This document shows positions 1-64,000 of a DNA stretch of 64,000 nt, piece after piece (the stretch's first letter is position 1; each line of letters opens with the position of its first letter). Below the pieces are notes generated by a model. The model saw only the letters and a list, made by a program, of their open reading frames with translations. It was not told the DNA's origin and did not search any database. Source of the stretch: Spirochaetae bacterium HGW-Spirochaetae-4 (GTDB lineage Bacteria > Spirochaetota > Spirochaetia > Sphaerochaetales > Sphaerochaetaceae); the NCBI GenBank assembly GCA_002839335.1, contig PGXU01000013.1:1-64000 (forward strand), read 5' to 3'. Both the position numbers and the translations under genes were made by a program.

Positions 1-525
1 GTACGAGGGGATGGAGAAGCTCTTCAGTGCCTCTTCAATGGTTCCGTTCTCTTCAGTGGTCCCCTTGATGTCTATGCTGCCCTTTACATAATCGCCGGCC
101 GCGCAATCCAGGCTGAGGGCGCTAATGGTGCACCCCGCGTAGCGCTTGATTGCCGCCTTGCGGTCGATGGTGAAGGTGAGGCTGGGAAGTGCCTCGTTCA
201 CATCGCAAAGGCCGATGGTGTGGGTGTACGATTCCGAGTCTCCCACCTGGGTGCAGGTGTCTTCTCCCCCCAGGGCGGCGTGTAGGATGAGACCGGCCGA
301 TTCGGGTCGGAGGATGAAGCTCACTGAGCCCTCCACCGTCACCGCCAGAAGATCACGATTGCTGGCTGTCTTGCTTCCCAGCAGCGAGCCCTCATCACCT
401 TTCTCGACAGCCACCTTGATGCTCTCACTGGTCAGATCGACCAGTGTTGTGGGACTGGCAGCCACGGCGAAGGAGCTTTCCTTGCCCGCCTGCAGCCGCG
501 ATCCCGTTCCTGTGTAAAATGCCAT
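1..525 (-). CDS. phage tail tube (major tail) protein, 3' end outside window
   Basis: The frame is open from an ATG at 525 to the window edge, 175 codons without a stop, so the C-terminus is missing. A good ribosome site (AGAGAGGAA) sits just upstream of the ATG. The protein begins MAFYTGTGSRLQAGKESSF, a start typical of phage tail tube proteins, and the predicted product is rich in short beta-strand stretches with Thr, Ser and Gly. It is the last gene visible after capsid, connector and tail-completion genes, which is where the tail tube gene sits in HK97-like phages. It would polymerise into the tail tube of a long-tailed virion. The family call rests on start and synteny; no catalytic motif is expected. 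Confidence 0.7.
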   Translation of the reverse strand, partial: MAFYTGTGSRLQAGKESSFAVAASPTTLVDLTSESIKVAVEKGDEGSLLGSKTASNRDLLAVTVEGSVSFILRPESAGLILHAALGGEDTCTQVGDSESYTHTIGLCDVNEALPSLTFTIDRKAAIKRYAGCTISALSLDCAAGDYVKGSIDIKGTTEENGTIEEALKSFSIPSY

Positions 526-548
526 ATGCGTTTCCTCTCTTGTGGTAT

Positions 549-1007
549 CTAGAATTCCTTGGACCACTGCAAATCGATGCTTGCCTCGATGGCGGTGACC
601 GTCGTGCTTGCGGTTACGGCAGGGTAGTAGTCCATGTCGGTGATGCGCGCGTCCTCGATGAATCCTCCCAGCGTGGGATCACCTCGTACGAGTAGGTACA
701 GGGCTCCATACAGTGCGAATACACGCTTGACCAGAATCGCGTTGGGTGCACTCTTGCACAGGAGAAAGATGGTTGCGCGCATGGTGGCCAGGTCGCTATG
801 CATGCCCAGCGGCTCGAGGTTCTCATAATCGGGCTGGATGTAAAGCATCGTGGGTCGCCGCATGCTGTCCACATCGGGGAAATCGATCTCTATGTTCTTA
901 TCATCGAAGTGCTCGATGGAAATCCCCTCTTCGCTCTCCTGCAATCCGATCAAATCAGAGGCAATCACCGCCTTGAGCCTTTCGAGTACCTGCATCTCAG
1001 TTATCAT
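549..1007 (-). CDS. phage tail terminator/completion-like protein
   Basis: A 152-residue protein whose start (ATG at 1007) overlaps the stop of the preceding gp10-like gene by 4 bases, implying translational coupling. There is no signal peptide or membrane segment. The N-terminal helix followed by an alternating strand/helix pattern, and the position between the gp10-like gene and the tail tube gene, fit a tail terminator or tail-completion protein that caps the tail tube at the head-tail junction. I do not recognise a diagnostic motif, so the role is inferred from gene order only. Confidence 0.5.
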   Translation of the reverse strand: MITEMQVLERLKAVIASDLIGLQESEEGISIEHFDDKNIEIDFPDVDSMRRPTMLYIQPDYENLEPLGMHSDLATMRATIFLLCKSAPNAILVKRVFALYGALYLLVRGDPTLGGFIEDARITDMDYYPAVTASTTVTAIEASIDLQWSKEF

Positions 1008-1522
1008 CGTTTACTCTCCTTTTCGATGCGCGCCACCTCCCGCTGTACCAGCTGATCGAGTTTCGTCTTGAAGGCCGTCGTGCTCAGGTACTTCTTCACC
1101 GGAGCGGCCACGAAGTCGCGCTCTGGAAGCTTGACCTCATGCACGCGAACCCATTTTCCGTCCTTCTGGAATGTGAGGTATCCCCCATCCTTGGCTGTTA
1201 TCCGGGCTCCCTTGGCCAGTGCGTAGCCGTAGAATACTTTGGTCTCTTGTGAGGAAGCCTTGGCTTCGACGATGACCGCTTTGCCGCTACGGATCACACG
1301 GCGGCTGATGCTCTTGTACAACGCCCCACTTCCTTTGGCCAGGCCGTGGGACTTGTAGGCCTTGCGCACCTGGGCTCTTGCGGCCGTGCCGATGCCTCCT
1401 AGTATGCGGCGCATCGCCTTGTGCCGATTTACCCCGAGGGATTCGAGGTACCCTAATGCTTCAGCCAGGTCGGTCTCCACCGATACGCTTTCGGTGCTGT
1501 ATCGTTTCCGTCTGCCGGCCAT
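1004..1522 (-). CDS. HK97 gp10-like head-tail joining protein
   Basis: The ATG at 1522 is preferred over an upstream start at 1612, because the extra 30 residues (Thr/Ser/Ala-rich) are the out-of-frame shadow of the preceding connector gene. From 1522 the product is 172 residues, basic, beginning MAGRRKRYSTESVSVE. It has a helical N-terminal part (LxxLGVNRHKAMRRILGGIGTAA) and a C-terminal strand-rich part ending in KKYLSTTAFKTKLDQLVQREV. This pattern matches the HK97 gp10 family, which completes the tail or joins it to the head. The next gene overlaps it by 4 bases and the previous gene ends 1 base before its start. Confidence 0.6.
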   Translation of the reverse strand: MAGRRKRYSTESVSVETDLAEALGYLESLGVNRHKAMRRILGGIGTAARAQVRKAYKSHGLAKGSGALYKSISRRVIRSGKAVIVEAKASSQETKVFYGYALAKGARITAKDGGYLTFQKDGKWVRVHEVKLPERDFVAAPVKKYLSTTAFKTKLDQLVQREVARIEKESKR

Positions 1523-1523
1523 G

Positions 1524-2069
1524 TCAAAACCCCAGGATGCGCAAGCTGTCCAGCGGCTGCAGGTACTTGCGGTAGTTGCTGTAGTTGACGAACGTGCGGC
1601 TGTTGTCGGCAAAGCTTTTGCCCGTCAGGCCGATGTTCCCCCCGGTCTCGCTGAGCATGAGCGTGGCGATACGGAGGATCGAGACGACGATCACCGCAGG
1701 CATCTGCCCGATTTCCCATCCCGCGGTGTAGCTGAGGCGGATGTTGTCCTCGCCGACGGGGAACTTGGTGGCATGGTCCAGAAAACGAATATGGTCGTCA
1801 CATGGTGCCACCAGGGACGTGTCTACAGCGGCCGTTCCTACGGTGAGCGCTTCGACACTGGTGATGTTGCGCGCACGTAGGTACAGGCGACGGGAACCAG
1901 AGCCCGAGGCGACCACATCGGTATGCTCCTGCTGCTTTGGATCGAAGCCCAGGTACGAGCTCACGATATCCTCGGCAGTACAGAGGAAGGCACCCTTGAG
2001 CTCTACGACCTCGGGAGAGTCCTCATAATTGCCGCTGTAGGTGTTGAACATGGCGATACTGGCGATCAT
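1524..2069 (-). CDS. phage head-tail connector (gp6-like adaptor)
   Basis: 181 residues starting at ATG 2069. It contains the motif LKGAFLCTAEDIVSSYLGFDP near the N-terminus and YTAGWEIGQMPAVIVVSILRIATLMLSETGGNIG near the C-terminus. A central segment that opens a Y-x-x-G-(W/Y) loop and is followed by a helix ending in an E-x-G-G-N is what I know from gp6-like and related adaptor proteins that form the ring under the portal. It lies two genes after the capsid gene, the expected place. Its role in DNA-packaged head closure is inferred from family and position. Confidence 0.6.
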   Translation of the reverse strand: MIASIAMFNTYSGNYEDSPEVVELKGAFLCTAEDIVSSYLGFDPKQQEHTDVVASGSGSRRLYLRARNITSVEALTVGTAAVDTSLVAPCDDHIRFLDHATKFPVGEDNIRLSYTAGWEIGQMPAVIVVSILRIATLMLSETGGNIGLTGKSFADNSRTFVNYSNYRKYLQPLDSLRILGF

Positions 2070-2138
2070 GCGCTTCCTCCATCATCAAGGTGATGGACAC
2101 CCCAGCTCTCACCGGGATGCCCCCATAATCGTTTACTA

Positions 2139-2390
2139 TCAGCTGGCCATCAGGCCCGCACTCCTGAGCTTAGCCAGCAGTACATTGAAATCCAGCACCA
2201 GCTCTTCGATGGTGGTAGCCGTGCTATCTGCTTGGCTGGCAGCGGCATTGATGCTGCCACTGGGCAGCCCTTCGATGATCGCCGCAGGATCGATGGTGAC
2301 CTTCGCATTCGCAGCGAGGATCACCTCGCCGCCGATTACAGTTTTCTCACCGCCTTGCTCGCGGTAGTTCTTGGTGTTATATGACATCAA
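2139..2390 (-). CDS. phage head fibre protein (Phage_fiber_2-like)
   Basis: An 83-residue protein directly after the capsid gene (9-base gap). It begins MMSYNTKNYREQGGEKTVIGG and ends VLDFNVLLAKLRSAGLMAS. This combination, a YNTKNYxEQGGEKTVIGG start plus a C-terminal DFNxLLxKLRxxG(L/V)M helix, is characteristic of the small head fibre family found next to capsid genes in many HK97-fold phages. The middle is Ala- and Ser-rich and low in aromatic residues. It would decorate the head surface; it is not expected to be essential for assembly. Confidence 0.75.
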   Translation of the reverse strand: MMSYNTKNYREQGGEKTVIGGEVILAANAKVTIDPAAIIEGLPSGSINAAASQADSTATTIEELVLDFNVLLAKLRSAGLMAS

Positions 2391-2399
2391 TTACCTCCC

Positions 2400-3602
2400 T
2401 TAGGCCTTCTGCTGCAGGACCTTGACGGCCTCGCCGAGGATCAGTCGCCCATCCACACGTTGGGACCCGAGGAACCCCACCTGCCCGGTCGGGGCGAACA
2501 GTTCGCCCAGGCGCTTGAAGGTGCGTCCCTGTCGGTCGGCGATCCAGTAGTACGAGAAGTCCCCGAAGGCCAGCGTCTTGGCCCCGCCTGCGATCTCGGG
2601 CATGTAAGCCGAGGTCTTCACCGGACGGGACAGGATGGTATCAGGGGTGTTTGCAGTCAGCGAAGGCTGCCAGATGTACTGCCCGTTGCCGTCCTTGAGC
2701 TTGCGAAGTGCCTTGACGGTGGCATCATTGGTCACCCACACCGCGTTCTTGCGGTACGGAGAGCGAAGCGCATAGTACAGGTCGATGACCTCATCGGCAT
2801 TCAGGGCGGTCGCGGATGCCGCGTTGACGCCGATCTGAGCCCCTCCGGATGCGGCAAGGATTCCCAGGGGCTTGCCCGATCCGTCCCCGGTGAAGAACGC
2901 TGCCTCTTCCTTGGCTCCGATACGGCGGGCGAACTCGGTGGCGATGTAGGATTCGATGTCGAATACGCTGTCGTTGATCAGCTCCTCGCTCACCTTGATG
3001 ATCGTACCCAGCTTGTAGGCGCTGATGGTCACCTGCCCGAAGCTGTCATCGCTCTCAGGATACGTTCCCTCCTCATCGATCCATGCCGCCTCGCCCTTGG
3101 ATGCGGAAATGGGAATCTTTCGGTCTCCGCTGGCAGTCTGGATGATCCTGGCAATTGAGCGGAACAGGTTCTCCTCCTCCAACGCTGTCACGAGGGTGTG
3201 TTCGAATTCGTCGGGCACCAGGTAGCCGCCTTCGGTGTCGGTTCCCACCTGCAATGCGTTACGCAGTTCTGGTGCGTTCTCGCGGCGTCTGAGGTGGTTC
3301 CAGAATGCCTTTCGATACTCGTCCGAAGCTCGTCCTGCTTTCTTCTCAGCCTTTTGTGCTCCATCGGGGCGACTGGTGATCGGAGAGCCCACATGAGCGT
3401 TCAGCTCACGCTCGAACGCCTCGATGCGCTCCTGTCGTTCGATCTCGTGGCCCAAATCCACGATCTCGGCTTCCATACGTTCGTAGGTGGTGGTATCCTC
3501 GGCGCTCAGGATGCCCTTGTCGTTGCGCCTGGAGTCGAGGAATGCCTTTGCCTGTTCCCAGGTCTTCGCGCGCTGTGCACGCATGTCGTTGATCTTTCCC
3601 AT
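2400..3602 (-). CDS. HK97-family major capsid protein
   Basis: 400 residues. Residues 1 to about 100 form a charged, Glu/Arg/Lys-rich helical region (delta domain, scaffolding function), followed by a linker and then the classic beginning of the mature shell domain, LQVGTDTEGGYLVPDEF near residue 115. Later motifs include the WIDEEGTYPESDDSFGQ strand, FTGDGSGKPLGIL and the C-terminal YYWIADRQGRTFKRLGE. The gene follows the protease gene by 11 bases, and the delta domain is presumably removed by that ClpP-like enzyme. The product forms the icosahedral head. Confidence 0.95.
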   Translation of the reverse strand: MGKINDMRAQRAKTWEQAKAFLDSRRNDKGILSAEDTTTYERMEAEIVDLGHEIERQERIEAFERELNAHVGSPITSRPDGAQKAEKKAGRASDEYRKAFWNHLRRRENAPELRNALQVGTDTEGGYLVPDEFEHTLVTALEEENLFRSIARIIQTASGDRKIPISASKGEAAWIDEEGTYPESDDSFGQVTISAYKLGTIIKVSEELINDSVFDIESYIATEFARRIGAKEEAAFFTGDGSGKPLGILAASGGAQIGVNAASATALNADEVIDLYYALRSPYRKNAVWVTNDATVKALRKLKDGNGQYIWQPSLTANTPDTILSRPVKTSAYMPEIAGGAKTLAFGDFSYYWIADRQGRTFKRLGELFAPTGQVGFLGSQRVDGRLILGEAVKVLQQKA

Positions 3603-3613
3603 TGTGTCTTCTC

Positions 3614-4342
3614 CTATTGGGGTTTGATGAGATTCAGTCGTTTCTCGAGCTCGTTAAGCCCGGCTGTGCCTTCCTCAGGTGGCTCCTGGTCTTCTGCGAT
3701 TGCATATGTTTCGGTGATCTTGTTCATCAGTGAGAGCTGCGAGGTGCGCATCGAGAACGCATACGAGGTCTCATTGGACGCTTTCTTCGCGTCCTCGAGG
3801 ATCGCATCGGCGAAGCCCAACTCGATGGCCTTCTTCGCGTTCATCCACGTCTCGTTGTCCATCAGGTGGCTGATCTTCGCCCGGGTGAGGGTTGTCTTGA
3901 TCTCGTAGGCGTTGACGATGCTTTCCTTCACCTCATCCAGCATGCCGATGGCCTTTTGCATGTCCTGATGGTTGCCGTAGGCGAGTGTCATGGGATTGTG
4001 AATCATCATGAGGGCAGTGGGCGCCATCAGGACTTTCGTGCCTGCCATCGCGATGACTGAGGCAGCACTCGCTGCAATCCCATCGATCTTCACCGTGATT
4101 GCCCCCGGATAATCCATGAGCATTGCGTAGATGCGACTCGCTGCGATGCAATCCCCACCGGGGCTGTTGATCCACACGGTCACCTCGCCGCTGTCGGCGA
4201 ACAGTTCATCGTGAAACTGCTCGGGTGTGACATCATCATCGAACCAGCTCTCCTCGGCGATCGTGCCCGAAAGCTCAAGGATTCTCGCTCTGCCTTCGTC
4301 TTCGCTCTGGTTTTTCCATTGCCAGAACTTCTTGTTCTTCAT
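3614..4342 (-). CDS. ClpP-like prohead protease
   Basis: 242 residues of the ClpP/crotonase fold. Visible motifs are VWINSPGGD (oxyanion region), GIAASAASVIAMAG with the nucleophilic Ser, and LMMIHNP with the catalytic His; the acidic third member probably lies in the following helix. The ATG at 4342 has a strong ribosome site (AGGAGGAG) and lies inside the portal gene, giving a 68-base overlap in another frame. The enzyme cleaves the scaffold region of the capsid protein during head maturation. The C-terminal tail is a poorly conserved acidic segment. Confidence 0.93.
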   Translation of the reverse strand: MKNKKFWQWKNQSEDEGRARILELSGTIAEESWFDDDVTPEQFHDELFADSGEVTVWINSPGGDCIAASRIYAMLMDYPGAITVKIDGIAASAASVIAMAGTKVLMAPTALMMIHNPMTLAYGNHQDMQKAIGMLDEVKESIVNAYEIKTTLTRAKISHLMDNETWMNAKKAIELGFADAILEDAKKASNETSYAFSMRTSQLSLMNKITETYAIAEDQEPPEEGTAGLNELEKRLNLIKPQ

Positions 4343-5603
4343 TACTCTCCTCCTGGGGTGTGTCCGTATACGTGTCTGCGAATGCCCCTGCCCGCGAAAG
4401 GGGGAGCATGTTTCCGTTGATGAGGTAGAGGTTCCCTCCGTCCTCGTCGGTAATGAGATCCATGTCCTCCAGAGTCCGGATATCGTTGGCGCTCATCCAT
4501 CCGTTCTGGCGTGCTGTGGCATACCCGCCCATGCGGCTCTGGTAATCACCGCGCAGTAGCCCCTCGACGTTGAAGCGGAAGAAGTGCGTTTGCTTCTCTT
4601 TTGTATCCAAGAGCGCACGCGAAAGCGCTTGCTCCCAGCGGATGACCCACGGATCAAGGGTGTATTTGACGAACTCCAGCGACTGCTGCTCGATGTTGCT
4701 GAACGAGGACTTCTCCAAGTCCCCCACCATGTGAGGGGGGACGCGGAAGATGCGTGCGATCTCGTTGATCTGGAACTTGCGTGTCTGCAAAAACTGCGCC
4801 TGCTCGGGTGAGATCGAGATGGGCGTGTATTTCATTCCCTCTTCGAGCACCGCAACCTTGTGCGAGTTCGCAGAGCCCCCGAACTGCCCCTGCCACGTAT
4901 CGCGCAGGCGTGTAGGGTCCTTCACCGTTCCCGGGTGCTCCAGCACTCCGCTTGGGGCAGCTCCGTTGGCGAAAAACTTCGCACCATACTCCTCACAGGC
5001 GATCGCCATACCGATGGCATTCTTTGCCATAGCAATCGGCGAGTAGCCCACCAATCCATCGAAGCCGAGTCCCGGTATGTGCAGCACCTCTGAGGCGTCC
5101 AGAACCACCGAGTTTCCCTGCATGGTGGGAGCGTCCTCGGCGCTGGTGGTGTATTGGTAGTAGAGCTTGCCACTCTTGTCGCGGTCGACCTGCATGCGGT
5201 TGGGCATCAGCGGATAGAGCGCGGCAACCTGGCCCTTGCCGTTTCGAATGATCTGCGCATACGCGTTACCCCAAAGCAGCAGGTGGGTCATCAGCGTCTC
5301 GCGGAACACGAAGCTGGTCATCTCCGCATTGGGCTCGCTGTGCAGCAGGGTGTACAGTGGATGATCCTTGGCCTTGTGTTTGCTCGAGTCATCGTCGTGA
5401 CGGTACAGATGGAGCGGCAGGCCTGCGATCGCTTCGGCCAGGATGCGCACGCAGGCATAGACTGCCGTCATCTGCATCGACGATCGTTCGTTCACCGCCT
5501 TGCCGGATGTCGATCCTCCGAAGAGAAAACTGTATGAGGACCCGCTGGTCCTGTTTTGCGGCTTGTCACGCGTTCTGGTGACAAGCTTGGATATGAGTCC
5601 CAT
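4275..5603 (-). CDS. HK97-family portal protein
   Basis: 442 residues starting MGLISKLVTRTRDK. Typical portal segments are SGKAVNERSSMQMTAVYACVRILAEAIAGLPLHLY, HPLYTLLHSEPNAEMTSFVFRETLM and VSPEQAQFLQTRKFQINEIARIFRVPPHMVGDLEKSSFSNIEQQ-like stretches (residues about 260-310). It forms the dodecameric vertex through which terminase pumps DNA. Its 3' end overlaps the protease gene. The last 40 residues are Glu/Arg-rich and encode the protease start in another frame. Confidence 0.95.
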   Translation of the reverse strand: MGLISKLVTRTRDKPQNRTSGSSYSFLFGGSTSGKAVNERSSMQMTAVYACVRILAEAIAGLPLHLYRHDDDSSKHKAKDHPLYTLLHSEPNAEMTSFVFRETLMTHLLLWGNAYAQIIRNGKGQVAALYPLMPNRMQVDRDKSGKLYYQYTTSAEDAPTMQGNSVVLDASEVLHIPGLGFDGLVGYSPIAMAKNAIGMAIACEEYGAKFFANGAAPSGVLEHPGTVKDPTRLRDTWQGQFGGSANSHKVAVLEEGMKYTPISISPEQAQFLQTRKFQINEIARIFRVPPHMVGDLEKSSFSNIEQQSLEFVKYTLDPWVIRWEQALSRALLDTKEKQTHFFRFNVEGLLRGDYQSRMGGYATARQNGWMSANDIRTLEDMDLITDEDGGNLYLINGNMLPLSRAGAFADTYTDTPQEESNEEQEVLAMEKPERRRRQSENP

Positions 5604-5621
5604 ATATGTATCTCCTGATTC

Positions 5622-7223
5622 CTAGATGAAGAGGATGCCTCGGTCCTCGTAGACCGATTCGCGCACTTCGTTGCCACACCTGATCGCCCGATCCAGTGCC
5701 ATGATTGTGGCAACCGCGCCGTCGATCTTCTCGGTGGACTTCTGCTTGTCGGGCTTGATGTTCCCAGCCGGGTCGGTGCGGATGAAGATGTTGTCCATCA
5801 TCCAGCGGAGTACCGGATGGCCCGCATGTGCGATACTCCGCCCCAATACCAGCTTCATCAGCTCCTTGGTCGGGGGGCTCATATCTTTGAATCCCTGTCC
5901 GAAGGGCACCACTGTGTAGCCCATGCCCTCAAGGTTCTGCACCATCTGCACCGCTCCCCAACGGTCGAACGCGATCTCTCGGATGTTGTATCTCTTGCCG
6001 AGCTCGCCGATGAAGGCCTCGATGAATCCGTAGTGGACCACGTTGCCTTCGGTGGTCTGTACGTGGCCGGTTCGTTCCCATACGTCGTAAGGAACATGAT
6101 CACGCCTCACACGCAGGCCCAAGCTGTCCTCGGGTATCCAGAACCAGGGGAGGATCACGAATTTGTCATTCTCATCCCTGGGAGGGAATACGAGCACGAA
6201 CGCAGTGATATCGGTGGTGCTTGAGAGGTCCAGTCCCCCGTAGCAGACCCTGCCCTCGAGCTCCTCGGCATCGACGGGGAAGTTGCACAGGTCCCATTTC
6301 TCCATCGGCATCCAGCGCACCGCCTGCTTGACCCATTGGTTGAGCCTGAGCTGACGGAACACGTTCTCCTCGCCCGGATTCTGCCTTGCGCTGTCACAGG
6401 CCGCCTTCACCTTCTCGAGGGTGATGGTATGCCCAAGCGACGGGTTGGCTTTCTTCCATGTCTTTGCATCGGTCCAGTCGTCGTCCTCCTCCGAACCGTA
6501 GATCACCGGGTAGAAGGTCTTGTCGTGTTTGCGACCTTCGATGATGTCCTTGGCCTTCTGGTGCTGCTCGTAGCAGATGGAATGCTGGTCGGTGCCCGCG
6601 GTGGTGATCAGAAAGAAAAGCGGCTGGGCACGCGCATCGCCCGAGCCCTTGGTCATCACGTCAAAGAGCTTTCTATTCGGTTGGGTGTGCAGTTCGTCGA
6701 AGACCACCCCATGGATATTGAATCCGTGCTTGGAGTAAGCCTCGGCGCTCAGCACCTGATAAAAGCTGTTGGTCGGCAGGTACACGATGCGCTTGGTAGC
6801 GGCGAGAATTTTCACGCGTCGATTCAGCGAGGGACACATGCGTACCATGTCCGCTGCCACTTCGAATACGATCGATGCCTGCTGCCGGTCGGCTGCACAC
6901 CCGTAGACCTCGGCGCGTTCCTCGAAGTCTCCGCAGGTCAGCAACAGTGCCACCGCGGCGGCGAGCTCGCTCTTGCCGTTTTTCTTGGGAATCTCGATGT
7001 AGGCGGTGTTGAACTGCCGATATCCATCGGTTTTGACGATACCGAACAGGTCGCGGATGATCTGCTCCTGCCAGGGAAGCAGCTTGAAGGGCTTTCCCGC
7101 CCAAACCCCCTTGGTGTGGCAGAGGCATTCGATGAACCCAACTGCACGGTCGGCTAGGGTCTTGTCGTAGGTTGATTCCTTTACCATGAAGGATGTAGGG
7201 GTGTATTTCTTCGGTTTCGGCAT
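5622..7223 (-). CDS. phage terminase large subunit
   Basis: 533 residues of the Terminase_1 type. The ATPase P-loop variant is IPKKNGKSELAA near residue 78, the Walker B is GVVFDELH near residue 173, and ITTAGT follows. The C-terminal nuclease half has the acidic strand GLDLSSTTDITAFVLVF and DRWGAVQMVQNLEGMG. It cuts and packages DNA through the portal. The start at 7223 has GAGGAA upstream. It is unusual that the small subunit gene lies about 7 kb upstream, separated by modification and lysis genes. Confidence 0.95.
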   Translation of the reverse strand: MPKPKKYTPTSFMVKESTYDKTLADRAVGFIECLCHTKGVWAGKPFKLLPWQEQIIRDLFGIVKTDGYRQFNTAYIEIPKKNGKSELAAAVALLLTCGDFEERAEVYGCAADRQQASIVFEVAADMVRMCPSLNRRVKILAATKRIVYLPTNSFYQVLSAEAYSKHGFNIHGVVFDELHTQPNRKLFDVMTKGSGDARAQPLFFLITTAGTDQHSICYEQHQKAKDIIEGRKHDKTFYPVIYGSEEDDDWTDAKTWKKANPSLGHTITLEKVKAACDSARQNPGEENVFRQLRLNQWVKQAVRWMPMEKWDLCNFPVDAEELEGRVCYGGLDLSSTTDITAFVLVFPPRDENDKFVILPWFWIPEDSLGLRVRRDHVPYDVWERTGHVQTTEGNVVHYGFIEAFIGELGKRYNIREIAFDRWGAVQMVQNLEGMGYTVVPFGQGFKDMSPPTKELMKLVLGRSIAHAGHPVLRWMMDNIFIRTDPAGNIKPDKQKSTEKIDGAVATIMALDRAIRCGNEVRESVYEDRGILFI

Positions 7224-7244
7224 AACTTATTTCATTCCTCAGGG

Positions 7245-7272
7245 CAAACAAAAAGGACCCGGCGTGGGTCCC
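7245..7272 (-). terminator. rho-independent terminator upstream of the large terminase gene
   Basis: Read on the minus strand: stem GGACCC, loop ACGCC, stem GGGTCC, then TTTTTGTTT. The arms are at 7266-7271 and 7255-7260. It would end transcripts coming from the amidoligase group and so separate them from the structural genes. Confidence 0.75.
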
Positions 7273-7294
7273 TTCAAGTGGTGGGTACTTGTTG

Positions 7295-7519
7295 TCAGTT
7301 GTATGTTTTCTTCAGGCTCTCAAGGGCCTGCCTTGTATCAGTGTCACGAGGCCTGATGTCCCAGCCGCGGTCGTAGTTGCATACGACGTTGCCATTCCTC
7401 TTGAGCATCAGCTTGGAGATCCTTCCCTCGTCGATCCCGTATTCCGAACCCTCCCAGTACACCTTGATGCAGTAGGTGAAAACGCTCTTGCCGATCTCCA
7501 AGGTTCCTTCTCTCCACAT
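7295..7519 (-). CDS. small prophage protein of unknown function
   Basis: 74 residues, MWREGTLEIGKSVFTYCIKVYWEGSEYGIDEGRISKLMLKRNG and onward, with an alternating strand pattern and no membrane segment. Small proteins with this W-x-x-(G)-x-(F/Y)-x-(A/C)-K-V-(Y/W)-(D/E)-x-x-S-x-x-G-I-x-x-G-(R/K)-I-S-K-L layout are common as accessory genes in phages; I cannot name a function. It stands alone between a 136-base gap and the terminator at 7245-7272. A GAAGG ribosome site precedes the ATG. Confidence 0.6.
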   Translation of the reverse strand: MWREGTLEIGKSVFTYCIKVYWEGSEYGIDEGRISKLMLKRNGNVVCNYDRGWDIRPRDTDTRQALESLKKTYN

Positions 7520-7655
7520 GCTCTTGCCTCCGTGTCCGTTTTGTTGGTGTATATATCCCTCAAATCGGAAACTATAGCAACCTGTTACAGCGCAATAATA
7601 TGAATAAACACACTACTGGTGCAGAGTCGGGTATGACACCTTGTGAAGGCTCCTG

Positions 7656-7835
7656 TCAGCCTTCTCCGGTGAGTATGAAGTGAGCGTATTCCCTTGTGTT
7701 GTCCCCCTCAAGGTAGTCGACAAGTTCCATAAGTCCCATCTGGGAGGCGATCCACTGGACCGCCCCCGTGTTGAACATGTTCGTCAGACCACTGTCACGT
7801 ACCTTGAGGATCTGCTCCTTGATTTGCTCAGTCAT
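7656..7835 (-). CDS. DUF5049-like small phage protein
   Basis: Starting at ATG 7835 the product is 59 residues: MTEQIKEQILKVRDSGLTNMF and then NTGAVQWIASQMGLMELVDYLE. This resembles the DUF5049 family of short helical phage proteins. Its start overlaps the stop of the gamma-glutamylcyclotransferase gene by 8 bases, so the two are translationally coupled. A longer frame reaching 7934 only adds residues antisense or out of frame to that enzyme and was not used. Function unknown. Confidence 0.7.
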   Translation of the reverse strand: MTEQIKEQILKVRDSGLTNMFNTGAVQWIASQMGLMELVDYLEGDNTREYAHFILTGEG

Positions 7836-8274
7836 CGCCGGCCTCCATCGATTCCATAACCGCCTGCTTGAGGATACCCTCATCGAAGCCGCAGTCGTAG
7901 TAACCGTCAAGGATGGTCGAGTAATAGTATGCATCCGGCATAGCCAGCGGAGGTCCTTCGTTCATGACGTAGGCCATCGCCACCAGCTCATCACCGTCCA
8001 GATTCACCATCAGGCGCTTCTTGCGATACAGGTGGGGGTGACCCTCGTAGCGGTCCAAGGCCTTCTCGCACTTCTCGGTGATCTGCCAGAGGAGCACCGG
8101 AACCCTTGCTCCTCGTTTCATCTCGATGGTGGCCACTCCAGTATGTCGACCTCCCCGGAACAACAGCTGATAATCGTGCAGTACCGTTGTTCCGATGACT
8201 GCGGCATCGGGGCATCGCTCTCCCATCTGTTCGAGGTTCAGATTGCTTCCATAGGCCAGATAGACTTTCTTCAT
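7828..8274 (-). CDS. gamma-glutamylcyclotransferase-like (AIG2/GGCT) enzyme
   Basis: 148 residues. The N-terminus MKKVYLAYGSNLNLEQMGERCPDA carries the diagnostic YGSNL motif that binds the gamma-glutamyl group; the acidic catalytic residue typical of GGCT is expected in the LDRYEGHPHLYRKK segment (Glu in RYEG). The family cyclises gamma-glutamyl amides to release 5-oxoproline or cleaves related isopeptide bonds. It lies between the amidoligase (81-base gap) and DUF5049. Published comparative genomics (Iyer, Aravind and colleagues, 2009, on amidoligases) noted phage amidoligase_2 genes next to GGCT-like genes, which is what is seen here; the substrate is unknown. Confidence 0.88.
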   Translation of the reverse strand: MKKVYLAYGSNLNLEQMGERCPDAAVIGTTVLHDYQLLFRGGRHTGVATIEMKRGARVPVLLWQITEKCEKALDRYEGHPHLYRKKRLMVNLDGDELVAMAYVMNEGPPLAMPDAYYYSTILDGYYDCGFDEGILKQAVMESMEAGDD

Positions 8275-8354
8275 CGTTGTTACACTCCTTCACTTGGTCT
8301 TCTACCACCCCAAGGGCGGTTGTCCCGCCCTCAGCTTGCAGATTCGTCGCCCCT

Positions 8355-9260
8355 TCAGGCGGCAACCCGCCGTCTCCATGCCGCTGATCCGGTGAGGCGC
8401 TTGGTCAGGTGCTCGCGACAGGCTTTGAACTCGTCGCCGATGAAGCCGATGCGGTTTAGGTAGGTGCGCATCGCGAACTTCTCGTTCTCGGCCTGGGGCT
8501 TCTTGGTGCTCGCCGAGCTTTGCGTGAGCGCTTGTCTGTTCAGCGCGAGGGCGAGGACTATGTAGCTTCTGACCTCCCCGGCGTGCAGGGTGCTGTTGAA
8601 ACCGCGTAGCTCGACGGTCTTGTGGCCGTGGAAGAAAGAGTGCAGGTTCAAGAAATGGTAGCGGCTTTCGTGGTAGTGTGCGTCCCGGTTTCCCCGGTAG
8701 CCTTCGTACCAGATGCTCTCGATCTTGGCGAAGGTGGTCGGCTTTTTGCGGTTCATGGTCGCCACAAGGTGCTCGTCCATCCTCTTGCAGTACCGTGCCC
8801 GTGAAGCCTCTATGCCAAGAGCCTTGTAGAAGAGGTCGTTTCGGGCGTAGATGATGTTCACGAAGTTTCTGATCGAGCGTGGTGTGTGCGGCTGGCCATC
8901 AAGGTGGATGTGGATGCCGCAGGAGCTGTTGGTGAAGGCTCCGGCTTTGCGCAGCGCCCTGATGATCTCCTGCAGGTTCTCGATGTCACCTTCGTAGGTG
9001 AGGATCGGGCTGACCAGCTCGACGCTGTACAGGCGAGATGCACTCTCCTTGATCCTGCCCCGCTTGGTTTCGCATCGGATGCTACCATCGTATGTGAACT
9101 TCCATGTGCGGCCATCGAAGGTCTTCAGTTCATAGGTGTCGTAGTAGGAGCCACCGTAGAGTAGCTCTCCACCGAGGACCGTCTGGGCAGCCATTGCTGC
9201 GTCCTTGCGGGTGATGCCTGTCATCTCTATCTCGATTCCGAACCGTGTTGTCTTTTCCAT
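8355..9260 (-). CDS. phage amidoligase (Amidoligase_2 family, ATP-grasp/GS-like fold)
   Basis: The ATG at 9260 (ribosome site AGAGAGG) gives 301 residues starting MEKTTRFGIEIEMTGITRKDAA. FGIEIEMTG is the first Mg/ATP-binding strand of the glutamine-synthetase-like fold. VELVSPILTYEGDIE, CGIHIHLDG and KTVELRGFNSTLHAGEV supply the further Glu, His and Arg residues expected in the active site. Such enzymes form amide or isopeptide bonds, possibly a peptide tag on a protein or cell-wall component. It is followed by a GGCT that could undo or trim the same bond. The C-terminal 50 residues are basic and variable. Confidence 0.88.
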   Translation of the reverse strand: MEKTTRFGIEIEMTGITRKDAAMAAQTVLGGELLYGGSYYDTYELKTFDGRTWKFTYDGSIRCETKRGRIKESASRLYSVELVSPILTYEGDIENLQEIIRALRKAGAFTNSSCGIHIHLDGQPHTPRSIRNFVNIIYARNDLFYKALGIEASRARYCKRMDEHLVATMNRKKPTTFAKIESIWYEGYRGNRDAHYHESRYHFLNLHSFFHGHKTVELRGFNSTLHAGEVRSYIVLALALNRQALTQSSASTKKPQAENEKFAMRTYLNRIGFIGDEFKACREHLTKRLTGSAAWRRRVAA

Positions 9261-9313
9261 GCCGTCTACCTCTCTTTGGTGTGTTTTTCTTCGTACTGTA
9301 GTAATCACTCAAA

Positions 9314-9325
9314 GAGGGATATATA
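9314..9325 (+). promoter_or_regulatory. GAGGGATATATA element (copy in plus orientation)
   Basis: The 12-mer GAGGGATATATA lies in the gap between the amidoligase start (9260) and the opposing gene (9408). The identical 12-mer occurs on the minus strand at 7550-7561, upstream of the 7295-7519 gene. It could be a promoter -10 region or an operator; only the exact recurrence is observed. Confidence 0.35.
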
Positions 9326-9407
9326 GCAAGTGTATATATGCAAATAAGATACACTAATTTTATATTATGAATGGATCGAATTTTTGTTGCCTTTTTGCGG
9401 ACCCCGT

Positions 9408-10217
9408 ATGACAATGCATGAGGTTTCCAACCCGGATTCCATACCAGAAACAACCAAGGAGATCCTCTTGAGCAACACCAATTCGATATTCACGATGCAT
9501 GATGTGCCCGTTTTCAGGGCACTGGACAGTGTCAGCATGAAAACCTTCCAGCTCCTCATGGGCTGCGGTACGATCGACCCGGTCAATCCATCGCTCTTCG
9601 TGCTGGGCCTTGGAGAGACCGAACACCTGTATGAGGCTGAAATGCTCGTCCTGGAACTGAGCCCGCATTCAGTGCGAGTGATGGAGGTCGGCAAGGCAGC
9701 CCTGGGTGATCTTCCTGCCTTCGAGATGAACCTCGAGCCTCTGTTCGCCCTGATGGGACCGGCTTGTCCGTCCCTGCTGCTCTCGCCTACGATGCTGCCT
9801 CCGATGATCGTAGAGAAGCTGTACCATCTGTACTTCCGTTCACGAAACGACGGCTGGCGGCTCCTTGAGGGTGTGAGATGCTATCCGGGTAACCCGTTCA
9901 AACGAGTGAGAAGAGAGCTTGGGGCACGATACAATGCCTCCGGCCCATTGAAGGACCGAAGGCTGGAAAGAGATGAGGCAACGGAACTGGCATCGCTGTT
10001 GCTTGAAAAAAGGACCAGCGATATGGAATGGAAGACCTTCATCCTTTCATGGGGCGACGCCGCCAGCAATGCACTTGATGAGGATCCGTCGACCCTTGTC
10101 ATGAGCCTTGAGGATTTCCTTTCCCTTTACGACGACCTTCAGGAAACCTGCCGTCTCAAGTGGAAAAGGCACACTAGAAGATCTTATGCCGGGGGATCTC
10201 CTCACCCGGTTTCCTGA
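9408..10217 (+). CDS. unrecognised protein on the strand opposite to the prophage genes
   Basis: 269 residues from ATG 9408 (a TTG at 9384 and an ATG at 9414 are also in frame; none has a clear ribosome site). The composition is protein-like: an acidic N-terminal part, a hydrophobic middle (VNPSLFVLGLGETEHLYEAEMLVLELSPHSVRVMEVGKAAL) and a charged C-terminus with SLEDFLSLYDDLQETCRLKWKR. I see no domain I know. It is the only plus-strand gene inside the prophage block, convergent with DUF4314, whose 3' end it overlaps by 44 bases, and divergent from the amidoligase. Such isolated opposite-strand genes in prophages are often lysogenically expressed cargo; that is inference. Confidence 0.6.
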   Translation: MTMHEVSNPDSIPETTKEILLSNTNSIFTMHDVPVFRALDSVSMKTFQLLMGCGTIDPVNPSLFVLGLGETEHLYEAEMLVLELSPHSVRVMEVGKAALGDLPAFEMNLEPLFALMGPACPSLLLSPTMLPPMIVEKLYHLYFRSRNDGWRLLEGVRCYPGNPFKRVRRELGARYNASGPLKDRRLERDEATELASLLLEKRTSDMEWKTFILSWGDAASNALDEDPSTLVMSLEDFLSLYDDLQETCRLKWKRHTRRSYAGGSPHPVS

Positions 10218-10422
10218 CCATGTCGACACCCGGCACCACACCCAGTGTCGAGCCGGTCTCCCAGGCAACGTGCATGGTCCCAATGTCGTCCACCTGGATC
10301 ACGACTCCCTTGGTCCCCTTGGGTGGGGCTTGCTCGTCATCCATGTGCACCAGCTCAACCGTACATCCCTTTGGGTATTGGAGTTTGAGTACCTCAATTC
10401 GTTTCTTGTTCATCTCATCCAT
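10174..10422 (-). CDS. DUF4314 domain protein
   Basis: 82 residues starting MDEMNKKRIEVLKLQYPKGC. The segment YPKGCTVELVHMDDEQAPPKGTKGVVIQVDDIGTMHVAWETGSTLGVVPGVD is a small SH3-like barrel pattern characteristic of DUF4314, a common phage family of unknown role. Ribosome site AAGGAGGG precedes the ATG. The 3' end overlaps the convergent gene 9408-10217. A weak copy of the prophage upstream element (10467-10488) lies 45 bases before the start. Confidence 0.85.
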   Translation of the reverse strand: MDEMNKKRIEVLKLQYPKGCTVELVHMDDEQAPPKGTKGVVIQVDDIGTMHVAWETGSTLGVVPGVDMVRKPGEEIPRHKIF

Positions 10423-10466
10423 GGTGTACCCTCCTTGTCAGGCTGCATTGATTGCCTAGGTTTCCG

Positions 10467-10488
10467 CTAATAGCAAGTCCCATACCCT
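10467..10488 (-). promoter_or_regulatory. weak copy of the bipartite prophage element
   Basis: On the plus strand CTAATAGC, six bases, CATACCCT. This resembles CTAATACC-N7-CGTACCCC at 25462 and 29317 but has two mismatches and a spacer shorter by one. It lies upstream of the DUF4314 gene and just past the Rz1 stop. Confidence 0.35.
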
Positions 10489-10849
10489 AAGGTTTTGACA
10501 ACGCATCCAGGATAAGGCCGATCTGGCGCAGGTATTGCTCGTAGCGGTGAGCGAAAAGCGGAAGTTCGTTCTCCCCGTAGTCCAGAAGCTTGTCGGCATC
10601 CGTTTCCGATATGCAGTACAATCCATTCTGGTATGTCCAGTTCAGGGTGGGGAAGGCCGGGATCGTCGGAGCCTCGGGTGCCATCGAGACCAGAACCTGG
10701 CGATATGGGTCATTCTCCTGTCCTGTTGGCACGCTCGTGCAGCCGGTTGAGACGATCAAGACGGCCGGCAGAATCACCGCTTTCAGGAGGTTCGATCTTT
10801 TCAGGCGGTTTTTCTTGGGTGATGGTGGTGATCTTCTGCTGTACTTCAT
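10487..10849 (-). CDS. outer-membrane spanin lipoprotein (Rz1-like)
   Basis: 120 residues. A basic N-terminus (MKYSRRSPPSPKKNRLKRSN) is followed by a hydrophobic stretch ending in the lipobox-like VSTGC, so Cys37 would be lipidated. The mature part has a Pro-rich stretch (APEAPTIPAFP) as expected for Rz1 proteins. Its first 140 bases overlap the 3' part of the Rz-like gene in another frame, the arrangement typical of phage spanin pairs. It would sit in the outer membrane and, with Rz, fuse the two membranes in the last step of lysis. It is longer than lambda Rz1, so the C-terminal part may have an extra role. Confidence 0.75.
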   Translation of the reverse strand: MKYSRRSPPSPKKNRLKRSNLLKAVILPAVLIVSTGCTSVPTGQENDPYRQVLVSMAPEAPTIPAFPTLNWTYQNGLYCISETDADKLLDYGENELPLFAHRYEQYLRQIGLILDALSKP

Positions 10850-11000
10850 CGATCTTCTCCAATTCCTGTTCTCGTTTCTTCACCATATCCTGGGCTTGTT
10901 GGATATCCTTTTTCAGGTCCTTGGTCTTGTGTGCCTGCAATCGTGTGATCCCCAGCAACCCCAGGATGATGAGGATCAGCATCTGCATGATTTCATTCAT
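10710..11000 (-). CDS. inner-membrane spanin (Rz-like)
   Basis: 96 residues: a single N-terminal membrane segment (MLILIILGLLGITRL), then a highly charged coiled coil (residues about 25-65, HKTKDLKKDIQQAQDMVKKREQELEK) and a Pro/Glu-rich tail. This is the i-spanin layout. The start overlaps the holin candidate's stop (ATGA), and the 3' half overlaps the Rz1-like lipoprotein gene. Function: periplasm-spanning partner of the lipoprotein in lysis. Confidence 0.78.
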   Translation of the reverse strand: MNEIMQMLILIILGLLGITRLQAHKTKDLKKDIQQAQDMVKKREQELEKIDEVQQKITTITQEKPPEKIEPPESGDSAGRLDRLNRLHERANRTGE

Positions 11001-11304
11001 CGGCTTTTCTCTCCATGAACTTTTTGACCAGTGGTTTCCAGAATGCCATGCACGCAGGAAGCTGCAGCAGGTAGATCACAATGGTGTACAGGACCACCAG
11101 GTATGGCGTGGGGTTCAGGCCGCCGTCCATGCCGGTCCCCGCAACGATGCGGAATGTCACATACCCCAGGAGCGCCGAGCAGGCGAGGGCGACCAGCTTG
11201 ATCTCGTTCTCGCTTGCCCTGTCACGGCGAAGGCTTTTCTTGTAGAGCTCCATCACCAAGCCTAAAAAGGCGGCGAAGGCAAGTAATATGGCACTGAGGA
11301 TCAT
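10993..11304 (-). CDS. small membrane protein, holin candidate
   Basis: 103 residues with three hydrophobic segments: residues 1-20 (ILSAILLAFAAFLGLVMELY), about 38-55 (LVALACSALLGYVTFRIVAG) and about 67-90 (PYLVVLYTIVIYLLQLPACMAFW), then a charged end (KKFMERKADE). Size, three membrane segments, and position directly before Rz/Rz1 with ATGA overlaps on both sides suggest a holin. No family motif recognised. An endolysin is not seen in the window and may lie to the left. Confidence 0.6.
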   Translation of the reverse strand: MILSAILLAFAAFLGLVMELYKKSLRRDRASENEIKLVALACSALLGYVTFRIVAGTGMDGGLNPTPYLVVLYTIVIYLLQLPACMAFWKPLVKKFMERKADE

Positions 11305-11606
11305 GTATGCTCCCCCTTGCTACCAAGCAGCGACAGAAAGTAATCGTCCATCTTCTTTTCCTGCTCCTCGGATTCTCCATTGATCTCATGGGTCCTAAGC
11401 GACTTGAAGATGACCTTGTCGTTCTCCAGTGCCATGACCAAGCCCATCTGGATCTTGGTGATGGTGGTCTTGATTTCCTTAAGGTCCTTCGCATAGCCGT
11501 GGCGGTCGTCGCTCCGTTTTGCCAGTCGGTTGAGCAGCCACAGCACGATGCCTCCCGATCCGAACAGGCATACCGCGAGAGTGGTGATCAGGGTGATTTC
11601 ATCCAT
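11301..11606 (-). CDS. small membrane-anchored protein, possible holin/antiholin
   Basis: Start chosen at ATG 11606, giving 101 residues: one membrane segment (residues 4-25, ITLITTLAVCLFGSGGIVLWLL) followed by a charged helical domain (RLAKRSDDRHGYAKDLKEIKTTITKIQ). The longer frame to 11771 would only add shadow sequence of the methylase. It overlaps the methylase by 8 bases and the next membrane protein by 4. The layout is like phage proteins annotated as holin-associated; it could be an antiholin. Function inferred from neighbours. Confidence 0.55.
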   Translation of the reverse strand: MDEITLITTLAVCLFGSGGIVLWLLNRLAKRSDDRHGYAKDLKEIKTTITKIQMGLVMALENDKVIFKSLRTHEINGESEEQEKKMDDYFLSLLGSKGEHT

Positions 11607-12843
11607 CCTGTGCCCCCTCGGTGGCGACTTCCTCGTAGGAGTAATCCAGTCCGTCGCGCTGCACGATGACCCCGGCTGAGGATCCGACAAGCTCGATATA
11701 GCGTTTGACGATGACATCGCAATACTTCTCATCCAGCTCGATGGTGGCACAGCTCCGTTCGGTCTGCTCACAGGCGACCAGAGTGCTACCGCTGCCGCCG
11801 AACGGGTCGAGCACCAGCGTGTTGCTCATCGACGAGTTCATGATTGGGTAGGCAAGCAGGGCCACCGGCTTCATGGTAGGGTGGTCGCCGTTCTTCTTGG
11901 GCTTGTCGAATTCCCAGATGGTCGATTCCTTGCGTCCGGTGTACCACAGGTGCTTGCCTTTCTTCTTCCATCCGAAGAGCACCGGCTCGTGCTGCCACTG
12001 GTAGGGCGAGCGGCCGAGCACCAGCGACTGCTTTTTCCAGATGCAGGTACCCGAAAGGTAGAAGCCCGCCTCGCTGAAGGCCTTACGGAAGTTAAGTCCC
12101 TCAGTATCGGCATGGAACACGTAGATGGAAGCGTCGTCGGCCATATGATTTGCCGTGTTGGTGAAGGCATCGAGCAGGAACTGCAGAAAAGCATCGCCTG
12201 CCATATTGTCGTTCTTGATCTTGCCGGCTGAGCCCTCGTAGTTGACGTTGTAGGGCGGGTCGGTGACCACCAGGTTCGCCTTGGCTCCCGCCATCAGAAG
12301 ATCGAAGGTCTCGGCCTTGGTGCTGTCCCCGCATACCAAGCGGTGCCTTCCCAGTTTCCACAGGTCCCCAGCTTTGGTGATCGCGGGCTTCTCCAGCTCG
12401 GAGGCCACATCGAAGTCGTCGTCGTGCACGCCCTCGGCAAGCGAGTCCTTGAACAGGTCGTCGATCTCTGCCGGGTCGAAGCCGGTGAGCGATACGTCGA
12501 AGTCCTGACCCTGCAGATCGGTGATGAGCAAGGCCAGCTTGTCCTTGTCCCACTCGCCGCTGATCTTGTTCAGCGCGATGTTGAGGGCCTTCTCCTTGTC
12601 CTCGGAGAGATCCACGACCACGCACTCGAGCTCGGTATGCCCGGCGTCCCTGAGGATTTTCAACCTCTGGTGGCCCCCTACGACCCGGCCGGTGGTCCTG
12701 TTCCAGATCACCGGCTCCACATAGCCGAACTGCTCGATGGAGCGCTTGAGCTTCTCATACTCGGCATCGCCGCTCTTGAGGTCCTTGCGCGGGTTGTAGT
12801 CAGCAGGCAGCAACTCATCGATGTGTTTCTGTTCAATGGTCAT
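11599..12843 (-). CDS. ParB-like/DNA N6- or N4-methyltransferase fusion
   Basis: 414 residues from ATG 12843 (GGGAGAAC upstream; a TTG two codons earlier is less likely). Residues 1 to about 100 are a ParB/sulfiredoxin-like domain (LLPADYNPRKDLKSG, VGGHQRLKIL). The methylase follows, with motif IV VVTDPPYNVNYEG near residue 195 and the SAM-binding motif DPFGGSGSTLVACE near residue 370; motif IV before motif I makes it a beta-class enzyme. It would methylate phage or host DNA, for protection against restriction or for regulation. Coupled to metK upstream (11-base overlap). Confidence 0.92.
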   Translation of the reverse strand: MTIEQKHIDELLPADYNPRKDLKSGDAEYEKLKRSIEQFGYVEPVIWNRTTGRVVGGHQRLKILRDAGHTELECVVVDLSEDKEKALNIALNKISGEWDKDKLALLITDLQGQDFDVSLTGFDPAEIDDLFKDSLAEGVHDDDFDVASELEKPAITKAGDLWKLGRHRLVCGDSTKAETFDLLMAGAKANLVVTDPPYNVNYEGSAGKIKNDNMAGDAFLQFLLDAFTNTANHMADDASIYVFHADTEGLNFRKAFSEAGFYLSGTCIWKKQSLVLGRSPYQWQHEPVLFGWKKKGKHLWYTGRKESTIWEFDKPKKNGDHPTMKPVALLAYPIMNSSMSNTLVLDPFGGSGSTLVACEQTERSCATIELDEKYCDVIVKRYIELVGSSAGVIVQRDGLDYSYEEVATEGAQDG

Positions 12844-13996
12844 GATCAAGTTCTCCCTTGAGCGCCTCTATATACCGTTCGCTCACCTGTTCCCATGCAA
12901 AGAGGGAGTTGCCGAAATGGCCGTAGCAGGAGGTAAGGTTGTATATGGGACTGCGCAGCCCCAACTCCTCGATGATGTCCTTCGGCTTGAGGCTGAAGAC
13001 CGTGCGGACAGCATCCGCAAGCTGCTCATCGTCGATATTTCCTGTAGCGAAAGTGTGTACATTTACCGCGACAGGTTCGGCCTTTCCGATTGCATACGAG
13101 ATTGCTACCCCGCAGCGTTTGGCAAGGCCGGCTGAGACGATGTTCTTGGCGATCATGCGTGCCATGTAAGCCCCGCTTCGGTCCACCTTGGTCGCATCCT
13201 TTCCGCTGAAGGCGCCCCCTCCGTGGAGTGCCAGACCCCCGTAGGTGTCCACCATGATCTTACGGCCTGTAAGGCCGGTATCGGCACCAGGTCCGCCCTC
13301 AACGAAACGGCCGGATGGGTTGATGAGGATGCGTGTGTGCGCATCGATGGGGAAATGTATGAAGGCAGGCTCGAGCACCTTTTCGATGAGCTCGCCCTTG
13401 AGGGTGTCCAGATTCTTGTCACGCTCATGCTGGACCGAGACGATGACGGCGGCAACCCTGACGGGAATACCATCATCGTACTCCACCGAAACCTGTGCCT
13501 TGCCGTCGCTGCGGATTCCCATGATGGTTCCGTTCTTCCTGCACTTGTCCAGGATGCTGCAGATGCGGTGGGAAAGTTCAAGAGGCAAGGGGATGCAGGT
13601 GGGTGTCTCATCGGTTGCATACCCGTACACCGTGCCCTGGTCCCCGGCTCCCAATTCATCCGCCTTACCTTCGGAATCCCTGATCTCTAGGGCTGTATCG
13701 ACACCACCTGCGATATCTGAACTTTGGTTGTGCAAGAACACGCTGATGGTGAATTCCTTGGGATTATAGCCACTCTCTGCAAGGGCGGTCCGTACGGTTT
13801 GGCGTATGTTGACCTTGGTGCGGCTGGTGATCTCACCGGCGACGATGATCCGGCCCTTGGTCGCCATGACCTCGCAGGCCACGCGCGAATATGCATCGCT
13901 GCTCAGGCAGGCATCGAGTATCGAATCGGCGATGTAGTCACACAGCTTGTCGGGATGTCCTTGGCAGACACTCTCGGATGTGAGGTAGTTCTTCAT
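12833..13996 (-). CDS. metK: phage-encoded S-adenosylmethionine synthetase
   Basis: 387 residues, the full length of bacterial MetK. Motifs: SVCQGHPDKLCDYIADSILDA (ATP/Met site), GAGDQGTVYGYATDETP, GGGAFSGKDATKVDRSGAYMAR and HTRILINPSGRF. All three domains look intact. It makes AdoMet from methionine and ATP. It lies directly upstream of a DNA methylase and overlaps it by 11 bases, so the phage seems to bring its own cofactor supply. The start ATG 13996 is 34 bases after the small terminase stop. Confidence 0.95.
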   Translation of the reverse strand: MKNYLTSESVCQGHPDKLCDYIADSILDACLSSDAYSRVACEVMATKGRIIVAGEITSRTKVNIRQTVRTALAESGYNPKEFTISVFLHNQSSDIAGGVDTALEIRDSEGKADELGAGDQGTVYGYATDETPTCIPLPLELSHRICSILDKCRKNGTIMGIRSDGKAQVSVEYDDGIPVRVAAVIVSVQHERDKNLDTLKGELIEKVLEPAFIHFPIDAHTRILINPSGRFVEGGPGADTGLTGRKIMVDTYGGLALHGGGAFSGKDATKVDRSGAYMARMIAKNIVSAGLAKRCGVAISYAIGKAEPVAVNVHTFATGNIDDEQLADAVRTVFSLKPKDIIEELGLRSPIYNLTSCYGHFGNSLFAWEQVSERYIEALKGELDHDH

Positions 13997-14030
13997 GTTT
14001 GAATTCCTTTGGTTGTTTGATTGTTTGGCG

Positions 14031-14564
14031 TTACCGGCGTGCGGTGAGCAGTCGTTCCATCAGGTCATCCTGAGGGTTCGCTCCTTGGTATGAGGTGGCG
14101 TTGTTCTCCTTCACAATCTGGAAGATCTGGTACCAGATCTGGTTGACTTGTTTCATGTATTCACGACTCATCGCCACATACGGAGAAGCAATAGCAGCAC
14201 CGGTGGTAGGGTGCTTTGCGAGGAATCCGTATTCGCTGACGGCCATCTCGCACTGGATCCACCTGGCCACTGCCATTGCGTACTGGTGTATGATCTGGCT
14301 GCTGACTAAATTCTCACAGCGTCTGGTCTTGAGCCAATCCCATGTCTCCTGGAAGACCTCTGCAGCATCGAGCTCGATGCCACTCTTCTGGGTGACCGTC
14401 ATGTAATATTTGACCTCAGGCATGTCCGCGCCCTCGAGCTCGGGAGCCTCGGGCAATTGCACCACGCGGGCCTCTCTGCCTTCGTGTATTTTCTCTGAGA
14501 GAGCCTTGGGTTTCCTCCCTGCACCGACGCGGGCACCGCCACGGTTGGTACCGTCTTTTGCCAT
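14031..14564 (-). CDS. P27-family terminase small subunit
   Basis: 177 residues from ATG 14564 (AGGCGGTG upstream). The N-terminus is basic and Gly-rich (MAKDGTNRGGARVGAGRKPKAL), typical of P27-type small terminases. The core includes PEVKYYMTVTQKSGIELDAAEVFQETWDWLKTRRCENLVSSQIIHQYAMAVARWIQCE, a helical DNA-recognition region. It recognises the packaging site and recruits the large subunit, whose gene lies about 7 kb downstream. HNH endonuclease is the upstream neighbour, the usual pairing in cos phages. Confidence 0.85.
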   Translation of the reverse strand: MAKDGTNRGGARVGAGRKPKALSEKIHEGREARVVQLPEAPELEGADMPEVKYYMTVTQKSGIELDAAEVFQETWDWLKTRRCENLVSSQIIHQYAMAVARWIQCEMAVSEYGFLAKHPTTGAAIASPYVAMSREYMKQVNQIWYQIFQIVKENNATSYQGANPQDDLMERLLTARR

Positions 14565-14699
14565 GTCGCACCGCCTTCGTATGATGAGGGGGACAATCCC
14601 CCGTTTGAATTCCAATTTTTCCGCGTGATTGCCCCTGCCCGTTGTACACTACATATGGTGTAGAGATTCAGATACCCCTAGGGTTGGCGCTACTAATAG

Positions 14700-15062
14700 T
14701 TACCTTTTAACGTTCCATCGGTCTCTCTGGCGCCCGTGGAGGGCTGAGTGGCACCTGTTGCATAGTGCCATGAGGTTCTCCTCGTCATCCGTACCACCAT
14801 ATCTAGTGGCAGTGATATGATGGGCAACCGTCGCTCGTGTAAGGCGTCCCTCTCTCCTGCACAGCTCGCAGAAGGGATGCCCTTCAAGGAATGTTTTCCG
14901 GGCCTTCCTCCAAGAGGATCCGTAGCGCTTGTGGGTGCCGGGATCTCGTTGGTTGCGTTCGTAGGTGCTCGCAGCCTCTTTCGCATGCTCCTCGCAGTAC
15001 CAACCGTCGGTGAGATGTGGACAGCCTGGGTGGCTGCACGGTCGCTTGGGCTTGTAGGGCAT
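14700..15062 (-). CDS. phage HNH endonuclease
   Basis: 120 residues from ATG 15062 (AAGGAGT upstream). Two zinc-type Cys pairs surround the HNH core: CSHPGCPHLTDGWYC near the start, CELCRREG, then ATVAHHITATRYGGTDDEENLMALCNRCHSALH. The His pair, the Asn of ENLMALC and the terminal His form the HNH active site. In HK97-like phages an HNH nuclease next to the terminase is needed for cos cleavage and packaging. A rho-independent terminator lies just upstream (15082-15111). Confidence 0.92.
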   Translation of the reverse strand: MPYKPKRPCSHPGCPHLTDGWYCEEHAKEAASTYERNQRDPGTHKRYGSSWRKARKTFLEGHPFCELCRREGRLTRATVAHHITATRYGGTDDEENLMALCNRCHSALHGRQRDRWNVKR

Positions 15063-15081
15063 GAGGGGTACTCCTTGGGGC

Positions 15082-15111
15082 AAAAAGAAAGCCCGGGAGG
15101 AATTCCCGAGC
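15082..15111 (-). terminator. rho-independent terminator upstream of HNH gene
   Basis: On the minus strand GCTCGGGA, loop ATTCC, TCCCGGGC, then TTTCTTTTT (15082-15090). The stem has one G-U pair. It would stop transcripts that have crossed the non-coding stretch from the early region. Confidence 0.7.
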
Positions 15112-15980
15112 TCTCGATTGGACTTGTCTGAGTGTACAGTAGCGTACAAGACGAACTGAGCACAACTGTTATTTTCTGATATTTTAACGATTGGGTTTCA
15201 TGCATATCGTGAACATTCCAGCGCAGTTCATGCACCCTGTGATAAAGGCACAGCACCTTGCTCGCCTAGTCCCCACAATGGAATCAATCTTGCGGTTGAG
15301 TCTTCTCCCTGTTTTGTGTGGTTTAGGCTGTGAACGTAACGTAAAAGGCCTCCCCAGCGGTACCCTCGGGCGTTACCTGCCAAGAAGAGCCCTTGTGGCG
15401 TGACGATCCGAATGGCGTGCCGAACCACAGGCAAAACCGGAGAGACTCCGCCACCGGGGCTCAAACCGCCCAAAACCCTAAAAAGGTAACGTAAAACTGG
15501 TGCTACGCTACCACTACGTTACCCTATCCATGTGTTATCATTGAAAGCAATTAGAAAGAAGAAAACTCTAGGTAACGTAAGTAACGTAAAATTGATAAGC
15601 TCGTATAGGGAAAAAAAGAAAGTATACTCCCACCCGCCATTTTTCACCTGTGGCGTGGCGTGTGGCACCCTCATGTTTTTTTTCTCCTATAGCATGGGTA
15701 TATGTGAAAAAATCGCGTTACTACGTTACCCTAGGTATTGGAGGGCGAAGAAACTCTCACCCGACTCAAGAAATTCCGAGCAATCATCCTCAACATCATC
15801 CACCTCGATATTGGCACACACCACGCGGGTGTTCACGCCGTTTACCCTTTTCTGCAGCTGATAAGTGCTTTTTGAAGCGAAGGAATACGCTCTCCATCTG
15901 ATTGAATGACTGCATGGATTGTGTAGTGTGGTGGGGTGCGAGCCTCCATAGGAGACTATCGAGCCTCGTAGGAGAATCCA
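15112..15980. other. 869-base non-coding stretch between late regulator and HNH genes
   Basis: No convincing gene on either strand. The stretch contains the GTAACGTA repeat array (15336-15729), an AT-rich central part (about 15530-15720) and ends at a terminator. It separates early/replication genes from packaging genes, a place where phages keep late promoters or antitermination sites. Confidence 0.6.
15336..15729. repeat. array of six GTAACGTA octamers in both orientations
   Basis: Exact GTAACGTA (or its complement TACGTTAC) at 15336-15343, 15486-15493, 15515-15522 (minus), 15572-15579, 15581-15588 and 15722-15729 (minus). Four copies are extended to GGTAACGTA and three are followed by AAA. 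Two copies are in tandem with a 9-base period. These are candidate binding sites for a phage regulator or replication protein. Confidence 0.7.
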
Positions 15981-16391
15981 TCAGGATCCAGGAACCCTCA
16001 CCAGGGCCAGCGCCTTCCGGTGCAGGTGATAGATGTAATCCTGGCTATAGTTCAGTTGGGATGCGATCTGGTCCCAGCCTAGGAAGGTGATGTAACGCAT
16101 CTCCAGCAGCGTCTCGCACTCCATGCTGTTCACACTTCGGATCGCTTCAGCGATTTCAGTCTTCAGTCTCATTAACTGGGCAATGCTGGTGTTGATTTCA
16201 TTTTCCAGTTCGGTGATCCGTACCACCGCCTCCTCCACGGGAGATCGACGGATCGACGGAGCCTTGGGCACCTCTGTGAGTTTGGGGGATACGTAGACGG
16301 CATGGCTTTTGAGCCAATCGAGCTGGCGTTCCTTGGTCTTGATGCGTTTGTCCAGATACCATGCCTGCGACAGATATTCCTTTGCTTTCAT
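15981..16391 (-). CDS. ArpU/DUF1492-type phage transcriptional regulator (sigma region 4-like)
   Basis: 136 residues from ATG 16391. The N-terminal half is a long helical segment (YLSQAWYLDKRIKTKERQLDWLKS); the C-terminal half has MECETLLEMRYITFLGWDQIASQLNYSQDYIYHLHRKALALV, a sigma region-4-like helix-turn-helix preceded by the L-x-x-R-Y-I motif usual in DUF1492 proteins. These are late-gene activators in many phages. It is the last gene before the repeat-containing non-coding stretch and the packaging genes, so it may act there. Overlaps its upstream neighbour by 4 bases. Confidence 0.8.
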   Translation of the reverse strand: MKAKEYLSQAWYLDKRIKTKERQLDWLKSHAVYVSPKLTEVPKAPSIRRSPVEEAVVRITELENEINTSIAQLMRLKTEIAEAIRSVNSMECETLLEMRYITFLGWDQIASQLNYSQDYIYHLHRKALALVRVPGS

Positions 16392-16609
16392 GCTCTTGCC
16401 TCCTGTAGGTGAATCTTGGTGAAGTCGGGGCTGATCTCGCACAGGAGTTCGAACCACTTGCTCTCGAAAAACCTTTCAATCTCATCCTTGGTCGCCCATG
16501 CGTATACATAATCGGGGTTGCTCTCCAGCTGGGATACCGCCTTGTGCCAGTCGGTGACTGCACGTTCCACGATGGCCGCTGCCAGATGTCTCATACTTGC
16601 CTCGGTCAT
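16388..16609 (-). CDS. small prophage protein of unknown function
   Basis: 73 residues, mostly helical: MTEASMRHLAAAIVERAVTDWHKAVSQLESNPDYVYAWATKDEIERFFESKWFELLC. The pattern (AVxDW, DExxRFFxSxWF) is common in short proteins beside SNF2/VRR-NUC genes in phages; no function is known to me. ATGA overlaps on both sides tie it to the SNF2 helicase gene and the regulator gene. Confidence 0.75.
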   Translation of the reverse strand: MTEASMRHLAAAIVERAVTDWHKAVSQLESNPDYVYAWATKDEIERFFESKWFELLCEISPDFTKIHLQEARA

Positions 16610-17979
16610 CGGCTACCCCCTGTAAGTTCGGCCTTCACCGCTTCGATGAGGGCGTCCTGGGTTTGAGCCTTGCCCGAGAGGACTTTCATGATGCGCTCAT
16701 CAATGGTCTTCTCGGTGATGATGTGCTGAACCACCACAGTCTCGGACTGCTGCCCCTGACGCCACAGGCGCGCCACCGTCTGCTGATACAGCTCAAGGCT
16801 CCAGGTCAAGCCGAACCAGATCAAGCAATTGCCACCACTTTGGAGGTTCAGCCCGTGCCCGGCAGATGCGGGGTGGATCAACCCGACCGGCAGGTTCCCT
16901 TGGTTCCACATCCGGATGCTTTCGCTCGTATCCAGAGTTGAAAACGACACGCCAAGCTTCTCCAACCTCCCCGCAATCCGCTGAAGGTCGTGCTTGAACC
17001 AATAGGCCACCAGTACACTTTGTCCGTTTGCTGCTTCGATGAGGTCCTCCAATAGATCAAGCTTTCGGTCATGGATGCCGATCGTCGCCCCGTCGTCGGT
17101 GTACACAGCCCCATTTGCCAGTTGCAGCAGTTTGCCCGACAGGCTTGCTGCATTGGCAGCCGTCACTTGTCCGCCCGAGGAATCCAGGACCAGATCTTTC
17201 CTTAGTCTCTCATAGACCATCCGCTCCTCATCACTGAGGGTAACCTTATACTCATTGGTCATGAGCTCGGGCATCCTGATATGGTCCTGGGCCTTCATAG
17301 AGATCGTGATGTCTTCGATTGCCTGGTAGATCCTTTCCTCCGCACCGGGGGCGGGTTTATAGCTGAACACGATCTGTCCATTGCGTTTGTCGGCTTTGAA
17401 GTACGCATCACGGTAAGCTCCGATGAACCTACCCAGCCTTACTCCTTTGTCCAACAGCTTGAACTGCGCCCAGAGGTCAATCAGGCCGTTGCTTGCCGGT
17501 GTGCCGGTCAGGCCTACAATACGGCGGACCATCGGGCGGCGTTTCATCAGAGCCCGAAAGCGCTTGGAGCGGTGGTTCTTGAACGATGAGAGCTCGTCGA
17601 CGACCACCATGTCGAAGTCGAAAGGCAGGGTGCTCTCTTCGATCAGCCACTGCACGTTTTCGCGGTTGATGATGTACAGGTCGGCCTTGCGCTCGAGTGC
17701 TGAAAGGCGCTCGGCGGTGCTTCCCACGGCCACTGATGCAACAAGGTCCTCCAGGTGATCCCACTTGCCGATCTCATCCGGCCACGTGTCCCTTGCAACC
17801 CGAAGGGGCGCGATGATCAGGACCTTGTGTACCAGGAAAGAATCGAATAGGAGGTTTGATATGGCCGTCAGGGTGATGATTGTTTTGCCAAGTCCCATCT
17901 GCAGCAATACCGCCGCCACGGGGTGCTGTTCTATAAAGTCGCTCGCATACCGTTGGTAGTCATGCGGTGTATATGTCAT
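16606..17979 (-). CDS. phage SNF2-family DNA helicase/ATPase
   Basis: 457 residues. Helicase motifs in order: Q-like YTPHDYQRYASDFI, motif I LLQMGLGKTIITL, Ia IIAPLRVA, II VVVDELSSFKN (DELS instead of DEAH), III GLTGTPASNGL, V/VI IHPASAGHGLNLQSGGN and QTVARLWRQGQ. It is a compact SNF2/Rad54-like ATPase without extra domains, widespread in phage replication modules next to VRR-NUC. It probably remodels DNA during phage replication or recombination. The start overlaps the VRR-NUC stop by 20 bases. Confidence 0.93.
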   Translation of the reverse strand: MTYTPHDYQRYASDFIEQHPVAAVLLQMGLGKTIITLTAISNLLFDSFLVHKVLIIAPLRVARDTWPDEIGKWDHLEDLVASVAVGSTAERLSALERKADLYIINRENVQWLIEESTLPFDFDMVVVDELSSFKNHRSKRFRALMKRRPMVRRIVGLTGTPASNGLIDLWAQFKLLDKGVRLGRFIGAYRDAYFKADKRNGQIVFSYKPAPGAEERIYQAIEDITISMKAQDHIRMPELMTNEYKVTLSDEERMVYERLRKDLVLDSSGGQVTAANAASLSGKLLQLANGAVYTDDGATIGIHDRKLDLLEDLIEAANGQSVLVAYWFKHDLQRIAGRLEKLGVSFSTLDTSESIRMWNQGNLPVGLIHPASAGHGLNLQSGGNCLIWFGLTWSLELYQQTVARLWRQGQQSETVVVQHIITEKTIDERIMKVLSGKAQTQDALIEAVKAELTGGSR

Positions 17980-18241
17980 TGATGATCTCCTCTATCTGCT
18001 CTTTTGCATCCAGCACGTATGCCTTGAACCCCAGGGCCTTCAGCATTTCATGCCTTACCCGTTGGAGTGCCCTCATCTTTTTGCCTGGGGCCTTCACTTC
18101 CACGAAGCCGCACCGCCCATCGGGCAGCAGCACCAATCGGTCCGGCATCCCATCGAAGCCCGGGCTTATGAATTTCACAGCCCGACCTCCCATCTTCTTC
18201 ACAGCCTTAAGCAGCTGCATCTCGATCTCTTTCTCAAGCAT
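17960..18241 (-). CDS. VRR-NUC domain nuclease
   Basis: 93 residues from ATG 18241 (GGGAGA upstream). The restriction-like core is visible: E near residue 3-5, GFDGMPDRLVLLPDGRCGFVEVKAPGKKMRALQ with D and E-x-K, then QRVRHEMLKALGFKAYVLD. This is a minimal VRR-NUC unit, a Holliday-junction or flap nuclease in related phages. It is followed immediately by the SNF2 gene, the standard phage pairing. Confidence 0.93.
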   Translation of the reverse strand: MLEKEIEMQLLKAVKKMGGRAVKFISPGFDGMPDRLVLLPDGRCGFVEVKAPGKKMRALQRVRHEMLKALGFKAYVLDAKEQIEEIINDIYTA

Positions 18242-18256
18242 TCCAAATCTCCCTAT

Positions 18257-18547
18257 GGAACGACGGAACGACCGGAACAAGAATTCCTATATATTTATAC
18301 GCGTGCGTATAGGCGTCTCCATGTTTCCCATTCCCTCTGTTCTTCCTCAAAAAGTCTTTTTGGTATATTCTTGTTCCATCGTTCCAAAACCTTGAAAACC
18401 TGCATTCTAGAATGGTATTTCGTCGTTTTCTTGTGGAACGAGCTCTGGAACAAGCTTGGAACGAGCTGATTCTTGTTCCACATCCTGTAGAACGAAGGCT
18501 CGCTGCTTGCCATAGATCGGGAAGTACATCGTTCCATTCTTCGTTCC
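18257..18547. repeat. array of eleven GGAACRA iterons, candidate replication origin
   Basis: Exact GGAACGA or GGAACAA on one strand or the other starts at 18257, 18265, 18274, 18370 (minus), 18378 (minus, within 18378-18385), 18435, 18447, 18458, 18472 (minus), 18528 (minus) and 18540 (minus). An AT-rich segment with a near-palindrome (TATACGCGTGCGTATA, about 18295-18310) separates the first group from the rest. The array covers the 3' end of the primase/helicase gene and the gap before VRR-NUC, as phage origins often do. Confidence 0.7.
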
Positions 18548-20827
18548 ACAATATTTGGTCCAACCTCCGATTTTCTGCATGATGGCAGTGATGCCATATG
18601 AGTCGTTCTTGCTGATCGTAGAGGGGTCATTTGCATAGCACTCGCACCAGATTTCCATGTTGCATACAGCCGTTCGTCTGACAGTTCCCTTGGCCACCAT
18701 GCCGCTGCCCCTCTCGGAGAAATATGCGCGCCGTTCGTACATGTCCATCGCATCCCAGTTCTCAGGCAACAAGGTGTCGAGATACTTTCTGACAAGACCT
18801 TCGCGGTCATCAGTTTCCATGGCTTGAGTCTGGACATCCTCAGCCTCATACAGAAGTGCGCCTTCGAGGTAGAGTCTTTCCCCCGCCTCCCAGATGGACT
18901 TGGCCTCTGCCCAGAATTGTGATCGGAATTCCTCGGTGCATCGCCAGGTCATCTTATGACGCGGCTGGTTGGATTTGACGATCCAGTATCGTCGGTTCCC
19001 GGTGACATCCCGAAGGTATCCATGTTCTCCGTTGACCGTCGCGATGATCACACATTGGCGGGGATGGCTTTCGACCGTCCTGCCATAACTTGGACGATAT
19101 TGATCGTCCGAGGTTGAGAAGAATGCCTTGACCTTCTCAATGTCGGCCTTCTTCATTCCTGCAAGCTCGCCTATCTCCACAATCCAGAAACCCTGCAACT
19201 TCTCAGCAGCCGACTTGTCATTCACATCGGTCAGGGAGAGGGACTCTGAGTAGTAATCGCTACCTACCAGATCCTTCACGATCGTACTCTTGCCGATTCC
19301 TTGTTCGCCATCGAGTACGAGAACGCTGTCGAATTTGATTCCCGGGTGGTAGACGCGGGCCACCGCTGCAGCAAAGGTTTTTCGGGTTATCGCCCGCGTG
19401 TATGGAGTGTTGTCGGCTTTCAGAAAACGAATGAACAGTTCTTCGACCCGTGAAATGCCATCCCAGGGCGGTAAACAATCCAAGTAATTGCGGATGGGGT
19501 GGAACCGACGGTCATCTGCGACCTTGGTAAAAGCGACATCATGGTTACGACCAGAGAACGCAAGATAGCGTGAGTCGATGAGAGATTTCAATTGGGCCGT
19601 ATCAGCATCGCGCCAGAAGTGGTTTCCCATCGGCCTGCCCCAAGGCATCTTGGAGGTGACTTGGATGCGTCCCGCCATTTCGTTGAAAGCGAAGCCGGTG
19701 AAATCAGGATCGTTGTTGAGAATCAGGTTGAGGTTCCATACACTGTTCTCCAACAGGCTGCTTCGGGGCATGTACCGCAATTGTTTTTCCCAATCCCCCT
19801 CTGGTGCAAAGTCGGCATCAGCCTCCGCACGGCGCTCCTGGGTAATCAGCAATTTAACCCTTTCATCCTTGCTGGCATGCTCGGCCATTGTGTTGAAGGA
19901 TTTCTTCGGATCGTCATCCCCAAAGCGATGGATCCTCACCAGATCAAACGCATTGAGGAGTTTGCCTGAGGCGGGGTCGGTAGCATGATGAGAGTAGGCG
20001 AATTTCTCATCATAGATCACCACGCCGGCACTGGAATCGGCAGGGATATAGTCATATCGGCCAGGGGTAATTGAGGGTTCATAGATATCTGAAAGAAATT
20101 GTTCAATTGCTCCCTGGATGGTGTATGTCCGACAAAAAGCTCCAATCACCCCCGGTTTTTTCAGAGGGTCTTCTGCATTTCTTCCCGTGGCATTATGCAC
20201 TGTACTTTCCCGGCTGGAAGTAGGCAGAAGTGAGCAGTCGTTCCAATGCGGGTGGTACGCAAGGTAAGTATCTGGATCAAGCCATTGCCCATCGGTCTTA
20301 AGGAAAATGAATTCCCCGTTTGATGGGGTGGTTGGCCAATACATCAATTGGTGCGGACGATAGGAACATTCATCGAATTGGTCGATTCCAAGACTATCGG
20401 TGAAGTAGCGTGCGATCGCGATATACTCATCGGGTGTGACATCACGGACCATCGGTACGATGATCCGTGCTCGAGGAGCTTCATGGGTATGCCCGTGCGT
20501 GGTATAAAGGCACGCAGCGTATGGGCAAGAGGTCTTGAATGAGGAGATCAGTTCTTGTGTTGCGTGGTCGGCATCGAGAGTGAGCATGGAGCGGCTTGCT
20601 ACGGTTTCCCGCTTTCTGCGGTTATCCCTTAGCTGTCCCCCGACGAATCCACCTTTGTCCTTGATGCGATCGCGTTCTGCTTTCAGCAGCTTTGGGTATC
20701 CCTCCACTGATTCTGTGGTTCGTATGGTTTCTGACAATCGCGTGCAGAGCTCATCGAATGTCGTGGTCTTGTTTGTCCAGGTTTTCGCATAGCAGCTGTT
20801 GCCATAGGCTATGGGCAGGTTACGCAT
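18407..20827 (-). CDS. VapE-type phage primase/helicase
   Basis: 806 residues from ATG 20827, chosen for its AGGAGG; an in-frame GTG at 20878 lacks one. The N-terminal 300 residues hold a primase-polymerase-like segment (SMLTLDADHATQEL, HEAPRARIIVPMVRDV). The C-terminal part is the virulence-associated E (D5-like AAA) domain: LVLDGEQGIGKSTIVKDLVGSDYYSESL (Walker A), FWIVEIGELAGMKKADIEKVKAFFS (Walker B), and TGNRRYWIVK (sensor/arginine finger). It would start and unwind phage DNA. Its last codons contain the GGAACRA repeats, encoding the odd LVPELVPQ. Confidence 0.93.
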   Translation of the reverse strand: MRNLPIAYGNSCYAKTWTNKTTTFDELCTRLSETIRTTESVEGYPKLLKAERDRIKDKGGFVGGQLRDNRRKRETVASRSMLTLDADHATQELISSFKTSCPYAACLYTTHGHTHEAPRARIIVPMVRDVTPDEYIAIARYFTDSLGIDQFDECSYRPHQLMYWPTTPSNGEFIFLKTDGQWLDPDTYLAYHPHWNDCSLLPTSSRESTVHNATGRNAEDPLKKPGVIGAFCRTYTIQGAIEQFLSDIYEPSITPGRYDYIPADSSAGVVIYDEKFAYSHHATDPASGKLLNAFDLVRIHRFGDDDPKKSFNTMAEHASKDERVKLLITQERRAEADADFAPEGDWEKQLRYMPRSSLLENSVWNLNLILNNDPDFTGFAFNEMAGRIQVTSKMPWGRPMGNHFWRDADTAQLKSLIDSRYLAFSGRNHDVAFTKVADDRRFHPIRNYLDCLPPWDGISRVEELFIRFLKADNTPYTRAITRKTFAAAVARVYHPGIKFDSVLVLDGEQGIGKSTIVKDLVGSDYYSESLSLTDVNDKSAAEKLQGFWIVEIGELAGMKKADIEKVKAFFSTSDDQYRPSYGRTVESHPRQCVIIATVNGEHGYLRDVTGNRRYWIVKSNQPRHKMTWRCTEEFRSQFWAEAKSIWEAGERLYLEGALLYEAEDVQTQAMETDDREGLVRKYLDTLLPENWDAMDMYERRAYFSERGSGMVAKGTVRRTAVCNMEIWCECYANDPSTISKNDSYGITAIMQKIGGWTKYCGTKNGTMYFPIYGKQRAFVLQDVEQESARSKLVPELVPQENDEIPF

Positions 20828-20885
20828 ATCGTATCCTCCTGAGTAGATAGATAGAGAGTTTTCATGATGATTTGACACTCCTTAC

Positions 20886-20908
20886 CTACCACCGAAAAAG
20901 CGTACCCT
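20886..20908 (-). promoter_or_regulatory. bipartite prophage element before vapE-like gene
   Basis: On the plus strand CTACCACC, seven bases (GAAAAAG), CGTACCCT. Same layout and spacing as at 25462 and 29317. It lies 59 bases before the primase/helicase ATG and downstream of the AT-rich cargo genes. Confidence 0.5.
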
Positions 20909-20954
20909 ATATACTGGAAGAGATGTTATTTCCTATAGATTCGACAAGCTACCT

Positions 20955-21959
20955 TCATGGCAATTCAAAGAATTCGTTTCTATGCCCTTCAACACATGTA
21001 TATGATCCCTCAAATTGAATTTGTTTTTGCATGCTCTGTGTTAGCGAGACTTCCTTTCCACATATTTGACATTTTAATTTGATATCAAGTAATTGATCCT
21101 GGATGCATTCCATTTCGTCATCTTGCATAAGATTATACATTGATATCATATTACCCACTAGAGCTCGGTCCCATGACTCGTCAGAGAAAATGACTTCACT
21201 AGTGATTACCTGCTCATAAATAGTGCGACAAACTTGAAATACATAAAAAAGCATCTGGGGGAGGATAAAATACAGATACCTCCATTGCTCCTTTTTTGCA
21301 TTAATATCAGAGAACACGAAGTTTAAATTTCCTGATTCGGTTTGATAATGCTGACACGATGTCACAATATGAGTTGCTTTCTGCCACAGCCGTTCTAGGC
21401 TATGAATTTCCCTTTTAGAATACCTAAGGTTATATAGGAAATCTGGTTCCATTAGACTTAAAGGAATCTTTTTCAGGACATCAGTGATAATTCTTCTTTT
21501 CGTTTCTTCGTTCTGCTTATCTATAGCTGCCTCATTATACGAAACAGAAGAATTGAATTTTTGAAGGAATTCTTTTGGTTCACTTAGTAGTGATTCTAGG
21601 ATAAAGAGATTTTCTTTTAAAGGTTTTCTTAAAAGCGAAAAGGTCACAGAAAGATGCCCCTTTTCAGAACTACGTAAGGCATTAAAAATGAATTGTAGAA
21701 AATCGGCTAATGTTGCAACGAAAATTTGTTTATAGGTGAGCAGGTCTGCCTCTTTTTGGTGCCCATTCTCTTGCAACCATTCATAGAGTTCATTGCCATG
21801 AAATTTTTGTAGTACTTTAGTTTCCTCTGAGGAAGGATTCAACTTGACATCGAAATGTCTTTTTTGTTCACCTTCTTTAACCATCCAAACCATTAAATCA
21901 TGGAGAAAAAAGCAGTATTCATGACTGAAGTGATAGGTTTCTGGTATTAAATATGGCAT
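20955..21959 (-). CDS. unknown protein with C-terminal zinc ribbon, AT-rich cargo
   Basis: 334 residues, mostly helical, without membrane segments or known domain. The last 40 residues have a metal-binding pattern: LKCQICGKEVSLTQ, then TCVEGHRNEFF (C-x2-C and C-x2-GH). The ATG at 21959 has AAGGAAAC upstream. Base composition is much more AT-rich than the surrounding phage genes. It is the second gene of a two-gene unit with the protease at 22059-22814, 99 bases apart, inserted in the replication module. I cannot assign a function; a partner or target of the protease is an inference from the pairing. Confidence 0.75.
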   Translation of the reverse strand: MPYLIPETYHFSHEYCFFLHDLMVWMVKEGEQKRHFDVKLNPSSEETKVLQKFHGNELYEWLQENGHQKEADLLTYKQIFVATLADFLQFIFNALRSSEKGHLSVTFSLLRKPLKENLFILESLLSEPKEFLQKFNSSVSYNEAAIDKQNEETKRRIITDVLKKIPLSLMEPDFLYNLRYSKREIHSLERLWQKATHIVTSCQHYQTESGNLNFVFSDINAKKEQWRYLYFILPQMLFYVFQVCRTIYEQVITSEVIFSDESWDRALVGNMISMYNLMQDDEMECIQDQLLDIKLKCQICGKEVSLTQSMQKQIQFEGSYTCVEGHRNEFFELP

Positions 21960-22058
21960 GAAGTTTCCTTTTTTTAACTGTCCTTATTAAATGGGTTATA
22001 TCTAGAAATGCTAGCCTATGAAATCTTTCTATAGTTGAAGGAGTGTTTAGGTACATTA

Positions 22059-22814
22059 TCAGAACGTCCCTTCCTCGATTTCAATAGCAATTTTAAATTT
22101 CTCAAGATTGATTCCAAGTATCCTATTAGGGATTTTCCCATTTTCAGGTTCATCACTAGAACAAACAAGTGAGACAAGATTGCCTTGTTTATCAATGATG
22201 GGGGCCCCGCTACATCCTTGGAAATATTCGTGACCGGGATGTTCAAACGGCAATTCAAAAAAATGGAAATTGCCTTCAGTTCTCAAGTATTTAAGACCCA
22301 TGTACACCATATTTTCAGCAGCAATAGCAACATTTCCAATTATTTCAGGCATAATCTGCCCACTAAAACCATAAGAGCCTTTTTGATTCGGTGTTGCTAT
22401 TTCGTTATAATGGAACTTTAGCCGATTCTCACTTTTAATGATTCTCATGTCAGGACCAATTTCTTGATATAAGTTTTCAACATCTTTAGGTACTACAGTA
22501 AATGCAAAATCAATTTCTTCACCGATCCCATTTTTAAGTATATTGTCTATATCCGATTCACGATTAATCTTGGATAACCTTAAATATGTGAATCCATTTA
22601 AAGTATAGTATTTTGTACCTTTGCCTGAGATCCATTCGGATAACATAGCCCATGTCCCTTCATTTTTTGATACAGCATGAAATACGGTAAACAAATAATC
22701 GTTTTTGGGATATTGTACAATACAACCTGAAGCCATTGCTGTTGGCTTGCATTCTCTACCCTGAATAGATTGTAACGGAATGCTTGATAGTTTGACTCTT
22801 TCAGAAATTTCCAT
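22059..22814 (-). CDS. trypsin-like serine protease, AT-rich prophage cargo
   Basis: 251 residues with a chymotrypsin-fold catalytic triad: His46 in LFTVFHAVSK, Asp102 in EEIDFAFTVV, Ser202 in FQGCSGAPIID. The GxSGxP motif is well kept. There is no signal peptide, so it should act in the cytoplasm, which is unusual for trypsin-like enzymes in bacteria outside conflict systems. A strong AGGAGGTGA precedes the ATG. Together with the following zinc-ribbon protein it forms an AT-rich island within the phage replication genes. A role in phage-phage exclusion or defence is inference. Confidence 0.82.
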   Translation of the reverse strand: MEISERVKLSSIPLQSIQGRECKPTAMASGCIVQYPKNDYLFTVFHAVSKNEGTWAMLSEWISGKGTKYYTLNGFTYLRLSKINRESDIDNILKNGIGEEIDFAFTVVPKDVENLYQEIGPDMRIIKSENRLKFHYNEIATPNQKGSYGFSGQIMPEIIGNVAIAAENMVYMGLKYLRTEGNFHFFELPFEHPGHEYFQGCSGAPIIDKQGNLVSLVCSSDEPENGKIPNRILGINLEKFKIAIEIEEGTF

Positions 22815-22822
22815 AAACTCAC

Positions 22823-23077
22823 CTCCTATTTACAATTGGAATTTTAAAATATATCTGAAGCGAAAAATACCTTTAAAAGATTGATCAAGTTACACATGAG
22901 AATCCGACTCCCGAGGTTTCCGAATTAGACCTGCTTTACATGTCCTTTCTATTCTATCACTACCGCTGAGAATTCTATAAGTGCATAAACCAACTTGTTG
23001 ATGATGGAAACTGCTTATAATTTTTTATCTCAAGATAATTTAAAATTTGAATTAACTGATGTTAAATTATATATTAA
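22823..23077. other. AT-rich gap without gene
   Basis: About 255 bases of AT-rich DNA between the protease gene and the next phage gene. No gene found. It probably contains the promoter of the protease unit and marks the edge of the inserted cargo, but I cannot point to a definite promoter. Confidence 0.4.
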
Positions 23078-23503
23078 CTATGAATGACTATCGATTGTTG
23101 TACAATCTTTTTTAAAATACTTTATTCGATAATTTTTATATAGTGCTCTATCAATCTCAATTTGCATTCCTGTACTGATTCGTTCACCAAACACCCAAAC
23201 CTCCGAACATTTGCTCATGAGCACGATACCGAAAAACATGCCCAGATCGCGTTCGCTTTGAAGCCCGTCATCAAGAAACTGGGGGTAGAGCAGGTGAGGG
23301 GTTATCGGAAGATAACCTTTCTCGACAGCAAAGCGGCTGTAACGTCGGGCATGGAACACATTCTCTTCGATATTTCCAGCATATGGAGAGCAGATATATA
23401 CCATGGGATGATAATCAAAGTGTGGTCTAGCTTGTTTCTCAATAGCCTTCATGGCCTCATAAGGGGTCCTGTCCATATATCCTTCCTTGTTGCGTATATT
23501 CAT
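23078..23503 (-). CDS. DUF4406/DUF7768-like, nucleoside deoxyribosyltransferase-fold protein
   Basis: 141 residues. The motifs YHPMVYICSPYAGNIEENVFHARRYSRFAVEKGYLPITPHLLYPQFLDDG and KCSEVWVFGERISTGMQIEIDRA follow the layout of nucleoside 2-deoxyribosyltransferase-like proteins: SPY(A/S)G, PxxPHLxxxxFL, W(V)FG...GM..E(I/L). The family is common in phages and may act on nucleotides or nicotinamide compounds. The ATG lies just after the polymerase stop with AGAAGGA as ribosome site. The last residues (KYFKKDCTTIDSHS) are in AT-rich DNA that merges into the cargo. Confidence 0.78.
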   Translation of the reverse strand: MNIRNKEGYMDRTPYEAMKAIEKQARPHFDYHPMVYICSPYAGNIEENVFHARRYSRFAVEKGYLPITPHLLYPQFLDDGLQSERDLGMFFGIVLMSKCSEVWVFGERISTGMQIEIDRALYKNYRIKYFKKDCTTIDSHS

Positions 23504-23505
23504 AT

Positions 23506-25446
23506 TTAGTCCTTCTTGTAAAATTTGGTCTCAAAGCCATCCGCATTGAGCAGCAATCCATTCGCCCATGATGGCGATGCCGCCATGGAAGCCTCGATAT
23601 CTTTCAGTTCCACTTCAGCAGGTGCCTCGATGACGATCTCGTCATGGATGTGCATGCAGATCCGATAATCCTTGAGTCGCTGCATCGAGTAGCAGAGAAT
23701 GTCACGGCTGATTGCCTGTACGATGTTCTCCACCACCTTGGGACCATATGTTTCGATGCGTTCCCACTTCTTCGTGGCTCCCACGCCCTCATAGGTTACG
23801 CAATCGTTACCAAAATCATTGGTACCCATACGGGGCTTCACGTAGGCAAGCCGTCTGCCTGATGGCAACGTGATGAACAGGAAGCCACTCTCATACGAGA
23901 ACTTGATGCCATGTGTGTTTGTCGAGATCCTATCCTTGACCGTTTCCTTAACCACCTTGTCCACATCCCACCAAAGCTGGACGATGTTCGAATTGGATTG
24001 ACGCCACACATCCACCAATGGCTTGAGTTCATTCTCTTCAAGACCCATATCCAGAGCGCCCATCGCCTTCAGAGCTCCTACCGATCCGCCGTAACCGAGT
24101 GCCAATTCGGCAATTTTTCCTTTCTGTCTCAGATGGGCATTCTGGCCATGCTTCTCTACAGGGACCTTGAACATTTGTGAAGCCGATGCACAGTAGATGT
24201 CGCCATTGCCCGCAAAGACATCTATTCGCCAGGTTTCCCCCGCAAGCCAAGAGAGCACCCTTGCTTCTATTGCAGAAAAGTCCGAAACAATAAACCGACA
24301 TCCACTTCTGGGAACGAATGCGGTACGGACCAATTGTGACAATGTGTTGGGAACATCGGAGTACAACATCTGCACCGCTTCATACTCACCGCTGTTCACC
24401 AAGGTTCTTGCAGTCTCCAGATCCTCCAGATGGTTCTGGGGTAGATTTTGCATTTGCACGAGTCTTCCGGCCCACCGCCCGGTACGGTTTGCCCCGTAGA
24501 ACTGGAACATGCCCCTTGTCCTGCCATCGCTGCAAACTGCGTTTTCCATCGCCTGGTACTTCTTCACCGACGACTTGGCAAGCTGAAGCCTGAGCTCGAG
24601 CACTTCCTGGATCTGGCGAGGGGCATCCTGCAAAGCTGCCTTCACATCCTTCTTGCCAAGAGAATCGACTTCAAGACCGTTCTCTGACAGCCAGGTCTTT
24701 ACCTGGGATACCGAGTTGGGATTCTCCAAATCAGTGAGATCCTTCATCCTCGCAATCAACTCTTCTCGGGCACGTTTATCCATCCTGATTGCATTACCCA
24801 CGAGATTCTTGTCGATCAACACACCCCGGTCGTTGATGCCTTGATCAAGGCGGTACTCATCCCAGATGGCGTCGGGAACTGGAAATCGGCAGAGGCGCTG
24901 ATGGATGGCAATCTCAACCTCGACATCGCGCTTGTTGTACTCGATGAACAATTTCCATTTGTCAGGTGCATCATCAGCCTCATTCCTGGTACGTCCGCCG
25001 TTGGTGATAGTAGGATTGCATGGGGTGCAGAAGTATCTGATCAGATCCTTGCCCTCAGAGAGCTTCTGTCTCTGAAGACCGAGCACTGCACCGACGCCCA
25101 TCAGTGATAGGGGTAGTCCCAGATACGCCGACCAGATCATCGTGCAACGCCATGAGGCCGGATCCAGATAAGTACCTGTAGGCAGTCCTAGATGTCGGGA
25201 AAGACATATGCGTTCGAAGGTTGCATTGAACGCCCATTTGATGATGCCATCATCGTAGATAGCACTGATTATGTTTTTGGGGATTTTCTCTCCCCGGGCG
25301 AGATCTACGATCTTCACCTCCCCACCGTCCACGCTGTAACCGAACAGGAGGATCTCGAAGTCCTCTGCCTCGCAATATCGGTAGACTCCGCCCTTGAGCA
25401 GGTTCACCGATGAATATGTCTCAAGATCGATTCCCAGATATTGCAT
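23506..25446 (-). CDS. phage family A DNA polymerase
   Basis: 646 residues. The N-terminus YLGIDLETYSSVNL is the exonuclease motif I (DxE), WAFNATFERIC resembles ExoII, and YNKRDVEVEIAI ExoIII. The polymerase part has motif A VSDFSAIEARVLSWLAGE, motif B QKGKIAELALGYGGSVGALKAMG and motif C MHIHDEIVIEAP. It is about the length of the single-subunit phage polymerases without a 5' nuclease domain. The ATG has GGGAGG at a good distance, and the bipartite element 25462-25484 lies immediately before it. Confidence 0.95.
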   Translation of the reverse strand: MQYLGIDLETYSSVNLLKGGVYRYCEAEDFEILLFGYSVDGGEVKIVDLARGEKIPKNIISAIYDDGIIKWAFNATFERICLSRHLGLPTGTYLDPASWRCTMIWSAYLGLPLSLMGVGAVLGLQRQKLSEGKDLIRYFCTPCNPTITNGGRTRNEADDAPDKWKLFIEYNKRDVEVEIAIHQRLCRFPVPDAIWDEYRLDQGINDRGVLIDKNLVGNAIRMDKRAREELIARMKDLTDLENPNSVSQVKTWLSENGLEVDSLGKKDVKAALQDAPRQIQEVLELRLQLAKSSVKKYQAMENAVCSDGRTRGMFQFYGANRTGRWAGRLVQMQNLPQNHLEDLETARTLVNSGEYEAVQMLYSDVPNTLSQLVRTAFVPRSGCRFIVSDFSAIEARVLSWLAGETWRIDVFAGNGDIYCASASQMFKVPVEKHGQNAHLRQKGKIAELALGYGGSVGALKAMGALDMGLEENELKPLVDVWRQSNSNIVQLWWDVDKVVKETVKDRISTNTHGIKFSYESGFLFITLPSGRRLAYVKPRMGTNDFGNDCVTYEGVGATKKWERIETYGPKVVENIVQAISRDILCYSMQRLKDYRICMHIHDEIVIEAPAEVELKDIEASMAASPSWANGLLLNADGFETKFYKKD

Positions 25447-25461
25447 GCATAAGCCTCCCGA

Positions 25462-25484
25462 CTAATACCGGGAAACCGTACCCC
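25462..25484 (-). promoter_or_regulatory. bipartite prophage element before DNA polymerase gene
   Basis: On the plus strand CTAATACC, seven bases (GGGAAAC), CGTACCCC. It starts right after the T-run of the terminator 25485-25516 and ends 16 bases before the polymerase ATG, too close for an ordinary -10 box at its inner half. Confidence 0.55.
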
Positions 25485-25516
25485 AAAAAAAAACTGTAGC
25501 TCGAGAGAACTGCAGT
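25485..25516 (-). terminator. rho-independent terminator after the lipoprotein gene
   Basis: On the minus strand an ACTG-C-AGTTC / GAGCT-A-CAGT stem with a TCTC loop, followed by nine T (25485-25493). The stem has one G-U pair and one mismatch. It closes the lipoprotein unit on the polymerase side. Confidence 0.7.
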
Positions 25517-25567
25517 CAGGGTGTACGTATTGCTATGGAATCAGGGGTATTTATCCAGCTTCCACGC

Positions 25568-26680
25568 TTAATCCTCGTACGGTACGAATGACATCAGGAA
25601 GTCGATGGTATCCTTGCTTTCCTCAAGCTGGATTGTAAGCTTGATGTTTCTCCATGGGCCATAGATGGAGGTATCCTTATTTTCAAACATCCCGTAGAAA
25701 CGATTGTTTTCCTTATCGATCACTACAGTATCCCCGCAATAATACATCATCATGGTAGGGATGGTTTTTGCATATTTTTCAGCTTCTGCCGGACTAAGAT
25801 ATTGGAAGTTGAAGTTGACGTGATAGAGATTCTCGGTGTCAACCTGTTTGATCACACCATTCTCACGCTCGACAAACCAAAAGAAATCAGAGGCATCATA
25901 CCCTCCATGATTGAGAAGATATTCCCGATAATAGGTTTTTTCCGTCTCAGAGAAATCGGCCTCTTCAAAAGTTGCATATCCTTCGTCGGGTACGGAAGAA
26001 ACATATTCCGCCAAGGGCATCAGCAGGTTCCCTGCAGCCTCCGGTTTTTGGTTCCAGTCTTCGATAAATGCAGAGGCATACGCTTGGCCGAAACCTCTGG
26101 CATCAACAGAGAAAAGGTATATGCTGGCGGATGATCCGTACGTGTTCCTGACCTCGATCCTGAACTGAACAGAATCGCTGTTCAGCAGGGCACCAAAAAC
26201 GGTCTTCACGTCATAAGCATCGGAGATAACCAATCTCTTGGTATTCGAGTCGGAGAATTTGGCTCTGGTTCTGAGTTCCGAGGTAGTGCCGGTAGAATCC
26301 TTGATCTTGATGACCGCATAATCCGAGATCAAGCCGGAAACAGGGAATTCACTCTCATACTCAAACAGCTCCAGGTTCAATCTATTTGCGTCTACGATGA
26401 ATTTTGCATACATCCTTGAGTTGTTCGTGGCACTGTTGCTGAATGTACCCGATGCTTTCACATTTTTGAGTGTTGCATAGGGAATATCAGTCGGGCTGCC
26501 GAATTCATCAACATAATATCTCTTGAGCCAAGCAGACTGGCCTGCGCTCGGCAGGATGCCGGCTGTTTCCATGAATGCTTTTGGATTGTTTGAGGGAACC
26601 GAGTCGGTGAATGTTGTACAGCCAGTTGTAAGCAGCAGTAAAATTATGAAAGCTAATAATAAAACAGGAATTTTCTTCAT
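25568..26680 (-). CDS. prophage-carried lipoprotein of unknown function
   Basis: 370 residues. A signal peptide of lipoprotein type, MKKIPVLLLAFIILLLLTTGC, puts the lipidated Cys at 21 (lipobox LTTGC). The mature protein is strand-rich with many Ser, Tyr and Asp and no domain I know; the stretch FNFQYLSPAEAEKYAKTIPTMMMYYCGDTVVIDKENNRFYGMFENKD near the end looks like a compact C-terminal domain. It sits between DNA replication genes but is bracketed by terminators on both sides (26761-26793 and 25485-25516), the layout of a phage moron expressed in the lysogen. A surface role such as superinfection exclusion is inferred only. Confidence 0.85.
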   Translation of the reverse strand: MKKIPVLLLAFIILLLLTTGCTTFTDSVPSNNPKAFMETAGILPSAGQSAWLKRYYVDEFGSPTDIPYATLKNVKASGTFSNSATNNSRMYAKFIVDANRLNLELFEYESEFPVSGLISDYAVIKIKDSTGTTSELRTRAKFSDSNTKRLVISDAYDVKTVFGALLNSDSVQFRIEVRNTYGSSASIYLFSVDARGFGQAYASAFIEDWNQKPEAAGNLLMPLAEYVSSVPDEGYATFEEADFSETEKTYYREYLLNHGGYDASDFFWFVERENGVIKQVDTENLYHVNFNFQYLSPAEAEKYAKTIPTMMMYYCGDTVVIDKENNRFYGMFENKDTSIYGPWRNIKLTIQLEESKDTIDFLMSFVPYED

Positions 26681-26760
26681 TGAGTCCTCCTATAGTCAAA
26701 TTCCATGCTACTCCAATTTCTTGCTGGTTTCCATCAAGTTTCTTGCAATTTGTATTCTGA

Positions 26761-26793
26761 CAAAGAAAAGACTGCAACTTTTCGGTTGCAGTC
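26761..26793 (-). terminator. rho-independent terminator after DUF2815 gene
   Basis: Perfect nine-base stem GACTGCAAC / GTTGCAGTC (26785-26793 and 26770-26778) with a six-base loop, followed on the minus strand by TTTTCTTTG. It ends the early recombination transcript 38 bases past the DUF2815 stop. Confidence 0.85.
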
Positions 26794-26830
26794 CAGATAG
26801 GTAAGGGATTTCATCGTCAATATGGTTTAT

Positions 26831-27394
26831 TTAGGCGAGAAAATCATCCTCATCGTCAGTGGCGAAGTCGCTCTCGGCACTCGCCTTACCGCCCAGGGGC
26901 TCTCCCTCTTTAATCAGCTGCAGGTTCTGAAGCCCGCATGCGATGCCGCGGTTGCCGTTGGAGTTGAATGCATAGAAGGTGATCGAGGCCCTGCCATACA
27001 CACCCGAGTACACGTCACTGCGGTTCAGGATCGGGTTGCACTGGGCATCCACGATGCCCGGGGCAGTGGCGCTGTTGGCATTGATGAAAAATGCGTTCTC
27101 GTAGGCTAGATCATCCGGACGGTCGATATCACCATCGCGCAAGGGGGTTTTCAGTGATGCAAGGGACGGGGCTGTCCTTCCATTGCCCTTGAGCTTAGCC
27201 TCTCCTTCCTTGTAGGCAGCCTCGATGGCAGCCTTGATTTTCTGCACCGTGGCCTTGTCACTTTTGGGGATGATCAGGGAGACCGAATACTTTGGTGTCC
27301 CGCCATTGATGGACTTGGGCTCCCACACGTTTGCGTAGGACCATCTGGTGTTCTTTCCGGTGATTACCTTCATTGGATTTGCGATTGTTGACAT
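26831..27394 (-). CDS. DUF2815 phage single-stranded DNA-binding protein
   Basis: 187 residues. NPMKVITGKNTRWSYANVWEPKSINGGTPKYSVSLIIPKSDKATVQKI is the hallmark beginning of DUF2815, an OB-fold ssDNA-binding family of phages. ITFYAFNSNGNRGIACGLQNLQLIKEGEPLGG is the expected last strand pair, and the tail is acidic (DFATDDEDDFLA) as in SSB proteins that recruit partners. It follows the DUF2800 nuclease with a TAATG overlap; the two form a recombination/replication pair. The terminator 26761-26793 follows. Confidence 0.92.
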   Translation of the reverse strand: MSTIANPMKVITGKNTRWSYANVWEPKSINGGTPKYSVSLIIPKSDKATVQKIKAAIEAAYKEGEAKLKGNGRTAPSLASLKTPLRDGDIDRPDDLAYENAFFINANSATAPGIVDAQCNPILNRSDVYSGVYGRASITFYAFNSNGNRGIACGLQNLQLIKEGEPLGGKASAESDFATDDEDDFLA

Positions 27395-28518
27395 TACTTC
27401 TCCTCCATGTCGTCAAAGTCGTTGATTGTGATAGCCGGTCTTTTATCGCTTTCCGGTACGAGCGTCGGTTTGCCTTTGGGCTTGTAGATGAATGGGCCCA
27501 AGATCTCATTGAATCGTGTTCTTCCCAGCAACTCGGTCATCGCTGTGATTCCCAGTACCTTGTGTTCGTAGGGATCGAATCCAGAAGAGTTGACTGCCTC
27601 GGCGACGGCCTGATCATCGGTGTACTTGCGTACCGAGCGACCCTCGACCAGCTTGAATCCCTCCAGTTTTCCTCCTCTACCCAATACCGAAAGAGCGTAC
27701 CCCTTGATATCGCTTACCCAGGAAGCCAACTCGTCAGCCTGCCTCAGGATCTCTGCAATCTCGTCATCTCCCAGAAGTACAGGCTCGGCAAACTCATAGC
27801 GAGCGAGATCCAGGTTTGCCTCGGCACGCTTACGGCAGCTGGCTTTCACCTTGCAGAAGCGGCAATGGGAACCTGAGCAGAATTCACCCTTGCCCCGGAA
27901 TGCCAATTCAGCCCTTGGTTTGAGATAGGATTCAGCCCAGTTGGTTAGGTCATCGGCAGTCATGGTGAACGTGCTCACGTTTGCAAGGCGGGGTTGGAAT
28001 ACGGTCATCGATACCTCTTCCACCTCATACAGCGAGCCGAACATATCAAGAGCTCCGAGGGAGTAGAGCATCATCTGGGTATTGTGGTCTGCAGAGACTT
28101 CGACCCCCTGTCCGTACTTGAAGTCGATGATGTGCAGGTTCCTGTCGGCGATGATGATGCAGTCTCCGGTCCCAGAACATTCAGGTACATACGTGCTGAT
28201 ATCCAGGCGTTGTTCAAGGAGTATCAACGGATCTTTTTGAGCATCCTTCTCAAGCTGCAATGCCTCGAGGACGAATGCGGCATATTCATCGGTACAGCTT
28301 TCCATTTCCTCATTGTGGTAGTGCAGGGTGGGTCTCGGGTCCTCCATCTTGATTCCCAGGGCAAGTTTGACCTTGTACTCGCATAGGGTATGGGCTTCGG
28401 TTCCTTCCTCGGCGAACACACTTGATTTCTCCTCGATGTGTTCGCATAGGCGTGCTGATGGCGGACACATTGTCCATCGCGAGGCCGATGAGGGAGAAAG
28501 AAGGGCATGCCTACTCAT
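27394..28518 (-). CDS. DUF2800 Cas4/RecB-like phage nuclease
   Basis: 374 residues from ATG 28518 (GGAGG seven bases upstream). The start MSRHALLSPSSASRWTMCPPSARL, the EEGTEAHTLCEYK segment and DFKYGQGVEVSADHNTQMMLY (D...K nuclease core) are typical of DUF2800. A Cys cluster in the C-terminal half (CSGSHCRFCKVKASCRKRA) is like the iron-sulfur cluster of Cas4/AddB nucleases. It likely resects DNA ends for single-strand annealing with the DUF2815 protein. Overlaps its upstream neighbour by 8 bases. Confidence 0.92.
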   Translation of the reverse strand: MSRHALLSPSSASRWTMCPPSARLCEHIEEKSSVFAEEGTEAHTLCEYKVKLALGIKMEDPRPTLHYHNEEMESCTDEYAAFVLEALQLEKDAQKDPLILLEQRLDISTYVPECSGTGDCIIIADRNLHIIDFKYGQGVEVSADHNTQMMLYSLGALDMFGSLYEVEEVSMTVFQPRLANVSTFTMTADDLTNWAESYLKPRAELAFRGKGEFCSGSHCRFCKVKASCRKRAEANLDLARYEFAEPVLLGDDEIAEILRQADELASWVSDIKGYALSVLGRGGKLEGFKLVEGRSVRKYTDDQAVAEAVNSSGFDPYEHKVLGITAMTELLGRTRFNEILGPFIYKPKGKPTLVPESDKRPAITINDFDDMEEK

Positions 28519-29038
28519 CGGCAAGCCTCCTGAAATCCCTGAGGAAACCCGGGTAATATTCCGGTTTCAGATCCTCAAGGCTGGTGGCGTAGTGGTGTTC
28601 GAAGATGGCTGGCAGCTGATCGGCCTTGTCCTTCGAGGTGATTGCGTTGACGGCAGCCTTCAAATCTTCCAATGTCGCTCCCAAACAAAGGGCCTCATCG
28701 GCAAGATTTCTGAAATGGGAGGGATCGATCGCTGAGAGCTTGTCAGCTCCATACTTTTGCAGGAGCAGCCGCACTTGGTCCGTGTAACCATCACGTGACT
28801 TCTCTGCGAGTATCTTGCGCACATCGATCAGAGACAAAGGCTTCTCATCCTTTGGGGGCTCTTGAAACGCTTGGGAGTCCTGTGCTTCAAAAAGGTCTGG
28901 TTGGATCTCCTTCTGTCCGAGCAGGTTCTTCAGGTCTTGTGTGCGAAGCACTTCGGCGGCTAATTCGAGCGCCTCCGCAAGAGATCTGAATCCCTTGGCT
29001 CCATCAAGCAACAACTGGGCTTTATCTTCCATTTTCAT
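28511..29038 (-). CDS. phage protein of the type annotated 'rrp5-like'
   Basis: 175 residues, helical. The centre LSLIDVRKILAEKSRDGYTDQVRLLLQKYGADKLSAIDPSHF has the well-known phage pattern (L)xLEDVRxxLAxKSRxGxTxxVRxLLxKxGAxKLSxIxPxxY, usually annotated as 'rRNA biogenesis protein rrp5' without evidence for such a role. The C-terminus adds ADEALCLGATLEDLKAAVNAI and a PxYYPGFLRDFRRL stretch. Two in-frame ATGs (29038, 29032) fit the GGAG. Probably a recombination accessory protein by position; the function is unknown. Confidence 0.75.
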   Translation of the reverse strand: MKMEDKAQLLLDGAKGFRSLAEALELAAEVLRTQDLKNLLGQKEIQPDLFEAQDSQAFQEPPKDEKPLSLIDVRKILAEKSRDGYTDQVRLLLQKYGADKLSAIDPSHFRNLADEALCLGATLEDLKAAVNAITSKDKADQLPAIFEHHYATSLEDLKPEYYPGFLRDFRRLADE

Positions 29039-29234
29039 TCACTCCTTCTTGCATCTCATGTATTTCGACGCTCCTGACCGTTTTGCCCGGTGTAAGTACG
29101 AGCACTTCGCTGTACTGGCCGAACAGAAATCGCAGCAGCCTTGCGGGTAACTTTCGTCCACGACTACCCAGCACTCCCTGGGTTCCTTCCCCGCCTTGGG
29201 CCACATTGATCTGGACCCTGTGTTGAAGTTTCAT
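29022..29234 (-). CDS. small early phage protein of unknown function
   Basis: 70 residues from ATG 29234 (GGAG seven bases upstream): MKLQHRVQINVAQGGEGTQG and LPARLLRFLFGQYSEVLVLTPGKTVRSVEIHEM. The RxLPxxLLRFLFGxxxEVLVLTPGxTVxSVE signature recurs in short genes at the start of phage early operons; no function known to me. Its 3' end overlaps the next gene by 17 bases, indicating coupled translation. The bipartite element 29317-29339 lies upstream. Confidence 0.75.
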   Translation of the reverse strand: MKLQHRVQINVAQGGEGTQGVLGSRGRKLPARLLRFLFGQYSEVLVLTPGKTVRSVEIHEMQEGVNENGR

Positions 29235-29316
29235 TGTGTTTCTCCATCGCTGTACGGGGTGTTGTTTCCCCGGAGGCTGTTTCGGTGTGGCATCACCCCG
29301 TGTGTACATCCTCTGC

Positions 29317-29339
29317 CTAATACCTGAAATCCGTACCCC
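29317..29339 (-). promoter_or_regulatory. bipartite prophage element before the early operon
   Basis: On the plus strand CTAATACC, seven bases (TGAAATC), CGTACCCC. It directly follows a terminator-like hairpin after the sigma-like gene and precedes the first recombination gene by 83 bases. Confidence 0.55.
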
Positions 29340-29340
29340 A

Positions 29341-29367
29341 AGGAGAAAACGGGGATTATGCATCCCC
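29341..29367 (-). terminator. possible terminator overlapping the end of the sigma-like gene
   Basis: Stem GGGGAT / ATCCCC (29351-29356 and 29362-29367) with a five-base loop, followed on the minus strand by GTTTTCTCC. The T-run is interrupted, so it is weaker than the others. Confidence 0.45.
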
Positions 29368-29847
29368 AAACTCCTCGGCATAGAGAGCCCTGATGCGATC
29401 GAACATCTTTCTGCGGCGGCTACGGATCGCATTGTCCGTGGTCCCTTCCTCCCGGGCGATATCGACGAGTTGTCGGCCTTCACAGAGCTTCCAGAAAAGC
29501 TCCTGTTGGGCGGGGATCAGCTGTGGGATGATCGTGTGTACCTGATCCCTGATCGAGGGGGATAACTCCTCCTGGAAGAGAACCTCCTCTGGGGCTTGGG
29601 AAATATCCACAAGGTGCTCAATAGGGTCGGTAGGATGAGCTACCGGATTGGTATCGTGAAGAGTCTTTGAGAATTTGAACTTTGCATCTTGCAGTTCATC
29701 CTCATACCGATCGTTCAGTTTCTCGGCATGGTATGAATCGCGGAGCACGGTGATGATCTCCTCGGTGATGCCGTCCTTACCTGGGGTAAGGCGGTACGGT
29801 TTTCCGTCGATGCAATAGAAGAATTCTGGGTTGTCTTTCTTTGTCAT
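29356..29847 (-). CDS. phage sigma-70-like regulator (region 4 helix-turn-helix)
   Basis: 163 residues from ATG 29847. The N-terminus EFFYCIDGKPYRLTPGKDGITEEIITVLRDSYHAEKLNDRYEDE is typical of short phage 'sigma' proteins; the C-terminal part QLIPAQQELFWKLCEGRQLVDIAREEGTTDNAIRSRRRKMFDRIRALY is a sigma region-4 helix-turn-helix. There is no region 2, so it is not a complete sigma factor. As first gene of the prophage block it may activate the early operon. Confidence 0.82.
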   Translation of the reverse strand: MTKKDNPEFFYCIDGKPYRLTPGKDGITEEIITVLRDSYHAEKLNDRYEDELQDAKFKFSKTLHDTNPVAHPTDPIEHLVDISQAPEEVLFQEELSPSIRDQVHTIIPQLIPAQQELFWKLCEGRQLVDIAREEGTTDNAIRSRRRKMFDRIRALYAEEFGDA

Positions 29848-30365
29848 TTTTTGTCCTTGATGGCTTGCGCCAAGCCGAGGACAATGAACCGGTGGAAAGA
29901 CAGACCTTTTGCGTTTACAGAAAAACGCACCTATGCTCAAAGGACTGTCGATTCTTGCTCTTCTTTTAGAGAGAGCAATCCATCGATCATGTCCTCGGCT
30001 ACAGGTGCGCTGCCTGTTTTCGAGTTTTTTAATAAGCCGCTATGCGGCGTCCAGTTCAGAGAGCATCTGCTTCTCTGAATGCTTCAACTTCATTTCAACG
30101 TTTTTGATCGGACTTAGGGATCTTCTTTCAGTTGTTAACCTCCATTATTTTACTGTTGTAAAGTTTTGCTCGAGGTTTGCGAAAATCTATGATAGGATAC
30201 TGACATGCTCCCTCTCCTCTTGCTGTGGTATTTAAAAACCTTTAAATCACACTTACACTTACTATTTAACCAAAGGGGCATCCATAACGACGGTCTACTA
30301 CGGTCTTGAACGGTCTACATCGGACTGGCTGTGGAAACCCATTGCTTTAAGGAGGGATTGGAGTT
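29848..30365. other. 518-base boundary between prophage and defence island
   Basis: No convincing gene. The left part is ordinary sequence, the right part (30100-30280) is AT-rich. It must hold promoters in both directions: for the sigma-like gene to the left and the ABC-3C operon to the right. The only clear structure is the CGGTCT triple repeat (30291-30320). No integrase or attachment site for the prophage was found here. Confidence 0.5.
30291..30320 (+). repeat. three CGGTCT direct repeats with 10-bp period upstream of ABC-3C operon
   Basis: CGGTCTACTA, CGGTCTTGAA and CGGTCTACAT follow each other without a gap at 30291, 30301 and 30311, and a fourth CGG follows. One helical turn per unit is ideal for cooperative binding of a regulator. 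The start codon of the first gene is 46 bases downstream, so the site is placed like an operator. Confidence 0.65.
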
Positions 30366-31490
30366 TTGAAGTTTTATGAATTTGCAAAAATGCTTTATCC
30401 CATATGCGGAGCCGGCGAGACTCGCTATAATTTCGTTATCAGATTGATTGAGAGTATCATTGAAGATGATGCTGAAGATGACTGTGCGGTATTGAGTTAT
30501 TCTCGTGATTATGCTGGGCGCGTTTATAATGGCAGTAAACAAATCAAACCAGCAGATGTCTCTTATATAAACGGGCACATAGATAAGCAAAAATTCGAGG
30601 ACTTTATATCTGGCTTTAGTGAAAGCGCCGCTGAAAGTATTGTAGTTGCTTTAGCAATGAAAGGAATTGTAGCAAATAAGTTCAACTTTCACGAAGTATG
30701 TACTGAAACTTTTGTACAGGTACTCCTTGATGCAGTGAAAGGTGATGCAACTGCAGAGACTAATACTGCCGCCACTAGGGTAAATACAGATTTATACGAT
30801 AAGTACGGTTTTCAACTTTTAATCGAAGCTAGTTTCTATTGTCCAAACGACGGGTGTGCCGAGCCACTGTACTTCAAGAAAAGTGGTAAGGCAGAACCAA
30901 GATATGTTCCGACTGTAGTTGACCCTGAAGGCTCACCTGCGAATCCAAACAATTTGATTGCCTTATGTCCAAAGTGTAGTGATTATTATTGCCAATCCCC
31001 AGGACTTAAAGAAATTCAAAGGATGCAGGCGATTAAGAAGGAAATTGCAAGAGAGTCGTCTTCCCGCGAGGTGGCAGCAGATGTCAAGATCGAATTGGGA
31101 ATCCGACTCGTGCTAGAACGGATTGCTGACGCAAGTGACGATGCACTTAAGGAGCTCACATATACTCCGCAAATGGTGATCAATAAAATCATAGAAGGCA
31201 ATAAAGCACTTCGTCGGAAGGTTCTTAGGAACGTCTCCATGTATTTTGAGTTTACTCATAGTGTGTTTCAAGAGTTGAGTATTGAAGGTAAGCTAAGGTT
31301 TGATAAGGTAGCTGCTCAAATCAGAAATTGTTATGTCGGTGAAAATGATAATGGACGTTCCCAGCCGGAGATCTTTGATGCTTTGGTAAGATGGCTAAAG
31401 GATTTGACTCACGAGGATCAAGCCAGCTGTGAGGCCGTCATATCATATTTTGTACAGAGTTGTGAGGTGTTTGATGCGATTGCCAAGTAA
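30366..31490 (+). CDS. ABC-3C system effector/CTD component with HNH-like zinc motif
   Basis: 374 residues from a TTG at 30366 (AAGGAGGG 10 bases upstream). The centre has a treble-clef pattern: FYCPNDGCAEPLYF and NNLIALCPKCSDYYC, like an HNH nuclease whose second His is replaced by Ser. The last 150 residues are helical (GIRLVLERIADASDDALKELTYTPQMVINKI). It is the first gene of a three-gene unit with a small middle component and a DUF2326 ATPase, the published layout of ABC three-component conflict systems (Krishnan and colleagues, 2020). The first component is usually the effector; nuclease activity is uncertain because of the changed His. Confidence 0.78.
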   Translation: MKFYEFAKMLYPICGAGETRYNFVIRLIESIIEDDAEDDCAVLSYSRDYAGRVYNGSKQIKPADVSYINGHIDKQKFEDFISGFSESAAESIVVALAMKGIVANKFNFHEVCTETFVQVLLDAVKGDATAETNTAATRVNTDLYDKYGFQLLIEASFYCPNDGCAEPLYFKKSGKAEPRYVPTVVDPEGSPANPNNLIALCPKCSDYYCQSPGLKEIQRMQAIKKEIARESSSREVAADVKIELGIRLVLERIADASDDALKELTYTPQMVINKIIEGNKALRRKVLRNVSMYFEFTHSVFQELSIEGKLRFDKVAAQIRNCYVGENDNGRSQPEIFDALVRWLKDLTHEDQASCEAVISYFVQSCEVFDAIAK

Positions 31491-31701
31491 GATTTTCTCA
31501 TATGACGAGAGTATAATCGCCCAGTTTCCCATGCTACTGCGAATACTGTCTGACTCACCCTTGCCCGTACGACAGTTATATGAATTGACACGGGGTTATT
31601 GGGAAAGCATCGGAGCTTATATCGAGGCGCTTGATTGTCTTTATGCCCTTGGTAGAATCCGGTTTGATGATAATAAGGAGAATCTGCTTTATGTTGGTTG
31701 A
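31474..31701 (+). CDS. ABC-3C middle component (MC6-like)
   Basis: 75 residues from ATG 31474: RLPSKIFSYDESIIAQFPMLLRILSDSPLPVRQLYELTRGYWESIGAYIEALDCLYALGRIRFDD. The PxKxxxYxESIxAxFxxLL and the final LYxLGxIxxD are what I know from the small middle components of these systems. It overlaps the first gene by 17 bases and the ATPase gene by 11, so the three are translated together. A winged-helix adaptor role is a family expectation. Confidence 0.8.
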   Translation: MRLPSKIFSYDESIIAQFPMLLRILSDSPLPVRQLYELTRGYWESIGAYIEALDCLYALGRIRFDDNKENLLYVG

Positions 31702-33325
31702 AATTTGGTGCGATAAATTCATGGATAATGGAAAGATACGCCCGAAAGTGAAATTTCGTTCAGGGCTTAATACTATCCTCGGAGATATTAATGCAAGCAA
31801 CTCTATCGGAAAGACTACATTCTTGCTAATAGTAGATTTTGCGTTCGGTGGTGATGACTATGTCAAATCAGATGCCGCTCGCCATATACATGATCACACA
31901 ATTTGTTTTGGGTTTGAGTTTGAGAGCAAAAGGTTTTATTTCTCACGCACCACTCAGACTCCTGGAGAGGTTAATTGCTGTGATGAAGATTACACAATTC
32001 AAAACGTTCTTGCCTTAGATAAATACAATCAATTACTATTTGAGAAATATCAGATTGCACGAAATGGTATTACTTTTAGGAATATTATCGGCCGCTATCT
32101 TAGAATTTATGGGCGCGACAATTTAAATGAAACGAAACCACTTAACAGTGTTGCGGCAGAGAGTGGTGCCAATGCAATAACTGCGCTTCTAAAACTTTTT
32201 GGCCGGTATGATAAATTCGATGAACTGCTTTTACGCAGGAAAAATACTGAAGACGACCGAAAAGCGTTGGCCGGAGCAATTGAATTTGAATACATTCCAG
32301 CTGCCAAGAATAAATCTCAATATAAAAAAACGCAGAAACAGATTGAAATCCTTGAGTCTGAACTTAGCGAATTGCTCGAAAAGCAGGATGAGTTATTGTC
32401 CAAAGCAGATCTGGAGCAGGCAGACACGGCGTCAGCGATTAAGGCTCAGCTTGCTTTTGCCAGAAGACAGCGTAGTCGTCTTTTATCACAGCTTCGCATA
32501 GTGGAGTCAAACCTCCAAAAGCAATCGGGACTCAATGAGGATGATATCGATTCGCTGAGAGATTTTTTCCCCGATGCGAATATTGAGCATATCCATAGAA
32601 TTGAGAATTTTCATCACCAGCTACAGAACATCCTTATCAGTGAATTTGAAGAAGAGAGAGCTAATTTACAGACGCTCATCGAAGGAGCTACACAGGAAAT
32701 CGAATCGATGGAGAAACGGCAACGAGCTTTGGGCCTCCCGATTAAGCTGTCCAAAGCGTTTTTGGATAAATACTCCTCACTCAATATTCATATTGCATTT
32801 TTAAAAAAACAAAATGATTCATATGAAAAACTTAATGAAATTAAAGAAATGAAGAGAGATATAGTTAAGGAACTTGAGGTTGTGGAGGAACAGGAGCTTA
32901 GAGAATTGCAAAACGATATCAATATTCAGATGGCTCATCTTAACGGCTTCATCTATGATGGGACGCGTAAACCGCCAATCCTAAATTTGCAGAGCACCAG
33001 TCAGTACAGCTTCGAAACGCCGGATGACACCGGGACTGGGACGTCGTGTAAAAGCATGATAGTTTTTGACCTTAGCGTTCTTTATATGACGCCACTTCCA
33101 GCAATTGCCCATGACTCTGTAATACTTAAAAATATCGGTGATGCTCCAATTGAAAAAATCATGGAATTGTATTTAAAAAGCCACAAGCAGATTTTTATCG
33201 CATTGGATAAAGATGACTCATATTCTAAACGAACAAGTGCCATTCTCAACCAGACAGCTGTCCTTAGGCTGTCTGACTCTGGGAGTCAATTATTTGGCCG
33301 AGCATGGAACATGCTCGATGCTTAA
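31691..33325 (+). CDS. ABC-3C ATPase with DUF2326 domain (SMC/RecN-like)
   Basis: 544 residues from ATG 31691. Walker A variant GDINASNSIGKTTFLLIVDFAF near residue 31. Residues about 190-440 are coiled coil (KKTQKQIEILESELSELLEKQDELL and onward). The C-terminal 150 residues carry the DUF2326 signature: MAHLNGFIYDGTRKPPILNL, then DDTGTGTSCKSMIVFDLSVLYMTPLPAIAHDSVIL. The ATPase halves come together over the coiled coil as in SMC proteins. It is the sensor/motor of the conflict system and would license the effector on detecting invader DNA (family model). Confidence 0.9.
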   Translation: MLVEIWCDKFMDNGKIRPKVKFRSGLNTILGDINASNSIGKTTFLLIVDFAFGGDDYVKSDAARHIHDHTICFGFEFESKRFYFSRTTQTPGEVNCCDEDYTIQNVLALDKYNQLLFEKYQIARNGITFRNIIGRYLRIYGRDNLNETKPLNSVAAESGANAITALLKLFGRYDKFDELLLRRKNTEDDRKALAGAIEFEYIPAAKNKSQYKKTQKQIEILESELSELLEKQDELLSKADLEQADTASAIKAQLAFARRQRSRLLSQLRIVESNLQKQSGLNEDDIDSLRDFFPDANIEHIHRIENFHHQLQNILISEFEEERANLQTLIEGATQEIESMEKRQRALGLPIKLSKAFLDKYSSLNIHIAFLKKQNDSYEKLNEIKEMKRDIVKELEVVEEQELRELQNDINIQMAHLNGFIYDGTRKPPILNLQSTSQYSFETPDDTGTGTSCKSMIVFDLSVLYMTPLPAIAHDSVILKNIGDAPIEKIMELYLKSHKQIFIALDKDDSYSKRTSAILNQTAVLRLSDSGSQLFGRAWNMLDA

Positions 33326-33336
33326 GGAGGTTTTTT

Positions 33337-33558
33337 ATGGTCATCAGCTATAACAAACTATGGAAATTGCTTATTGATAAAAAAATGAACCGACGAGATC
33401 TCAAGAGTGCGACTGGTATCAGCACTGCAACTATCGCGAAGCTAGGAAAGGGAGGGAATATCACAACCGAAATCCTTGTTAAGATTTGCGAAGCCCTTGA
33501 CTGTAATCTGAACGATATCATGGAACTATCCAATGAAGATAAGAAGGAAAAAAGATAG
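33337..33558 (+). CDS. Xre/Cro-type transcriptional regulator
   Basis: 73 residues from ATG 33337 (AAGGAGG upstream): YNKLWKLLIDKKMNRRDLKSATGISTATIAKLGKGGNITTEILVKICEALDCNLNDIMEL, a complete lambda-repressor-like helix-turn-helix of the minimal type. It ends exactly one base before the hsdM ATG, so it links the ABC-3C genes with the restriction system. Such small regulators often delay restriction relative to methylation or autoregulate the operon; the CGGTCT repeats at 30291 are a possible target. Confidence 0.92.
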   Translation: MVISYNKLWKLLIDKKMNRRDLKSATGISTATIAKLGKGGNITTEILVKICEALDCNLNDIMELSNEDKKEKR

Positions 33559-35067
33559 ATGGCTATTAACAATGAGAGTAATACAGCTGAAATCGGTTTT
33601 GAGAAGCAGATCTGGGCGGCCGCCGATATTCTACGCGGAAATATGGACGCAGCTGAATATAAACACGTCGTATTGGGACTCATCTTTTTGAAGTATATTT
33701 CGGATAAGTTTGAAGCTCGCTACCATGAACTGCTCACGGATCACGATGATGTGGAAGATAAAGACGCTTATACCGAGGTGAACATTTTTTTTGTGCCACC
33801 AACAGCACGATGGAGCGTCATTTCCGAAGCTGCTCACAAAGAAGAAATTGGTACGGTCATAGATAATGCCATGCGTGCCATTGAAAAAGAGAACAAGAGG
33901 TTGAAGGACATCTTGCCGAAAAACTTTGCCCGTGATGAACTGGACAAGCGTCGCCTGGGGAACGTGGTTGATCTTTTTACCAATATTCAGATGATAGAAC
34001 ATGGTGATAGTAAAGACATACTTGGCCGTGCGTATGAATACTGCCTTGCCAGGTTCGCTGAGCAGGAAGGTAAGCGAGCAGGTGAATTCTATACCCCATC
34101 TTGTGTGGTTAAAACACTTGTTGGGGTACTTCAACCGTTTAAAGGCCGTGTATACGACCCGTGCTGCGGTTCCGGCGGGATGTTCGTACAGTCTGTGGAC
34201 TTCGTGGGGCACCACGCTGGCAACATTAATAACCTATCCGTCTTCGGCCAGGATGCAAACCCGACCACCCGCAAGATGGCTTTGATGAACCTCGCCATTC
34301 GCGGAATTGAAGCCGACCTCGGCGCTTATAACGCAGATACGTTCTACAACGACCTGCACAAGACGTTGAAAGCAGACTTCATCCTCGCCAATCCACCATT
34401 CAACCTTTCGGACTGGAACGACGGCAGCCTAAACGACGACCCACGCTGGAAGTACGGCTTGCCACCGTCCGGCAACGCCAACTTTGCGTGGCTTCAACAT
34501 ATGATTTCGCACCTCTCACCGAACGGCAAAATCGGCATGGTGCTTGCCAACGGCTCACTGTCCTCCCAGAGCGGCGGCGAGGGCGAGATTCGCAAGAAAA
34601 TTGTGGAGGACGACCTCGTGGAGGGCATCATCGCCATGCCCACGCAGTTATTCTATACCACGCAGATTCCCGTGTCTCTATGGTTTATTAACCGCGACAA
34701 GACGCAGAAGGGTAAGACACTCTTCATCGACGCTCGCAAGATGGGGACGATGGTTAACCGCCGCCTGCGCGAGACGACCACCGAGGACATCGCCAAGATT
34801 GCCGCCACCTTCAAATGCTTCGATGCCGGAACGCTTGAGGACGTGAAGGGTTACTGCGCTGCCGTCAGCAACGCCGAAATAGCCAAGCAAGATTACATCC
34901 TCACACCCGGACGCTACGTTGGTATCGAAGAGCAGGAGGACGACGGCGAGCCGTTCGAGGAGAAGATGGCACGGCTGACGGACGAACTCTCCGAGATGTT
35001 CAAGCGTTCCCACGAGTTGGAGAACGAAATCAGAAAAAGATTGGGGGTGATTGGGTATGTCATCTAA
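33559..35067 (+). CDS. hsdM: type I restriction-modification methyltransferase subunit
   Basis: 502 residues. N-terminal HsdM domain (FEKQIWAAADILRGNMDAAEYKHVVLGLIFLKYISDKFE), then the methylase: GEFYTPSCVVKTLVGVL, SAM motif I YDPCCGSGGMFVQS, motif IV ILANPPFNLSDW. The NPPF motif indicates adenine-N6 methylation. It modifies the recognition sequence together with HsdS and is needed for restriction with HsdR. The start follows the Xre stop directly; the 3' end overlaps hsdS. Confidence 0.97.
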   Translation: MAINNESNTAEIGFEKQIWAAADILRGNMDAAEYKHVVLGLIFLKYISDKFEARYHELLTDHDDVEDKDAYTEVNIFFVPPTARWSVISEAAHKEEIGTVIDNAMRAIEKENKRLKDILPKNFARDELDKRRLGNVVDLFTNIQMIEHGDSKDILGRAYEYCLARFAEQEGKRAGEFYTPSCVVKTLVGVLQPFKGRVYDPCCGSGGMFVQSVDFVGHHAGNINNLSVFGQDANPTTRKMALMNLAIRGIEADLGAYNADTFYNDLHKTLKADFILANPPFNLSDWNDGSLNDDPRWKYGLPPSGNANFAWLQHMISHLSPNGKIGMVLANGSLSSQSGGEGEIRKKIVEDDLVEGIIAMPTQLFYTTQIPVSLWFINRDKTQKGKTLFIDARKMGTMVNRRLRETTTEDIAKIAATFKCFDAGTLEDVKGYCAAVSNAEIAKQDYILTPGRYVGIEEQEDDGEPFEEKMARLTDELSEMFKRSHELENEIRKRLGVIGYVI

Positions 35068-36187
35068 ACTTTCCGACCTTTGTGCTTTCGCAGACGGACG
35101 AGTTGCCGTTGCCGACTTGGATTTGGATACCTACATTTCCACGGAGAATATGCTTCCGAATAAGGAGGGCATTACCCGCTCGTCTGGACTGCCGACCGTT
35201 TATCAGACACAGGCCTACCGACTGGATGACGTGTTGGTTTCCAACATCCGTCCGTACTTCAAGAAAATCTGGTACGCCGACCGTGACGGAGGCTGTTCTA
35301 ACGACGTGCTGGTGCTGAGAGCGAAGGATTGCTGCATTCCGGGGTTTCTCTACTACCTGCTCTCGGACGACAACTTCTTTAACTACGCCACGGCGACGGC
35401 AAAGGGAACGAAGATGCCACGCGGGGACAAAGGCGCTATTATGCGGTATGAAGTCCCCGACTTACCGCTAGAAGTTCAAATTGGAATCGCCGACACGCTG
35501 TCTGCTCTGGATGCTCGGATAGCCGAAAACCGTGCGATAAACAATCATTTAGAGCAACTAGCGCATACCATTTTCAAATCGTCTTTCATAGGCTACGAAC
35601 CGACAAAACCGTTCACAGAAGTAGTACAAGTCTTGGGCGGTGGTACTCCAAAGACAACAAAGACCGAATATTGGGACGGTTCGATACCATTCTTTACGCC
35701 TAAAGACACTCAAAGTCTTTATATTTTGAATACTGAAAAGACATTGACTGAAGCGGGACTTAGCAACTGTAATAGTCGGCTTTATCCAGTGAATACGGTC
35801 TTTGTTACAGCTAGGGGCACTGTCGGCAAACTCGCTATTGCAGGTGTCCCTATGGCAATGAACCAGTCTTGCTATGCACTTGTAGGAAATAGCGGCTATG
35901 GTCAGCATTTTGCATACCACCTAGCCTTAGAGACGGTTGAACGTCTGAAGCATAAGGCAAGTGGGGCGGTATTCGATGCCATAGTTACAAGAGACTTTGA
36001 AAGCGAAATGGTCGCTGTTCCACCCATTGATGTGGTGAACGAGTTTGAGAATAATGTTAAACCCATTTATGAAGCCCTCCTCAATAACGTTAAAGAGTCT
36101 TTTCGTCTATCGTCTTTGCGCAATAGTCTACTTCCAAAGCTAATGTCAGGCGAGCTAAAAATTGCCGACTCTGGCGACACTAAATGA
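35057..36187 (+). CDS. hsdS: type I restriction specificity subunit, expressed copy
   Basis: 376 residues from ATG 35057. Two target-recognition domains: the first ends at the conserved helix IGIADTLSALDARIAENRAINNHLEQLAHTIFKS (residues about 140-175), the second runs from FTEVVQVLGGGTPKTTKTEYWDG to the second helix (SSLRNSLLPKLMSGELKI). The second domain starts and stops within 15-bp inverted sites (35538-35552 and 36180-36194); the TGA stop is inside the right site. So the second half of the gene is a switchable cassette. Overlaps hsdM by 11 bases. Confidence 0.95.
   Translation: MSSKLSDLCAFADGRVAVADLDLDTYISTENMLPNKEGITRSSGLPTVYQTQAYRLDDVLVSNIRPYFKKIWYADRDGGCSNDVLVLRAKDCCIPGFLYYLLSDDNFFNYATATAKGTKMPRGDKGAIMRYEVPDLPLEVQIGIADTLSALDARIAENRAINNHLEQLAHTIFKSSFIGYEPTKPFTEVVQVLGGGTPKTTKTEYWDGSIPFFTPKDTQSLYILNTEKTLTEAGLSNCNSRLYPVNTVFVTARGTVGKLAIAGVPMAMNQSCYALVGNSGYGQHFAYHLALETVERLKHKASGAVFDAIVTRDFESEMVAVPPIDVVNEFENNVKPIYEALLNNVKESFRLSSLRNSLLPKLMSGELKIADSGDTK
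35538..35552 (+). repeat. hsdS inversion site A
   Basis: TAAACAATCATTTAG in forward orientation, coding for part of I-N-N-H-L in the central helix of HsdS. The match with site D extends to 21 bases (35536-35556). Confidence 0.85.
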
Positions 36188-36194
36188 TTGTTTA
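36180..36194 (-). repeat. hsdS inversion site B
   Basis: The same 15-mer in reverse orientation (CTAAATGATTGTTTA on the plus strand); it contains the hsdS stop codon TGA. Confidence 0.85.
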
Positions 36195-36248
36195 ACCGTT
36201 CCTCCTGCCACCGTTAGAACCCATTTAACCGAAAGATTGGAGGAATAT

Positions 36249-37241
36249 ATGAAAGATAAGCTGATTGCAGGGATACAGGCAAGCATGGCGTCGGTGCTTA
36301 GTCCTGCGCAACAGGAGAAGTTACAGCGGGTACTGACCTACCACCTCCACAATGTGGAAGTTACGGGGCGGCAAGCCGCTGATCCACAAGAAACCGCCGA
36401 GAACGGAGGACTGCTTGAAGTGTTTATAGCCGCAAAAAGAGTGGAAGGTTGCTCGGAGAAGTCGCTGAAATACTACGACTCGACTATCCGACAGATGATC
36501 GATAGCGTTAAAAAGCCTGTGCGGGAAATCAGCACGGACGACCTGCGAGTCTACCTTGCCTACTACCAAAAAGAACGCGGTTCGAGTAAGGTCACGATAG
36601 ACAATATGCGGCGCATTTTCAGCAGCTTCTTCGGTTGGCTGGAGGATGAGGACTACATCTTCAAAAGCCCTGTCCGCCGAATCCACAAGATAAAGGCGGA
36701 TAAGACCATCAAGGACACGTTCTCCGATGAGGGCTTGGAGTTGCTCCGCGACGCCTGCGAGGAAGTCCGCGACTTAGCGATGATTGACCTGCTCGCTTCA
36801 ACGGGAATGCGTGTCGGCGAGCTGGTCGGCTTGAACCGCGAGGACATCAACTTTCAAGAGCGGGAATGCGTGGTGTTCGGCAAGGGAAACAAGGAGCGGT
36901 TGGTTTACTTCGACGCCCGAACTAAAATTCATCTGCAGAACTACCTCGACAACCGCGACGATGACAACCCCGCGCTCTTTGTTTCGCTAACTCTGCCGCG
37001 AGAACGGTTTCTCACCGGTGGCGTGGAAACGCGGCTGCGGGAAATCGGTAAGCGGGCGGATTTGAAGAAGGTACACCCACACAAGTTCCGTAGGACGCTT
37101 GCCACGCGGGCCATTGATAAAGGAATGCCTATAGAGCAAGTACAGCGATTACTTGGTCATGTGAAGATAGATACGACCATGACATACGCAATGGTAAATC
37201 AAGCGAACGTAAAAAACTCGCACAGGAAATTCATCGGATAG
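36249..37241 (+). CDS. tyrosine recombinase, likely hsdS inversion enzyme
   Basis: 330 residues from ATG 36249 (GGAGG upstream; an earlier frame to 36162 overlaps the hsdS end and was not used). A SAM-like N-terminal core-binding domain (FIAAKRVEGCSEKSLKYYDSTIRQ) precedes the catalytic domain with all expected residues: Arg in STGMRVGEL, Lys in GKGNKER, H-x-x-R in HPHKFRRTLATR, His in RLLGHVK and Tyr in TTMTYAMV. It is placed between two hsdS units and between sites B and C, the arrangement of phase-variable type I systems, so it probably recombines the TAAACAATCATTTAG sites. Confidence 0.93.
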   Translation: MKDKLIAGIQASMASVLSPAQQEKLQRVLTYHLHNVEVTGRQAADPQETAENGGLLEVFIAAKRVEGCSEKSLKYYDSTIRQMIDSVKKPVREISTDDLRVYLAYYQKERGSSKVTIDNMRRIFSSFFGWLEDEDYIFKSPVRRIHKIKADKTIKDTFSDEGLELLRDACEEVRDLAMIDLLASTGMRVGELVGLNREDINFQERECVVFGKGNKERLVYFDARTKIHLQNYLDNRDDDNPALFVSLTLPRERFLTGGVETRLREIGKRADLKKVHPHKFRRTLATRAIDKGMPIEQVQRLLGHVKIDTTMTYAMVNQANVKNSHRKFIG

Positions 37242-37253
37242 GAGGACACGGCG

Positions 37254-37868
37254 ATGATTCAAAAATGGAAGCCTACTCGGTTAGGCGATATCTGCAAGAC
37301 GAACCAGCAAACCTATTCGGTAGCTGAGAAGTGGCCGTTCGTCAATTATTTGGACACGGGGAATATCACAGAGAACCGTGTCAGCGAGATAAAACATATT
37401 GTTATCGGTCAGGACACATTTCCAAGTAGAGCGAGGAGAAAAGTCGCTGTCGATGACATCCTCTACTCTACCGTGCGCCCCAACCAGAGGCATTATGGCA
37501 TCGTGAAAGAGGTTCTGCCAAATATGCTTGTCTCCACAGGCTTCACAGTCATTACGGCAAATAAGGCAGTTGCAGACAGCGATTTTCTCTACTATTATCT
37601 CTCGCAGGACGACATCGTTAGGAGCCTTCACGCTATCGGCGAGCAGAGCGTATCGGCGTACCCATCCATAAAGCCGTCTGATATTGAGGTTTTGGAATTG
37701 CTGTTGCCGTCATTGGAGGAGCAACGGGAAATCGGGTACACCCTTCGGGCATTGGACGACAAAATCACCAACAACACGAAGATAAACAATCATTTAGCGT
37801 TACCGAGGCCGGGGATCGATAACTCCCCGGACATCAGACGGGGTAAAAGGCTGTCGCGGGTGGCTTGA
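37254..37868 (+). CDS. second hsdS unit, first recognition domain only
   Basis: A GGAGG precedes ATG 37254. Residues 1-180 are a complete target-recognition domain plus central helix: IQKWKPTRLGDICKTNQQTYSVAEKW, FVNYLDTGNI, then LPSLEEQREIGYTLRALDDKITNNTKINNHL. At site C (37783-37797) the gene runs into the opposite-strand cassette; the final 23 codons are not HsdS and end at a chance stop. In this orientation it makes a half-size protein. Inversion between sites C and D would join it to the cassette at 37790-38431 and restore a full HsdS. Confidence 0.9.
   Translation: MIQKWKPTRLGDICKTNQQTYSVAEKWPFVNYLDTGNITENRVSEIKHIVIGQDTFPSRARRKVAVDDILYSTVRPNQRHYGIVKEVLPNMLVSTGFTVITANKAVADSDFLYYYLSQDDIVRSLHAIGEQSVSAYPSIKPSDIEVLELLLPSLEEQREIGYTLRALDDKITNNTKINNHLALPRPGIDNSPDIRRGKRLSRVA
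37783..37797 (+). repeat. hsdS inversion site C
   Basis: TAAACAATCATTTAG, forward; 17 bases (37781-37797) match site A. Confidence 0.85.
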
Positions 37869-38431
37869 AGATTACAGCTTTCCGCATAATTCGTTTCGAT
37901 GGCAGCGTCCATCGGACTAACCAGTTTCTCAAACTGACGGAGTGCCTCGTCAGAGGGGATTAGCACAGGGAGGGAGGCCATATCATTCTTATTTATAGAG
38001 CCAAAAACCGTACCTTCGCCATTGAAAATATCAAGCTGTTGCTTCAAGGCGAACATCGTGTAGAGAACAAACGACTGATAATCGTTATTGCTTTGGATTC
38101 CCGCCAAGCCGCGGCCAAGGCAACAGGACTCGTAGGCAACGTTCAAATCCCCGACAGGGGCGCGAACGCTTATGAGGACATCTCCTTTCGTCGCCATACG
38201 CTTGGGTTGTGTGGTAAACAGGCGGCGAGTTGGAAAACGAGACCCAAACTCGGCTCGACCTTGATAAAAGACAGTCCCGATGCCGTCCTGGTTATAACTC
38301 ACCCCGTCGGGAGACTGTCCCATCGTGACGGAAGCAATCTCGTTGAGAGTGCCTTCCCGCCAGTCGTCAGGCATCACGCCACCGAACGGCTCGAAGTCCA
38401 CAAACCACGACTTAAAAATGGCCTGCGCCAT
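37790..38431 (-). CDS. silent inverted hsdS cassette, second recognition domain
   Basis: A minus-strand frame continuing from site D: L-E-Q-M-A-Q-A-I-F-K-S-W-F-V-D-F-E-P, then a recognition domain (WREGTLNEIASVTMGQSPDGVSYNQDG, SVRAPVGDLNVAYESCCLGRGLAGI) and the distal helix (SCNLQATRDSLLPRLMSGEL). It ends with a TGA in site C exactly as the expressed cassette does in site B. There is no ribosome site or promoter of its own, so it is silent here. After inversion it would be the C-terminal half of either HsdS. Its recognition domain differs from the expressed one. Confidence 0.92.
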   Translation of the reverse strand: MAQAIFKSWFVDFEPFGGVMPDDWREGTLNEIASVTMGQSPDGVSYNQDGIGTVFYQGRAEFGSRFPTRRLFTTQPKRMATKGDVLISVRAPVGDLNVAYESCCLGRGLAGIQSNNDYQSFVLYTMFALKQQLDIFNGEGTVFGSINKNDMASLPVLIPSDEALRQFEKLVSPMDAAIETNYAESCNLQATRDSLLPRLMSGELSIPGLGNAK

Positions 38432-38436
38432 CTGCT

Positions 38437-38451
38437 CTAAATGATTGTTTA
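38437..38451 (-). repeat. hsdS inversion site D
   Basis: Reverse orientation of the 15-mer (CTAAATGATTGTTTA on the plus strand). With flanks, 38433-38453 is a perfect 21-base inverted match of 35536-35556. Confidence 0.87.
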
Positions 38452-38477
38452 TCCACGTGAGAAGGAGGATTCATCAA

Positions 38478-39677
38478 ATGGCGAACAGAATCCAAGACAA
38501 AAAAATAGAATCAGTAAAAATGTTCGTAGATGAAATAACTTCTCTCCGCCGAGACAGAACCGCAGCAAATGCTGAGGAATGGTTCTTTCGTGGGCAGAAA
38601 AATTCCGGTTGGGAAGTTCGTCCTTACATATTTCGCGGTGATGACTTAGCTTCAGAACATATCTTAATTGAGCGCGCACAAAGACAGAACCCTGTCGAAT
38701 TTCGCAACTGCGTTAACAATTTTGAGATTCTAACCAAGCTGCAACATTACGGCTTAGGAACACGATTGTTAGATGTAACCCTTAACCCTCTTGTTGCGCT
38801 ATTTTTTGCCACTGAACCGTCAGACGAATATATTGAGAACAAAAATGGGCAATACAGTCGTCGTGAACACGATGGTATAGTTTATTTTCGGCTTGTAAAT
38901 GGGTGCGCCTTGCAAGATTTGCAGATAAGAATCGCTCTGTCGATCCCTTTTGTTGAGTTCGGGAAAAGTATGTCATTAGAGGTGTTCTGCTTACGCCTAT
39001 TGGAACAAGGTACTATATCACGTTCGGAATATGAACGATTAATCACTGATGACTACTCGGAGATAATCCGAATCATCCAGACAAATAGTTTTATAATATC
39101 AACCAATAGCAACATCCGCTTGATTCAACAACGAGGTGCCTTTTTACTAGCCCCTGCCATAAACCTAAAAACAAACATTGATGTGAAAACATCTATTCTC
39201 TCAAAGGCTAAAACAAATCTTGCAATAGAGTTTGAGGGATACTATACCATTCCTGTAAAAGCCAAGAATGATATCCGAGCCGAGCTGAATTTCTTCAATG
39301 TCAACGAAGCAACGCTGTTTCCGGAACTGGAGCATCAAATGAATTATATTCAGAGACTAGCCCAACAGGCAGTGGGTACAGTTGAAGAATATAGGCAATA
39401 TGCGTACCGAACATATTCGCAAACACCTGTTGAGTTTGACAGAATAACACCAGATGTTAATGGCATACTTAAAAAAGTGTTACCAACAATTAATGCAGAG
39501 CATATTGAAGTGTTGAGAGCAGAGATCAATACCGCTATCGCTACTATTGACTGGCATCTTAAGGATAGTATCATCAGCGGTTTACGCCGATCAATAACTA
39601 ATGTGTTGGCCGACATGTTTTCTGCGGTTGAAGCAAAAAGCAAGGCCAAAGAAGTGGTTGAAGAATTGATAAATTAG
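38478..39677 (+). CDS. FRG-domain protein in the restriction operon
   Basis: 399 residues from ATG 38478 (GGAGG upstream). The FRG domain is clear: EWFFRGQKNSGWEVRPYIFRGD, then LTKLQHYGLGTRLLDVTLNPLVALFFATEP and DGIVYFRL. The rest is helical (NVNEATLFPELEHQMNYIQRLAQQ) and lacks a known domain. FRG proteins are frequent in defence islands; a nucleic-acid or ADP-ribose-type activity has been proposed but I know no firm assignment. It is inserted between hsdS and hsdR with 13 bases to hsdR, so it is probably co-expressed with the type I enzyme. Confidence 0.88.
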   Translation: MANRIQDKKIESVKMFVDEITSLRRDRTAANAEEWFFRGQKNSGWEVRPYIFRGDDLASEHILIERAQRQNPVEFRNCVNNFEILTKLQHYGLGTRLLDVTLNPLVALFFATEPSDEYIENKNGQYSRREHDGIVYFRLVNGCALQDLQIRIALSIPFVEFGKSMSLEVFCLRLLEQGTISRSEYERLITDDYSEIIRIIQTNSFIISTNSNIRLIQQRGAFLLAPAINLKTNIDVKTSILSKAKTNLAIEFEGYYTIPVKAKNDIRAELNFFNVNEATLFPELEHQMNYIQRLAQQAVGTVEEYRQYAYRTYSQTPVEFDRITPDVNGILKKVLPTINAEHIEVLRAEINTAIATIDWHLKDSIISGLRRSITNVLADMFSAVEAKSKAKEVVEELIN

Positions 39678-39690
39678 AGGAGGTGTTCCT

Positions 39691-42600
39691 ATGCCATATA
39701 CCGAGGCAAACTACGAAAACGCGGTGATAGAAGTGTTCCGCGACACATTGGGCTACGGTTACGCCTACGGACCCGATATCATGCGGGACTACGCCGACCC
39801 GCTTTATTTGGATGAGCTTCGGACCGCCTTGCGGCATGTCAATCCGAAGCTGCCGGAAGCTGCCTTCACCGAGGCAGTCTATAAACTGCGCAACTTCGAA
39901 GGTGGCACGATATTGCAGAGGAACGTTCAGTTCATGGACTACCTACAAAACGGTGTGAGCGTGAACTTCTTCGATAAAGATGAACAGCGGTCGGCTCTGG
40001 TGCGGCTCGTGGACTATGAGAACACAGACCGCAACACCTTTACTGCCGCCAACCAGTGGACGATTACCGAGAACAGTGAGAAGCGCCCCGACGTTATCGT
40101 GTTCCTGAACGGTCTGCCAGTGGTCGTGTTTGAACTCAAGTCGCCCAGCCGTGAGGAAACGGACGCTTCCGAGGCGTTCCGTCAGCTTCGCAACTACATG
40201 ATTGAGATTCCGTCCTTGTTCATCTATAACGCCTTTTGCGTGATGAGCGACCTCGCCACATCCAAGGCTGGGACAATCACTGCCGACGAGGACCGCTTCA
40301 TGGAGTGGAAAACAAAGGACGGTAGCTACGAGAATACGCAGTATGCCCAGTTCGACACCTTCATTGAGGGAATGTTCGACAAGGCACGGCTACTGGACAT
40401 CATCAAGAACTTCATCTGTTTCTCGGCGGACTCGAAAATCCTCGGCGCCTACCACCAGTATTTCGCGGTCAAAAAAGCCATCGCCTCCACCGCCAAGGCG
40501 ACCGAAACGGACGGGCGCGGCGGCGTGTTCTGGCACACCCAAGGCAGCGGTAAATCCCTGTCGATGGTATTCTACGCCCATCTGCTGCGGGAGTCTTTAA
40601 ACTCACCTACCATCGTGGTGCTGACCGACCGCAACGACCTGGACGACCAGCTTTTCGGGCAGTTTGTCAAGTGCGCCAACTTCCTGCGTCAGACCCCGGA
40701 ACAGGCAAAGTGCCGCGAACATTTGAAGAAACTGCTTGCAGGGCGGACGGCAAACGGCATCATCTTCACGACTATGCAGAAGTTCGAGGAATCCTCCGAA
40801 CCGCTCTCCGATCGACGCAACGTTATCGTGATGGCAGATGAAGCCCATCGCGGACAGTATGGCTTAGAGGAAAAGGTGGACGCCAAGACGGGGCGTGTGA
40901 TTCTCGGCACAGCGAGGATTATCCGCGACAGCTTGCCGAATGCGACCTACATCGGCTTCACAGGAACGCCAATCTCGTCCAAAGACCGCTCCACCATCGA
41001 GGTGTTTGGCAATTACATCGATATCTACGACATGACCCAAGCCGTGGAGGACGGTGCGACTCGTCCCATCTACTATGAGAGCCGCGTCATCCACCTCAAA
41101 CTGGACGAGGATGTCCTGCGCCTAATCGACGCCGAATACGACATCATGGCGACCAACGCCGAGCCATACGCCATCGAGAAGAGCAAGAAGGAACTCGGCC
41201 AAATGGACAGCATCCTCGGCGCGGAGCAAACCGTCACCGCCCTATGCGAGGACATCGTGAAGCACTATGAGGAGAATCGTCAGAACGAACTCACGGGCAA
41301 GGCGATGATAGTCGCCTATTCCCGCCCGATTGCCATGCGTATCTACCACAAAATGCTTGAAATGCGCCCCGAATGGACCGAGAAACTCGGTGTGGTGATG
41401 ACTTCGGGCAACAACGACCCCGAAGACTGGCGCCAGATTATCGGCAACAAACGCCACAAAGACGAGATGGCGAAAAAGTTTAAGGACAACGATGACCCGC
41501 TGAAAATTACTATTGTGGTGGATATGTGGCTCACAGGCTTTAACGTGCCGTCGCTCGCCACCATGTATGTTTACAAGCCGATGATGGGGCATAACCTCAT
41601 GCAGGCTATCGCCCGCGTCAACCGTGTTTACAAGAATAAAGAAGGCGGCTTGGTGGTCGATTACATTGGCATCGCCGGGGCTTTGAAGCAAGCGATGAGC
41701 GACTACACCAATCGCGACAAGCAGAACTACGGCGAACAGGACATTGCCAAAACCGTCCTGCCGAAGTTTATCGAGAAACTGGAAGTTTGCCGCGATCTAT
41801 TCCACGGTTATGATTATTCCAGCTTCATGAACGAAACCTCAACCGATTTCACACGTGCCAAAGCCATTAGCGGTGGTGTGAATTACTTGACGGCTATAGA
41901 TACGTCGACACGTCCAACATTGGTGCATGAAGGCAGCTACCGGTCGGATACACTGGGGTCTGAGCCATCAATTACCTACGACGACACTAAGAGCCGCAAG
42001 GAATCCTTCATCAAAGAAGCTATGCTTCTGCGGCAAGCTCTGTCTCTATGCCGGTCGCTCCTTACGCCGACACAGCGGTTTGAAGCCGCTTACTTCGAGG
42101 CAGTGCGTACCTTGCTCACCCGCATTGCCGGGGAGGGCAAGCCACTGTCCTTGAAAGAAATAAATGCCCGCGTCAACGAACTGTTGAAAGCGAGCATTCA
42201 AAGCGAGGGAGTTATCAATCTGTTTTCCGACGTGGACACGGGCTTCTCTCTCTTCGACCCGAAGTTCCTTGAGGAAATCGCCAAGATGAAGGAAAAAAAC
42301 CTAGCCGTCGAGATTCTGAAAAAACTTCTCGCCGAGCAGGTGTCTCTCTATCGCAGGACAAACCTTGTCAAATCAGAGAAATTTTCGGAGATGCTCTCAC
42401 GCGCTGTAAAAGCGTACATCAATGGAATGCTCTCCAATGAGGAAGTCATCGCCGAATTGGTGAAGATGGCAAAGGAAATGGCATCGGCATCCGTCGAGGG
42501 TGACGCGATGGGGCTGACAGATGAGGAGTTGGCGTTCTACGACGCATTGACCCGCCCTAAAGCAGTCAAGGACTTCTACGCCAATGAGGAACTCGTGGCG

Positions 42601-42789
42601 ATGACTCACGAACTCACGGATATGCTCCGCAAGAACCGCACAATCGACTGGCAGAAGAAGGAGTCCGCACGTGCGGGTATGCGACGGATGGTCAAGAAAC
42701 TACTAAAAAGATACAAATACCCGCCGGAAGGGATGGAGGATGCAATCTTAACTGTCATTGGGCAATGCGAAATGTGGACGGATAGTTAA
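39691..42789 (+). CDS. hsdR: type I restriction endonuclease subunit
   Basis: 1032 residues, ribosome site GAGGAGG. N-terminal nuclease domain with the PD-(D/E)xK core RPDVIVFLNGLPVVVFELKSPS (residues about 130-152). Motor domain: Walker A WHTQGSGKSLSMVFYAHLL, VLTDRNDLDDQLF, DEAH box VIVMADEAHRGQYG, TYIGFTGTPI, and the second RecA fold (MIVAYSRPIAMRIYHKM, TGFNVPSLATMYVYKPM, QAIARVNR). The C-terminal helical domain for assembly is complete. It cuts unmodified DNA after translocation. No frameshift, so the enzyme should be active. Confidence 0.97.
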   Translation: MPYTEANYENAVIEVFRDTLGYGYAYGPDIMRDYADPLYLDELRTALRHVNPKLPEAAFTEAVYKLRNFEGGTILQRNVQFMDYLQNGVSVNFFDKDEQRSALVRLVDYENTDRNTFTAANQWTITENSEKRPDVIVFLNGLPVVVFELKSPSREETDASEAFRQLRNYMIEIPSLFIYNAFCVMSDLATSKAGTITADEDRFMEWKTKDGSYENTQYAQFDTFIEGMFDKARLLDIIKNFICFSADSKILGAYHQYFAVKKAIASTAKATETDGRGGVFWHTQGSGKSLSMVFYAHLLRESLNSPTIVVLTDRNDLDDQLFGQFVKCANFLRQTPEQAKCREHLKKLLAGRTANGIIFTTMQKFEESSEPLSDRRNVIVMADEAHRGQYGLEEKVDAKTGRVILGTARIIRDSLPNATYIGFTGTPISSKDRSTIEVFGNYIDIYDMTQAVEDGATRPIYYESRVIHLKLDEDVLRLIDAEYDIMATNAEPYAIEKSKKELGQMDSILGAEQTVTALCEDIVKHYEENRQNELTGKAMIVAYSRPIAMRIYHKMLEMRPEWTEKLGVVMTSGNNDPEDWRQIIGNKRHKDEMAKKFKDNDDPLKITIVVDMWLTGFNVPSLATMYVYKPMMGHNLMQAIARVNRVYKNKEGGLVVDYIGIAGALKQAMSDYTNRDKQNYGEQDIAKTVLPKFIEKLEVCRDLFHGYDYSSFMNETSTDFTRAKAISGGVNYLTAIDTSTRPTLVHEGSYRSDTLGSEPSITYDDTKSRKESFIKEAMLLRQALSLCRSLLTPTQRFEAAYFEAVRTLLTRIAGEGKPLSLKEINARVNELLKASIQSEGVINLFSDVDTGFSLFDPKFLEEIAKMKEKNLAVEILKKLLAEQVSLYRRTNLVKSEKFSEMLSRAVKAYINGMLSNEEVIAELVKMAKEMASASVEGDAMGLTDEELAFYDALTRPKAVKDFYANEELVAMTHELTDMLRKNRTIDWQKKESARAGMRRMVKKLLKRYKYPPEGMEDAILTVIGQCEMWTDS

Positions 42790-42803
42790 GGGAGGGTTAA
42801 GCA

Positions 42804-44225
42804 ATGAACGCTTTCAAAAGCAATATCTACAAGTATCTTGGTGGGACATGCCAATACTTGATACCGCTGTATCAGAGAACTTATAGTTGGGAGCGTGAGC
42901 AGTGCGCCCGCCTTTGGAACGATATCGTAAACCTCCACACCACGCACAGGGACGGGCACTTCGTCGGCTCTATTGTCCGCATTGACGAAGACTCAGCCGC
43001 AGGGTCTACCCTTGCGATGATTATCGACGGCCAGCAGAGGCTTACCACGCTGACCCTGCTTCTTATTGCCCTACGCGATTACGCAGCAACACATTCGGAC
43101 TGCGCTGTAAACCCTAACAAGATAACGGATACGCTTCTCTTGAACCAGTATGAAACGGGCAATGCTAAGTATAAGCTGCTCCTTACACAGTCTGACAGGG
43201 AAGCGTTGATTAAGAAGATTGAGAGTGCGCCGATTTCTTATACGATAAAATCCCGTGTTCTGGACAACTACGACTTTTTCTCAGGGCTAATCAGCAAAGG
43301 TGAGATTGCGCCTTCCGACCTGTACGATTCTATTGGCAAACTGCAAATCGTTGACATCGTTCTCGACCGTCAGTATGATGACCCGCAGGCAATTTTCGAG
43401 AGTCTTAACTCAACAGGTATGGACTTGAAGGACTCCGATCTCATACGCAATCATTTGCTGATGGGCTTGGACTCCGCAACCCAGATGTATGTCTACAACA
43501 ACATCTGGGGGCCGACTGAGCTTCTATTTGACTACGAACACCAAAGCGAGCTATTGGATAACTTTTTTCGCGACTACCTTACAATGAAGCTGGGTAGGAT
43601 CCCCCGCAAGAATGAGGTTTACAAGGAGTTCTGCGTTTATCAGAATGGCGGCGGTCAGACTATTCGAGACCTCTGTCAAGATATATACCGCTTTGCCAAG
43701 TACTACTCAAATATGTATTTCGTCCGGAGCGGCGATGCCATGTTAAAATCGCTTTACAGTGACATGAAGGCAATCCGTATGGAGGTTGCTTTCCCGTTCC
43801 TTTTAAGAGTCCACGATGATTGCGACAAGGGATTGATAACAATAGAGGAAATGCGAGAAGTATTGCAATTTTGTGTGAGCTATATCTTGCGTCGTGCTGT
43901 TTGCGACATCCCAACGAATTCCCTGAACAAGACTTTCGCTACGATGAAAAACGATATCAAGCCGGACGATTACCTTAACTCGGTAAAAGCGTTTTTCATC
44001 TTGCTTGATTCATACAAAGAATACCCGAACGAGTGTGACATCCTCATCAAACACTTCCGGTCACTGAGAAAGATCCTTGTTGCTGGTAAGAACAATGCTT
44101 CCCGTCTCCTTCAGCCTTATTCGGTCAACCAATTGGAAGAACAAAAGCGTCTCCTGCCTGTTGAGCTTGCAGTATCCCACCTCATCGACGATAAGGCAGG
44201 AATACTTGGAAAGTCCGTTCAGTAG
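42804..44225 (+). pseudogene. DUF262 (GmrS-like) gene truncated by IS remnants
   Basis: The frame encodes 473 residues, but only the part up to about 44060 belongs to the family. The DUF262 domain is clear: YLIPLYQRTYSWEREQCARLWNDI, HFVGSIV, MIIDGQQRLTTLTLLLIAL, and later FESLNSTGMDLKDSDLIRNHLL. The DUF1524/HNH (GmrD) part that normally follows is missing: from 44061 on the DNA is an IS21-type istB remnant on the other strand, and the last 55 residues are its antisense. GmrSD-like systems cut modified phage DNA; this copy has lost the nuclease half, so it is probably inactive. It follows hsdR by 14 bases. Confidence 0.85.
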
Positions 44226-44336
44226 TTTTCCGGTCTTTTCTCCGACAATCGCATCATGAAATTTATCTTTCAGCTCATCCATCTTGATAAAGTACGCCTT
44301 CATCTTGTTGCTGCAGCATTCATTCCCGATGGCCAT
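44061..44336 (-). mobile_element. IS21-family istB remnant
   Basis: 91-codon frame with FHDAIVGEKTGKLLNGLSKYSCLIVDEVGYCKLNRQETLLFFQLVDRI and GSIVLTSNKDLSQ, the Walker B and sensor regions of IstB helper ATPases. The Walker A part and the C-terminal third are absent. The istB Trp codon after SNKDLSQ is changed to a stop at the junction with the DUF262 gene. Confidence 0.8.
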
Positions 44337-44488
44337 AAACCAGCCGCCCAGGCAGGTTCACCTCGCCTTCTCTACCACTACGAAATACCCGTTCTCGATC
44401 AGTCTGGAACGAATGCCATCACACTTGGCATAGACCCCGATGTCATTGCTCATACACTTGTCCCATTCATGAGGACCGAACTGAGTAC

Positions 44489-44746
44489 TCACCATGGTGG
44501 TCTTCCCGAGGATCGCCCTTTCCTTGATGAGACGGCATTGCCGTTGTCCCCCTTGAGCGAAAGCTCACCCTTTTCATACAGAGCCCTGCAACCGGAGACG
44601 AACTTGCCCCTGAACAGGCTGGAAAGCACCTTTGCAGGAAGGAAGAACCTACCCCTTGAGGGCTTCCACCGGCCGTCGGGTGCAATGCCCCCTGCAGTGA
44701 CGACCATGTGGATGTGGGGATGAAAGCTCATGTCCATCCTCCACAC
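44489..44746 (-). mobile_element. IS91-like transposase remnant
   Basis: The segment MSFHPHIHMVVTAGGIAPDGRWKPSRGRFFLPAKVLSSLFRGKFVSG is the HPHxH region of IS91/IS801-type rolling-circle transposases. Upstream and downstream parts do not continue in frame, and the N-terminal zinc region and catalytic Tyr part are missing. The neighbouring 44337-44488 and 44747-45060 hold only degenerate coding traces I cannot assign. Confidence 0.7.
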
Positions 44747-45060
44747 CTATACGAAAATCCGACTACTGCACCGATCATCGGTCTTGGCCTTCCAAAGCCT
44801 TGTGCGAATGTCTTCCTCCCAAGGTAAGCATGACACAAGTCCTCCCAAGTACGCTGCACATACCCCTGATGCTTGCCATACCCTAAGACCCTGGTGGAAC
44901 CATTTCCCAACCCTTATCGAAATCACCCGACTCCATATACAGTTTACAGCGTCGAACTGGCGTACTTGGAAGAGCCTTTATTCTATCCTAGGTATGGGCT
45001 GTGGCTGAGAAATTCATAGATCGATGCAGTAGGGGCCTGGGCAACCAGGTATTCGATATC
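44747..45060. other. degenerate sequence between IS debris and chromosomal genes
   Basis: About 310 bases with short broken frames on both strands and no recognisable protein or RNA. It is the junction of the defence island with the following chromosomal block. Confidence 0.4.
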
Positions 45061-45537
45061 CTACTTCAATACCCCTAAGCCCTTGCCAGCCTTGATAGTA
45101 TTCCAGGATTCTCCCAGGGATACTGCTTTATCCACCAAGGAGACAATCAGGCTTTCGGGATAACGGGGGGGGGCCGGTGTGAGTGGCCACATATGGCGAA
45201 GAATGATGTCGCACTCGATAGTGGTGATATCACCGTACACATGCACTGCATTCTCAAAAGCTTCTTGAGGATGGTCAAATCCATGCAATCCTCCAGACCG
45301 AGGTCTCTCGATTCTCCAGTCATAAAAAAAGAAATCATGCAACAATGCCCCTCGAATCAATTCAGGGAGCCTTTTTCGAAGCCTCAGTACCATTGCGACC
45401 TTATAGGAGTAATAAGCTACCGCAACACTATGGTCGGCAATGGAAGAATCATGATGGTTCAAGTGGCGGAGTATTTCATATTCCCGGGACGTTATAATGG
45501 AATGTGCCATCGCTGCGAATCTGAGATCTTTTACCAA
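45061..45537 (-). CDS. HD-domain hydrolase with G9 homopolymer
   Basis: 158 residues from a TTG at 45537; an ATG nine codons later is also possible, and neither has a good ribosome site. HD motifs: SSIADHSVAVAYYSYKVA (His), RGALLHDFFFYDWR (HD), GLHGFDHPQEAFENA, DIILRHMWPLTP and SLVDKAVSLGE (Asp). It resembles the small HD phosphohydrolases found near PF06541 membrane proteins. The codons for TPAPPR include nine consecutive C on the coding strand (G9 at 45165-45173), a possible slippage site. It follows the membrane-protein gene by 37 bases. Confidence 0.8.
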   Translation of the reverse strand: MVKDLRFAAMAHSIITSREYEILRHLNHHDSSIADHSVAVAYYSYKVAMVLRLRKRLPELIRGALLHDFFFYDWRIERPRSGGLHGFDHPQEAFENAVHVYGDITTIECDIILRHMWPLTPAPPRYPESLIVSLVDKAVSLGESWNTIKAGKGLGVLK

Positions 45538-45574
45538 AAGACGTTTTTCTTTGGATACGGGAGAAAGAATTGTT

Positions 45575-46315
45575 TTAATGAAAATATTTCCCCCCTATAA
45601 TTGATTCGAGTCGGGTTCGTATCGACTTCGGTATTGCATTGAGGGTCGATTTCAATTCTCTGGCTAACTGGGGAAAGGCTTTGAGGGGTTTCAGGATACG
45701 TCTGATTTCGGGAGGCAGTTTCTTGGTGCCTAAATCAATTGAAGGAATGAATATACTTCCTTTTTTTGCCAATCGGTGCAGGTTCGCTACAAATGTCTTA
45801 TAGAAAACAAGGGCACGGACTGAATCTATTGTATCGTGAACGTAATACATGGAGAGGGCTCCAGCAACATAATACAAGACAGCACCGTCAATCAGTTCGA
45901 TTTTCATGAGCAAGAAAGGTTGGATAAACTCAATGGTTATAATTGCCAGAATTGCCCAGAAGAGTGAGTAAATAATACAAATTCGTCCATGGAGATTAAG
46001 AGGCTTCTTATAGTAATCCCAAAGCCGAATATCAAATATCTTTTCCATGAACCATGATACAAAATACTCGATAATCGTTGGAACGAGAATCATGACTCCC
46101 CAAAATAACATCCGGGGAGCCTGGGATAGCAGAGAGGTCAAGATTCCCAAAGCCAATGCTCCAAACCCATAGATGGGGATGAAAGGACCAGAAAGAAACC
46201 CCGAATTCACCAGGCGATGCTCAGAAAAACTCTTGATTGTAGATTCCAGTATCCACCCTAAGAAAGCAGTTGCAGTGAAGTACAGAAACCACGTAAAGAA
46301 ACTGTCGTATAGCAT
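45575..46315 (-). CDS. PF06541-type membrane protein (putative CmpB-like ABC permease)
   Basis: 246 residues from ATG 46315 (GGAGG eight bases upstream). The core WFLYFTATAFLGWILESTIKSFSEHRLVNSGFLSGPFIPIYGFGAL is the family signature (FLGWxxE...NxGFLxGPxxPIYGxGA), with five or six membrane segments and a conserved RLWDYYKKPLNLHGRICIIYSLFW. The C-terminal 70 residues are cytoplasmic and basic. The permease annotation of the family is not backed by a nearby ATPase. It is paired with the HD gene, and a homologue lies at 54153. Confidence 0.82.
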   Translation of the reverse strand: MLYDSFFTWFLYFTATAFLGWILESTIKSFSEHRLVNSGFLSGPFIPIYGFGALALGILTSLLSQAPRMLFWGVMILVPTIIEYFVSWFMEKIFDIRLWDYYKKPLNLHGRICIIYSLFWAILAIITIEFIQPFLLMKIELIDGAVLYYVAGALSMYYVHDTIDSVRALVFYKTFVANLHRLAKKGSIFIPSIDLGTKKLPPEIRRILKPLKAFPQLARELKSTLNAIPKSIRTRLESIIGGKYFH

Positions 46316-46505
46316 CGCGATATCCTCCAAGGGGATTCCCTTTGAAACCTGGTTGTACCTTCCGATAGAAAATAAGATAGCCAAAAGCTCCGACAAAGAC
46401 AATTATCTTTACCTTGTAATACAATATATCTCCCTCGTAGGAGGTTCAGGATTGGATAGATGGATATCCCTTGAGAGAACATCACTATTTGGACGAGCTA
46501 TCGGT

Positions 46506-47945
46506 CTAGAAGGCATATGCGGCCTTGAATTCTAAAAATTTCCTGGCATGGTATTGTCCAAATTGCCCGTTGGAATCCCCACCGAAAAAATACCCGTTGA
46601 GGCTGAGAGTCACATCATCTACAGGGGTTATGGTAAAGCCAGGTACTAGCATCCAGTTCAGGTCCGGGATTGCAGCGGCACCAGCCAAAGTGACCTCCAT
46701 CTTTCCATTTTTCATCGTATATCCAAGTTGGCCCATCACCGTACCACTCAGCTTATGAGAGGTTGATTCGATATCATAGACATTGTTTACTTGATCCAGA
46801 TTTGTTATCCAGGTTCCCAAAGCCTGGAGATTCAAAGAAACAGCCCCAAAAGCCCTGTCGACACCTAATACCATGCTTGCAAACGGATTGCGGATAAGAG
46901 GGTCCGTTCCCTTCGGGTCATAGGTCTGATGCCAAGCTGCTTCGGCCCGAATGTTGTAAGGACCCAGGGCAAAAGCAGAATCGACTCCAATCTGATGATA
47001 CCGGTTATAAGAAAGGACTAGATGTTGTGTTGCAGCAAGAACTGCAGGATCAGCGTTGATCGCAGGAGTCCTCAGGAATCCTGTATAGTATTGCATGCCT
47101 ATATCTACACCTTTAAAGGAATCGGTGTAACGGAGACCTCCTTGTCCCCACTCCAACGACTTCGTATCAGGGTAGAGAAGCAGTTGATCCATCAAGGTAT
47201 CAGCCTGGGCTGAGGATTGGGAAGCTGCTATTGTCGCAGCGGCAGGATCAGCAATTCCAGCTGCTATAAGAATAGCATGATTGGTATTATATGCACCTGA
47301 GTAGAAACCGTCCCAAATTTCAGCGCGCATATCAGTGAATGCCTTTGGAGCCCAGATTCCTTCTAGAGGCAAGTAATCGCCTTGAAAAAAAGGAACATAG
47401 ACGGCTTCCAGTTTGCTCACCATGCCGGTACGCCAGTCAACTTTAATCAAAGCCTGCGCGATTTTCCTTCCTTCAATATCAGTATTGAAAGGATCGCTGT
47501 AGTCATGAGGATTCACTACGTCAAGAAGGCGAAGGCTATCCCCTTTGCCCCACACAACCTTGGTCATACCCACGGTTAGCTCAACGGTATCACCCCAGTA
47601 GGTTCGTAAGGTTGCCTCATCAATTATTCGAATTGGCTTGTTGGCAACAATCTCAGGGCTGAGCCGGAGAGCAAGTGTGAACTCGGAGGCAGGACTGGAA
47701 GACTCTATGCGTGCCAAGATCGAGCTGGGGGTCTCTACAAACCCCGTCTCCGGATTATCGGTGTTGATGAAAAAGCGCGAAGAGAAATCAAATTCCCCTG
47801 AAAAGGAAAGTGCTGAATTCTCTTCTGTATCTGTGAAGGTTTCGGAAAACCCGAAATCCTCAAAACCAAAGTCCTGAGCTCCTATGGGAGCTAGAACTAC
47901 AGTAAATAGAATCAGGGATACCAGCAAAAATTTATTTACGTTCAT
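46506..47945 (-). CDS. outer-membrane beta-barrel protein
   Basis: 479 residues. Signal peptide MNVNKFLLVSLILFTVVLAPIGA, then an acidic Phe-rich linker (QDFGFEDFGFSETF). The rest consists of alternating amphipathic strands (FDFSSRFFINTD, FTLALRLSPEI, VELTVGMTKVVWGKGD, GVDIGMQYYTGFL) and ends in YAF, with a terminal Phe for barrel assembly. The motif VWGKGDSLRLLDVVNPHDYSDPF recalls DUF1302-type porins. It is the last gene of the operon with the RND transporter and the LolA-like protein (2-base gap), so it may be the outer-membrane element of that export route. Confidence 0.85.
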   Translation of the reverse strand: MNVNKFLLVSLILFTVVLAPIGAQDFGFEDFGFSETFTDTEENSALSFSGEFDFSSRFFINTDNPETGFVETPSSILARIESSSPASEFTLALRLSPEIVANKPIRIIDEATLRTYWGDTVELTVGMTKVVWGKGDSLRLLDVVNPHDYSDPFNTDIEGRKIAQALIKVDWRTGMVSKLEAVYVPFFQGDYLPLEGIWAPKAFTDMRAEIWDGFYSGAYNTNHAILIAAGIADPAAATIAASQSSAQADTLMDQLLLYPDTKSLEWGQGGLRYTDSFKGVDIGMQYYTGFLRTPAINADPAVLAATQHLVLSYNRYHQIGVDSAFALGPYNIRAEAAWHQTYDPKGTDPLIRNPFASMVLGVDRAFGAVSLNLQALGTWITNLDQVNNVYDIESTSHKLSGTVMGQLGYTMKNGKMEVTLAGAAAIPDLNWMLVPGFTITPVDDVTLSLNGYFFGGDSNGQFGQYHARKFLEFKAAYAF

Positions 47946-47947
47946 GA

Positions 47948-48706
47948 TTAGGGACGTCCTGTTTCAAGAAATTTGGTGGTAAAGACTCCTGAAGGAATGG
48001 GTTTGCCATATTCCAGGATTTGAAATTCCAATGTGGTCACATTTCCTTTCTGCACATTGGCCATCTGGATTTTCGTTGCTGACCAGATACCCTGGATTTC
48101 TTTGAATTCAAGCGTTTCCATCACTTTGAGCAACACGTTCTGCCTGTCGAACATTTCAATCCTGACCGGCAACCACTTATCTTTTGCTACATAGGTTACC
48201 ATCCTGCTGTATTCACTTTTCGAAGAAACCACTGGTATTGATTCAATGACATACACATCTTCGTCGTTTACCCGGTCTTCCCTGAGAAGAGTGTTTTCCC
48301 GTTCCTTTCCAACGAGATCCATATCGTCATAGGAAATCTCCCCAATGAAGGAACTATTGCCCTCACTTGCTGCTATGCGGCGTATTTTCTTCAGTGCAGG
48401 GAGATAGATCCAACGGTCATCATCGCGATCTTCGTTTTCGATCATGAGAAAACGGGTGTTCTTCACGCTGGCGGGCTTTTGAAACACCACGACGGTTTTT
48501 GACAGGCCTTTTTCCGTTATTGAGTATTGGTCGATGAGCCGTTCTGAAGGAACTCCGCTTTTCTCCTCGATGGTAGCTGCAATCCGAGATTGGATAGAAC
48601 TGTGGCGATTCTGTTCTTCTACCCTGTCCATAATCTCATCAGCCGAATACGCCCATACAAGAGACGTCTGGATCAGAATAATAGCAATCAAAAAGTATTT
48701 TTTCAT
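47948..48706 (-). CDS. LolA-like outer-membrane lipoprotein-sorting protein
   Basis: 252 residues with signal peptide MKKYFLIAIILIQTSLVWA. The mature part is a half-barrel of strands typical of the LolA-like family (PF17131 type): IMDRVEEQNRHSSIQSRIAATIEEKSG, MIENEDRDDDRWIYLPALKKIRRIAASEGNSSFIGEISYDDMDL. The WxYLPALKKxRRIxxSE...FxGSDFxYxDM pattern is diagnostic. Such proteins, encoded beside MMPL/RND transporters, carry lipids or lipoproteins across the periplasm. ATGA-type overlap with the RND gene. Confidence 0.9.
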   Translation of the reverse strand: MKKYFLIAIILIQTSLVWAYSADEIMDRVEEQNRHSSIQSRIAATIEEKSGVPSERLIDQYSITEKGLSKTVVVFQKPASVKNTRFLMIENEDRDDDRWIYLPALKKIRRIAASEGNSSFIGEISYDDMDLVGKERENTLLREDRVNDEDVYVIESIPVVSSKSEYSRMVTYVAKDKWLPVRIEMFDRQNVLLKVMETLEFKEIQGIWSATKIQMANVQKGNVTTLEFQILEYGKPIPSGVFTTKFLETGRP

Positions 48707-51351
48707 TTTTTGCCTCCAAGCAATTCATTGAGCATGGGCTTATCGAGGAACTTGGGTTTGATAAGATCCAACAATACGGGAAGAAGGGTAAGTGAAACAA
48801 AACTGGAAGTCAGCATGGTGATTGCGATAAGAAGGCCGAGGTTCCTGAGTGGGTTGAACGTACTTAATACAAGTACTGCAAAACCAGCGGATACTGAAAC
48901 GGCATTGAACATGATAGCTTTTCCGGTGGTCAGAATCGTACGTTCCATCATCGTATGGAAGTCTCCATTTATCCTTTTTCCCCGATGGAAAGCAACCAGG
49001 AAATGAATGGTATAATCGATTCCTGTACCTATGGTGATTGCTGCAACCATGCTGGTAGCTACATCAAGCTTGATGCCACTTACGCCCATCAAACCGAAGT
49101 TGACCAAGATGGAAACAGACAAGGGAACGATTGCCAACAAGCCGGCCCAAAAAGATCGAAAGAAAATTGAGATGACCAGAAACACCATGATCAACGAAGC
49201 AAAAATATTCCACATCTGGGTGGATACCACCAAATCTACCAACCCCTTCTCTATAAAGGCCAAGCCAGCCAGATCCACGGTGACTCCAACTGGAAAATTA
49301 TCTGCCACATAGGCGTGTATGGCATCAGCAATTTTCCCCGTTGCTATATTTCCTGTAGAATTGAGTTGAACCGACATTCGGGCTTGTGACGGCTCCAACG
49401 CATCATCAGACCATTCCTCGGTTCCAGATCCTATCAAAATCAAATAATTGCCAATAAGATTCTTCAATCCCTCTTGATTCGCTTGGTTGTACCGTTGTGG
49501 ATTCGTAGGAATCTCATAATACGCAGCCCCCTCATAATTCACCGTGCGATTGATCAGGGACAAGAGATCCGAAACGTGGATATCCTGTCTGTCTGATAGG
49601 GTATAGGCTTGATTCAACAGTTCGAGCAGAGCCATTCGAGTCAATTGGGTGGTGGGGTCATCAAGAATCACAGGATTGGAAAGCTCTGCTTCCGGTAAGG
49701 TATCTTCAAAACCAAATCCCAATCCCTCGATTTCAGTTGAATCGGCGGAAGCAGTCTCGACTGTTCCGCGTAGGCCTTCGGCTGGTTCGTCTGCATTGAG
49801 CACTTGATTTATTCTCTTGATGAACTGGGAATAGGAGATAACCTTTCCGACCTCTGGAAATTCGGACTTCAAATAGATTGCCAGGTCATCCATTGCGGCA
49901 AGTGTCTGAGGATCATTCAGATCACCTCTTTGTGTTCCCTTCACATTGATATTGAACGTCTTCGTACCATTGAACTCCTTGCGGAGAAAGGCATCGGATC
50001 TACTTACTTCAGTATCTCCCCTGAAAAACTCAATGATGGCACTGTCAAAAACCAGCCTAGTAGTGCCAAAAATTGACACCACCACCAAGAGGATCGACAT
50101 AACAATGGTAGTTTTGGGATGACGGACAAAGGGTGTAAAAAGGCGGAGGAGCCCACGTGATAACGGATCCTTGTCTGGCTTGTACCCGGTCGGACCCTTT
50201 ATGGTATGGGGGCCACGGATGAGCAATAATGAAGGAATCAAAGTCATTGCTATTACAAGGGCAGAAAATACTCCAAAGGTTGAAAATAAGCCAAAATGAC
50301 GGATTGGGGTTATGGAAATCAAAGACAATGACCCAAATCCAGCCATGGTGGTAAGCCCCGCCAATGCAACAGGCATCCTGATATTGCGCAAGACACCAAA
50401 GACCAGGGCATCATGTTCAGGCTTGGTCAAAGGGTGTTTCTGAGTTAAAAATTCATCATAGTAATGGGTGAGAAAGTGGATTCCATAAGCACAGCCGACA
50501 GCCACCAGGACAACGGGGGTGACGGTAGCCATCAAAGTCAGTTTTATACCCAATACAACCATGAGCCCAAGTGTCCAGATTGAAGTAATCACAACGGTGA
50601 GGAGAGGAAGGACAACCCCTCCCAACCGTTTGAAAGATAAATACAGGAATAGGATAAGTACCAGGAGAACCAAAGGAATGAGAAACATCAAATCCTTCGA
50701 CATGTTCTTGCTCAACAATACGGCCATGACGGGAAAACCTGCCAGATAGACATCTTGGTTGCTTATTCCTGTTTCCACGAGAATTCTTTGGATTTCCTCA
50801 TAAATGACCTGTTTATTGTCCACCTGAGGACTTTTCTCCTGCTTATTCTGATTATCAAATTCCCGGATGCTAACCAGAATTTGCGTGGACCGGTAGTCAT
50901 CCGAGACTAGGGAACCCTTATAGAGATCCCAGCTGAGAAGGCCTGTTTTGATTGCATTGATTTCTTCAGAAGTTCCCGTAAAATCTTCGCCTACCAGTGG
51001 CGATACGATAATCGAATCTCCTTCCCCCCTGATGTAGTCGGTATTGGTCAACGAAGTGACCGTATCCGCTTGCGGTAAAGCTTCAAGCCTTTTGGTAAGG
51101 TCTTGCAACTTCAATAAGAAATCTTTCTCAAATACCGTCCCTTGTGGGTTTCTCAAAGCCATAAGCACAATATCTGAACTGCCATAGAGCTCCTGTTGGG
51201 CGTCAAAGGCCTTCATCTCTGCGCTATCACTGGGGATGAAGTTTGAAATGTCGTTGTCAAACACAGCCTTAGGTAGTTGGAGCGCAAAGAAAAGAGTGAT
51301 AGCCGCAATAATACAGACGATTATCCAAGGAAAACGAAAGAACTTATTCAT
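48703..51351 (-). CDS. RND/MMPL-family transporter
   Basis: 882 residues with the duplicated RND layout: membrane segment 1 (FPWIIVCIIAAITLFFALQLP), a periplasmic domain, five clustered membrane segments (residues about 235-390), a second single segment (TIVMSILLVVVSIFGTTRLVF), a second periplasmic domain and a second cluster (about 720-870). Family motifs include FDNDISNFIPSDS, VGCAYGIHFLTHYYDE and ITIGTGIDYTIHFLVAFHRG. It resembles HpnN-type lipid exporters more than drug pumps. It works with the LolA-like carrier and the barrel, and is probably controlled by the TetR gene it overlaps. Confidence 0.93.
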   Translation of the reverse strand: MNKFFRFPWIIVCIIAAITLFFALQLPKAVFDNDISNFIPSDSAEMKAFDAQQELYGSSDIVLMALRNPQGTVFEKDFLLKLQDLTKRLEALPQADTVTSLTNTDYIRGEGDSIIVSPLVGEDFTGTSEEINAIKTGLLSWDLYKGSLVSDDYRSTQILVSIREFDNQNKQEKSPQVDNKQVIYEEIQRILVETGISNQDVYLAGFPVMAVLLSKNMSKDLMFLIPLVLLVLILFLYLSFKRLGGVVLPLLTVVITSIWTLGLMVVLGIKLTLMATVTPVVLVAVGCAYGIHFLTHYYDEFLTQKHPLTKPEHDALVFGVLRNIRMPVALAGLTTMAGFGSLSLISITPIRHFGLFSTFGVFSALVIAMTLIPSLLLIRGPHTIKGPTGYKPDKDPLSRGLLRLFTPFVRHPKTTIVMSILLVVVSIFGTTRLVFDSAIIEFFRGDTEVSRSDAFLRKEFNGTKTFNINVKGTQRGDLNDPQTLAAMDDLAIYLKSEFPEVGKVISYSQFIKRINQVLNADEPAEGLRGTVETASADSTEIEGLGFGFEDTLPEAELSNPVILDDPTTQLTRMALLELLNQAYTLSDRQDIHVSDLLSLINRTVNYEGAAYYEIPTNPQRYNQANQEGLKNLIGNYLILIGSGTEEWSDDALEPSQARMSVQLNSTGNIATGKIADAIHAYVADNFPVGVTVDLAGLAFIEKGLVDLVVSTQMWNIFASLIMVFLVISIFFRSFWAGLLAIVPLSVSILVNFGLMGVSGIKLDVATSMVAAITIGTGIDYTIHFLVAFHRGKRINGDFHTMMERTILTTGKAIMFNAVSVSAGFAVLVLSTFNPLRNLGLLIAITMLTSSFVSLTLLPVLLDLIKPKFLDKPMLNELLGGKK

Positions 51352-51929
51352 TCGAAATCCTCCAAAACCAACGAATGGAACATCGGAGAAACCCAGGTGG
51401 GTAAGAGCTGATAAATATCTTGCCGGCTATTCCAATCATGGCCTAGAATGTAGATAATGAATCGTCCCAATAAGGAAAGGATATATTCATTTGCATTCGT
51501 TTTTCTATCTTTGGTAGCAGACAACCCATGATCCGTAATAATCTTTAGAAGATAGTCACCGGCTAGATCGATATAATTCTGGAACTTATTATAGATATCC
51601 TGAATTTCTCGGCCTTCAACATTTTCAAATGACCCGAACATCAAGTCTCGCATCTTGAAAAGTTGCTCAATGATAATCCGGGAAAAGGTAATGACCTTAC
51701 TGTCAAGCGATATTGAATCATCCGAGAACCACGGTGCATATTGGGCTTTAATTTCCTGGATAGAATCATCAATCAAAGAGAAGAGAATATCATCCTTCGT
51801 TTTATAAACCAAATAGATGGATCCTTTACCGATTCCGGCTACCGAAGCGATATCGGCAACAGTAGTCTTAACGTAGGAATATTGGTTGAATAGTTTGAGT
51901 GCGGCACTTTTTATAACTTCCTGCGACAA
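51348..51929 (-). CDS. TetR-family regulator
   Basis: 193 residues. The N-terminal helix-turn-helix is clear: VIKSAALKLFNQYSYVKTTVADIASVAGIGKGSIYLVYKTKDDILFSLID. The C-terminal ligand domain is helical and diverged. It overlaps the RND transporter gene by 4 bases and is first in the operon, so it most likely represses its own transporter operon and responds to a transported compound. Confidence 0.93.
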   Translation of the reverse strand: MSQEVIKSAALKLFNQYSYVKTTVADIASVAGIGKGSIYLVYKTKDDILFSLIDDSIQEIKAQYAPWFSDDSISLDSKVITFSRIIIEQLFKMRDLMFGSFENVEGREIQDIYNKFQNYIDLAGDYLLKIITDHGLSATKDRKTNANEYILSLLGRFIIYILGHDWNSRQDIYQLLPTWVSPMFHSLVLEDFE

Positions 51930-51943
51930 TATATGCTCCTTTA

Positions 51944-52195
51944 TTGACCAAATACAAAACTGGTCAGAAGTATATAGCTGGTAGGGCTTTTCGTCAACAT
52001 CTGTCCGATAAGGAAAACCATCCCCCTCCCATCATCGACAAGGGAACCTTCGACCGGGTTCAGGAGATGACGAAGTTGAGATCAAACATCGAATTCGATG
52101 AGCACGGGAACAAGGTCAGAAAGAACATCCATAACAGCATGAAACAAATCGATAACAAGGCCGAGGAACCGCCGAACGTATGTGATTTGCGATAA
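51944..52195 (+). pseudogene. C-terminal fragment of a serine recombinase
   Basis: 83 codons: KYKTGQKYIAGRAFRQHLSDKENHPPPIIDKGTFDRVQEMTKLRSNIEFDEHGNKVRKNIHN. The end (PxIIDxxxFxRVQxxxxxRSNIExDEHGNKVRK) is close to the C-terminus of the recombinase at 62205-63218, while the first part differs, so it derives from a related recombinase. No catalytic domain; a relic. Confidence 0.7.
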
Positions 52196-52724
52196 TTAAT
52201 TACTTACCATTTGTTACATATTTTGTATCAATAATACTAATGGTGGATCTCGGATATCTGTTTTACAGGTTAATACTTATTGTCTTTCCGACCACGCTTG
52301 GAGTGATGATTTCTAGTCAAAATAAATGTATATGATAAGAGGCTCTTGCAAAATAGCAAAAGCCTCCATACTCTTGGAATTTACCGTTTTCATGAACCAC
52401 GAACATCCCTTGACGGTTTCCCAATGTCTCCAGGAATCCATAAAATCCTTATGGAAAGTCACGGAATCTGCCTTTGCTAGTTTGGGGAACAGCTCCTCGT
52501 ATGCATTTTCATTGGCATTCATGGGGCTATCCTTTTTCCAGAACCATATATTGCAACCCCTTCTCAGCACAGTTGAAGAGGAAGGTAGTCGATATATTTC
52601 CTTATTGGAGCAATGGGAGATTATGCCTAACAAGAAATATGAGATGAATATTGCATGTGCCCTGAATAGTGGACTGCAATGATTGCATTGGAAATTTAAC
52701 TATCATAAATAAAGGAACAACATT
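52196..52724. other. stretch without a supported gene
   Basis: Frames exist on both strands (plus 52326-52682, minus 52313-52633) but neither has a ribosome site or a recognisable domain. The plus frame ends 42 bases before the radical SAM gene and could be the tail of a decayed regulator gene. Confidence 0.35.
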
Positions 52725-54065
52725 ATGGATCAAATTATTCAAGGTATCAGCAATACCTCATTGTCTCTGGCGTTGCATTTCATGGAGAACAATCCAGAAG
52801 AGAATATCCCAAAAGTTGTGGATGCACTCTTGATTTTCATAAATGACAAAGGTAACAGGCGAAAGCTACTTGCGGCAAAAAAGGTAATGAAGGAAAAAGA
52901 CAATCCATATCGGAATCTCATCATCAGGGGTTTTGAGGAACTTCAGCCGATAGTAAGAAAGCGCTTTGTTTCCAATTTCGTCGTGAGAGCCTCAATGATA
53001 GGGCCTGAACGGACCGAAGCTTTACGGAAACAGTACGACTGTAACATCCCTTGGGCAATCCTTATGGATCCAACCAGTGCATGCAATCTCAGATGTACTG
53101 GTTGCTGGGCTGGTGAATATGAAAAAACAGATTCATTGGAGTATGAATTGATGGACAGAATCATCAGGGAAGGCAAAGAGCTGGGTATCTATTTTTACAT
53201 CTATTCAGGGGGTGAACCGACACTTAGGAAAGCAGACCTGCTCAAACTGGCCGCAGTACATGATGATTGCATGTTCCTTGCATTCACAAACGGAACCCTA
53301 GTGGATGGTGAGTTTTCACAAGCTTTGGCTGATCTTGGAAACTTTGCCCTGGTCTTCAGCATTGAAGGGTTTGAGGAACAAACTGATTTCAGAAGAGGAT
53401 CAGGGACTTATGGTAAAGTTCTGGAAGGCATGCACCATATGCATGAGGCTAAGGCTCCATTCGGCTTCAGTACCTGCTACCATTCAAAAAATGTGGATAG
53501 TGTAGGAAGCGATGAATTCTTGGATTTTCTCATCGGTCAAGGATGCATGTTTGGATGGTATTTTACATACATGCCTTTGGGAAAAGATGCTGACACTACT
53601 TTGATGACGAACGCAGACCAGAGGGAATTCATGGCCCATTGGGTACGTGAAATGCGAGCAAAAAAACCAATTTTCTTGCTCGACTTTTGGAACGATGCAC
53701 CCTATGCAGGCGGTTGTATTGCGGGAGGCCGGAGATATCTGCACATCAATGCTGCAGGGGATGTGGAACCTTGTGCATTCATCCACTATGCCAACAATAA
53801 CATAAGGAATAGTACCTTGTTGGAAGCGTTGCAGTCTCCTCTTTTCAAGGAATACAGGAAACGCCAGCCATTCAACAAGAATCTTTTCCAACCTTGTCCC
53901 TTGCTTGATAATCCTGAGGTACTTGCCCAAATGGTGAAGAACTCAGGTGCCAACTCAACCCAACCATTGGACCATGAGGATGTAGATGAGCTTTGTGCAA
54001 AATGTAGCAATGCAGCAAAGGAGTGGGAAAGCCATGCCAATCTGTTGCACAAGCAATATTCATGA
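52725..54065 (+). CDS. radical SAM protein
   Basis: 446 residues, AAAGGAA ribosome site. Radical SAM cluster C-x3-C-x2-C at Cys120, Cys124 and Cys127 (MDPTSACNLRCTGCWAGEY), the GGEPT motif (YIYSGGEPTLRK) and FSIEGFEE. The C-terminal part has further Cys (AAGDVEPCAFIHYANNN, FQPCPLLDN, DELCAKCSN) suggesting a SPASM-like auxiliary cluster. The N-terminal 110 residues are a helical extension (VVRKRFVSNFVVRASMIG). The family with PTSACNLxCxGCWA is common in anaerobes and acts on unknown substrates. It is followed by a PF06541 protein. Confidence 0.9.
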   Translation: MDQIIQGISNTSLSLALHFMENNPEENIPKVVDALLIFINDKGNRRKLLAAKKVMKEKDNPYRNLIIRGFEELQPIVRKRFVSNFVVRASMIGPERTEALRKQYDCNIPWAILMDPTSACNLRCTGCWAGEYEKTDSLEYELMDRIIREGKELGIYFYIYSGGEPTLRKADLLKLAAVHDDCMFLAFTNGTLVDGEFSQALADLGNFALVFSIEGFEEQTDFRRGSGTYGKVLEGMHHMHEAKAPFGFSTCYHSKNVDSVGSDEFLDFLIGQGCMFGWYFTYMPLGKDADTTLMTNADQREFMAHWVREMRAKKPIFLLDFWNDAPYAGGCIAGGRRYLHINAAGDVEPCAFIHYANNNIRNSTLLEALQSPLFKEYRKRQPFNKNLFQPCPLLDNPEVLAQMVKNSGANSTQPLDHEDVDELCAKCSNAAKEWESHANLLHKQYS

Positions 54066-54152
54066 AATATGAGAGCACTTTGCATGCCTGGCTTGCAAAG
54101 CGATGAAGATGGTTGGATTTTTCGGGTCTGGCGAACTGTATAGGAAATGTAT

Positions 54153-54641
54153 ATGGCAGGTCTTGTGAGATGGGTCGTGCTGTTTCTGGTGTCCTCTTTC
54201 TTTGGATGGCTGCTGGAATCAGCCTACCGTAGCATTTATGAGCATAGATTTATTGATTCAGGGCTGTTAAGCGGACCATTCATCCCGATTTATGGAGTAG
54301 GGGTTCTCATCATCGAAACCATAGACTTACTGATACCTGATCGATTGATTTGGATTGAAATCACGGCATGTATCATTTTTTGTACCATGCTGGAATTTCT
54401 TGTACATGCTTATTATGAGAAGGTATTTGACTTGAAACTATGGGACTACTCATCATTGTTTCTGAATATTCAGGGAAGGGTTTGTCTCCTGTATTCGTTA
54501 TATTGGGGGCTTCTGGGCTATGCATACCTCCATTTTCTGCAACAGTACATTTGGTTGATTGTGGATTTGATTCTCGCCAATAAGATTGGTTGGGTATTGG
54601 CAAGTAGCTTTTCAATCTATTTTGTTTTTGGCTGTATTTAA
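54153..54641 (+). CDS. PF06541-type membrane protein, second copy
   Basis: 162 residues from ATG 54153. Signature: WVVLFLVSSFFGWLLESAYRSIYEHRFIDSGLLSGPFIPIYGVGVL, then VFDLKLWDYSSLFLNIQGRVCLLYSLYWGLLGYAYL. It lacks the cytoplasmic tail of the copy at 45575-46315 and ends directly before the recombinase remnant, so the 3' end may have been lost there. Neighbour of the radical SAM gene (87 bases). Confidence 0.78.
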   Translation: MAGLVRWVVLFLVSSFFGWLLESAYRSIYEHRFIDSGLLSGPFIPIYGVGVLIIETIDLLIPDRLIWIEITACIIFCTMLEFLVHAYYEKVFDLKLWDYSSLFLNIQGRVCLLYSLYWGLLGYAYLHFLQQYIWLIVDLILANKIGWVLASSFSIYFVFGCI

Positions 54642-54703
54642 GAATTAGTGACTATGACACTATATGTCACACCTGATGGGAGAGTTTTGTATGTAGCAAA
54701 AAA

Positions 54704-55012
54704 TCTATCCATCTCCCTCGATCCATGCTATACAGAACAAACCATGCCGGATGAGAAAAGAAAGCCCATTATACATGTCATACCAGCCAAGCGGCATTTC
54801 AAGCGTTTCCGGGTTGCCCTGTACTGCCGTGTAAGCACACAAATGGAGCGACAGCTGCAAAGCCTCTCGGCCCAGATGGATTTCGAGAAGGAGGACATCC
54901 TGGGGAACCTGATTGGGAATATGTCGGTACCTACACCGATATCAAGTCGGGTAGGACCATCAGCTCCCGTCCTGGCTTCCAGAGCCTCCTGGCCGACTGT
55001 GAAGCGGGAAAG
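54704..55012 (+). pseudogene. N-terminal part of a serine recombinase, frameshifted and split
   Basis: The DNA matches the intact recombinase gene from its leader (AAATCTATCCATCTC) to codon position about 90. The start MPDEKRKPIIHVIPAKRHFK and the catalytic YCRVST are present. A one-base loss near 54905 (AACCTGATTGGG against AATCCCGCTTGGG in the intact copy) shifts the frame. Homology stops at about 55012 where unrelated DNA with a tandem-HD gene begins. Confidence 0.85.
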
Positions 55013-55115
55013 TTGTTCCATAGGGTTTCAGAAGGAGCTGTTCATTATTACTTATTTGATCGCAATTCTTGAAAAACTCTGGTTGTAAGGCTATGTTGAG
55101 AGAAAGAGGATTCGT

Positions 55116-56273
55116 ATGAATACTGCACTGGTCAATGTTATTACAGAATTAGTGGAACATGCTTGTGCCTCAGAGAAAAACAAGATTGGATATGAGATAT
55201 GGAAGTATCATATCAAGCCGATGGTTCCCATAGCACAAGAACTTGCTACTATTCATAAAGCGGATGAGGAAATTGTAACCCTTGCTGTGCTGCTTCATGA
55301 TTTGGCAGGAATTGAGGATTTCTCGAAAAGGAAACAGCACCACATCTTTGGAGCCGAACGTGCCAAGGAAATTCTAGCTGGTTACCAGTATCCCTCTGAT
55401 AAGACCGAATTGGTTGCGAAGAGTATCTTGAACCATAGGGCAGACTTGAACCTTCCCAAGAATTCCCCTGAAGAATACTGTGTCGCCGATGCCGATATGC
55501 TGATTAATATCGTGGATGTTCCAAGTCTGTTTTATGATTCATACCATCAAGAACATCTTGGCATTGCTGAAGGAAAAACCTGGAGGCAGTCAACTTTGCA
55601 ATTGTACTGGGAACATGTAAACCCCGTTTCTCAAGCTCAGTTTTTAGATAGGTTCACTCTTGCAAAACGTCTCTCGCAAGGAAATGAGAGTGAGAACTAT
55701 TCTTTTGAGACAGATCTTGAGCGATCCTTTGCCGATTTGGTGGAGAAAGCTTGTTTATCTGAGAGGAATGCCTACGGATATGGGATTTGGAAGAACCATA
55801 TTGCTCCTATGGTTGCTATCGCAAATGAGTTAGCCCAATTGCATTCGGCAGATTCAGAAGTTATTCGAATAGCCACGCTGTTGCACGACCTCGCAGGTAT
55901 TGAAGATCATTCCAAAGCAGAAAACCATCATATCCATGGAGCAGAAAGGGCCAGACTTCTGTTGGGAGAGGTAGGATATCCTTCAGAAAAAACTGAACTG
56001 GTTGCCCAATGTATTCTTCACCATAGGGGAAGTGTCTTGATGTCGAAGGAAACAGCAGAGGAGGAATGCCTTGCTGATGCTGATGCAGTTGCCCATATGT
56101 CCGATCTGCCATCATTGTTTTTCGTAGCCTATGAGAAACAAGGTATGGGATTTGAGGAAGGGAAACATTGGGTACTGCAGAAAATTCAAAGGGATTGGCA
56201 AAAGATGAGTAAAATTGCAAGGGAGAGATATTCTGATCAATATAATGGGATCCTGAATATCTGTAATTTATAG
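55116..56273 (+). CDS. tandem HD-domain hydrolase
   Basis: 385 residues consisting of two homologous HD units of about 190 residues. Unit 1: YEIWKYHIKPMVPIAQELA, LAVLLHDLAGIEDF, HHIFGAERAKEIL, AKSILNHR, EYCVADADML. Unit 2: YGIWKNHIAPMVAIANELA, IATLLHDLAGIEDHSK, HHIHGAERARLLL, AQCILHHR, EECLADADAV. Both keep the metal-binding H...HD...D set, so both sites could be active. The gene with its own ribosome site (AGAGG) is located inside a broken recombinase gene. Substrate unknown; nucleotides are likely for the fold. Confidence 0.88.
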   Translation: MNTALVNVITELVEHACASEKNKIGYEIWKYHIKPMVPIAQELATIHKADEEIVTLAVLLHDLAGIEDFSKRKQHHIFGAERAKEILAGYQYPSDKTELVAKSILNHRADLNLPKNSPEEYCVADADMLINIVDVPSLFYDSYHQEHLGIAEGKTWRQSTLQLYWEHVNPVSQAQFLDRFTLAKRLSQGNESENYSFETDLERSFADLVEKACLSERNAYGYGIWKNHIAPMVAIANELAQLHSADSEVIRIATLLHDLAGIEDHSKAENHHIHGAERARLLLGEVGYPSEKTELVAQCILHHRGSVLMSKETAEEECLADADAVAHMSDLPSLFFVAYEKQGMGFEEGKHWVLQKIQRDWQKMSKIARERYSDQYNGILNICNL

Positions 56274-56363
56274 TCTACGTTTCCGCATTTTCCGGATGAG
56301 TGACTAACACCTATTTGCTTGCGTCACGCCTCTTGAATATTTTCAAACTCTTATGGACTTAAA

Positions 56364-56880
56364 GAAGAAGGACATCCTAGATTCCCTGGCGTTCTCGCGC
56401 AGGTGCTATGGTTATGATCGTAATGAGGAAGAAGGACTCATCCTCAACATTGCTGAGGCCAGGATAGTACTGAAGATCTTTGATTGGTATGAGCAAGGCT
56501 GGAGCATCGTGAGGATCAAGAAGGAGCTGGAATCCCTGAAGGTTCCCACACCAACCGGCAAGAAGAAATGGCCGGTAAAGACGATTGAGAACATCCTCAC
56601 CAATGAGAAATATACCGGCACCTCCGTCTATGGAGAAACAGAGTCTGCAGATTTCCCTTCCACCAAGAGACCCGTTCGCGACCCGTTCGAGGCCCATCGG
56701 TCACTCAACCATCACCTCCCAATCATCCATGAGCGCCGATTCAAGCGCGTGCAGAAACTCAAGGCAAAACGCTCCAACATCGAGATCGATGAGCACGGAA
56801 ACAAGGTCAGAAAGAGCACCCATTACAGCTCCAAGAAGGCTGTGAAAAAAGCAAACAAAACTACCAAACCCCAAAACTAA
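56364..56880 (+). pseudogene. C-terminal part of the split serine recombinase
   Basis: From SRRCYGYDRNEEEGLILNIAEARIVLKIFDWYEQGWSIVRIKKELE to the end the protein is nearly identical to the intact copy (62700-63218), including the recombinase-domain stretch WPVKTIENILTNEKYTGTSVYGE and the basic end. The catalytic domain is separated by 1.35 kb, and about 230 bases of the gene are missing between the two parts. Confidence 0.87.
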
Positions 56881-57065
56881 ATGGCATATTAATCAACGGT
56901 ATTGTTGAAAATATGAGTGTGCTTGTCTTTAGTAAAAATTGACGAAATTGAGTAGTCTAAATTAATGAAAAATCCTGAAAAACTGGTAAAATAACGAAAA
57001 AATAAGTGTTTACAAAACAAATACTTGCATAGGGTAATCTTGTATCATGGGCAAGTTGTCATTGA
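56877..57065 (+). repeat. copy 1 of the recombinase/ssb-end direct repeat
   Basis: About 190 bases from the recombinase stop to CAAGTTGTCATTGA, nearly identical to 63216-63403. In this copy the ssb coding start ends abruptly and unrelated AT-rich DNA follows. Confidence 0.85.
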
Positions 57066-57407
57066 TGATTTATAGCCTAAATAATTTTATACACTGGATG
57101 GATTAAGTAGATATGCTGGATTTCTCAACGACATGCTTTGCGTTTAATAGATTTCTCGACAGAATAATTATATTCTGCTTCACATTTGGCAACTTTTTAC
57201 CTCAAACATATGCATATATGTTCATACTTGACCTTGATAAACCTTGAAGATTCGAGAATATCAACTATAATACTAATGATTTCCAATATATTACTGTTGA
57301 TTGGTTGACATAATTCAATATGGTGAAGGTGATAGAAAGTTTTTAGAATATTAACTTGATCCAAAACATGATTGATATGATAGTCACCTCTGTAAGAGGG
57401 GTAGTGT
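57066..57407. other. AT-rich gap upstream of the EAL gene
   Basis: About 340 bases without a gene. It begins right after the truncated ssb start of copy 1 and must hold the promoter for the EAL protein; I cannot identify boxes with confidence. Confidence 0.4.
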
Positions 57408-59903
57408 GTGCCGAAGAGAATTTCCGTATTCAATCTCAATGAAGTCGAGTTGTCAATTGTCAGGCAGTGTTCAGGTGACTGCGTGGTCGTACCATATTCC
57501 CGCTTCGAGGATGTTGTTGAAACAGAAGAGCCTCAACTGTTCATTATTAATGCCGGACTTTCCGGGTATTCGCGTCACGATATCGAGAAGCAGATTTTCA
57601 GCAACAAATCTTTCCAGAAGAATCAGATAATCCTGATTGTTGATGATCCTGAGATTGAAACATATTTCGCGAGTGATACATGGTTGAACATCGACTTCTA
57701 TCGAAGACCCATCATAGGAAACAGTCTTAGGGTTCGGATTTCCTTCCATCTCCAGTTGATGCGAGCTAGAACCTGCGCACAGGAAAATGTTGAACAAGCG
57801 ACTTTGATCGAGGCCATTCTTTCCCAGTCTCCAGTCGGTATAATGCTGACCCACAATGAGATTGCTGCTGCGGAAAATCGTTTGGAACATTTCACAATCA
57901 ATCCGATGGTCGAAGAGATAATGGGAAGATCTAAAGAAGAAATCAAACTGCTGAGTTTGGCCGATGTGACCCACCCTGATGACCTGCAACCAGATCTTGA
58001 TAATCTATATAAACTCATCGCTGGGGAGATTGATGGGTACGCAATGGATAAACGCTATATTCGACCTGATGGTTCAATCATTTGGGTCCACATCGTGGTT
58101 GCTCCAATATCTATACCAAGTGAGGAAAGACCTTTACAGATTTGTTATATTTTTGACGTATCCGAGCGAAAGAAGTTGGAAATCGCACTCATGGAGAGTG
58201 AGCGGAGCAAATCAGTTCTTCTCTCTCACCTGCCCGGAATGGCGTATCGGTGTGTGGATGATCCTCAATGGACCATGCAATTTGTCTCCGCCGGGTGTAT
58301 TGGCCTGACCGGATACTCTCCCGAGGATCTCATAAATAACAACAAGCTATCTTACAACCAGATCATCGCACCCGAATACAGGACCAAGTTATGGAGAGAG
58401 TGGGAGCGTATATTGCCCAGTAAACGGCTGTTCAAAGATGAGTACGAAATCATAACCGCCGATGGTTCCAGGAAGTGGGTGATGGAAGCTGCCCAAGGCA
58501 TTTATAGCGCAGATGGAAAGGTCGAGGCGCTTGAAGGAATCATCCTGGATATTACGGAAAGGAAAGAAATCGAGCGGGAATTGGTCAATTACAATGAACA
58601 CGACCAATGGACTGGTCTGAGTAACCGACGGGCATTTGAAAGCTTGTTGAGACTTGAATCCCGTTCCCGGTCCAGGTCAAATAGGGCAATCATAGGGATC
58701 AACCTAAGCACTCTGCACCAATTAAGCACCACGTATGGATTCGACTACAGCCAAAAGGTGGTCCGTAAAATTTCTGAGGAGTTCAAGCATCTTGGTGATG
58801 AAAATCACGAGTTGTTCAATACCTATGTGAACAGGTTTGTCTTCTATGTCAGGAAGTATACGGAAAAGGAAGAGTTGGTCAGATTCTGCGAGGAAGTCTC
58901 TAGAAGATTGAAGGCGATTCTCACCATCGAACGGATCGGGTGGGGGATAGGAATCATTGAACTCGGCAATTTCCATGCCCGTGACATCAATAAGCTGCTG
59001 AGAAATCTACTGGTTGCATCCGAAAGGTCTCTTGTTGGCTTCGAGGATGATATGAACTGTTTTTTCTTTGATGAACAGATGGAACTGGATATAGAGCGTG
59101 AGAAGGAAATCATGCAGGAGCTTTCTGAGATTGCTGCAGGGCGGGGGAAGGGTAAACTTTTCATTCAGTTCCAGCCGATCGTAGATGTAAAGACGGATGC
59201 AATCTGTGGATTCGAGGCTCTGGCGCGTTTACAGAGCAAGAGGTTGGGGATGATATCCCCAATGGAGTTCATACCGGTCGCGGAAAAGACTAAGCTGATG
59301 ATTCCGTTGGGTTGGAAGATCCTACAGCAGGCCTTCCAATTCCAAAAGAGACTTTGCGAAAATGGATTTGATTTCATCTCCATCTCGATCAATATCTCTC
59401 CGGTTCAACTGCTCAGGAAAGAGTTCCTTCCGAATCTCATGAGCATGATCGAGAAAGTGGGTGTGATACCTCACCTGGTAAGTTTTGAAATCACCGAATC
59501 GATCTTCTCTTCCAATTATCAAGAAGTGAACAAGATCCTGGGTCAATTGAAGGATCTCGGATTCCATATCGCGCTTGATGATTTCGGGACCGGGTATTCT
59601 TCATTCGCCCGGGAGCGGGAGCTGAATATCAACTGCTTGAAAATTGACAAATACTTCATAGACAAATTGATGTACCTCGAGGAGCATGAAGCCATCACCG
59701 GCGATATCATCTCCATGGTGCATAAGCTGGGCCATTGCGTTGTAGCTGAAGGTGTGGAACACGAAAAGCAGAGAGATTACCTGAAGCGTCATGGTTGCGA
59801 CAAAATCCAAGGATACCTCATAAGTAAGCCAGTCGATGAGGATGCTGCCATCGAACTGATCAGCGGGTATGCTGCAATGAAATGCGATTGTCAAATGAAA
59901 TGA
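57408..59903 (+). CDS. PAS-PAS-degenerate GGDEF-EAL c-di-GMP phosphodiesterase
   Basis: 831 residues from a GTG at 57408 (AGAGGGG upstream). Residues 1 to about 115 look like a receiver-like or PAS-like sensory domain; two PAS domains follow (about 130-255, ending in YIFDVSERKKLE, and 265-390, ending in GIILDITERKEIE). The GGDEF domain begins YNEHDQWTGLSNRRAFESLL but has no GG(D/E)EF loop (YVNRFVFYV at that place), so it should not make c-di-GMP. The EAL domain is intact: GFEALARL near residue 602, SINISPVQ, FEITES, LDDFGTGYSS, LKIDKYFI, VVAEGVEHE. It should hydrolyse c-di-GMP under sensory control. Confidence 0.93.
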   Translation: MPKRISVFNLNEVELSIVRQCSGDCVVVPYSRFEDVVETEEPQLFIINAGLSGYSRHDIEKQIFSNKSFQKNQIILIVDDPEIETYFASDTWLNIDFYRRPIIGNSLRVRISFHLQLMRARTCAQENVEQATLIEAILSQSPVGIMLTHNEIAAAENRLEHFTINPMVEEIMGRSKEEIKLLSLADVTHPDDLQPDLDNLYKLIAGEIDGYAMDKRYIRPDGSIIWVHIVVAPISIPSEERPLQICYIFDVSERKKLEIALMESERSKSVLLSHLPGMAYRCVDDPQWTMQFVSAGCIGLTGYSPEDLINNNKLSYNQIIAPEYRTKLWREWERILPSKRLFKDEYEIITADGSRKWVMEAAQGIYSADGKVEALEGIILDITERKEIERELVNYNEHDQWTGLSNRRAFESLLRLESRSRSRSNRAIIGINLSTLHQLSTTYGFDYSQKVVRKISEEFKHLGDENHELFNTYVNRFVFYVRKYTEKEELVRFCEEVSRRLKAILTIERIGWGIGIIELGNFHARDINKLLRNLLVASERSLVGFEDDMNCFFFDEQMELDIEREKEIMQELSEIAAGRGKGKLFIQFQPIVDVKTDAICGFEALARLQSKRLGMISPMEFIPVAEKTKLMIPLGWKILQQAFQFQKRLCENGFDFISISINISPVQLLRKEFLPNLMSMIEKVGVIPHLVSFEITESIFSSNYQEVNKILGQLKDLGFHIALDDFGTGYSSFARERELNINCLKIDKYFIDKLMYLEEHEAITGDIISMVHKLGHCVVAEGVEHEKQRDYLKRHGCDKIQGYLISKPVDEDAAIELISGYAAMKCDCQMK

Positions 59904-59940
59904 CTGTCACAAGATTGGGAATAGATCTGGACAAGGGCCA

Positions 59941-61851
59941 TTATTTTATTAATTTGTTTACTGTTATGAATAGTTTTTCGAATCTACTTATGGTTGATTT
60001 CTCCCAATCGTGTATAGTAGATATGTTTTGTGATAAATAACGCGCGATACGATAATGATTAAATCTATCCTGATGGATTATTTTATTGATCTGGGGAATA
60101 ATTGATTTATCGGTTGAAAGTTTCTTTATATCAATCTGTTCATAATCCTTTTTATACTCAGAGTTAAACCATTCGAGGTACTCTCTCTTTTCAAACATAT
60201 CTTCCAACTCTGCTGGCTTAATGGGTCCTGTAAATTCATGAAAAAATAGCACATTACTTTCTTTGATGATTTTGTCAAAGACCAAATCTCTTATACGAGT
60301 TTGCCCTTTTTGGTCGATGAACGTGTCCAAAACACAAACAATGTTTAGATTGTTTCCTCTTAGGAGTGAAATAAACGTTGCAACTTTATCCAAACCTCCG
60401 ACCGGGACGATTGTAAATTTCTCATTCAGGGATTCCTTCCCCAGGTTTCTCAACAAATCCGACATGATAGTCAGAATAACTAAATCTGCTACACCTTCCA
60501 CGAGTAAATTGTTTTCTGAGATGTATAGATTTTGGGCTAGATTGTAACCCAATGCTGCTTGTAAGGGGAATAATGTACCCTTGTCCTTTTCTTCTATCGC
60601 ATTAGAAATGCTTGTGCCAACTTTTGTCTCGTTGGAATCGTAGGCAGTACGTATTTCATGCAGCTTTGTTGAATCGATCATGAAGGGAGAATGAGTTGTG
60701 TAAATTACCTGATATTTTGGTGTGAGCTTTTCATCAATATACCGAAGCAAATCTTTTTGCGCCTCTGCATGGAGGTTTAATCCTGGTTCATCGAGTAATA
60801 AAATCATATTGTTAATCTGGTTAATTTTCTGAAACCAAATAAAGAAAGAAAAAAACCATATAAACCCTTTGCTTCTATTACTTAATGGAAGGGTGACTCG
60901 GTGTTTTGTATTTCGAATTCGAATATTTAGATATTTATCATTTGCGGTAGTTTCAATATCAAATGTAATCTCTAGGTTGCTATTCGTCGACCAGTAATCT
61001 GAAAAGGCATCAGTAATGCTGTTTGAGGTAGCTTCTAATTCTGCTATGTATGCTTCATGATTATTATCTGTAATTAGCTTTTTAACGTCAATGCGAGCTA
61101 ATTCGAATAGAGCTCTAGAGATTTCAAGTTGAGGTTTTGTGAAATCATTATCAACAATCCCGCCTGCAATTTTGGATAAAGGTATTCTTTGTGGAAGAAG
61201 AAAATATTCGTCGAAATACCAAAATTTTGGAATCCTCGGCTCTATATACTTTTTCATCAAATACTTTGATAGGAGTGATTGTTCCTTTAAATTCCCAAAA
61301 GAGAATGTTTTAACTAACGTTTCTGCGATTGATTTAGTTTCCTCATGAGATGATAAATATGTGCAGAAATCATTCACATTTTCAATTTTGGCAAGTTCTT
61401 CTTTATGGCCCTCTGGTATACCAATTTTTAGAATGTAGTTTACTATAAATGCTTTCTCGGAAACCTTTGGAGTTGATATGGAAAGGGCATTGTTGTAATC
61501 CCTAGAAGCGACGATAGTGGTTTCCAATAAGACATTCTCTCCACAGTCTTGAATAATTGCATCAATGGTTTCAGCCTTTAGTGAGAATTTACATGAGATT
61601 ACTTTCAAATTGTTTTCAGGATTTTCTGATTCATATTTTTTTAATTCAGTTCTTGGGTATTCCAGGGTCTTGTTAAATTTGTATGAGGAGTCTTTTTCAT
61701 CGAAATAATTAAATCTAGACAAGGCTTCCAAAAATGCAGTTTTCCCGGACTCATTTTTCCCTACCAATCTTGTGCAACTCCCTTCAATAGGGACAATTTG
61801 CTCTGTAAGAAAACTTTTATACTTTGTAATGGTAACTTCTAGTAATCTCAT
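59941..61851 (-). CDS. OLD-family ATPase/TOPRIM nuclease
   Basis: 636 residues from ATG 61851 (GGAG upstream; an ATG four codons earlier is possible). N-terminal ABC-like ATPase: TRLVGKNESGKTAFLEALS (Walker A), RSKGFIWFFSFFIWF (signature region), MILLLDEPGLNLHAEAQKDLL (signature end and Walker B) and VIYTTHSPFMID. A C-terminal TOPRIM follows: NNLLVEGVADLVILTIMSDLL (catalytic Glu), TIVPVGGLDKVATFISLL and IVCVLDTFID (one Asp of the usual DxD). OLD proteins restrict phages; this one is alone, without a UvrD-like partner, so of the class 1 or stand-alone type. AT-rich. Located between two recombinase copies, suggesting it came as cargo. Confidence 0.88.
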   Translation of the reverse strand: MRLLEVTITKYKSFLTEQIVPIEGSCTRLVGKNESGKTAFLEALSRFNYFDEKDSSYKFNKTLEYPRTELKKYESENPENNLKVISCKFSLKAETIDAIIQDCGENVLLETTIVASRDYNNALSISTPKVSEKAFIVNYILKIGIPEGHKEELAKIENVNDFCTYLSSHEETKSIAETLVKTFSFGNLKEQSLLSKYLMKKYIEPRIPKFWYFDEYFLLPQRIPLSKIAGGIVDNDFTKPQLEISRALFELARIDVKKLITDNNHEAYIAELEATSNSITDAFSDYWSTNSNLEITFDIETTANDKYLNIRIRNTKHRVTLPLSNRSKGFIWFFSFFIWFQKINQINNMILLLDEPGLNLHAEAQKDLLRYIDEKLTPKYQVIYTTHSPFMIDSTKLHEIRTAYDSNETKVGTSISNAIEEKDKGTLFPLQAALGYNLAQNLYISENNLLVEGVADLVILTIMSDLLRNLGKESLNEKFTIVPVGGLDKVATFISLLRGNNLNIVCVLDTFIDQKGQTRIRDLVFDKIIKESNVLFFHEFTGPIKPAELEDMFEKREYLEWFNSEYKKDYEQIDIKKLSTDKSIIPQINKIIHQDRFNHYRIARYLSQNISTIHDWEKSTISRFEKLFITVNKLIK

Positions 61852-61863
61852 GATTTTCTCCAT

Positions 61864-62204
61864 TCATTGGTAATAATGTGATGGTTTTCCGATTTTATTT
61901 GGAAGTCGTTAAAAGCTTTATAACTTGGATAGTTCCTGTGAGTAACTTTGATGTCTTTTTTGGGCACCAAAATAGTACATAACCATCGTCATCTACAGGG
62001 ATACTGATTGAGAATTCCATACCAAGACCTCCCTCCCGAGAAATGTAAGTATTATCAATAGGTGAAGATCAAAGAAGTTGCTACAACTATAAGCCAAGAA
62101 ATCTCAGCTGTAAATGTTTGGGCAATAAAAGTATCGATTCGAGGTCCAATCAAGATCGTTCAATCAAATCTATCCATCTCTTTCCATTCGTGTTATAAAA
62201 ACCC
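61864..62204. other. gap between OLD and recombinase genes
   Basis: About 340 bases without a gene. The last 50 bases share the leader AAATCTATCCATCTC with the split recombinase copy. Divergent promoters for both genes are expected here. Confidence 0.4.
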
Positions 62205-63218
62205 ATGCCGGACGACGAGAAAAGAAAACCCATAATACATGTCATACCAGCCAAGCGACATTTCAAGCGCATGCGCGTGGCTTTGTACTGCCGTGTGAGC
62301 ACACAAATGGAGCGCCAGCTACACAGCCTTTCAGCCCAGATGGATTTCGAGAAGGAGGACATCCTGGAGAATCCCGCTTGGGAATATGTCGGTACCTATA
62401 CCGACATCAAGTCAGGACGGACAATCAGCTCGCGTCCTGGCTTCCAGAGCCTCCTGGCCGACTGTGAGGCGGGCAAGATCGATATGATCTATACCAAGTC
62501 GATCAGCCGGTTCGGACGCAACTGTGTGGATTTTCTGGTGACGCTCAGACGTCTCAAAGAACTGAAAATTGATGTCTTTTTCTACAATGAGAGGACTCAC
62601 CTTCTTAGCCAGGCAGGGGAGTTGCTGCTTACTCTTCATGCCGGTGTAGCCCAGGCAGAGAGTGAGAACAAGAGTGAGAACATCAAATGGGGCCTGAGAA
62701 GAAGCACCATGGATCCTGATTCTCCTGCATTCTCGCGAAGGTGTTATGGGTATGATCGTAATGAGGAGGAAGGCCTCATCCTCAACATTGCCGAGGCCAG
62801 AATAGTCCTGAAGATCTTTGATTGGTACGAGCAAGGCTGGAGTATTGTGAGGATCAAGAAGGAGCTGGAAGCACTCAAGGTTCCCTCACCAACGGGCAAG
62901 AAGAAATGGCCGGTGAAGACGATTGAGAACATCCTCACCAATGAGAAATATACTGGTACCTCCGTCTATGGAGAGACAGAGTCCGCTGATTTTCCTTCCA
63001 CCAAAAGAAAAGCCCGTGACCCGTTCGAGGTCCATCGGTCACTCAACCATCACCTCCCAATCATCCATGAACGCCGCTTCAAACGCATTCAGAAACTGAA
63101 GGCAAAACGCTCCAACATCGAGGTCGATGAGCACGGGAACAAGCTCAGAAAGAGCACCCATTACAGCTCCAAGAGGGCTGTGACCAGGGCAAAGAAAACA
63201 ACCAAACCCGAAAACTAA
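62205..63218 (+). CDS. small serine recombinase, intact copy
   Basis: 337 residues. Resolvase domain with RVALYCRVSTQMERQLHSLSAQ (catalytic Ser32, Arg30), YTDIKSGRTISSRPGFQSLLADCEAGKIDMIYTKSISRFGRN and the helix to residue about 165; then the recombinase domain (FSRRCYGYDRNEEEGLILN, IVRIKKELE, WPVKTIENILTNEKYTGTSVYGE). It is shorter than usual large serine integrases and lacks the zinc ribbon and coiled coil. The end is basic (KSTHYSSKRAVTRAKKTTK). It probably moved the surrounding DNA and inserted next to ssb. Confidence 0.93.
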   Translation: MPDDEKRKPIIHVIPAKRHFKRMRVALYCRVSTQMERQLHSLSAQMDFEKEDILENPAWEYVGTYTDIKSGRTISSRPGFQSLLADCEAGKIDMIYTKSISRFGRNCVDFLVTLRRLKELKIDVFFYNERTHLLSQAGELLLTLHAGVAQAESENKSENIKWGLRRSTMDPDSPAFSRRCYGYDRNEEEGLILNIAEARIVLKIFDWYEQGWSIVRIKKELEALKVPSPTGKKKWPVKTIENILTNEKYTGTSVYGETESADFPSTKRKARDPFEVHRSLNHHLPIIHERRFKRIQKLKAKRSNIEVDEHGNKLRKSTHYSSKRAVTRAKKTTKPEN

Positions 63219-63403
63219 TTGACATAAGAATCAACGGTATTGTTGAAAATACGAGTGTGCGTACCTTGGATAAAAATTGACGAAATTGAGTAGTCTAAAT
63301 TAATAAAAAATCCTGAAAAACTGGTAAAATAACGAAAAAATAAATGTTTACAAAACAAATACTTGCATAGGGTAATCTTGTATCATGGGCAAGTTGTCAT
63401 TGA
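63216..63403 (+). repeat. copy 2 of the recombinase/ssb-end direct repeat
   Basis: Nearly identical to 56877-57065; here the last 40 bases continue into the intact ssb reading frame, crossing from repeat into unique DNA at ATTGA|AGGGAAC. Confidence 0.85.
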
Positions 63404-63812
63404 AGGGAACTTGACCCAGGATCCCGAATTGGGTGCGATCCCCAGCGGACGGAGTGTCTGCCGGTTCTCGATCGCGTCGAACCGGTATTATCGGAACAGC
63501 GAGAAGACGCTGGTCAACGAGGTGTCCTATGTGAATATCGATACCTGGGGAGCCTTGGCGGAGAGCTGCGGGAAGTATTTGCGCAAGGGGCGCGGTGTCA
63601 GGGTAGTGGGGAGATTGAAACAGGACCGGTGGCAAGGCGAGGATGAGAAGATGCGCGAGCGCTATGTCGTGGTCGCCGAGCATGTGGAGTTCCATCCCGA
63701 TCCGAACAGGAATGACACCGCGCAGGCCGAAGAGGTTGCGATCGAGGCGGAGACCAACGACAACGATATGGTTTTCGAACAGCCTGAGGAACCAAAGAAA
63801 AAGAAAAAATAA
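63363..63812 (+). CDS. ssb: single-stranded DNA-binding protein
   Basis: 149 residues from a TTG at 63363. OB-fold sequence: VVIEGNLTQDPELGAIPSGRSVCRFSIASNRYYRNSEKTLVNEVSYVNIDTWGALAESCGKYLRKGRGVRVVGRLKQDRW, a typical bacterial SSB core, followed by an acidic tail ending in EEPKKKKK instead of the usual DDDIPF tip. The first 14 codons (HRVILYHGQ and on) lie in DNA shared with the repeat at 56877-57065, so the 5' end may have been supplied by the neighbouring mobile element. It binds ssDNA in replication and repair. Confidence 0.92.
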   Translation: MHRVILYHGQVVIEGNLTQDPELGAIPSGRSVCRFSIASNRYYRNSEKTLVNEVSYVNIDTWGALAESCGKYLRKGRGVRVVGRLKQDRWQGEDEKMRERYVVVAEHVEFHPDPNRNDTAQAEEVAIEAETNDNDMVFEQPEEPKKKKK

Positions 63813-63828
63813 TCACGTGGGAAGATTC

Positions 63829-63891
63829 CCGGTTATCCCGGCATGGTGGCACCCTCGTGGTGTATCACCATGCCGTTTGTTGGATAACCGG
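63829..63891. terminator. nested hairpin between convergent genes, likely bidirectional terminator
   Basis: Outer arms CCGGTTATCC (63829-63838) and GGATAACCGG (63882-63891); inner arms GCATGGTG (63841-63848) and CACCATGC (63866-63873). Both are perfect, and neither side has a long T-run. It lies 17 bases past the ssb stop and 15 bases past the stop of the opposing gene. Confidence 0.6.
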
Positions 63892-63905
63892 TAGGTTCCA
63901 GAGAT

Positions 63906-64000
63906 TTAGAATCTATATATGGCCGAAACGCCTGTGGTACCGGGCATCATCTCCTTGGGGAGGATCAATACATCACCTTTGCGCATCAACGTCAATTCTG
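63906..64000 (-). CDS. 3' end of an unidentified gene entering from the right
   Basis: On the minus strand the frame ELTLMRKGDVLILPKEMMPG and onward ends in a TAA at 63906-63908, giving 30 codons without a stop from the window edge. Convergent with ssb. Too short to assign; no domain visible. Confidence 0.55.
   Translation of the reverse strand, partial: ELTLMRKGDVLILPKEMMPGTTGVSAIYRF

What the first reader, a model, noticed from the sequence alone, without database searches (positions are those of the whole stretch)
35538..38451. Invertible hsdS cassettes: type I restriction specificity predicted to switch
Four copies of TAAACAATCATTTAG lie at 35538 (+), 36180 (-), 37783 (+) and 38437 (-); sites A and D match over 21 bases. 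They bracket two C-terminal recognition-domain cassettes, one in frame behind the expressed hsdS, one reversed behind a second N-terminal hsdS half. Both cassettes end with their stop codon inside the site, and a tyrosine recombinase with all catalytic residues lies between. A-D, C-D and further inversions would give four HsdS proteins from two N- and two C-terminal domains, plus off states. This is the plan of phase-variable type I systems known from streptococci and others; the particular site and set look specific to this locus.
Basis: partly seen in the sequence, partly recalled or inferred. Interest (0 to 1): 0.88.

Follow-up and report, generated by a model that had tools for sequence, protein, structure and literature searches.

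The report
Self-shuffling DNA-recognition gene in prophage
This bacterium carries, beside a prophage, a restriction-modification system whose DNA-recognition gene can be re-cut and re-joined by its own recombinase at four copies of one short sequence; relatives are already known to switch this way, so it is a well-built new member of a known kind of switch, found here in a spirochaete relative.

Summary
Four exact copies of TAAACAATCATTTAG, alternating +,-,+,-, occur nowhere else in the 3.6 Mb genome. They bracket two C-terminal HsdS cassettes and, between these, a segment carrying a XerA-type recombinase with a second HsdS N-terminal half. In-silico inversion gives 16 arrangements and four HsdS proteins; as found, one is on.

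This is the plan of SsuCC20p, a Streptococcus suis system with four TAAATCATCATTTA sites whose switching was shown to need its recombinase (PMC10790761). Identity to a streptococcal homologue (S. macacae) is 74% for the recombinase, 63% for HsdM and 75% for HsdR. Related records show inversion: Lactococcus plasmids identical in the surrounding genes have their cassettes swapped or flipped exactly at the sites, and in a 96-97% identical pair the recombinase segment itself is reversed.

Three points go beyond the papers I read. Sites across 24 loci read TAAA-N6-TTTA, with N6 shared within a locus but varied between loci. The recombinase segment is reversed, sites intact, in many genomes. In reversed states geometry forces exactly one complete HsdS.

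No reads or other strain of this organism were available: switching in this host is inferred. Verdict: new member of a known kind.

The parts
33559..35067 (+). hsdM, type I N6-adenine methyltransferase (502 aa)
   Evidence: Pfam N6_Mtase 1.3e-106 and HsdM_N
35051..35552 (+). hsdS N-terminal half N1 (first recognition domain); overlaps the end of hsdM, likely ATG at 35057
   Evidence: ORF 35051-36187; Methylase_S on the whole ORF
35538..35552 (+). recombination site A (TAAACAATCATTTAG; codes INNHL in HsdS)
35538..36187 (+). cassette X: C-terminal HsdS half, in frame behind N1 (on)
36180..36194 (-). recombination site B; holds the stop codon of cassette X on the other strand
36249..37241 (+). 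XerA-type tyrosine recombinase (330 aa), inside the invertible middle segment
   Evidence: NCBIfam NF040815 249.5 bits, cutoff 220; Pfam Phage_integrase; catalytic residues invariant
37254..37797 (+). second hsdS N-terminal half N2, now without a C-terminal partner
   Evidence: Methylase_S 2.3e-11
37783..37797 (+). recombination site C
37790..38451 (-). cassette Y: C-terminal HsdS half, reversed and silent
   Evidence: Methylase_S 7.7e-9; open 220 codons from site D
38437..38451 (-). recombination site D
38478..39677 (+). FRG-domain protein (PADLOC PDC-S15) between site D and hsdR; accessory gene at a variable place
   Evidence: Pfam FRG 3.9e-17; PDC-S15 8e-105
39691..42789 (+). hsdR, type I restriction subunit (1032 aa)
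   Evidence: PADLOC REase_I 1.1e-299; TIGR00348
33337..33558 (+). small Cro/C1-type regulator directly before hsdM; possible operon regulator
   Evidence: HTH_26 5.5e-18; 60% and 42% identical matches before hsdM in L010 and L011

Best explanation
[quoted passage not shown] The XerA-like recombinase acts on four identical sites of the form TAAA-N6-TTTA: two recombinase-binding arms around a 6-bp exchange region, here CAATCA. Inverting A-B, C-D, B-C or A-D joins either N-terminal recognition half (N1, N2) to either C-terminal half (X, Y), giving four HsdS proteins and so four methylation and restriction specificities, plus states with none or two complete HsdS. Each site serves three purposes: an in-frame HsdS linker (I-N-x-x-L), the stop codon of the incoming cassette on the other strand, and the crossover site. 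Shown here: the anatomy, the open frames of all junctions, and rearranged homologues with breakpoints at the sites. Shown by others in S. suis: recombinase-dependent switching and new methylomes. Inferred: that this host's copy is active, the 6-bp exchange region, and the target motifs (unknown).
For: Four exact alternating sites, unique in the genome. All 16 reachable arrangements computed; every N/C junction gives a full-length HsdS. Intact hsdM, hsdR and recombinase. Lactococcus plasmids pJM2A and pUCCL627F are 100% identical in hsdM, recombinase and hsdR but have the two cassettes swapped between slots at 100% identity, ending at the sites; pJM1A has slot 1 inverted. Viral contig L117 against pJM2A: hsdR 97.3% and the site B-recombinase stretch 96.0% identical, but the recombinase segment is reversed, with the join at the site. 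On the recombinase tree this orientation changes at least 8 times in 29 rows, about as often as with shuffled labels (mean 8.9). 75 of 77 junction sites in 24 loci carry their own locus's core (67 read directly, 8 as the reverse complement of the same core); cores agree between loci in 8% of pairs. In S. suis, deletion of xerD froze the allele.
Against: No reads and no second arrangement of this organism. The only other copy, an IMG/VR contig, is 100% identical over 6993 bases and in the same state from A through the recombinase, so the locus could be slow or locked. The promoter between site B and the recombinase is weak or unclear in the window (TTAGAA where relatives have TATAAA or TATAGA).
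Confidence: 0.9

Rival explanations
1. A locked relic: the locus was built by past inversions, but in this lineage the recombinase is unexpressed or inactive and the system is an ordinary fixed type I system with a spare half-gene.
For: Identical arrangement from A through the recombinase in the one independent copy; weak promoter-like sequence before the recombinase.
Against: The recombinase is full length with all catalytic residues; the four sites are still exactly identical, including synonymous positions, and all silent halves remain open reading frames, which decay would erode.
Confidence: 0.09
2. Identity of the four sites is kept by coding constraint on the HsdS linker (INNHL) or by homologous recombination, not by site-specific recombination.
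For: The site does code a conserved HsdS linker, and conserved stretches next to some cassettes (67 nt, 78%) could recombine by homology.
Against: Site B lies at a cassette end, not at an in-use linker, yet is identical. The core changes freely between loci (10 cores in 24 loci) yet is shared within a locus. Breakpoints in 100% identical plasmids fall at the sites. In S. suis switching needs xerD.
Confidence: 0.03
3. The recombinase is mainly the prophage's integrase and hsdS shuffling is incidental.
For: The locus adjoins a prophage and the IMG/VR provirus call ends at the recombinase stop.
Against: It keeps company with split hsdS genes, not integration modules, in Lactococcus, Enterococcus, Ligilactobacillus and Streptococcus; a separate serine recombinase lies at 62205-63218.
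Confidence: 0.03

Closest known systems
SsuCC20p of Streptococcus suis (PMC10790761; PMC5198162)
   Same: hsdM, hsdS, recombinase, second hsdS half and hsdR with four TRDs; two cassettes each flanked by an identical pair of 14-bp repeats; four HsdS alleles; carried on a prophage region; site TAAA-N6-TTTA (TAAATCATCATTTA); recombinase-dependent switching proven there.
   Different: Core CAATCA instead of TCATCA; a host in the class of Treponema instead of a streptococcus (the paper found SsuCC20p only in streptococci); an FRG protein beside hsdR, where SsuCC20p has two hypothetical proteins; other recognition domains.
SpnIII / cod (Spn556II) locus of Streptococcus pneumoniae with CreX/PsrA (PMC4948785, PMC6620402, PMC7096588)
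   Same: Locus-encoded tyrosine recombinase shuffles hsdS halves by inversion; expression of the recombinase depends on its own orientation.
   Different: Three unequal repeats (15, 85, 298 or 333 bp) and six alleles; conserved 10-bp core ATTATGGGAA, unlike TAAA-N6-TTTA.
Type I RM 'shufflon' of Lactococcus megaplasmids pMPJM1/pMPJM2 (PMC6458302)
   Different: DUF3800 gene where the window has FRG. Mapping of the paper's plasmid names to these records is my inference.
Mycoplasma pulmonis hsd loci (cited in PMC5903667 and PMC4948785)
   Same: High-frequency inversions give chimeric HsdS from a few halves.
   Different: Different gene order and sites (from general knowledge; not compared here).

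Membership tests
Phase-variable type I RM by hsdS inversion | hsdM, hsdS and hsdR genes intact | tested here: met
Phase-variable type I RM by hsdS inversion | Two or more hsdS (half) genes with inverted repeats at domain junctions, in frame in all combinations | tested here: met
Phase-variable type I RM by hsdS inversion | More than one arrangement observed in one strain | not testable with these tools
   no reads held; the one other copy is identical
Phase-variable type I RM by hsdS inversion | Different methylated motifs per allele | not testable with these tools
   needs methylation data
SsuCC20p type | Recombinase and second N-half between two cassettes, each flanked by an identical inverted pair | tested here: met
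   description
SsuCC20p type | Site of form TAAA-N6-TTTA | tested here: met
   S. suis site TAAATCATCATTTA
SsuCC20p type | Recombinase, HsdM and HsdR homologous to the streptococcal ones | tested here: met
   S. macacae L009, same site: 74%, 63% and 75% identity; S. suis proteins themselves not compared
SsuCC20p type | Prophage location | tested here: met
   capsid, portal and terminase genes upstream; IMG/VR provirus includes part of the locus
SpnIII / CreX type | Core ATTATGGGAA in repeats of three lengths | tested here: not met
   window sites are four copies of TAAACAATCATTTAG; core
XerA-type tyrosine recombinase | Curated model above cutoff and R-K-H-R-H-Y residues | tested here: met
   NF040815 249.5 against 220 bits

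The most novel reading that the evidence does not exclude
Inversion of the recombinase-carrying middle segment is a mode switch. In the forward mode the two cassettes flip independently and 0, 1 or 2 HsdS are made. In the reversed mode both N-halves face one cassette, so each flip swaps one complete HsdS for another with no off state, while the recombinase is uncoupled from the hsdM promoter. Eight loci with four or more sites in the reversed state all have exactly one complete HsdS, as the geometry requires, and orientation changes often among relatives.
Probability: 0.25. Interest if true: 0.5.

Novelty: new member of a known kind. Interest (0 to 1): 0.42.

Why it matters
It extends a switch proven in S. 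suis and described there as restricted to streptococci to a spirochaete relative, and shows a large mobile family across Spirochaetota, Bacillota, plasmids and proviruses. The TAAA-N6-TTTA rule, with a locus-specific 6-bp centre, gives a simple search key for finding such switches and a testable prediction (matched cores recombine, mismatched cores do not). Reversed recombinase segments with intact sites bear on a point left open in S. suis, where that state was not seen in any assembly.

Tried and rejected
Promoter scan: no more promoter-like sites than in shuffles, nothing convincing before the recombinase. Contig ends as evidence: the T. socranskii contig begins and ends inside the outer sites (L005/L082), which fits mixed orientations but could be a repeat-induced break, so I give it little weight. 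The 'exactly one complete HsdS' excess in forward loci (11 of 14, against 50% if flips are free; binomial about 0.03, my arithmetic) is weak and the loci are not independent. L007, L205 and L084 carry related recombinases without matching inverted sites. L085/L086 carry different cores on + and - sites and were left out of the inversion counts. Structure prediction was not run: chimeric proteins were not admissible and the families are clear by sequence.

Full report
Observation. The four 15-mers are exact, alternate in strand and lie where stated; the genome has no others. Gene order is HTH - hsdM - N1 [A] X [B] - recombinase - N2 [C] Y(reversed) [D] - FRG protein - hsdR. N1X is the only complete HsdS as found; N2 runs into reversed DNA and stops after 28 codons. 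Both cassettes end with TGA inside the site. The recombinase has the full catalytic set and scores above the curated cutoff of the XerA-like model.

What can be made. Cutting at the middle of each 14-mer and applying the four possible inversions gives 16 arrangements: four proteins N1X 376, N1Y 380, N2X 392 and N2Y 396 aa, two arrangements with none, two with two, twelve with one. When the middle segment is reversed, N1 and N2 face the same cassette from both sides, so exactly one complete HsdS always exists. A-C and B-D are direct pairs, so excision is possible too. S. suis isolates reported to lack xerD, TRD2 and TRD3 look like the A-C product (my inference).

Relatives. Close recombinases occur in Treponema, Clostridiales and Oscillospiraceae MAGs, Streptococcus macacae and lactobacilli, in 18 of 393 sampled genomes of the phylum, on plasmids of Lactococcus, Enterococcus and Ligilactobacillus and in proviruses. 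Two same-genus genomes lack it, which fits horizontal gain. A contig of G265, in the window's class, is the reverse complement of the T. socranskii contig, so I infer a spirochaete host.

Inversion seen in nature. pJM2A and pUCCL627F are identical in hsdM, recombinase and hsdR; their two cassettes have traded slots at 100% identity, with ends at the sites. pJM1A has slot 1 inverted and the same cassette also in slot 3. Ligilactobacillus pBNS11 (L200) and provirus L136 have no complete HsdS, an off state; L010 has two. For the middle segment: L117 and pJM2A are 97.3% identical in hsdR and 96.0% in the site B-recombinase stretch but opposite in orientation, joined at the site. Eight loci with four or more sites and hsdM on the contig are in the reversed state (L008, L083, L092, L093, L095, L103, L122, L131; the hsdM match of L095 is weak). 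Orientation changes at least 8 times on the tree of 29 recombinases, about as often as with shuffled labels (mean 8.9); the window and its nearest relative L083 (86%) differ. These are comparisons between strains and lineages, not within one culture, and assembly error in single records cannot be excluded.

The site. In 24 loci the site is TAAA-N6-TTTA. Ten cores occur; between loci they agree in 8% of pairs, but 75 of 77 junction sites carry their own locus's core in one reading direction or the other. The loci were chosen partly for having such sites, so the 75 of 77 is somewhat favoured by selection. Constant arms with a variable but locally matched centre is what a tyrosine recombinase needing identity in the exchanged stretch would leave (general knowledge); the exact 6-bp limits are an inference. 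The last base of the core is always A and the first C or T, as expected from coding I-N-x-(N/H)-L.

Known work. SsuCC20p of S. suis has the same plan, identical 14-bp repeats TAAATCATCATTTA around both outer domains, four alleles and a prophage location. Deleting xerD fixed the allele, and the copy downstream of xerD is also expressed. Its authors saw no inverted xerD in S. suis assemblies and called the system restricted to streptococci. SpnIII/CreX uses a different core, and there creX is expressed 2.6-fold more when aligned with hsdRM, which makes the orientation of the middle segment worth testing. A 2016 paper already noted homologues of the pneumococcal recombination system in Treponema, and Lactococcus megaplasmids were said to carry a type I RM shufflon. 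I did not find the TAAA-N6-TTTA rule in the papers searched, but most subscription papers are not held.

Verdict. The finding is real and correctly read. As a kind it is known. The additions are the host group, the site rule and the reversed middle-segment states. Switching in this host is very likely but untested.

Noticed in passing
window 2400-28524: A prophage (capsid, portal, terminase, VapE, DNA polymerase A, DUF2800) lies directly before the hsd locus; an IMG/VR provirus (3300029890_000054) matches window 30249-37241 at 100% and its call ends at the recombinase stop codon.
   Followed up: partly
window 30366-44225: A run of defence-type genes on one strand: ABC-3C/LmuA-like protein, DUF2326 ATPase, the hsd locus, FRG (PDC-S15) and a GmrSD_N (DUF262) protein.
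   Followed up: partly
window 38478-39677; L195 11219-12715: The gene between site D and hsdR varies: FRG here, DUF3800 in Lactococcus, none in several loci; it may be a slot for exchangeable accessory genes.
   Followed up: no
L197 8277-8939 and 10520-11182; L010 5182-5820 and 7287-7925: Both slots hold the same cassette (identical in L197), so one cassette was lost, perhaps by recombination between two copies in different states, or through misassembly.
   Followed up: partly
L085, L086 (offsets -1439 to 3110 from the recombinase): Plus-strand sites have core TACTAA and minus-strand sites core TCAGAA, so inversion should be blocked and only direct-repeat exchange possible.
   Followed up: no
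L083 (6 sites): A Treponema-family genome carries six sites and an extra cassette slot in a locus otherwise like the window's; part is masked by N.
   Followed up: no
L007 6001-6993: A recombinase 76% identical to the window's stands alone, with no hsd genes within 6 kb, in a G+C-rich MAG contig.
   Followed up: partly
window 59941-61863 and 62205-63218: OLD-like ATPase and a serine recombinase at the far end of the window, possibly another mobile element.
   Followed up: no
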